Shown here one piece after another: positions 1 to 27,612 of a stretch of DNA of 27,612 nt. Every line of letters starts with the position of its first letter. Positions within the stretch are counted from its first letter, which is position 1. The stretch spans positions 1 to 27,612 of the IMG/VR virus record IMGVR_UViG_3300037234_000226; one strand, 5' to 3'. The position numbers and the translations under genes are program-made. The stretch comes from a virus. Under the pieces are notes generated by a model. That model was not told the origin of the DNA, made no database searches, and saw only the letters and a list, made by a program, of their open reading frames with translations.

Positions 1-93
1 GACAGTAAACACGTCTGCGACGTGTGTTTCGACAAGCTACACATAAGAGCCATCCGGTTCAAAGAAAAGAAATCATCTTTTAAAAGGAAGTAA
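1..93 (+). CDS. C-terminal end of an unidentified protein with a CxxC motif (partial)
   Basis: An open frame enters from the left edge and ends with TAA at 91-93, leaving 30 residues. They contain His-Val-Cys-Asp-Val-Cys, a CxxC pair that could be half of a zinc-binding site, followed by a strongly basic tail (many Lys and Arg). The stop lies one base before the next gene's ATG, so the two are almost certainly co-transcribed. The codons for the Cys motif also form a 7-bp inverted repeat with a TGC loop (9-25), which is probably chance. Too little is visible to name a function. Confidence 0.6.
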   Translation, partial: DSKHVCDVCFDKLHIRAIRFKEKKSSFKRK

Positions 94-94
94 A

Positions 95-703
95 ATGTCT
101 CAAGTTAAAAAAGTACTAACAGCTACAGAGAAAGCAACTAAAGCACTAACAGGTGTATCAGCTACTATCATGAAGCAGATGACTGACCTACAAGTATCAA
201 TCATCACTAATGAGAACATCCAAGAAGAAGTAGTTCTGGCTCAAATCAAATTAGAGAACATCACTAATGAAACTGATCTAGCTGTACGTAACCAAGCAGT
301 AGACCTAGGTCTACGTGTACGTGAAGATGAAAACAAAGTTTTAGATGGTTTACTAGATTCTCGTAAACTAGCTCATATCACCAAAGATGAAGCTGCTTCT
401 ATGGCTAAACAGATCGCTACTTTAACTCAAGGTAATGACAATGAGCTTACTAAAGCAGTAGCTGTAGCTGTTGCTCAAGCACAGTCATTTGCTAATACTA
501 AACTGGCTCAAGCTAACTCAACTCATGCAGTTGAAACAGCTACGCTTAAAGCGAATGCATCAGCTCTTACAAATGAGATCTCATTCCTGAAAGCATCTAT
601 CAAATCTCTAGAAGCATCTGCTGTATCTGAGCGTGAAGCTCGTGTATCTATGGCTGAATCAGCATCTAAAGCATCAGGTGTAACTGTCAATTCAGGTAAG
701 TAA
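95..703 (+). CDS. Ala-rich, predicted all-helical phage protein of unknown function
   Basis: This 202-residue protein is unusually rich in Ala, Lys, Glu, Thr and Ser, with no Trp, Cys or Pro that I can find. Long stretches (roughly residues 60-195) have spacing expected of amphipathic helix or coiled coil. There is no signal peptide or membrane segment. The start is supported by AAAAGGAAG just upstream of the ATG. It follows the previous gene by one base and its stop overlaps the next ATG (TAATG). I do not recognise a family. A filamentous, scaffolding-like or DNA-associated structural role would fit the composition, but that is a guess. Confidence 0.8.
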   Translation: MSQVKKVLTATEKATKALTGVSATIMKQMTDLQVSIITNENIQEEVVLAQIKLENITNETDLAVRNQAVDLGLRVREDENKVLDGLLDSRKLAHITKDEAASMAKQIATLTQGNDNELTKAVAVAVAQAQSFANTKLAQANSTHAVETATLKANASALTNEISFLKASIKSLEASAVSEREARVSMAESASKASGVTVNSGK

Positions 704-804
704 TGAAACGTAAACTATCTGACACAGTTGTAAGAGTCATCATATATGGACTGCTAGGGTGCTTAGGCCTCTTTGCAGGTCTCATCTATGTGATGGCTAA
801 GTAG
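703..804 (+). CDS. 33-aa single-span membrane peptide
   Basis: The ATG overlaps the stop of the preceding gene (TAATG), suggesting translational coupling; no strong Shine-Dalgarno sequence is visible. The peptide begins with a basic stretch (Met-Lys-Arg-Lys), then has a hydrophobic span of about 20 residues (roughly residues 10-31: Val-Arg-Val-Ile-Ile-Tyr-Gly-Leu-Leu and onward) and ends Met-Ala-Lys. That is the layout of a small inner-membrane protein with a cytoplasmic N-terminus. Small membrane peptides are common in phage early and middle regions and may act on the host envelope or lysis. No family is assigned and the role is unknown. Confidence 0.5.
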   Translation: MKRKLSDTVVRVIIYGLLGCLGLFAGLIYVMAK

Positions 805-1039
805 TTAACTCGAAGTCTCTCCAGAGAGGCTTCTATGGTAGCTATTTTGGTTACCATTAATAATTCAATGTGATTTGTTGAGATATTAGACGAATATATA
901 TAGCAGAATTGAAGCTCTGTTTGTTTTTCACTCTTGCATAGGGAAACCTTGGGAAGCTGAGTGTTCTGTAGAAGTACAGGTTTAGCTCACTAGGTGGCAT
1001 TAGTGAGTTAATCCGGTGATTCAACAAAAAGGAAATAAG
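805..1039 (+). other. Gene-free, hairpin-rich leader upstream of the HU-like gene
   Basis: I see no credible gene in these 235 bases. They contain a series of inverted repeats: 812-833 (9 bp with one G-T pair, loop CCAG); 835-857 (ATGGTA with TACCAT at the ends); 883-897 (ATATT/AATAT, loop AGACG); 966-979 (CTGTA/TACAG, loop GAAG); and 983-1010 (10 bp including one G-T pair, loop GGTGGCAT). None is followed by a long T run, so ordinary intrinsic termination is not obvious. The last hairpin ends 16 bases before the Shine-Dalgarno region of the HU-like gene. It could be a structured 5' leader, an RNA-processing region, or a small non-coding RNA. Confidence 0.5.
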
Positions 1040-1618
1040 ATGCAACTATCGAAAACAGTTAAAGGAACTAAAGCAGGTAAGGAATTCATTTACCTAGATG
1101 CTTACTATTCACAACTAGATGAAAACTATCTACCTAAGGCATTTTATGTCCGTAGCTTAAACACCATGATCAAAGCTATGATCGATACACTTAAAGACAC
1201 TGGTTCAATCAGTCTAGTGAATCTATTCAAACTTGAAGTAATTCATAAAGGTGAACGTCCTGGACGTAACCCTAAGACACTTGAACCAGTAACCATTACT
1301 GAACGTAATGTAGTTCGTTGCCACTTCTCAGATAAGATGAAATCGTCTGATGTAGGCATTGGTAGTAAGCTTACCAAAGAACTAATGAAAAGAACTGCTT
1401 TACCTAAACATGTAGTACTAGGTCTGTTGACAGGCTTACGTAGAGCTATCATGGAACATGATGAAGTAGAAATTCGAGGCTTTGGTTGTTTCAGTACCAG
1501 AGTACATAGACCACGTAATACACGTAACCCAGCTACCGGTGAAGACACAGGTATGAAGGTAATTGAAGCTAGATACTTCCGTTCATCTGCACTGGTTCTA
1601 AAAGAGATTAACAATTGA
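1040..1618 (+). CDS. Tandem HU/IHF-like DNA-binding protein (two HU domains in one chain)
   Basis: The 192-aa protein holds two copies of the HU/IHF fold, whereas ordinary HU is about 90 aa and dimerises. The second copy is clear: about residues 109-190 give the two N-terminal helices (Ser-Lys-Leu-Thr-Lys-Glu-Leu), then Ile-Arg-Gly-Phe-Gly-Cys-Phe-Ser and the Arg-Asn-Pro-Ala-Thr-Gly DNA-binding arm. The first copy has a longer, more diverged N-terminus but a recognisable arm, Gly-Arg-Asn-Pro-Lys-Thr. Each arm carries the Asn-Pro that intercalates and bends DNA in HU/IHF. I infer a covalent pseudo-dimer that bends or packages phage DNA. An ATG at 1040 with AAAAAGGAA just upstream is preferred over an in-frame GTG at 1016, which has no ribosome site. 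Confidence 0.85.
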   Translation: MQLSKTVKGTKAGKEFIYLDAYYSQLDENYLPKAFYVRSLNTMIKAMIDTLKDTGSISLVNLFKLEVIHKGERPGRNPKTLEPVTITERNVVRCHFSDKMKSSDVGIGSKLTKELMKRTALPKHVVLGLLTGLRRAIMEHDEVEIRGFGCFSTRVHRPRNTRNPATGEDTGMKVIEARYFRSSALVLKEINN

Positions 1619-1710
1619 GAATATATTTTATGCTCCGTAAGAAGAGCAACAAGGACAAGCCTGCTCCGCAGGCTGCAATGACAACTCCGTCATCAAAATA
1701 AGGAAAGACC
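1619..1710 (+). other. Short intergenic region with three hairpins
   Basis: Three inverted repeats fill this gap: 1631-1648 (TGCTC/GAGCA), 1658-1674 (7-bp stem AGCCTGC/GCAGGCT, loop TCC) and 1678-1693 (ATGAC/GTCAT). Each carries CTCCG in or next to its loop, so on the opposite strand each shows CGGAG. A 23-codon open frame (1630-1701, Met-Leu-Arg-Lys-Lys...) also fits here but has no Shine-Dalgarno sequence, and the structures explain the sequence better. The ribosome site of the next gene, AAGGA, lies at the end of the gap. Confidence 0.5.
1658..1674 (-). promoter_or_regulatory. Triloop hairpin resembling an N4-type virion RNA polymerase promoter
   Basis: On the minus strand, the template for rightward transcription, this is a 7-bp stem with loop GGA closed by a C-G pair. 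N4 virion RNA polymerase promoters are small template-strand hairpins with a 5-7 bp stem and a 3-base purine-rich loop, and GGA is the loop I recall for N4 P2. If the loop centre (1666) is -11, +1 falls at 1677, an A, where N4 prefers a G transcript start, so the fit is imperfect. It could equally be an RNA hairpin. Confidence 0.3.
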
Positions 1711-2109
1711 ATGCCAGTTAAAATGCCTAAGTTAATTCGTGACGCACTAATCAATAATGCTAAACGTCACATTGCTACAGCAGATGCCATCATTGAAGAG
1801 ATGGGCATCAAAGGTGAACAACTTACTACTACTGAACAAGACATCTACATCAAGGTATATAACCATGAAGTAGAATACCGTCAGTCTATGATTGATGGAC
1901 TTGAGAAAGTTGAGAAGTGTACTGTAGAAGGTAATGACTTCCCTACGTCATTCGCAGATATGGCTAAGCAAGCTGCTGAATCTCATTGTTGTGGTAACTG
2001 TCAAGAAGACACAACTGAAGATGAATCAGAAGTTAAAGTAGTTATGGGTGATGCAGAGGACATGCCTAAAGAAGTTAAAGAAGCGATCATTAAAGCATTA
2101 TCTAAGTAA
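1711..2109 (+). CDS. Unknown protein with a central helical region, Cys cluster and acidic tail
   Basis: This 132-aa protein begins Met-Pro-Val-Lys-Met-Pro-Lys. It is predicted helical through about residue 90, then has a His-Cys-Cys-Gly-Asn-Cys cluster near residues 92-97, a highly acidic stretch (about 98-120) and a short helical C-terminus. The Cys cluster could bind a metal or form disulfides, but the motif is too short to assign. A good AAGGA ribosome site precedes the ATG. Its last base is the first base of the dUTPase start (TAATG overlap), so it is translated in the same message. I do not recognise a family. Confidence 0.75.
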   Translation: MPVKMPKLIRDALINNAKRHIATADAIIEEMGIKGEQLTTTEQDIYIKVYNHEVEYRQSMIDGLEKVEKCTVEGNDFPTSFADMAKQAAESHCCGNCQEDTTEDESEVKVVMGDAEDMPKEVKEAIIKALSK

Positions 2110-2555
2110 TGAACCGTATTCAAATCATGCCCCTTCCTGCAAGCAAGCTAAGAGAGTTTGTAGGAATGACTTATGGTTCTGAATTTGCAGGTGCCATGGA
2201 CTTACGTTCTCCGAACAGACAGTCCATGTATTGCATCCCTGGACAGACATACAACTTAGGGCTAGGTTTTGCTATAGCTATACCTAATGGTCTGTCAGGA
2301 TTGCTTATACCTCGTTCAGGACTAGGCACTAAACATCGTTTCAGTCTTGCCAACACAGTTGGCTTGATTGATTCAGATTACCGAGGTGAGCTTATGATTG
2401 TCTTTTCAGTAGAAAAGGAACTCATGATCAACCACGGTGATAGAATTGCGCAACTAGCAATCGTTCCAACCCCTCAATTTGAAATTGAGTTAGTAGACGA
2501 ACTTCCCATCACCTCTCGAGGTATGGGTGGCTTCGGTCATACTGGAATGCAATAG
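2109..2555 (+). CDS. dut: dUTP diphosphatase (dUTPase), trimeric type
   Basis: At 148 aa it has normal length for a homotrimeric dUTPase, which hydrolyses dUTP to dUMP and pyrophosphate, keeping uracil out of new DNA and supplying dUMP for dTMP synthesis. All five family motifs are visible: motif 1 Ala-Gly-Ala-Met-Asp-Leu-Arg-Ser; motif 2 Pro-Arg-Ser-Gly-Leu-Gly; motif 3 Asn-Thr-Val-Gly-Leu-Ile-Asp-Ser-Asp-Tyr-Arg-Gly with the catalytic Asp; motif 4 Gly-Asp-Arg-Ile-Ala-Gln-Leu; and the C-terminal lid, motif 5, Arg-Gly-Met-Gly-Gly-Phe-Gly-His-Thr-Gly. It sits directly before the DNA polymerase, consistent with nucleotide supply for replication. A hairpin with a T tail follows at once. Confidence 0.96.
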   Translation: MNRIQIMPLPASKLREFVGMTYGSEFAGAMDLRSPNRQSMYCIPGQTYNLGLGFAIAIPNGLSGLLIPRSGLGTKHRFSLANTVGLIDSDYRGELMIVFSVEKELMINHGDRIAQLAIVPTPQFEIELVDELPITSRGMGGFGHTGMQ

Positions 2556-2563
2556 TTACCACG

Positions 2564-2586
2564 AAGGGTCTTATATAGACCCTTTT
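2564..2586 (+). terminator. Hairpin with T tail between dUTPase and DNA polymerase
   Basis: A perfect 8-bp stem, AAGGGTCT (2564-2571) and AGACCCTT (2577-2584), with loop TATAT and the run TTTT at 2583-2586. This is the shape of a factor-independent terminator or attenuator. It lies nine bases after the dut stop and just before the likely polymerase start, so it could lower polymerase expression relative to dUTPase. The related stem at 5460-5481 is the terminator of this block. Confidence 0.6.
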
Positions 2587-2592
2587 AACGTC

Positions 2593-5208
2593 ATGGAGAC
2601 CCCACTATTTATGCACCACATAAATCATTCAACCACAGGAACCTTTGATACAGCAATACTAATCAAGGAATCACGATTAGATAAAGAGGCTATTGAGAGA
2701 TACTACATTAACCCACTGGCTCAAAAGGGTATGGATGTATCTAGCATAGTGTCATTCTCACTGGATTATCAAGGAAAGAAACAATCAGTTAAGAACCAGA
2801 AAGAGTATCTAGACATACTAATGCCAGAGATCGATAAGCTAGGTATCAAGGATATTCTTATAGCAGATGGGGATTACTTCAAGACCCTCTGTAAAGTCAC
2901 TAAAGCAGTACCTCATTACGGTTATGTAATGCCATGTAAGTATCCTGGATATGAACACATGAATGTAGTTCTGGTTCCAAACTACGGGATGATATGGCAT
3001 ATGCCTTCACTAGAGGAAAAGGTAGATATTGCCTTGAATGCTCTAGATGACCATAAGAGAGGTAGCTATGTACCGATGGGAACCAATATCATTCACAGTG
3101 AGTATTACCCTAAGTCTCTCACGTCCATAGAACGAGCTCTAAGGGACTTACACAAGCATCCAATGCTAACGTGTGACATAGAGACCTTTCACCTTAAGCA
3201 TCACTCCTCAGGGCTTGGAACCATAGGCTTTGCATGGAGTAAGCACGAAGGTCTAGCTTTCAAGGTTGACTACAAATCTACCCCTCAAAGGGATGGTGGT
3301 TATCAGGAATATAACCAAAAAGTTAGGGAATTATTGAAAATATTTTTTAGGGAGTATAAAGGAAAGATACTCTGGCACAATGCATCCTTTGACATATACA
3401 TATTGGTATATCAATTATGGATGGATGGGCTACTAGACCAAGAAGGACTGCTTGAAGGTCTACACATAATGACTAAGAACTTTGGTGATACCAAGATCAT
3501 TACTTACCTAGCTACCAATTCAACAGAGGGGAACCATCTCTCATTGAAGGAGCAAGCTCATAAGTTTGCCGGTAACTATGCAGAGTCAGAGATCAATGAC
3601 ATCACCAAGATTCCACAGGACAGACTACTCAGGTACAACCTAGTAGATTGCCTCTCAACATGGTACGTATATGAAAAGCACTACGGTACGATGGTTGATG
3701 ACGTTCAACTTGATTTATATAATGATCTGTTTATACCCTCAATTAAGACTATTGTTCAGATGCAGCTCACTGGAATGTGTCTGGATATGGGTAAGGTTCT
3801 AGAAGCAGAGTCACACCTGTCAAAGATACATCGAGGTCACTACGATAGTATGCAACAGTCGGACCTAATCATTGAGTTCACTGAGCATCTAAGACAATCT
3901 CGAATGGATAAGGACAACCTCTCTTTAAAGACTAAACAGAGAACCATAGATGAAGTAGCTCATATCGTCTTTAACCCTAACTCTAATAACCAGCTACAAG
4001 AACTCTTATATGAGGTGATGGACTTACCAATCCTAGACATGACTAAGAACAAGAAGCCTGCTACTGGTAACAAGACACTGAGTAAACTACTGAACCATTG
4101 TACTGATGAGCTACATGTAGAGTTCCTAGAGCATCTCATTGGATTCATTAAAGTAGACAAGGTTCTAACTGCATTCATACCAAGGTTCAAGGAAGCACCT
4201 CTGGCTGAAGATGGATACCACTACCTGTTTGGTAACTTCAATCTAGGTGGTACGGTATCAGGCAGACTATCTAGTAGTAACCCTAACCTACAACAAATCC
4301 CTTCTGGTTCCACTTATGCCAAGATCATCAAAGCATGTTTCGTAGCTCCAAGAGGATGGATATTTGTAGGTGCTGATAGTGCATCTCTTGAGGACAGGAT
4401 TGATGCCTTACAAACTAAAGATCCTAACAAGCTAAAGGTTTATACCGATGGCTATGATGGTCACTGCCTCCGGGCATTCAACTACTTCCCGGATAGACTA
4501 CCGGGGATAGTAGATACAGTGGAATCTATTAACTCTATTGCTAAGCTCTTCAAGGATGTGAGACAAGACAGTAAAGCTCCAACATTTGCACTTACGTATG
4601 AAGGAACATACAACACCCTCATGAGCAACTGTGGCTTCACGTACAACGTTGCTACACAGATTGAGACTAACTACTTAGAGATGTACAAACACTCGGTACA
4701 GTGGAAAGCAGACCGTATGGAAGAGTGTGCTAAGAATGGATATGCAACAGTAGCTTTTGGCTTACGAGTCAGAACTCCTATGATGGCTAAGTCCATTCTT
4801 GGAACCAGTGTTACTCCATATGCTGTAGCTGCTGAGGGAAGAACAGTTGGTAATGCCTATGGACAGTCATGGGGACTACTCAACTCCAGAGCAGGGAATG
4901 AAGTGATGGGGAAAGTGTGGACTTCGTCCCACGCTCTGAACATAAGACCATGTGCACAAATCCATGATGCTCTTTACTTTCTGGTTCTAGATGATGACAT
5001 GGAGACTCTCACATATCTAAACGGAATAGTAGGTGAAGCTATGGCTTGGCAGGACCACCCTGCAATTCGACATGAACAAGTACACCTATCAGGTGAGTTA
5101 GACGTATTCTATCCTTCATGGAAAGATGACTTCACTCTACCTAATGGTGCGTCCAAGGAAGAGATCATTCAGATCTCTATAGACGAAGCAATTAAAAGGA
5201 AGAAGTAA
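2593..5208 (+). CDS. DNA polymerase, family A, with 3'-5' exonuclease (N4 gp39-like)
   Basis: This is the replicative polymerase (871 aa from the ATG at 2593). About 190 N-terminal residues match nothing I recognise. The proofreading exonuclease follows: Asp195-x-Glu197, Asn-x-x-x-Asp267 and Tyr348-x3-Asp352. The polymerase motifs are A (Asp595, with steric-gate Glu600), B (Arg657-x3-Lys661-x7-Tyr669, with Phe665 at the Pol I Phe762 position) and C (Gln-Ile-His791-Asp792). The 5'-nuclease domain of bacterial Pol I is absent, as in T7 and N4 enzymes. The start is uncertain: an in-frame GTG at 2527 would put the 2564-2586 hairpin inside the gene, and the ATG at 2593 has no clear ribosome site, while an ATG at 2611 has GGAG upstream. 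The stop overlaps the next ATG (TAATG). Confidence 0.95.
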   Translation: METPLFMHHINHSTTGTFDTAILIKESRLDKEAIERYYINPLAQKGMDVSSIVSFSLDYQGKKQSVKNQKEYLDILMPEIDKLGIKDILIADGDYFKTLCKVTKAVPHYGYVMPCKYPGYEHMNVVLVPNYGMIWHMPSLEEKVDIALNALDDHKRGSYVPMGTNIIHSEYYPKSLTSIERALRDLHKHPMLTCDIETFHLKHHSSGLGTIGFAWSKHEGLAFKVDYKSTPQRDGGYQEYNQKVRELLKIFFREYKGKILWHNASFDIYILVYQLWMDGLLDQEGLLEGLHIMTKNFGDTKIITYLATNSTEGNHLSLKEQAHKFAGNYAESEINDITKIPQDRLLRYNLVDCLSTWYVYEKHYGTMVDDVQLDLYNDLFIPSIKTIVQMQLTGMCLDMGKVLEAESHLSKIHRGHYDSMQQSDLIIEFTEHLRQSRMDKDNLSLKTKQRTIDEVAHIVFNPNSNNQLQELLYEVMDLPILDMTKNKKPATGNKTLSKLLNHCTDELHVEFLEHLIGFIKVDKVLTAFIPRFKEAPLAEDGYHYLFGNFNLGGTVSGRLSSSNPNLQQIPSGSTYAKIIKACFVAPRGWIFVGADSASLEDRIDALQTKDPNKLKVYTDGYDGHCLRAFNYFPDRLPGIVDTVESINSIAKLFKDVRQDSKAPTFALTYEGTYNTLMSNCGFTYNVATQIETNYLEMYKHSVQWKADRMEECAKNGYATVAFGLRVRTPMMAKSILGTSVTPYAVAAEGRTVGNAYGQSWGLLNSRAGNEVMGKVWTSSHALNIRPCAQIHDALYFLVLDDDMETLTYLNGIVGEAMAWQDHPAIRHEQVHLSGELDVFYPSWKDDFTLPNGASKEEIIQISIDEAIKRKK

Positions 5209-5447
5209 TGATTAACAAAGACAAAGTAATCTATTTTAAAACAGGCTCTACTAAAGGAGCACGTCATCTATCAAGGATTGTTAGAGCGATGAACACAGAA
5301 CCAAGAGATGAACCAGTACGTTTATATGTACTTCCAGGGTTTCATCAGATGGATGTTATTAGAGAAGTGAACCAAGATATTGAGAGTTTGAATAAGCTAT
5401 TAGCTTGGACTGGTTCAAGTCCTTTAAATGTAGAAAGACATTATTAG
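5208..5447 (+). CDS. Small unknown protein following DNA polymerase
   Basis: A 79-aa basic protein whose ATG overlaps the polymerase stop (TAATG), so it is probably translationally coupled. It begins Met-Ile-Asn-Lys-Asp-Lys-Val-Ile-Tyr-Phe-Lys, is predicted mixed alpha/beta, and has no Cys motif, signal peptide or membrane segment. The coupling suggests a replication-related role, but I recognise no family. It is the last rightward gene before the bidirectional terminator and the leftward cassette. Confidence 0.7.
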   Translation: MINKDKVIYFKTGSTKGARHLSRIVRAMNTEPRDEPVRLYVLPGFHQMDVIREVNQDIESLNKLLAWTGSSPLNVERHY

Positions 5448-5459
5448 AGAGTAAATAAA

Positions 5460-5481
5460 AAGGGGTCTATTAAGACCCCTT
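5460..5481. terminator. Bidirectional intrinsic terminator between convergent genes
   Basis: A perfect 9-bp inverted repeat, AAGGGGTCT (5460-5468) and AGACCCCTT (5473-5481), with loop ATTA. Read leftward, the stem is followed by a T-rich tract (the complement of GTAAATAAAA), a good terminator for the DUF1501/DUF1800 cassette. Read rightward, the tail is TCATTATCTATT, weaker but plausible. It sits in a 46-bp gap between two converging genes, exactly where such an element is expected. Confidence 0.85.
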
Positions 5482-5493
5482 CATTATCTATTC

Positions 5494-7323
5494 TTATAGA
5501 CCAAACGAGAAGTGCTGTTTACATTGGAAACAACGAGCAACATCAGGATCACCATTAGACTCAAAGACAGAGTTAGTCTGACCACAAGTTGGACATGTGA
5601 AATCAGCAAGCAATACACCTTCAGGAGCACTGTTTAAGTTAGAAGCCATCGCTTCAACCATAGCAGCTTTGAATGCAGTAGCACTTGCAAGAGCAGCAAC
5701 CAGTACAGCCTTCTCACTAACCAAGAGAGCTTTATCAGCTTCAAGGGTAGTAATGTAAGCAGCTTGAGCAGCACCTGTTGCTAGAGCTGAGGCTAACGCA
5801 GTCTCAACAATAACCAACTCACCTTCAAGACGAGCGATCTCTAAGAGTAGAGCTTCGTTATCACCTTCGTTACGATCACGAACTTCAAACACAATCTCAA
5901 CAGTACGGGTATTAGACTCACCATCTGTAGCAGTACCTAAATATGTACCAGCTAGGGATTCAACTACAGGGTATACGTCAATCTTAGGACCGACCTCTGC
6001 AATTGCTTCGCCATCTTTAAGCCATGAGTAAGTTTCACCGATAACAGCGTCGAAACCAAATGTGTGTGCTTGACCAATATACGATACGATTTTCATAATA
6101 CTTTCCTCTTTATTAATAGGTTCTTCAGGAACTTCTGGTTCTTCTGGCTCACTAATGAAAGCTGAGTCCATTGGTTCAATATCACCAATGACACCAATTG
6201 TACTCTCAAATGCGCCTTCAGGCTCTAGTGTACACGTTAATGCTTCTGCCATAGTGAGACCCATCCAACGGAAACACTCAGTATTGATCTGATCCCATGA
6301 AGTAGTAGGGTCTATCCGGCCAGTACTTGTGAAACCAGGATCACCATAAACAAATGGTTTACCATGAATCTGATTACCTTTGACAGCTCCACCCATTATT
6401 AGGTAGTGACCACCCCAACCATGGTCTGTACCATCAGAACCATTAGAACGTACAGTACGTCCAAACTCTGATTGCCAGATGAATATAGCATCATCCCATA
6501 GATCATTAGCTTTAAGCTCTTCGATGAACCAAGAGATCTGATTATCCATGATTGTATGGTTCCGCTCGAATGCTCCTACTTGGTCTCGATGAGTATCCCA
6601 CTGCGTACCTTTGGTACGAGATAGGTAAATACACTGACCTTTGTCATGACCGAACACTTCTGCATTACGCATAGCTTCAATAGCAAGCTTCATGTCGCTA
6701 TCCATATCTTCATGGATATAGTCAATAGGAGGTAGAACCAGTTCACCTACATTATATAACATGTCTTGAATCTTGGACTTGTTAGCAATGATAGTGTCTT
6801 CTTTCCAGTTGATGCCATCCAATACACGATGCTCATCAAAGTCTGTAGAGTGTGCATGAATCTCACCAGTGTAAGGACTGTCATAACCAATATACAGTAC
6901 ATTCATTAGTGAAGGGTAAGCAGACATATTAGCTTTAACAGGCATGTTCAGCCAATCAGGGTAAGCTACTTTATGCCACTTGGAATGAATACCAATAGAG
7001 TGAGCATCTTCACCACCTAGACCATTTGTCTGTGAATGCTGATTAGAGTGCGAACCACGGAAAGGAATAGACTGTGAGTTATTCTCATCGAACATACGAC
7101 CTACGTTCCATAGAACTGCTGCATCACCATCATTGATAGCCTTAGCGATCTTAGGTAATAGTGGGTGACAACCATGGTTCTCATCTACGATGTCAATCAA
7201 GTCATCGAACGCAGGCATGATTGGACCACGTACTGTAGTCAGGTATTCATATTGACGTTTATCATAGAACATGCCGATTGAATCACAACCACCAGCATTT
7301 ACTAGATGCATTATTGCTTTCAT
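5494..7323 (-). CDS. DUF1501 family protein fused to an Ig-like domain, coiled coil and zinc ribbon
   Basis: Residues 1 to about 385 match the DUF1501 family (alkaline-phosphatase/sulfatase-like fold, function unproven). Visible signatures are Gly-Gly-Cys-Asp-Ser near the start, Ser-His-Ser-Asn-Gln-His (91-96), Trp-Asp-Thr-His-Arg-Asp-Gln (242-248), Ser-Glu-Phe-Gly-Arg-Thr-Val (285-291) and Gly-Thr-Asp-His-Gly (298-302). Bacterial members usually have a Tat signal; this one does not. After a Glu/Pro linker (392-406) comes an Ig-like domain (410 to about 480, with Trp-Leu-Lys-Asp-Gly and Gly-Thr-Tyr), an Ala-rich coiled coil (about 485-570) and a C-terminal zinc ribbon (Cys577, Cys580, Cys598, Cys601). 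A strong internal ribosome site precedes Met410. The start has GGAGG, overlapping the end of DUF1800, so the pair is coupled. The Ig and coil suggest virion or surface attachment; that is inference. Confidence 0.88.
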   Translation of the reverse strand: MKAIMHLVNAGGCDSIGMFYDKRQYEYLTTVRGPIMPAFDDLIDIVDENHGCHPLLPKIAKAINDGDAAVLWNVGRMFDENNSQSIPFRGSHSNQHSQTNGLGGEDAHSIGIHSKWHKVAYPDWLNMPVKANMSAYPSLMNVLYIGYDSPYTGEIHAHSTDFDEHRVLDGINWKEDTIIANKSKIQDMLYNVGELVLPPIDYIHEDMDSDMKLAIEAMRNAEVFGHDKGQCIYLSRTKGTQWDTHRDQVGAFERNHTIMDNQISWFIEELKANDLWDDAIFIWQSEFGRTVRSNGSDGTDHGWGGHYLIMGGAVKGNQIHGKPFVYGDPGFTSTGRIDPTTSWDQINTECFRWMGLTMAEALTCTLEPEGAFESTIGVIGDIEPMDSAFISEPEEPEVPEEPINKEESIMKIVSYIGQAHTFGFDAVIGETYSWLKDGEAIAEVGPKIDVYPVVESLAGTYLGTATDGESNTRTVEIVFEVRDRNEGDNEALLLEIARLEGELVIVETALASALATGAAQAAYITTLEADKALLVSEKAVLVAALASATAFKAAMVEAMASNLNSAPEGVLLADFTCPTCGQTNSVFESNGDPDVARCFQCKQHFSFGL

Positions 7324-7325
7324 AA

Positions 7326-9092
7326 TTATACCTCCGGTACGTATGTAATTGCTTTAACATCGATGTCATTACAACGAGCAACAAAGAACTTCTCTAAGCT
7401 ACCACTAGTAGCTCTAGAACTAGAACCACCCATTGCTGTGAAGTAAGGGTCATGAGAACCATCACGTCCTTCAGGATCAGGGATAGGCCACTTAGCTTTA
7501 GACCTTGGTTCAACTCCTGCCATCATGTCATATTGGAACCAGTCCCAATAATGCTTTTCGAATTCAACACGTCTACCACTGGTAACTGTGCCATCAACAT
7601 TCCAGAAGTGTTGGTAGTTACTACAACCACGATTCACTACATCACCAATTAAGAAGTCATGGATATGTAGGAAAGAGTTACGGTCTACCTTCTGGTCATG
7701 AGCACTACCACAGCGAACATAAGCTGATTCACTTAAACCATCATAATTTGACATGTCTAAGTTACTTGATAATGATTCCCATTCAAGAATACCAAATACA
7801 TTAGGTGCAGATAGAATGCCACCAACGTTAGCATTAGCCCAATTACCCCAACCAGGATCAAAGTCGATAGGTTTACCAGAAGCATAGCCATCTTTGAATA
7901 CTTCAAGATGTTGGTACAAATCACCGATACGACTGACATTATCGTTATCAGTATAATCTTCGATTACATGTGACCACTCATCACCAATACCATTGTCAGT
8001 ATCTTCTTGAGTCTTGAGACGAACACGTCCAGTAGTGTCTGCTGCAGCTTGAGCATCGATATCGTAGCAAGATGTACCACGAGTCATTGCACAGAACAGT
8101 TCAACCGGTGTACGTAAGCGAGTGTAGTTACACTTCTTAGTAGGGTTAAGTACTTCAGAATGATTGAAGATAAACCGAACCAGTTCAATGATATTGCCAT
8201 CGTTAGCTTTGAAGAACTGTACACAATCAACCATAAGGTCTCTAGATGGTGTTTCAGTAACAAGACGATTAAGCATATGAGCACAGAAGCGGACTGCTGT
8301 TTCATGTTGAGCTGCTAAGAAGTTAGTAAGATCATGAATCTCTTCTTTGATAGTTTCCTTTGGTGAGTAGGTTTGACCCATTACAATCTTGTCACCCATA
8401 TCATGGTGTTCCATGTACTCAACCATAGGTACTTCATAACGACCATCATCACCAGTAGCGTTACTTTGATGACTAGTTAAACCAGTAAAGATACGAGCAG
8501 CTTCCATGATATCAGTGTCATTATATAACTCGATACCTGTAGGTGTTCCATCTTCTAATAGTTCTTCCATACCTAGTGAGAATAGCTGCATAACTTCACG
8601 AGCGTAATCTTCATTAGGTGCTTGACCAGTAATAGCTTCAGAGGAGTTAGCTCCAAATGCTAGATATACACCAGTAACTCCATGAATGGATACTGCGTAT
8701 AACAAGTCACTAAAGGTAGGGTTCTCACTACCTAGTACATCTTGGATTTGTTGAACGAACGATGTTAGTGCAAAGCCACGAGTAGTTAGACGTGGATGCA
8801 TCTGGCTCACAACAATAAACTCTGTGATTGCTTGAGTGATACGTAAATGTAATTGGCTCTCATCAAAGAATACTTGAGTGTACCAAGCGTTATGGAAATG
8901 GTTACGACCATTACCTGTACTGTTACGATTATCCCATAGCTCTTGGGTACGGTTAGGACGAAACTTCTGGTCCAACTGTTCATCTACAAATGCAGCGAAA
9001 CCAATCTCTTTAGCTCTATCGAACTCCAGACGATCAGTACGGTTACCAAAAGTAGTTAAGTTTATTAATCGAAGTAGATTTCTATCTTCCAT
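7326..9092 (-). CDS. DUF1800 family protein
   Basis: A 588-aa protein with family hallmarks: Leu-Leu-Tyr-Ala-Val-Ser-Ile-His, then Asn-Glu-Asp-Tyr-Ala-Arg-Glu-Val-Met-Gln-Leu-Phe-Ser-Leu-Gly near residues 157-171, a segment corresponding to Ala-Ala-Arg-Ile-Phe-Thr-Gly, and a later helix with Phe-Cys-Ala-His-Met-Leu-Asn-Arg-Leu. DUF1800 genes are typically paired with DUF1501 in bacteria such as planctomycetes and proteobacteria; the biochemical role is unknown. No signal peptide is seen. The start at 9092 is chosen because TTAGGAG precedes this ATG and because an upstream extension to 9239 would run into the divergent gene at 9193 and has no ribosome site. Its stop lies two bases before the DUF1501 ATG. 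The residues after about 430 have no motif I recognise. Confidence 0.88.
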   Translation of the reverse strand: MEDRNLLRLINLTTFGNRTDRLEFDRAKEIGFAAFVDEQLDQKFRPNRTQELWDNRNSTGNGRNHFHNAWYTQVFFDESQLHLRITQAITEFIVVSQMHPRLTTRGFALTSFVQQIQDVLGSENPTFSDLLYAVSIHGVTGVYLAFGANSSEAITGQAPNEDYAREVMQLFSLGMEELLEDGTPTGIELYNDTDIMEAARIFTGLTSHQSNATGDDGRYEVPMVEYMEHHDMGDKIVMGQTYSPKETIKEEIHDLTNFLAAQHETAVRFCAHMLNRLVTETPSRDLMVDCVQFFKANDGNIIELVRFIFNHSEVLNPTKKCNYTRLRTPVELFCAMTRGTSCYDIDAQAAADTTGRVRLKTQEDTDNGIGDEWSHVIEDYTDNDNVSRIGDLYQHLEVFKDGYASGKPIDFDPGWGNWANANVGGILSAPNVFGILEWESLSSNLDMSNYDGLSESAYVRCGSAHDQKVDRNSFLHIHDFLIGDVVNRGCSNYQHFWNVDGTVTSGRRVEFEKHYWDWFQYDMMAGVEPRSKAKWPIPDPEGRDGSHDPYFTAMGGSSSRATSGSLEKFFVARCNDIDVKAITYVPEV

Positions 9093-9192
9093 AAATACTC
9101 CTAATTGAGTCTGTGAATACCTGCTTCGCAGGTTACGATGGGACCCTAGAATCCCGAGACGGAGTATACACAAATCATAAGGACTATGTGCA
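9093..9192. promoter_or_regulatory. Divergent intergenic region with a GAA-loop hairpin (9119-9133)
   Basis: This 100-bp gap separates the leftward DUF1800 gene from the next rightward genes, so it should hold at least one promoter. It contains a 6-bp stem ACCTGC/GCAGGT with loop TTC on the plus strand (9119-9133), hence C(GAA)G on the minus strand, the exceptionally stable DNA mini-hairpin loop. Setting the loop centre (9126) at -11, as for N4 virion polymerase, puts +1 at 9137, a G, as expected. For leftward transcription I see only a lone TATACT on the minus strand (9163-9168) without a convincing -35. Confidence 0.35.
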
Positions 9193-9477
9193 ATGGGAAA
9201 CAATAAGTACGACAGAACCATCGTAGGTAAGTATGGCACTGGTTCATGTGTAGTAGATGTCTACTGTGTATTGGATGCATTCCCTACCTTGAATCCTAGA
9301 CTACAACACCTAACTAAGAAGTCCTTATGTGCAGGACTTCGAGGTCACAAAAGTGAAGAGCAGGACTTGATTGATATCAGGGATTCAGCAGAATCAGCTC
9401 TTCATGCTTATTACGCAAAGGAAGATGCAAATGGAAACAATGGCAATGTGGTACTGGAACCAAGCTCAACAAGCTAA
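9193..9477 (+). CDS. Small conserved phage protein with a QH...KK...LCAGLRGHK signature
   Basis: This 94-aa protein contains Val-Val-Asp-Val-Tyr-Cys-Val-Leu-Asp-Ala-Phe, then Gln-His-Leu-Thr-Lys-Lys-Ser-Leu-Cys-Ala-Gly-Leu-Arg-Gly-His-Lys and a C-terminal helix with Asp-Leu-Ile-Asp-Ile. From memory this resembles a small protein found in many tailed phages with the pattern QHAxKKLLCAGxRG; its function is unknown to me. AAGGA lies upstream of the ATG. It is the first gene of the second rightward block and its 3' end overlaps the start of the next gene in another frame. Confidence 0.7.
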   Translation: MGNNKYDRTIVGKYGTGSCVVDVYCVLDAFPTLNPRLQHLTKKSLCAGLRGHKSEEQDLIDIRDSAESALHAYYAKEDANGNNGNVVLEPSSTS

Positions 9478-9556
9478 ACACGTAAAAGATCATCAGGCAT
9501 ACGCTAATTATATGCAATTGTATAACAAACAGATTAAGGAAAACGATGGCCAATAG
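9431..9556 (+). CDS. 41-aa small protein, out-of-frame overlap with its neighbours
   Basis: The start at 9431 is favoured by AAAGGAAG at 9417-9424 with good spacing; an ATG at 9425 is too close to it. The peptide starts Met-Glu-Thr-Met-Ala-Met-Trp-Tyr-Trp and is rich in Gln, Tyr, Asn and Lys. It overlaps the end of the 9193 gene by 47 nt in another frame, and its own end overlaps the start of the winged-helix-like gene by 11 nt. This packing plus the ribosome site suggests it is real. No function can be assigned. Confidence 0.5.
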   Translation: METMAMWYWNQAQQAKHVKDHQAYANYMQLYNKQIKENDGQ

Positions 9557-9821
9557 AGCAGGGAAAATTACAATGGATTCGGTATACGGAAGTATACCTG
9601 CCTTCACGAAGATCAGTCTTAATGACTTAATAATAGTATCAGGGATCTCAGCATCCTCAGTGTACTACTACATTAACGGTCTAACCAAACGAGGAGTAAT
9701 AGAACAACTACCTCGTGCTCACCAGAAAGAAACATTATATGTACAACGAAGTACACCAGACCCATCTATCCAAAAGAGAGATGATATGGTTCATCAGTTG
9801 TTGTACGGGAAAATTGTATGA
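9546..9821 (+). CDS. Putative winged helix-turn-helix DNA-binding protein
   Basis: The 91-aa protein has a clear helix-turn-helix-like core: residues about 26-60 read Leu-Asn-Asp-Leu-Ile-Ile-Val-Ser-Gly-Ile-Ser-Ala-Ser-Ser-Val-Tyr-Tyr-Tyr-Ile, then Gly-Leu-Thr-Lys-Arg-Gly-Val-Ile-Glu, followed by a probable wing (Lys-Glu-Thr-Leu-Tyr-Val). This is the pattern of MarR/ArsR-type winged helices in which a second helix contacts DNA. AAGGA precedes the ATG. Position near the head of the rightward block would suit a middle-gene regulator, but that is inference. The stop overlaps the next start (ATGA). Confidence 0.6.
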   Translation: MANRAGKITMDSVYGSIPAFTKISLNDLIIVSGISASSVYYYINGLTKRGVIEQLPRAHQKETLYVQRSTPDPSIQKRDDMVHQLLYGKIV

Positions 9822-10066
9822 GTGAACAACTAGAATATCGAATTAGAGTAATGGAAGAATACTTTAATGAACCACACTATATATGTCGTATCCACAGGGC
9901 TGTTGATAACGTATATACCATTGACATGGCAATGCCTGATGTCTGCAAACCACTTAAATGGAAAGCAAGAGCATCAGCTAGGCATCACATGCCCAAGGTA
10001 CTGTTACAATACCCTTCTGCTAAAATAGAAAAGGTATATAACGATGGCGAAGATAACAAACAATAG
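9818..10066 (+). CDS. Small unknown protein
   Basis: An 82-aa protein starting at the ATGA overlap with the preceding gene, with a poor ribosome site of its own, so it is probably coupled. It is rich in charged residues, with His and Cys scattered (Tyr-Ile-Cys-Arg-Ile-His; Val-Cys-Lys-Pro-Leu-Lys-Trp-Lys). The predicted beta-alpha content gives no recognisable motif. Its last 23 bases overlap the start of the nuclease gene in another frame, so both are likely made from one message. Function unknown. Confidence 0.65.
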   Translation: MSEQLEYRIRVMEEYFNEPHYICRIHRAVDNVYTIDMAMPDVCKPLKWKARASARHHMPKVLLQYPSAKIEKVYNDGEDNKQ

Positions 10067-11036
10067 TGGCATCTCTCTACCAATGGCTATCTGGTTGGCT
10101 CATGATGAATACGACCATGACCCTCGTGAGAACGTCATAAGCGTCACTTCTCTAATGAGGTCAACCAAAGAGCTGTGTCTTACCAAACGTGTCCCAGAGG
10201 GCACCTGCTTGCCTGACATAGCGGATAGGTTAGCTTCAAGACTTGGAACCAGTATACATAATAGTATTGAGCATTCGATAGTGAACAACGTAGCTGAGAG
10301 TCTCCTAGCTCTTGGCTACCCAAAGAGAGCTGTTGAACGTGTACGAGTTAACCCCACTGAACCAGATGAAGATTGTATTGATATCTATCTGGAGAAGAGG
10401 AGCGAGAAGACAGTAGGTAACTTCATTGTCTCTGGTCAATTCGATATCGTCTTTGATGGTATGGTTCAAGACATCAAGTCTACAGGTACTTATACCTACG
10501 AGAATCATACCAACGATAATGCTTACATATTACAGCTTAGTCTGTACCGATGGCTTAACCCTCAGATCATTACTAACGACCATGGAGCTATCCAGTTCCT
10601 ATTCAAGGATTGGTCTAAGAACAAGGCTATGGGTAAGTCAGGTACATACCCTAAGTTACCAGTACTGGAATACAAGATACCTCTCAGACCTATTGGGCAA
10701 ATGGAACAGTACGTGAACCAGAAGCTAATGGATATTGAGGTCTGTATGGATAGACCTGAGCATGAGATGCCTGCCTGTACTGCTGAAGAGAGGTGGGCTA
10801 CTAAACCTACCATCTACAAGTACTATGCTAAGTCAGACTCTGTTAAAGCAAGTAAAGTCTTTAAGGGAGGAACCAGTGCTCAGAATAAGATTGAAGCTGA
10901 ACGGCACTACTTCACGAAAGGTAAAGGACAGATTAGAGAGTTCAAGGATGAGTCAACCAAATGCAACTACTGCTCAGCAGCAAGCATATGTATCCAAAGA
11001 CAAGGCTATGTCTTTGATGGATCACTCAAGGAATAA
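10044..11036 (+). CDS. PD-(D/E)XK exonuclease with Fe-S cluster cysteines (Cas4/AddB-like)
   Basis: The 330-aa protein shows the RecB-family nuclease core: His72, Asp134 in Gly-Gln-Phe-Asp, Asp143-Ile-Lys145 (D-x-K) and Gln164 in the following Leu-Gln-x-x-Leu-Tyr helix. Four cysteines match the Cas4/AddB iron-sulfur pattern: Cys45 before the core, and Cys307, Cys310 and Cys316 (C-x2-C-x5-C) at the C-terminus. Such enzymes degrade DNA from ends and often work in phage recombination or host DNA turnover. A similar gene lies at this position in N4 (gp42 region), by memory. AAAAGG is just upstream of the ATG. It overlaps the previous gene by 23 nt. The following 116-aa gene resembles the tail of DUF2800 nucleases. 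Confidence 0.85.
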   Translation: MAKITNNSGISLPMAIWLAHDEYDHDPRENVISVTSLMRSTKELCLTKRVPEGTCLPDIADRLASRLGTSIHNSIEHSIVNNVAESLLALGYPKRAVERVRVNPTEPDEDCIDIYLEKRSEKTVGNFIVSGQFDIVFDGMVQDIKSTGTYTYENHTNDNAYILQLSLYRWLNPQIITNDHGAIQFLFKDWSKNKAMGKSGTYPKLPVLEYKIPLRPIGQMEQYVNQKLMDIEVCMDRPEHEMPACTAEERWATKPTIYKYYAKSDSVKASKVFKGGTSAQNKIEAERHYFTKGKGQIREFKDESTKCNYCSAASICIQRQGYVFDGSLKE

Positions 11037-11038
11037 CA

Positions 11039-11338
11039 ATGCAATTTACTAAAGTGCCAGTTGAGGCACTTTTCTTACTACCCTATGGTTCATTCTTTAT
11101 GACCTTGGTGAACATGGACCCTCTATCTGATGGAGGAGGACATCCACCATTACCCTTAGTAAACACATGTCGTATCACTGCAAACGACACGATTCAATAT
11201 TGGAATGAATCTGAGAGCGAATTCAAGGAATGGGGTATGGGTGCTCAAACGATTACCGGAGCTTTGACAGACCCCACCAACTTCATCCATTCATTACAAT
11301 TCTTCACATTCGACAAGGAACCAGAATATGACGACTAA
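11039..11338 (+). CDS. Small unknown protein between nuclease and DUF2800-tail-like gene
   Basis: The 99-aa protein begins two bases after the nuclease stop, with AAGGA in the nuclease's last codons. It has a hydrophobic, Phe-rich N-terminal part (Phe-Leu-Leu-Pro-Tyr-Gly-Ser-Phe-Phe-Met), a Gly-Gly-Gly-His-Pro-Pro turn and an acidic end (Glu-Pro-Glu-Tyr-Asp-Asp). The hydrophobic part is too short and polar-broken to call a membrane segment. It overlaps the next gene by 11 nt. I do not recognise it. Confidence 0.65.
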   Translation: MQFTKVPVEALFLLPYGSFFMTLVNMDPLSDGGGHPPLPLVNTCRITANDTIQYWNESESEFKEWGMGAQTITGALTDPTNFIHSLQFFTFDKEPEYDD

Positions 11339-11678
11339 CATCGATCTACTAAAATTAGATTACCCAGCATTACTTCAGCTTCAGAAGGACGTGAAGCAAA
11401 GGTTAGCTGTTAAACACGAAGAGGTTACTACTTCAGTGCTTCTAGGTGAAACCATCCCAGGATTCCGTATGGGACCAGGAAAGAAGGTACGCACCATTAC
11501 CAATGAAGCAGCTCTGGTTCATCACTTACAAGAGTCAGGCTTCAGTAAGAGTGAGATGTACACTACCAAATTAAATGGTGTACCAGCACTAGCTAAACTA
11601 GTGAAGGGAACATCAGTTCAGATTGATGACTACATATTAACTACTCATGGTGATGACGTAGTTGTGTATACTGGTTAG
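11328..11678 (+). CDS. Small protein resembling the C-terminal part of DUF2800 nucleases
   Basis: The 116-aa protein reads helix (Tyr-Pro-Ala-Leu-Leu-Gln-Leu-Gln), then Ile-Pro-Gly-Phe-Arg-Met-Gly-Pro-Gly-Lys-Lys-Val-Arg-Thr-Ile-Thr, a helix (Glu-Ala-Ala-Leu-Val) and Lys-Leu-Asn-Gly-Val-Pro-Ala-Leu-Ala-Lys-Leu-Val-Lys-Gly. From memory this order (PGxK-x-GxxxRxxTxExAA, then a LxSxxxLEKLLG-like helix) is the C-terminus of DUF2800 proteins, which are PD-(D/E)XK phage nucleases. Here it is a separate protein two genes after a PD-(D/E)XK exonuclease, so it may be that enzyme's split-off accessory part. That is inference. A good AAGGA lies 8 nt before the ATG. Confidence 0.6.
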   Translation: MTTNIDLLKLDYPALLQLQKDVKQRLAVKHEEVTTSVLLGETIPGFRMGPGKKVRTITNEAALVHHLQESGFSKSEMYTTKLNGVPALAKLVKGTSVQIDDYILTTHGDDVVVYTG

Positions 11679-11711
11679 CCCTTCACAGAAAGGGATGCAG
11701 GCTTCGCCTGC
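11679..11711. promoter_or_regulatory. Tandem hairpins before the primase-like gene; second is a GAA-loop mini-hairpin
   Basis: Hairpin one spans 11679-11694 (CCCTT/AAGGG). Hairpin two spans 11697-11711 with a perfect 6-bp stem GCAGGC/GCCTGC and loop TTC, so the minus strand carries C(GAA)G. Read on the minus strand it resembles N4 virion polymerase promoters; with the loop centre (11704) as -11, +1 would be 11715, a C, one base from a G. No T run follows, so ordinary termination is unlikely. It may also be an RNA-processing or stabilising element. Confidence 0.35.
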
Positions 11712-11739
11712 TTGCTTGAATTAAATAATAAGGAGTAGT

Positions 11740-13899
11740 ATGAAGTTAAAGGAGTTAGACACGGTCAAATACCATCCTACGTCTGAAAAGATGATGAATG
11801 TGTTAACAACCAAAACCCAAAACCATGAATCAGATTTGTATTTCCGTGTACTAATCGCTAACTTCATGGCTCAAATGTCATCTAGCATGCGCGTAGAGAT
11901 GATTACCCCTCATCGAGGTGTATTGCCATTAAATGTATTCGTTTGTGCCTTAGCGGAGTCTGGAGCAGGTAAGGGACATAGTCTCAATATCTGTGAAGGA
12001 ATCATCAAAGGTTTCAAAGATACATTCATGAAGCATACAGCTCCCGAAATAGCTGAGCAGAATCTATTAGCTGATGCTCAAACAAAAGCTATCATTAGAG
12101 CTACTGATGAAGTGACTGAACTAGAGAAGATTCAAAAGGAATATGACTCTCTGGGAATAATGCCATTCAGTTTCGATAGTGGTACTGGACCTGCATATAA
12201 ACAAGTTCGAACCAAGATGCAAATGGCAGGTATTGGTTCACTTAATATGGTCTGTGATGAAATAGGTACTAACCTATTAAACAATGCTGAACTGTTTGCT
12301 GTGAATTTAGAGGCATATGATATTGGTCTTATTAAGCAGAAGATCATTAAGAATACTGCTGACAATAAACGTAGTGAAGAGAGGGATGATCCTGTCCCAA
12401 GTAACATGCTCATCTTTGGTACACCATCTAAGTTGTTTAATGGTGGTAAAGAGGAAGTGGAGTTTTATTCACTTTTAGAGACTGGTTATGCAAGACGACT
12501 ATTCTTTGGATTAGGGAGGAAGACTGCTGTAGGTAGCTTAACTGCTAAAGAGATGTTTGATGCTCTAACATCAACATCTGTGGATACAGTAGTAGATGAC
12601 CTATCTAATCACTTTGTTAATCTAGCAGACCCAATTAACTACAATGCCAAAATCCTAATGGATGAACCAGTGGCTCTTATCAATATTCAATATCAACTTG
12701 ATTGTGAAGCATTGGCAAGTGAGTTATCGGTATATGAATCTGTTAAGAAAGCTGAGATACAACATCGTTACTTCAAAGCTATGAAGTTAGCAGGTATCTA
12801 TGCATTCATGGATAGCTCCAATACAGTAACTGAAGATCATATGTATGCTGCTATAAAGCTCACAGAGGACTCAGGTAAAGCGTTCGTAGACATCCTATCT
12901 CGTGATAAGAACTATGTCCGTTTAGCTAAGTACATCGCTGAGGTGAAGCAGGAAGTCACATATGCTGACTTGACTGAAGATCTCCAATTCTTTACTGGTT
13001 CAATCTCTATGAAGAATGATCTCCTACAGTTAGCAACTGCATGGGGTATCAAGAACAACATTATTATTAAGAAGACCTTTGCTGATGGCATAGACTTCTT
13101 CACTGGGGAAACACTGCAAGAGACTGATTTATCTGGTATAATGGTCTCTTACTCCAAGCATGAAGCATATGATTATGTTAGTGCTAAACTTGATTTCAAG
13201 AACCTACACAAGCTTACGCAGGTTCAAGGATATCATTGGTGTAACCACAGTTTCTTAGACAATCATCGTTTAGAAGATAAAGCTATTCCTGAGTTTAACT
13301 CGGTAGTTATTGATGTTGATGGTGGAGTCTCTATGACTACTGCCAAGGATCTTCTCAAAGACTACAATGCTTTCTACTACACGACGAAACGATCTACAGA
13401 TACTGATAATAGATTCCGAATAGTTCTACCTATTAAGTATCATTTGAAACTTACCAAGGAAGATCATAAGGAGTTCATGAGTAATATCTTTAGTTGGCTA
13501 CCATTTGAAGTTGATACTGGTACTGGACAGAGATGTAAGAAGTGGCTTACCAACACAGGTACATACGTACTTAATGAAGGGGAGTCTCTAGACCCTATGC
13601 AGTTTATACCTAAGACTGCTAAGAACGAAGAACGGAAGAAGGCTAATAAGAACCTATCCTCTATGGATAATACTGAACGCTGGTTTGCAAAGGAAGTGTC
13701 ACAGGAAGGCAACAGAAATAACATTATGTGCAAGTATGCTTTAATGCTTCTAGATAGTGGTATGGATGTTACAGAGGTCGAGGAACGGACCAAACATTTC
13801 AATAACAAGATACCAAATCCACTCAAGAAGTCCGAGTTGGAACAAACTGTATTCAAGACGCTTTACGCTAGAGCGAAACATGACAAGGACAATGAATGA
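11740..13899 (+). CDS. P-loop (DUF3987-like) ATPase fused to a primase-polymerase-like domain (N4 gp43-like)
   Basis: The 719-aa protein has a Walker A loop, Glu-Ser-Gly-Ala-Gly-Lys78-Gly, and the general layout of DUF3987/phage helicase-primase proteins in its first 400 residues. Near residue 520 an archaeo-eukaryotic-primase-like module begins: Val-Val-Ile-Asp525-Val-Asp527-Gly-Gly (the metal-binding DxD), then Asn-Arg-Phe-Arg-Ile-Val-Leu-Pro and Thr-Gly-Thr-Gly-Gln-Arg. I infer that it unwinds and primes DNA for the polymerase; the usual second-motif His is not obvious, so catalysis is unproven. AAGGAG lies just before the ATG. The last bases overlap the next start (ATGA). N4 gp43 has a similar size and place, by memory. 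Confidence 0.75.
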   Translation: MKLKELDTVKYHPTSEKMMNVLTTKTQNHESDLYFRVLIANFMAQMSSSMRVEMITPHRGVLPLNVFVCALAESGAGKGHSLNICEGIIKGFKDTFMKHTAPEIAEQNLLADAQTKAIIRATDEVTELEKIQKEYDSLGIMPFSFDSGTGPAYKQVRTKMQMAGIGSLNMVCDEIGTNLLNNAELFAVNLEAYDIGLIKQKIIKNTADNKRSEERDDPVPSNMLIFGTPSKLFNGGKEEVEFYSLLETGYARRLFFGLGRKTAVGSLTAKEMFDALTSTSVDTVVDDLSNHFVNLADPINYNAKILMDEPVALINIQYQLDCEALASELSVYESVKKAEIQHRYFKAMKLAGIYAFMDSSNTVTEDHMYAAIKLTEDSGKAFVDILSRDKNYVRLAKYIAEVKQEVTYADLTEDLQFFTGSISMKNDLLQLATAWGIKNNIIIKKTFADGIDFFTGETLQETDLSGIMVSYSKHEAYDYVSAKLDFKNLHKLTQVQGYHWCNHSFLDNHRLEDKAIPEFNSVVIDVDGGVSMTTAKDLLKDYNAFYYTTKRSTDTDNRFRIVLPIKYHLKLTKEDHKEFMSNIFSWLPFEVDTGTGQRCKKWLTNTGTYVLNEGESLDPMQFIPKTAKNEERKKANKNLSSMDNTERWFAKEVSQEGNRNNIMCKYALMLLDSGMDVTEVEERTKHFNNKIPNPLKKSELEQTVFKTLYARAKHDKDNE

Positions 13900-14639
13900 C
13901 TGAACCAGTAAAGAAAGCAATCAATGACCATTTGATCTTAATGTGTGGCAAGTCAGCTACCGGTAAATCAATGGCTCTACGTAACATCAAGAAACCTGAA
14001 GGTGTTATGTATTTGAATTGTGAAGCAGGTAAGCGATTACCTTTTAGAAGCAAGTTCAAATCAATGACAGTTACAGATCCCATGCAAGTGTACACAGCGT
14101 TCCTACAAGCTGAACAGATGCCTGAGATACATACCATTGTAATCGACAGTCTTACATATCTAATGGATATGTTTGAGAATGTGTATGTAACCAATTCACC
14201 TAATGGTCTTAAAGCCTGGGGTGAGTATGCTTCATTCATGAAGAATCTCATGAGTCAGTATGTAGCATCATCTACTAAAAATGTAATCTTCACAGCTCAT
14301 ACAATGGATATATTGAATGAAGGTGAAGGTGTTATGGAGACCTTGGTTAAAGTTAAAGGTTCCCTAATGAATAATGGTATTGAGTCTTGGTTCTCTAATA
14401 TCATCTCTACTAAGAAAGTGTCTCTCAAGAAGCTTGAAGAGTATGGCAGTGACTTATTAGATGTCTCTGATGAAGAGAAGGACTTGGGATTCAAGTACGT
14501 ATTCCAAACCCGTCTAACCAAGGAATCAGTAAACGAAAGGATTCGTGGTCCACTAGGTATGTGGGACAAGAAGGAAACATATATTGATAATGATATTCAA
14601 CATGCGATTAGTCGTCTGACAGAATATTACAAAGATTAA
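13896..14639 (+). CDS. RecA-like P-loop ATPase (AAA_24/Sak4-type, N4 gp44-like)
   Basis: A 247-aa protein with Walker A Gly18-Lys-Ser-Ala-Thr-Gly-Lys-Ser25 and Walker B Ile81-Val-Ile-Asp84-Ser. The Asp-Ser after the hydrophobic strand and the overall size fit the Sak4/AAA_24 group of RecA-like phage ATPases that load or assist single-strand annealing and recombination. It starts at an ATGA overlap with the primase-like gene and is followed by SSB, the usual partner of such recombinases. No N-terminal or C-terminal extension is seen. I infer a role in recombination-dependent replication. Confidence 0.85.
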   Translation: MTEPVKKAINDHLILMCGKSATGKSMALRNIKKPEGVMYLNCEAGKRLPFRSKFKSMTVTDPMQVYTAFLQAEQMPEIHTIVIDSLTYLMDMFENVYVTNSPNGLKAWGEYASFMKNLMSQYVASSTKNVIFTAHTMDILNEGEGVMETLVKVKGSLMNNGIESWFSNIISTKKVSLKKLEEYGSDLLDVSDEEKDLGFKYVFQTRLTKESVNERIRGPLGMWDKKETYIDNDIQHAISRLTEYYKD

Positions 14640-14706
14640 AGTTAGTAGCCAATAGGCTACGATGGTCTATTGGATAAACCATAATATAATTTAAAGGAAT
14701 GAACCA
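14640..14706 (+). promoter_or_regulatory. Tandem hairpins and A/T-rich leader upstream of SSB
   Basis: Two hairpins: 14645-14660 (perfect GTAGCC/GGCTAC, loop AATA) and 14662-14682 (ATGGT/ACCAT with an inner TAT/ATA). A TATAAT follows at 14685-14690, but I find no matching -35, and then AAGGA before the ATG. One of four rightward gaps here that carry two or more hairpins before a strongly translated gene. It could end or process the upstream message or raise SSB expression. Confidence 0.4.
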
Positions 14707-15432
14707 ATGTTAGATAAATTTAAAGTAGAAGCAGGCGTAGAAGTAGAAGCAGACCGTGATGTACTTGGCGGTGGTGGTGTTCTAGAGACGAATGTATACC
14801 CTCTAACAATTGAAGTTGCATACATCGAAGAAACCGCTAAAGGTGCTACGATGTTCAAAATGAAATTAACTACAGAAGATGGTCGTAAAGTCGATTACTC
14901 TAACTGTATCGTATCTGGTAAAGCTAAGGGTCAGAAGTCTTACTATATTTGTAAGCGTACTGGTGCTAAGAAAGTAATGCCGGGTATGGCTGATGTAAAC
15001 GTTCTTTGTGAAATCATCAATGGTAAGCAGTTCTACCAACAAGATGGTGACATGAAGATGATCAAGCTATATGACTTCGAGAAGAAGCAAGATGTAGCTA
15101 TTGAGAAACTAGTACTTACTGAATTCAAAGGTACTAAAGTTCAAGCTGCTATCTACAAGCAGATCGAAGACAAGATGGGTAAAGACGACAATGGTAACTA
15201 CACTATCCCTAACGGTACTCGTGAGACCAATGAGTTCAAGAAATGGTTCTCTGAAGATGGTCGTACTATCACTGAATTGAATGACTCTAAACCTTCTAAG
15301 TTCTTAGAAGAATGGAGAAACACCAATGAAGGTAAAGTTAAGAACAATGCTAAAAATGTAGCAGCTGCTCCTAAAGCGACAGCCGGTGCTCCAGCATTAG
15401 GTCAAGCAACTCCTACTCTAAGCTTTGACTAG
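14707..15432 (+). CDS. Single-stranded DNA-binding protein, N4SSB-like
   Basis: The 241-aa protein has the size, charge pattern and operon position of N4 SSB (about 265 aa): after a P-loop ATPase, before RusA. It has a globular Lys/Glu-rich body, an Ala/Pro-rich linker (about 217-234) and a short end, Thr-Leu-Ser-Phe-Asp, like the acidic tips by which SSBs recruit partners. In N4, SSB also activates host RNA polymerase for late transcription, which would turn on the leftward block here. Sequence identity to N4SSB cannot be checked by eye, so the call rests on context and architecture. AAGGA is placed well upstream of the ATG. Confidence 0.75.
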   Translation: MLDKFKVEAGVEVEADRDVLGGGGVLETNVYPLTIEVAYIEETAKGATMFKMKLTTEDGRKVDYSNCIVSGKAKGQKSYYICKRTGAKKVMPGMADVNVLCEIINGKQFYQQDGDMKMIKLYDFEKKQDVAIEKLVLTEFKGTKVQAAIYKQIEDKMGKDDNGNYTIPNGTRETNEFKKWFSEDGRTITELNDSKPSKFLEEWRNTNEGKVKNNAKNVAAAPKATAGAPALGQATPTLSFD

Positions 15433-15817
15433 TCACAAGCTCATATCTCCCCTGTACGTAGAAAAGAACAAGAAGGGTGTTAAGTGGTATCTGAATCTTA
15501 ATGGATACCGTAACACCCACTACCAGACCTTAAACAATGTGAAGATTAAGTACAAAGATCTAATGGAACCACAGATCTCTTTGCTTCCTGTTATGGATAG
15601 GGTCTCGGTAGAGTTCCATATATACGCTAGGGATAGACGTAAGTTCGACATAGACAATGTGTCGTCCATACATGCTAAATTCGCTCTTGATGCCTTGACG
15701 GAGCTAGGTAAGCTGAAGGACGACAATTACCTATATATACCAGAAACACATACTTACTTTGAGGGTATCGACAAAGATAACCCTAGAGTTGAAATCATTA
15801 TAAAGGAACTAAATTGA
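15425..15817 (+). CDS. RusA-like Holliday junction resolvase
   Basis: The 130-aa protein carries the RusA signature: Lys-Phe-Asp75-Ile-Asp77-Asn78, then Ala-Leu-Asp89-Ala-Leu and Lys-Asp99-Asp100. These acidic residues bind the catalytic magnesium in RusA, which cuts four-way junctions and thereby tidies replication or recombination intermediates before packaging. No in-frame ATG precedes the conserved region; the likely start is TTG at 15425, overlapping the SSB stop by 8 nt, consistent with translational coupling. RusA proteins are about 120 aa, so the length is normal. The stop overlaps the next gene. Confidence 0.88.
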   Translation: MTSHKLISPLYVEKNKKGVKWYLNLNGYRNTHYQTLNNVKIKYKDLMEPQISLLPVMDRVSVEFHIYARDRRKFDIDNVSSIHAKFALDALTELGKLKDDNYLYIPETHTYFEGIDKDNPRVEIIIKELN

Positions 15818-16119
15818 AGATTTTACTAAGCCAATCAGAAATCAAACTAGCTATTGAAGCAGCAATCAAAGCTAAGATCAACATCAGTAACTCACAAGAA
15901 CTAGTCATTGATATCATTGTATCTCGTAACCCTACATCTCACAGTGCTGAGATTGATATCGTAGATCGTGAACTACCAAAAGAAGTACCTCATCCAGTAG
16001 CTGTTAACCGTACTCAATCTAGTGCTCCATTTGAAACTGAACATGCTGCCTTAACAAATGAACCAGAAGCTGTTGAGCTACCGAAGCGTTCTATGGGTGA
16101 CATTCTTAACTTAGGATAA
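15814..16119 (+). CDS. Unknown 101-aa protein (TTG start)
   Basis: Starts at TTG (15814) overlapping the RusA stop, with a strong TAAAGGA ribosome site 3 to 9 bases upstream. It has a helical first third (Leu-Ser-Gln-Ser-Glu-Ile-Lys-Leu-Ala-Ile-Glu-Ala-Ala-Ile), a beta-like middle (Leu-Val-Ile-Asp-Ile-Ile-Val) and a disordered, Pro/Glu-rich end. No catalytic motif is visible. It probably takes part in replication or transcription because of its neighbours, but no family is recognised. Confidence 0.7.
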   Translation: MKILLSQSEIKLAIEAAIKAKINISNSQELVIDIIVSRNPTSHSAEIDIVDRELPKEVPHPVAVNRTQSSAPFETEHAALTNEPEAVELPKRSMGDILNLG

Positions 16120-16122
16120 TGG

Positions 16123-16251
16123 ATGATTGCATTAGGTGTTCTAGTTATGATCTTGTTCTTCGTTGGAGCTTACTGGTTCCATAGAGCCTGCAGTGGTTTA
16201 TCCAAAGCAGGCAAGAGAGCAGATGACATTATAAATAAGAAGAGGGGGTAA
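16123..16251 (+). CDS. 42-aa small membrane protein at the end of the rightward operon
   Basis: ATG at 16123 with TTAGGA upstream. The N-terminal 18 residues (Met-Ile-Ala-Leu-Gly-Val-Leu-Val-Met-Ile-Leu-Phe-Phe-Val) form one membrane span, followed by a Lys/Arg-rich tail, suggesting a type with a cytoplasmic C-terminus. It is the last rightward gene, and its stop is inside the terminator stem. Role unknown; small hydrophobic phage proteins can affect the host membrane. Confidence 0.6.
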   Translation: MIALGVLVMILFFVGAYWFHRACSGLSKAGKRADDIINKKRG

Positions 16252-16260
16252 TCCCCTCTT
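16240..16260. terminator. Bidirectional intrinsic terminator between the convergent rightward and leftward blocks
   Basis: The stem is AAGAGGGG (16240-16247) paired with CCCCTCTT (16253-16260), loop GTAAT. Leftward, the stem is followed by TCTTATTTAT-like T-rich sequence, giving a good terminator for the virion polymerase message. Rightward the tail is TTCATTATA. It separates the ends of two opposing transcripts with only 12 bp between coding regions. Confidence 0.85.
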
Positions 16261-16263
16261 TCA

Positions 16264-19200
16264 TTATAGTGCTTTTACATATAAAGAATTACTTAGCATC
16301 TCCAGAGGTCCAGGTGGGAGGTATGCACGATTCAACATATTGTCTACGGATAGACTAGAGTCATACACGGTAGGAATACTTCCCCCGAACATATTGTTTA
16401 GGAACAATAAGGATAACACCTTTCTAGGGTTCTCCTTGAAGTTCTTAAGCAATGTCTTCTGAATACGAAAGAAATACTTGGTATACCAAAGTAAACCCAT
16501 GTCATTACCATACTGAGTAACTGCATGAGTAGGCATATCATAGTTAATGAACACATCCATCGCATTACCAATAGCATCATTATGGCTCATCTTGTTTTCA
16601 CTTCTAGTAGTGTAGTGCTTGTACAAAGCATACCTAGCAGTGAAGTCAGACAACTGAGCAGCTTCAGTCATGAACTTATACATCTTAGTATCATGGCTCA
16701 TATATGCAGTCTTGATACCATTCTGTACCATTCCAGGAACCTTGGAACCGTACTTATCTAATAACTTTTGAATCCCCTTCCCTTTATGGGTACGGCGATC
16801 TTCGGTCAGTGCCACATCTTCGATGATGGACTGCATCATCCCATCTGATATCAGAGGGGTAACGATATTAGTTTGGATCGAAAATTCAAGATGTGCAATT
16901 CTATCTTCGCTCCATCTCTGTCCCTGCTTAGGTATTCCTGCATCCAACAATGCTTGTAACTCAAACAGTTCTTGGGTCTCCTCTCTATGTCTTCTCGCCT
17001 CTGTGTAAGCCTCCTGTTGGTCTCTTATGATGTTCTCCATAGGAACGCCTTCGGTTATCAACTGAGTGCTGTTAGAGAGCGCATTGAACACTGTCAGAGT
17101 ACCTGACTTGATTACCACAAAGTCCTTCACCTCACGTACATACTCTTTCCACATGTTACCTGCTTTACGAATCTTATTAGCAGCAGTGTCTCCCAGAGCA
17201 TACTCAGCGAAATGAACCAGTGATTGCTTAACCACTGATCTTTCATGGTTCTCTTTCTTAAAGATATCAGCCGCAGACAACTTACGATGACCGAACAAGA
17301 TTGGAACCAGATCTCTTCGAACTTGCATAGATTGCTTACCCCAGACTTTACGCATATGTCTACGTGCAGAATCAGGCATCATCTTATACATCTCTAAGAG
17401 TTTAGGGTCTGTACTTGTTGGACCGATAGTTACATATCCATCTGTACCATCTGCCATGTCTTCAAGGAACTGTTCTCTCATAGCATCAATCAACTGTTCA
17501 TTGACCTTCTTCGAGTTAACCTTATCTACTGAGTAAGCTGCAGCTTCTGCCATGGTATCGGCAAAGTCATTGTTCTTCTCAAGAGTGTCATCCTTGAATG
17601 CTTCAGTAGTCATATACCTGTAACCAGTAATAACTCCTCTTGAATTGAAGAGAGGAACCATGTTTGCTGAAGTGTCTTTAGCAGGGTTATATGTACCCTT
17701 ACCTAATGCACTAATTCCAGGTCTCTTCTGGTCAATCAATGATTGGATTAAAGAGTTAGATTGTAGCTTCAATGAGACTGTACTCTCTAGACTATGTAAC
17801 ATCTGTAAAGTATCTGTACCCTTACTAGTAGGGTTAGTTAGGGATATCAATCCTGCAGCATAGTCAGTAAGACCACCATTAGGGTTAATATATATGTAAA
17901 CTTTCTCCTCAGTAGTATCATGCTTATCTCTAATAACACGATCACCTCGAACATACCCTAGTCTTAATAGCTCAGCTCCCTTAGCTTCCGTCTCTATCTT
18001 CACATCGATATCAGGGTTAGTCAGCTCAGCAGTGTATCCCTTGATGATGTTGTATTCTGAACCATCAAACAATTCACTCTTGTCATTCTTCTTCTGTGCT
18101 CTATGCATCTGGAGAACTAAGAACATACCTTCTTTATTAGCTTCCTCCTTTAACAACTCAGCGATAGCATTCTTATCAGTATTACTTGTATGACTCAATG
18201 CAGACAGAGTAGCCATTAGGTCTACTTGGTTCTCAAGCATCAATGTAGATGCATTAGGTTTCAACCTTGAACCAAACATATTCACTATCTGATGAGCATT
18301 AGTTAACTGATGTTTACTAGCTCTACCTGTAGACATAAAATGTCCTAAGCTATCAGCTTGGTTCGTTAACCACACACCGTGTTTGTCCTGACGTAATACT
18401 TTATGCAATGCATTGATACGTTTGGTCAGCTCCTGGGGATTAGATAGTAACTCTGTTATCTGCTCAATAGTAAACCCATGATCTAACAGACTTGATAGGT
18501 CAGTCTTCAAAGCAGCTTTAGTAATACTAGTAGATTCATTAGTAGTAAGCTTTCTTTGGAAGTGATCTAGCAATGTCTTACGTACCTTACCCTCTATGTC
18601 CTTACGTGCCATATCAATAGCAACTCGTTTAGCTCTAGACAGGTCATGGAATCGAGCAGTCTTAATTGTTCTACCCATCATCTCAGTCATAAGCGAACCA
18701 AGGAATCCTTGCTGTGTACTATCCTCAGAACGTACCCAAGCTTTAACTCTCGAGAGCTCACCAATGAACAGTTCCACAAAGTCACTTTGGTCACGTAGCT
18801 TAATAATGTTTTGAGCAGCACCAGTTACTGAACCAAGGATTGTCTTACCTCCTATTCTCAACATCTCATTATCAGCAAGCTTACCTAGTGTTGCAGTAGC
18901 AGCAGCGATAGGAGCACCAATGACTGTACCTAAACCAGATATAGCATTGTCCATACCTCTATATAAAACAGACTTCTTCTCTGCTTCAATACCAGATATC
19001 TCACTAACTATCTTACGTAGCTGAGCATCAGGTCTACCCTCATGACTAACAAACCTAAGACCAATCAAGTCCATCACATAGTTAACAAAGTTACGTAGGT
19101 ACTCAAATACATTGTTACCTGCATCTACTGTTCTCTCTGCTTTAAGAGTAGGGATGTTCTGCATAGCTTGAACCAGACGTTCATTAGTTAAACCGAATGC

Positions 19201-22200
19201 AGCAAACTCATGAAGGTAATTGGTTCGAGCAGTACCTACTTTAGAACGAGTAGGATTAAAGATATATTCCCAAGTCTCACTGGCTCTCTTGTAATCATTA
19301 CTATCCTTGTCATTGGTACTGTCATCCATCAAGTCTTCAACACGGATATGTTTACGGGCATGAGCATGTAATCTAGTAAGTAACTTCTGGTTCCGACTAC
19401 CTGTCTCGATACCTCGTTTAGATACTGAGTGAATAAGCTCATGTACATATACTTCTTGAGCACTCATCTTCACACCATTGACAGTAGCTCCAACTCGTTC
19501 TCTGTTACCAGTCAACTGAGTCTGTATGAATATGTCACTACCTTGAATACTACCCATAGTGTCACCAATGGTATCAACCACTCTTAGAGTTACCGGTTTG
19601 ATTACCTTATTGATTAGACTAGTAAGTACATCCTTCAGATGCTCTGTATGGCTCTCTCCCTCTTTCTTATGAGACACATGAGCTAGGTTATCAAATACCT
19701 GTTGAGAGTTCATAGCATCAATCTTCTGCTCAATAGCACTAGTCAAATCAGGTTGAACAGTTGAAGCGTTAACACTTGAACCAAGAACACTTGAATTAGA
19801 TACCTTGTTCTTACGTTTCTGAGATGCTTTCTTACGCTTAGCATGCTCATTGATTGCCTGTAGTAAATCAGGTGTAGCACCTTCAAGAGCTTCATTGATT
19901 GTCTTCTTGGTTCCAAGAGCTGTCAGCATATCCTTGAGTATCTGAGTCTCCTGCTCACCAAATATTTCCCATGATCCAATGACACTATTGAGAGCTTCTT
20001 TAAGCTTAGCTTTGGTTTTGTACCCTGGAGGTAATTGACTCTTGTAGTCAGTGTTAGCAGTCTTAAGGACAACTGGTTCAGTAGGTATTACTAACTCCTT
20101 CTTAGGCTTATGGTTCTCTTTGTAATAGATACCACCATCTAATCCATACTGACCAACAGCAGTAGTCATATCAGTGATCTCTTGCTTACGACCAGTTACC
20201 TCGTTAGACCAGTTATTGAAAGGATTGACTATGAATGGGTCTACAGCATCTTCAGCTCCATCCATGAATCCATCATACTCACCATTATCTAACTTATCCT
20301 GCTTCTTCATGAAGCTTGGTTCAGGGTCTAAGTAGTAACCCATATGAGGAGCAGCTGCTTCCATAAGGGTAGTACCATTAGCTACGTCATATGCTTTGAT
20401 AGCTGCCATAGATTGTGTAAGTGTAAGAGCAACTTCTTCAGCAATAGAGTAGTTATCCATTACATCAGAGAACCCTTTATTCATTTGAACTGAGTTCTCT
20501 ACTACAGTATTTGAACCAGCAATGATTGCATCATGGACACCGAAGCCTTTACCTCTATTCATGAAGTGATGCATTGTTGAAGCATCAAGATGTTGAACTA
20601 GCATTACTGCAGGAGCTACACCTCCATCCTGATATACATCTATAGATGAAGTAGCTACCTTTTGCTTAGTAGTACCTCCACGAGTAGCTCGACTATATAC
20701 CTGACGAGACTGATAGATTGCATCCTTCGGACGCTCCTTCTTAGTCTTACTTAGGAAGATACCTTCATTACGAGCACCACCATCAGACTTACTAAAGAAT
20801 GTACGTACAATTGGTTGAGCATCTATTAGGTCAGCAAGTATCTTATCTGCTTCAGACTTAGGTATTACCTGGAAACCTTTAAGTAACAGACCTTGGTCTA
20901 TCATCTCATTGGTTCTCTTCTCGATAGCATGATTGTATTGAAGCATGAACATCTCATGAACCAACTTCATTGCATCATTTACCTTGGTTCTCTTCTCAAT
21001 GAACTCACCATACTTAGCTTCAATAGCATCATTAAGGAACTCACCATAAGAATCTTCCACATCTCCCTTAATCTTGTTAACAGCACCAGATTGAATAAGA
21101 GTATCTAAAGGTTTATTTAGTAGGTCATTAACACTAATGGAACCAGGAGCTAATAGATTGATCTGCTTAGCTATCTCTTTAAGCATAGTAGGGTTATCAC
21201 GGTTCTTAGTAATAGACTTATAGATCTCTTCAACGAATGACTCTGCTAGTCCTCTGGCAATAGCCTTCTTGCCTGAACCATAGATTGTTGTCATCAATGG
21301 ATACTTGGTTAAGTTACGGCCGGGTTTAGATACAGCTATGATCTCATTACCATCTTGGTCTTCACGAGTAACTTGAAGCTCACCAAAGAAGTATTCCATT
21401 GGTGCTCTTATACCCTCATCCAAACCTGCAACATCAGCTAACATAGCAGAGGTAATATCTTCATAGTTATCTTGGGTAGTAGGTTGAGATATCCATTCTT
21501 GGAATGACATGGTATCTGAGTTGATATACATACCGATTGGTTTGAATCGATCTTCTACCGATTTAGCATCTGAACCAATACCAAATTGTATAGTACCAAT
21601 AGCAGGTCCATTGGTTATCCCATCGACCTCTATACCTAGATCTGATACAAATGTTCCTGTACCTGCTTCAAGCATCTGTGCGTAAGCTACAAGAGCATCT
21701 AGACTATGTGTCTTCTCCTTGCCAGCTTCTACAGCTAATACAATCTGTTCTTTCTCTATGTCAGTAAGCTCCTTGTTGTTAAGAGACTTACGTATAGCAT
21801 CAAGACCATCCTGAATAACTAAGGTATCAAGCTTATCTTCTAACTGACCTAAGGTATCTGCATTAACTAACTTATCGATACTAATACCTAGTCCCTGAGC
21901 AACAGCAACTTTGAACCAGTCCATTTGATTCTTGTTATTGGTATCAATGGTTGAGTTCATGTAATCAGGTTTGATCATATGACGATGGAACTTGTTAGCT
22001 TGTGGATTGATAGTATTACTATCGATACCAATACGATGGTTCTTCCAGATGTTATGTGCAAAGTGGAAACCATCTGTAACAGACTCTTGGTTCTCTAGGA
22101 ACTCCATGAACTTCTGTACACCACGAACTATTTGACCATTAGCACCTTCAGTTCCTGCTCTCTCTGTTAGATGAACATTCTCTTCTACATCATCTTTAAT

Positions 22201-25200
22201 ACCTAGTATCCGATGTAATAGGGAATCACCTAAAGCTACAGCAATACCTGATTGAGCTTCCTTCACTTTCCAGACTACATTGTTCTGCTTCTGGACTGAT
22301 CTAGTTACTGACTTAGGTTGACGTAAGTGCGAACCAACAATACCTATCTTAGCTTTAGAAGGTTCACTAGTAGGACCAGTCTCATGAGAGGTAACACTAA
22401 ACAAGTCAGTCAATACAGCTTCTGACTTAGAACTGTCTTCTGCTATCTGAGCTATCTCCTCCGCTAAGTCTATGGTTCCAGGATCTACTGCAGGTCTGAA
22501 GAATGTCATACTATTCTTGGTTGGTTCAGGTCTTACCTTCTCATTCTGGTCAGCAATGATATTGTTGAACTCAGTAAGTAGTTCACCTGTAATACGTTCA
22601 GTAGTTAGGTAACCACTATCCATCATAAGAGTGACAGTCATCATACCCATAGCTGATTCAAGTTTACCTTGGTAGTTACCGGGAGCATCTTTGTTTGCCC
22701 GGATACCCATAGCAGCTACTACATTCTTACCTAAGTCCTCATTCAATACATCTGAGTGAACACCAATAACAGATAAGACTTCATACATCTTAGGGTCAAC
22801 AAAAGCATCTGCATTCTGACCAAACATACTATTAATAGACTCTACATCTTGAATGACATTGTCTCTCGCAGCAGTACCCATCCAGTTGTAAGCAGATACA
22901 GCCATAGCACCAATAATATTATCATCGATGTTACCTTCAGCATCTAACAGATACTGCATCATATCTTTGGTCTGTTCTTTATCGTTCTTCTTAACTAACT
23001 CTTTAAAGCTCTTCTGGAATTCAGCATGTAGAGCAGTTACTCCATTCAATACCTGTGCTTGGTTATTATTGATTGAACCTTTAGGCATGAAGAACTTGGC
23101 TATCTCAGTCAGTTCAGTCATAGCATTAGCTACTACCTGTAATGGATTCTGAGTAGACCCTTCTCTCTCAACAGCAGAGAAATGTTGTGATACCTGATTA
23201 ACAGAATGAACCTTATCCTTATCAAGTTTACCATCTACAGTCTGATCACTGACTTCAGGGGTAGTAGTCATTGCTTGGGATAAGTTAAACCCTTCAGTTG
23301 CTACGGTATCTAAATACTCAGTTCTCTGTTCAGCAGTAGTTGTATCTGTAGAGGTAATTGTAGCCTCACCTTGTGGTAAGGGAGTGGAACCATCCTCTTC
23401 AAAGAAGTTAGGGGCATCAGTAATATCAACATCACCAGTTGTGGAATCAACATCACTCTGCTCAGTTACTTCTGGTTCAGCCGTAGGCTCAGTAGTCTCT
23501 TGAACAGTTGGTTCTACTGTAGGTTCAGCCTTAGCTTCAATAGGAGCTTGCTCTTGTATCTGTGCTTCCATTAACTTAACAGCATTGTTAAGAGCTGCTA
23601 CCTCAAAGGTTACACTATCAACTAAGCTATCAGAGACCCAACCACCTGATGGAGCATATTCACCAAGAGCTTCTCTCTGTTGAGCTTTAGGTAAGATCAC
23701 TGCTTCCTTCATTACAGCTAACTTCTTGGCATGTCTGTCAGCAAAGGTAGCAAGCATATCAAACTGCTTATCAGCTTTAGCGGTATTACCTAGAACCAGA
23801 GCACTACCAATAGAGTTACGGTAGTTCTCAATACCTAAGAAACCATCTCCACCTTTAAGGATATCTGTCTGTACAGTCTCCATATCCTTAGCTATTTGGA
23901 TACCTTCAAAATGAGCTTCTACTATTACTCTCTGGTTCGGGGTTAACCCATCACCTACAAGTAAGTCAGTAGCCATCTCTTCAGTAATAGAGTCAGGGTT
24001 ATTTAGCATAGTACCCATGATTCTATCAGCAGCTTCAGTAGTACCTTCTCTGTTAGCTTTGACAGTAGCAACGTCAGCAGGAGCTACAACAGCAGTTTGC
24101 ATGATAGCTTGATGATTGGTAGTAAACTTATCGATCTGCTTGTCACGTACCGCTATCTTCTTCTCAAGGAGATCATGTTGCATCTTCTCTTTAGCACTTG
24201 GTTCAGCAATCTCTTTTAGCTTAACAAGACTCTGTTCCATCTCATTAGTAGTCTCGATGTATTCAGTAACTAGTCTATGTGACTCAGCTATATTGGTAGC
24301 AGACTCTTCAGGGGTAATGTCCTTAGACTTCTGACGAGCATATATAGCTTTCATACCATCCATAGGAGTGAACTTACTACGTTCATCCAATGCAGCATCA
24401 ACAGCTTCAGCTACCTTGTCACCACCTTCGTCACGTACCTCTTGAGCTACTACACGTCTCTCACGAGTTTCAACAGCTCTCTCTTTACCTTTGGCTACTC
24501 CTTTCTTAGCCGTCTGGACGCCTGCAATACCTGCGGTCTGGGCACCAGATGAACCAGCACCAATAGTACCTTGAGCAAATGCAGCTCCACCATCTACTAC
24601 TTCTCCATGGACACCCATTTGAGAAGCCACAGCAGAACCACCAGAGGCAAAGAACTCACCACCTGAACCAAAGGCTATGTTCTTAGGGATATCTCTTGCA
24701 CGAGCTGTAGAGCCTCCCCCTAGACCAACTAATCTACCGCCTTGAGCTACGATTCGATCACCTGCCAAATCCATAGTAGCTGCAAGTACAGCATATGCAT
24801 TCATCTTGGCTCGATCATCACCTTCAGGAATGTCTCCATAAGTGGATACCCATTCATCCAACATAGCTTTCTGTTGAGTAGTAGCTGTAGATGCAATAGC
24901 TGCAACCATACTTCTACCTGCAACTGCTACATCAGGAAGTGTCTCTACAATTGAATCTACAATAGTTGCAGGGTCATTAGCCATAATACTAAAGGCATCT
25001 GAACCAATGCTTAATACGTTAGTTAGTACACCTAAGTAATCATCTTCTTCTACATTCTTCTTAATGTCTGTAGTACGTTCATCCCATGTATCAGCTAACT
25101 TACTCATGGTTCGAGTTCGTTGTTCATTAGGGAGACGGTTCTGTAGGAACTCTTGAGGTTTGTTAATAGTATCTATTAAGTCAGTTACTCGGTTAGCTCC

Positions 25201-25773
25201 CTCTGTATCACCATCTGCCATTCTACTTTCTTGAACCAGTGTCAATGGAGCAGTGATAGTGGTAGTTGCTATACGGGATACTGAACCAGCAACATTAAGA
25301 GCAGCTGCTTTAGCTTCACCCCAAATGGTTCCTCGTTCTTTAGGATCTACCCATCTACCTTCTGCTTGTTCTTGAGCTTGTTCAATAGGAGTGAATCGAT
25401 GATTACGATGAGCTGTATACCTCTCGATATACTCTTCTTCTGTTTGAGCCATACCTGCATATTGTTCTACAGTTAAGGTCTCTAAATCTCGTTTGTCTAA
25501 ACGATGGATAGCTTGAGGGTCTAGGTCGATTTGCTTTCTACGAGAGACTTCAGCAAGGCTCTGTCTCTTAAAGTCAACATTCTCTGCTAGGGTTGATTGA
25601 GCATTCACAGACATATCAGGTAGGACTGCTGCTTTGGATTCACCCATTGAAGGGTCTGGTGTAAAACTTGGGATAGGTTGGGCCAAGGCAGGTGCTTCCT
25701 GCTGGACTGGTGTACCCGTATCTGGTACGACAGATCCTGCTCCTAATACCCCATTAAATGTTTCATTTGGCAT
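16264..25773 (-). CDS. Giant virion-associated RNA polymerase (N4 gp50-like), with C-terminal HEXXH metallopeptidase signature
   Basis: From the ATG at 25773 (AGAGG just upstream) the protein is 3,169 aa. N4 vRNAP is about 3,500 aa, is packaged in the virion and injected to transcribe early genes. The single-subunit polymerase motifs are present: the T/DxxGR-equivalent region with Arg1247 before Ile-Asn-Pro-Gln; motif A Val-Asp1384-Gly-Ile-Thr-Asn-Gly; motif B Arg1486-x3-Lys1490-x7-Tyr1498-Gly-Ser; motif C Val-His1747-Asp1748. Spacings resemble N4. The usual Gly before the Arg is His here (Asn-His-Arg). An acidic, Thr/Glu-rich linker (about 740-815) separates the N-terminal part. The C-terminal part has His2111-Glu-Leu-Ile-His2115, with Glu2189 in His-Glu-Phe-Ala-Ala as a possible third zinc ligand, and several basic helices. 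The C-terminal part in N4 is needed for packaging. Confidence 0.93.
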   Translation of the reverse strand: MPNETFNGVLGAGSVVPDTGTPVQQEAPALAQPIPSFTPDPSMGESKAAVLPDMSVNAQSTLAENVDFKRQSLAEVSRRKQIDLDPQAIHRLDKRDLETLTVEQYAGMAQTEEEYIERYTAHRNHRFTPIEQAQEQAEGRWVDPKERGTIWGEAKAAALNVAGSVSRIATTTITAPLTLVQESRMADGDTEGANRVTDLIDTINKPQEFLQNRLPNEQRTRTMSKLADTWDERTTDIKKNVEEDDYLGVLTNVLSIGSDAFSIMANDPATIVDSIVETLPDVAVAGRSMVAAIASTATTQQKAMLDEWVSTYGDIPEGDDRAKMNAYAVLAATMDLAGDRIVAQGGRLVGLGGGSTARARDIPKNIAFGSGGEFFASGGSAVASQMGVHGEVVDGGAAFAQGTIGAGSSGAQTAGIAGVQTAKKGVAKGKERAVETRERRVVAQEVRDEGGDKVAEAVDAALDERSKFTPMDGMKAIYARQKSKDITPEESATNIAESHRLVTEYIETTNEMEQSLVKLKEIAEPSAKEKMQHDLLEKKIAVRDKQIDKFTTNHQAIMQTAVVAPADVATVKANREGTTEAADRIMGTMLNNPDSITEEMATDLLVGDGLTPNQRVIVEAHFEGIQIAKDMETVQTDILKGGDGFLGIENYRNSIGSALVLGNTAKADKQFDMLATFADRHAKKLAVMKEAVILPKAQQREALGEYAPSGGWVSDSLVDSVTFEVAALNNAVKLMEAQIQEQAPIEAKAEPTVEPTVQETTEPTAEPEVTEQSDVDSTTGDVDITDAPNFFEEDGSTPLPQGEATITSTDTTTAEQRTEYLDTVATEGFNLSQAMTTTPEVSDQTVDGKLDKDKVHSVNQVSQHFSAVEREGSTQNPLQVVANAMTELTEIAKFFMPKGSINNNQAQVLNGVTALHAEFQKSFKELVKKNDKEQTKDMMQYLLDAEGNIDDNIIGAMAVSAYNWMGTAARDNVIQDVESINSMFGQNADAFVDPKMYEVLSVIGVHSDVLNEDLGKNVVAAMGIRANKDAPGNYQGKLESAMGMMTVTLMMDSGYLTTERITGELLTEFNNIIADQNEKVRPEPTKNSMTFFRPAVDPGTIDLAEEIAQIAEDSSKSEAVLTDLFSVTSHETGPTSEPSKAKIGIVGSHLRQPKSVTRSVQKQNNVVWKVKEAQSGIAVALGDSLLHRILGIKDDVEENVHLTERAGTEGANGQIVRGVQKFMEFLENQESVTDGFHFAHNIWKNHRIGIDSNTINPQANKFHRHMIKPDYMNSTIDTNNKNQMDWFKVAVAQGLGISIDKLVNADTLGQLEDKLDTLVIQDGLDAIRKSLNNKELTDIEKEQIVLAVEAGKEKTHSLDALVAYAQMLEAGTGTFVSDLGIEVDGITNGPAIGTIQFGIGSDAKSVEDRFKPIGMYINSDTMSFQEWISQPTTQDNYEDITSAMLADVAGLDEGIRAPMEYFFGELQVTREDQDGNEIIAVSKPGRNLTKYPLMTTIYGSGKKAIARGLAESFVEEIYKSITKNRDNPTMLKEIAKQINLLAPGSISVNDLLNKPLDTLIQSGAVNKIKGDVEDSYGEFLNDAIEAKYGEFIEKRTKVNDAMKLVHEMFMLQYNHAIEKRTNEMIDQGLLLKGFQVIPKSEADKILADLIDAQPIVRTFFSKSDGGARNEGIFLSKTKKERPKDAIYQSRQVYSRATRGGTTKQKVATSSIDVYQDGGVAPAVMLVQHLDASTMHHFMNRGKGFGVHDAIIAGSNTVVENSVQMNKGFSDVMDNYSIAEEVALTLTQSMAAIKAYDVANGTTLMEAAAPHMGYYLDPEPSFMKKQDKLDNGEYDGFMDGAEDAVDPFIVNPFNNWSNEVTGRKQEITDMTTAVGQYGLDGGIYYKENHKPKKELVIPTEPVVLKTANTDYKSQLPPGYKTKAKLKEALNSVIGSWEIFGEQETQILKDMLTALGTKKTINEALEGATPDLLQAINEHAKRKKASQKRKNKVSNSSVLGSSVNASTVQPDLTSAIEQKIDAMNSQQVFDNLAHVSHKKEGESHTEHLKDVLTSLINKVIKPVTLRVVDTIGDTMGSIQGSDIFIQTQLTGNRERVGATVNGVKMSAQEVYVHELIHSVSKRGIETGSRNQKLLTRLHAHARKHIRVEDLMDDSTNDKDSNDYKRASETWEYIFNPTRSKVGTARTNYLHEFAAFGLTNERLVQAMQNIPTLKAERTVDAGNNVFEYLRNFVNYVMDLIGLRFVSHEGRPDAQLRKIVSEISGIEAEKKSVLYRGMDNAISGLGTVIGAPIAAATATLGKLADNEMLRIGGKTILGSVTGAAQNIIKLRDQSDFVELFIGELSRVKAWVRSEDSTQQGFLGSLMTEMMGRTIKTARFHDLSRAKRVAIDMARKDIEGKVRKTLLDHFQRKLTTNESTSITKAALKTDLSSLLDHGFTIEQITELLSNPQELTKRINALHKVLRQDKHGVWLTNQADSLGHFMSTGRASKHQLTNAHQIVNMFGSRLKPNASTLMLENQVDLMATLSALSHTSNTDKNAIAELLKEEANKEGMFLVLQMHRAQKKNDKSELFDGSEYNIIKGYTAELTNPDIDVKIETEAKGAELLRLGYVRGDRVIRDKHDTTEEKVYIYINPNGGLTDYAAGLISLTNPTSKGTDTLQMLHSLESTVSLKLQSNSLIQSLIDQKRPGISALGKGTYNPAKDTSANMVPLFNSRGVITGYRYMTTEAFKDDTLEKNNDFADTMAEAAAYSVDKVNSKKVNEQLIDAMREQFLEDMADGTDGYVTIGPTSTDPKLLEMYKMMPDSARRHMRKVWGKQSMQVRRDLVPILFGHRKLSAADIFKKENHERSVVKQSLVHFAEYALGDTAANKIRKAGNMWKEYVREVKDFVVIKSGTLTVFNALSNSTQLITEGVPMENIIRDQQEAYTEARRHREETQELFELQALLDAGIPKQGQRWSEDRIAHLEFSIQTNIVTPLISDGMMQSIIEDVALTEDRRTHKGKGIQKLLDKYGSKVPGMVQNGIKTAYMSHDTKMYKFMTEAAQLSDFTARYALYKHYTTRSENKMSHNDAIGNAMDVFINYDMPTHAVTQYGNDMGLLWYTKYFFRIQKTLLKNFKENPRKVLSLLFLNNMFGGSIPTVYDSSLSVDNMLNRAYLPPGPLEMLSNSLYVKAL

Positions 25774-25799
25774 GGTAGGTTCCTCTAAATTGTAGGAAA

Positions 25800-25816
25800 G
25801 GGACCTAAACGGTCCC
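25800..25816 (-). terminator. Short hairpin upstream of the virion polymerase gene, possible attenuator
   Basis: The stem is GGGACC (25800-25805) and GGTCCC (25811-25816), loop TAAAC. Transcribed leftward it is followed by TTTCCTACAATTT, a weak T tract. It lies in the 58-bp gap after the preceding late gene and before the giant gene, and could reduce read-through or stabilise the message end. The ribosome site of the giant gene is just downstream. Confidence 0.4.
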
Positions 25817-25831
25817 AATCTATTAACTATA

Positions 25832-27612
25832 CTACTTTACATGGTATGCACCATAAGCTTTTAATAGCTTAAGAGTGTTCTTAAAGTTCTTAAGATCAAG
25901 CTTAGCTTTTGCAAGATTAGCTTCAATCTTAGGAGCAACGATTGGATTGGCTCCTTCGAGGCTTCCCTCAAATGCAGCAATGTCAGCCGTAGCCTTTATC
26001 TCACCATCGAATGCACGATTGTACTCACCCATAGGTTTGTTGAAATCGAATGCTTCTCGAGTCTGAGGGAAATCAATCAGACCTGTTTCTGCATTCAGCT
26101 GTTCAAACTCACCTTGAGGAGCAGGACGTAAACCACCCTCTTCTTGAGCTAGTTCCTGACCTTGTTCACTAGGGTTAGTTTCCAAGAAATCAACACGTTC
26201 AAGTAAAGCTGCATTCTCCTCCTGTGAAGTACTAAGAGATTGTTCAGTATCCTCAAGGAAAGCTGCTGCTGTAGCATCCTTCTGGTCTTGCTCTTGAACA
26301 GGATTCATTAGACCTAAGTACTTGTCTACTGAACCTTGGTTCGGTCCTCGTAAAGCATCAACGTTAGTATGCTCAACCGTACCACCAATACCTACAGACT
26401 GAGATTCCTTCTTAAGTCTCTCAGAGTAAGCATTGTCATTCTTATCAAGTTCATGATGAGCACGAGTCTTAATCTCAGAGACCGTCTTAACTTGTTGCTC
26501 TCGGTCACTACGTACTTCATCATTCAGTTTGATCTTACGAATCATGTCAGCAGTATTGCTTGATACACTAGCTTTGTTGATACGAGGGTTATCAAAGATC
26601 CACCCCTTATCCTCTGAACCAGTCATACCAATAAGAGCTCTGATATGTTCATCAGAAGCATCTATACCTTCTTGCTTGAAGTCACGGATGATGTCACTAA
26701 TCAAGTCAGCAGGATCTCCAGAGTATTCAATATTACCACCTTGCTTCTGGTTCAATAGTTCCTCAGCTACCTTAGAGGTATCTGCTACAGAAGTGGAACC
26801 AGAAAGCTCTACTGTGTTATCGAAGCCTAGAGATTTGTCTATCTGAGCAGTCTTGTTATTGAACTCACTATCAATCTGACCTTTAGCTAACTGGGTATTC
26901 TCAGTAGCTTGAGTCTGTAGCTGTTTACCATCAAAGTCTAAAGCTTGGTAGTTACTCAAGTTACTAGTAGCAGATGCTGCAATAGCGTCCTTCTCCTCAG
27001 TAGTTAACAAGTCATAATCTTTGTTGTTATTGATATCCAACATAGACTTAGCAATATCATCAGCACTACCACCATTATTAACCAAGTCCTGGAAATGACG
27101 AGTCAAGTTACCAGTAAGGTCTCCTTTATGGAGGGATAGCTCAGCTCCAGATATAGCTCTTGGTGGAGGAGGAACCAGTCCTTCCCTACCAATTGATTGG
27201 CTCAATATCTTCTGGTTCGACATTGTTGCAGCAGCAGCAGTAATCTCCCCTGATTCGACCATAGCCGCATTGTTAGCAACGAAGTTGTCATAGTCACCTA
27301 ATGCATCCCCTGTACTCTCAAATTGCGATATGAGTTGCTTAGAGGAGTCCTGATCAGCTATGTCTGTAAAGATACGATTGTTCTGCATCTCTTGAGCCAT
27401 ACGACTAGGTTGTTGGGATACAGCTTCATTCAGTTTACCTAAGTCTAAACCTCCTTCTACACCCTGTGCTTCTTGAAGAAACGATTGAGCATTGAATTCA
27501 TTAGGGTCAGTGATACCTGTTAGACGAGCAATTGCTTCATCTGTGTTTCTACCTCGTAGGGTGTCAGCATTTACTGCATTGACATTACCTTGTTCTTGAG
27601 CCAGGTTCTTGA
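25832..27612 (-). CDS. Late gene upstream of vRNAP, N4 gp51-like by position (N-terminus beyond the window)
   Basis: The frame is open from the stop at 25832 to the window edge, at least 592 residues; an ATG at 27400 is internal, with no ribosome site. The visible protein is Gln/Glu/Asn-rich and largely helical or disordered, with an Ala/Gly-rich start, an acidic middle (about residues 400-520 of the visible part) and a helical basic C-terminus. There are no Cys motifs or membrane segments. In N4 the gene before vRNAP (gp51) is a late gene of the virion/assembly group; same position and direction suggest a virion component here, but I see no diagnostic motif. It is separated from vRNAP by 58 bp. 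Confidence 0.75.
   Translation of the reverse strand, partial: KNLAQEQGNVNAVNADTLRGRNTDEAIARLTGITDPNEFNAQSFLQEAQGVEGGLDLGKLNEAVSQQPSRMAQEMQNNRIFTDIADQDSSKQLISQFESTGDALGDYDNFVANNAAMVESGEITAAAATMSNQKILSQSIGREGLVPPPPRAISGAELSLHKGDLTGNLTRHFQDLVNNGGSADDIAKSMLDINNNKDYDLLTTEEKDAIAASATSNLSNYQALDFDGKQLQTQATENTQLAKGQIDSEFNNKTAQIDKSLGFDNTVELSGSTSVADTSKVAEELLNQKQGGNIEYSGDPADLISDIIRDFKQEGIDASDEHIRALIGMTGSEDKGWIFDNPRINKASVSSNTADMIRKIKLNDEVRSDREQQVKTVSEIKTRAHHELDKNDNAYSERLKKESQSVGIGGTVEHTNVDALRGPNQGSVDKYLGLMNPVQEQDQKDATAAAFLEDTEQSLSTSQEENAALLERVDFLETNPSEQGQELAQEEGGLRPAPQGEFEQLNAETGLIDFPQTREAFDFNKPMGEYNRAFDGEIKATADIAAFEGSLEGANPIVAPKIEANLAKAKLDLKNFKNTLKLLKAYGAYHVK

Follow-up and report, generated by a model that had tools for sequence, protein, structure and literature searches.

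The window analysed here, the whole of IMG/VR record IMGVR_UViG_3300037234_000226 (27,612 bases), is probably a 27.6 kb genome fragment and reads as an N4-like (schitovirus-type) phage. Rightward genes for a dUTPase, DNA polymerase A, an exonuclease, a primase, a Sak4-like annealing protein, an SSB and RusA are followed by a leftward ORF of 3184 aa. This Schitoviridae layout, with a giant leftward putative virion RNA polymerase (vRNAP) ORF opposite a rightward replication block, is syntenic with loci L005-L007, and the gene order is that of Vibrio phage D456, Escherichia phage Pollock and Klebsiella phage KpCHEMY26. Since the primase is 60% identical to that of Vibrio phage D456 (50% for both Pollock and KpCHEMY26), the host likely belongs to the Vibrionaceae. 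Two leftward genes, encoding DUF1800 and DUF1501 proteins, sit in the gap between the polymerase and exonuclease genes. The features are:

2527-5208, + strand: DNA polymerase A (profile matches), neighbouring block to the left of the pair
5459-5482, listed on both strands: terminator-like hairpin closing the pair on the left (shuffle z -5.1 and -4.4)
5494-7323, - strand: DUF1501 gene, 609 aa (PF07394, E=8.9e-25; Shine-Dalgarno (SD) sequence GGAGGT)
5494-6096, - strand: C-terminal 200 residues of DUF1501, with a beta-rich Ig-like stretch (by eye), a coiled coil and zinc-ribbon-like CxxC pairs (low model confidence)
6229-7323, - strand: putative catalytic core of DUF1501, residues 1-365, with D14, H92, D243, H245, E286, R289, D300 and H301 (conservation among 55 homologues)
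7326-9092, - strand: DUF1800 gene, 588 aa from ATG (PF08811, E=3e-47; SD AGGAG 5 nt before the ATG)
9119-9133, + strand: hairpin ACCTGC-TTC-GCAGGT to the right of the pair, fitting N4 vRNAP promoter contacts for rightward transcription
9163-9192, - strand: weak sigma70-like promoter candidate TGCACA-18-TATACT upstream of DUF1800
10044-11036, + strand: exonuclease (phrog_2139, E=2.2e-105), neighbouring block to the right of the pair
16264-25818, - strand: 3184-aa ORF, presumed vRNAP, assigned by position and size rather than by profile

Both family assignments made in a preliminary description of this DNA were borne out by Pfam matches far above the cut-offs (162.2 bits against 26.1 for DUF1800; 88.1 bits against 27 for DUF1501, with the best stretch at residues 240-322). 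PHROGs held no family for either protein apart from a weak zinc-ribbon match, and NCBIfam and solved-structure sequence searches returned nothing significant. As described earlier, neither protein has a recognisable signal peptide. Only 2 nt separate the DUF1800 stop from the DUF1501 start, and the SD sequence of DUF1501 lies within the end of DUF1800, so the proposed translational coupling is plausible. The terminator noted in the preliminary description held up, the hairpin to the left of the pair being real. At the right, the leftward promoter is only the weak sigma70-like candidate; sigma70-like sites in the region are no more numerous than in shuffled sequence.

The 9119-9133 hairpin, read by eye, presents -11A, -10G, -9C, -8G and +1C on the template for rightward transcription, which are the contacts listed for N4 vRNAP promoters (PMC4496689). 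Its probable role is to resume transcription of the rightward operon past the insert; a leftward vRNAP-type promoter at this position was rejected, as the contacts fit rightward transcription only. Three hairpins with 6-bp stems and 3-nt loops (1659-1673, 9119-9133 and 11697-11711) stand directly before rightward genes, all with N4-vRNAP-promoter-like loop and stem bases and +1C only at the 9119 hairpin; the placement is unusual, N4 early promoters being reported from the early region. Also to the right of the pair, a 94-aa gene (9193-9477) matches phrog_2452 (235 positions) only over its C-terminal third and is either a short version of that family or a truncated gene.

In bacteria, DUF1800 and DUF1501 are common families that occur as a pair and have no known function. 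An alignment-based scan of GTDB gave at least 588 matching stretches, and in nearly all of the best 80 of these loci DUF1501 directly follows DUF1800. Simple motif counts over the same best 80 found a twin-arginine (Tat) motif in 70 of 78 DUF1501 proteins and a hydrophobic N-terminus in 47 of 75 DUF1800 proteins, in agreement with the earlier statement that the bacterial pair usually travels with export signals. Operons of Vibrio splendidus MOR1 (L043), a Vibrio maritimus plasmid (L009) and Photobacterium sanctipauli (L063) share with the window the families, their adjacency and order, and the acid/histidine set described below, but have a Tat signal on DUF1501 and often a hydrophobic DUF1800 N-terminus, both absent from the window pair; in L043, L063 and one pair of L009, the Tat signal is on DUF1501 only. 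The two Vibrio DUF1501 proteins tested end in a carbohydrate-binding F5/8C domain (one a weak match), whereas the window protein ends in an unrelated beta-rich, coiled-coil and CxxC tail. The Tat route exports folded proteins, and some partners that lack a signal are carried out with them (PMC10924467, PMC4273604), so it is plausible that the bacterial pair forms a complex in the cytoplasm. The few papers found to name DUF1800 or DUF1501 go no further than co-occurrence with chitin synthase, where the two lie in chitin-synthase islands (PMC5122149), Planctomycetes/Verrucomicrobia clusters, candidates linked to the T6SS and altered expression in an alga. On the V. maritimus plasmid, tatA adjoins a DUF1800-DUF1501 pair (13311-17259) with a Tat-like signal on DUF1501 only.

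An AlphaFold2 model of the window DUF1501 (mec43dbabd830; mean pLDDT 68, much of the core at 80-98) was compared with the PDB using Foldseek, giving 84 matches at E<=0.001 to sulfatases, phosphonate monoester hydrolases and LtaS/LtaP, with probabilities up to 1.00 and E-values down to 8.5e-6 (sulfatases, LtaP). TM-scores were low, at 0.22-0.31 over the whole query, poorly modelled tail included. The protein is thus predicted to adopt an alkaline-phosphatase-superfamily fold, resembling S1 sulfatases, phosphonate monoester hydrolases and LtaS/LtaP in fold class and in the D/H metal-site pattern but differing in its identity of about 10%, the low TM-scores and the lack of a recognised nucleophile motif. 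The window protein has D243, H245, R289, D300 and H301, which are invariant among 55 DUF1501 homologues (55/55). D14 and the acid at position 286 come close to invariance, and no invariant Ser/Thr/Cys nucleophile was recognised, S91 being variable. The family pattern of D243, H245, F287, R289, D300, H301 and W303 is complete in the window protein, and viral DUF1501 proteins examined keep the acid/histidine set, with one exception at D14. In the tail, the model places helices at residues 489-564, and zinc-ribbon matches are weak. Only one of 17 internal ATGs, at codon 410, has an SD sequence. The C-terminal 200 residues start at this ATG and may be translated on their own as well.

For DUF1800, the model (m23541e7a05ca; mean pLDDT 70) has a helical core that is confident over residues 1-345, and no counterpart of this core was found in the PDB. 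Against the viral library, the single match was to an uncultured Caudovirales phage protein of the DUF1800 family, so one phage DUF1800 was already annotated. The window protein keeps the family columns R165, E166, Q169, L170 and G174 and differs at six columns invariant in 51 homologues (162, 280, 286, 373, 394 and 395, those from 373 on lying in a poorly aligned region); its role may therefore have shifted.

Four converging profile scans found the pair on about 21 of 2.9 million IMG/VR viral contigs. Searches for the terminase large subunit gave a match on 14 of the 21 carriers, and wherever both genes are present they are adjacent and in the order DUF1800-DUF1501. Export signals are missing from these pairs, except from one on a 322-kb contig, and the Tat motif is absent from viral DUF1501 bar one chance-like occurrence. 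Most pairs lie in packaging or tail modules (L013, L014, L016, L018/L019, L021, L022, L024 and L025): between a collagen-like tail fibre and terminase-portal-capsid genes (L014), after terminase-portal-capsid-decoration genes (L016), between baseplate/tail genes and terminase (L018/L019), after virion and tail-fibre proteins (L022), after terminase (L024) and before portal (L025). L012 departs from this pattern: its pair is flanked by replication genes and ParB-like genes, a setting somewhat similar to that of the window pair. Two of the proteins carry matches to tail domains. The DUF1800 N-terminus of L018 matches Methylophilales phage tail fibres (4e-6) as well as phrog_677, the baseplate wedge/tail-fibre connector family (E=1.4e-5), and the DUF1501 C-terminus of L013 matches the tail protein phrog_5939 (E=1.8e-17). 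This placement, together with the fusions, is the strongest evidence for a role in the virion. Like the window pair, the pairs of uncultivated tailed phages (L013-L025 and L033; also UniProt A0A6J5M749, from an uncultured Caudovirales phage) are phage-borne, adjacent and signal-less, but they lie mostly in packaging/tail modules and 11 of them form a clade, whereas the window pair lies in a replication region and is not clearly in that clade. What is new here is this set of about 21 uncultivated viral carriers, with the pair mostly in packaging/tail modules and nearly always signal-less. The 322-kb contig (IMGVR_UViG_3300037882_003354; L026 and L029) bears one pair without signals and another whose export signals are of the bacterial type, and may be bacterial sequence with a provirus. 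For the terminase of L018 and L019, the search reports a match that runs across two TAG codons; the ORF used, of 539 aa, is complete in table 11, and the TAGs probably fall outside it.

For the carrier phages as a group, we find fairly strong grounds for reading the pair as a virion-borne complex of a hydrolase and its partner. Extrapolating from those carriers to the window phage, we infer, at a probability of about 0.5, that a Tat-exported metallohydrolase and its partner have been reused without signals as a late, virion-borne enzyme acting on the host surface. DUF1501 would be a metal-dependent hydrolase with sulfate- or phosphate-ester chemistry and DUF1800 its helical partner. The bacterial pair would fold in the cytoplasm and leave by the Tat route; in phages, with the signals lost, the folded complex would stay inside and be built into new particles, most often into the tail or fibre apparatus, where it could act on a polymer at the surface of the next host, by trimming or by binding it. 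The window pair would be transcribed leftward like virion genes and would have gained its own C-terminal module. Complex formation, late expression, incorporation into the virion and the substrate are all parts of this proposal.

In its favour, besides the Pfam and fold matches, the invariant residues, the Tat contrast with bacteria and the tail-module placement and fusions in other phages, the pair is on the same leftward strand as the presumed virion genes of the window; against it, the pair lies outside the structural module, between polymerase and exonuclease, as that of L012 also lies outside. The six changed columns of the window DUF1800, the very long branches of both proteins, the lack of a recognised invariant nucleophile and the low TM-scores count against it too. 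The earlier guess of a virion or surface enzyme was strengthened by the unrelated phages, with their pairs among tail and packaging genes and their tail-domain fusions, but not by the position and high divergence of the window pair itself. Tailspike and tail-fibre depolymerases and deacetylases are virion-borne enzymes that act on host surface polymers. The role proposed here would be alike, but the fold is different, the two subunits are separate and action on a polymer is only proposed. More broadly, and still more tentatively, the pair may represent an undescribed class of virion enzyme: a two-subunit DUF1800/DUF1501 complex of the alkaline-phosphatase superfamily, derived from a Tat-exported bacterial pair and used to modify the host surface by uncultivated tailed phages that are phylogenetically scattered, as well as by at least one schitovirus. 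Signal-less reuse in phages and tail fusions offer a handle on the function of both families, pointing to a complex that can fold in the cytoplasm and act outside the cell, and predict virion enzymes as well as a protein fold, the DUF1800 core, for which no PDB match was found.

It is possible, if unlikely, that the pair instead acts inside the infected cell and never enters the particle, either in counter-defence or as a cytoplasmic enzyme, akin to a phosphatase or sulfatase, whose target would be a nucleotide, a lipid or a signalling metabolite. Such a role would suit the missing export signals, the replication genes that adjoin the pair in both the window and L012, and the weakly matched zinc-ribbon-like CxxC tail, a type commoner in cytoplasmic proteins, but it sits poorly with the export of the bacterial homologues, the carbohydrate-binding domain of Vibrio DUF1501, and the packaging/tail location of most viral pairs, two of them with tail-domain fusions. 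A decidedly improbable variant keeps the pair in the particle without catalysis, with the DUF1501 fold serving as a decoration or fibre scaffold. Neighbouring decoration and fibre genes in other phages, the lack of a recognised invariant nucleophile and the invariant residues lost from the window DUF1800 all fit this idea, whereas retention of the superfamily acid/histidine set in the window and viral DUF1501 proteins examined (one D14 exception) argues against it.

The claim that the pair is inserted against the replication operon agrees with the gene content of relatives: the polymerase-exonuclease gap holds only rightward genes in D456, Pollock and KpCHEMY26, and in nearly all scanned IMG/VR loci that have both flanking genes. 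The preliminary description had asked whether the pair recurs in related phages, and none of those examined has it. Eighty IMG/VR loci that surround related primases were scanned with HMMs and none has the pair, megablast of the window against phages gave no match, and a scan of IMG/VR for close relatives with P0002 alone returned nothing. The pair is a rare, dispersed phage module with tail fusions rather than a recurrent schitovirus gene. When each of the two proteins was compared by tblastn with 50,697 deposited phage records, only MT837425.1 matched, and viral-type DUF1800 and DUF1501 queries found no further carrier. That record (L003), deposited as 'Bacteriophage sp.' from human faeces, is mis-filed bacterial DNA with pyruvate-kinase-like and response-regulator-like ORFs and an RR-type DUF1501, and was rejected as a phage carrier. 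The protein ZC03_052, from an N4-like Pseudomonas phage and reported to have a weak CDD match to DUF1501 (PMC5418858), was also set aside; it is 61 aa long, and no such phage was found with P0001.

Both window proteins are very divergent and have very long branches. In the DUF1800 tree, 11 viral sequences form one clade (SH-aLRT 99), while the window and L012 fall inside a Vibrionaceae group (99), the window on an end branch of 3.2 changes per column; the DUF1501 tree does not place the window. AU tests reject neither the window with the 11-virus clade (p=0.365) nor the window with L012 (p=0.377), and neither trees nor AU tests place it firmly, be it among the 11 viruses, beside L012 or within the Vibrionaceae group. 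The position of L012 apart from the 11-virus clade suggests at least two entries of the pair into phages. The window pair would have been acquired long ago, possibly from a Vibrionaceae-type source.

The inferred long residence is consistent with composition. The GC content of the pair (0.415) is the same as in the rest of the window, and, as the preliminary description had noted, the hexamer GAACCA/TGGTTC is about as dense in the pair (13 sites, 3.6/kb) as elsewhere in the window (about 3.9/kb), so the pair is a long-standing resident rather than the product of a chimera. Were it a passenger, a host gene pair gained by chance and since without importance, its very long branches and its uniqueness to this phage among the schitoviruses examined would be expected, but two full-length open frames with good ribosome sites, the kept catalytic set, and a base composition and hexamer usage that have come to match those of the phage make this very unlikely. 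An assembly chimera of phage and bacterial DNA, conceivable for bacterial families on a single contig, is hardly credible given the phage-like GC and hexamer density, the missing export signals and the intact flanking genes. The hexamer occurs 106 times in the window against 11.4 expected, an excess of about 9-fold; it is not the top hexamer in Pollock or KpCHEMY26, but it ranks first in the nearest Vibrio-phage relatives, with 94 sites against 12 expected in Vibrio phage D456 and 67 against 11 in L157, and is a clade-specific word.
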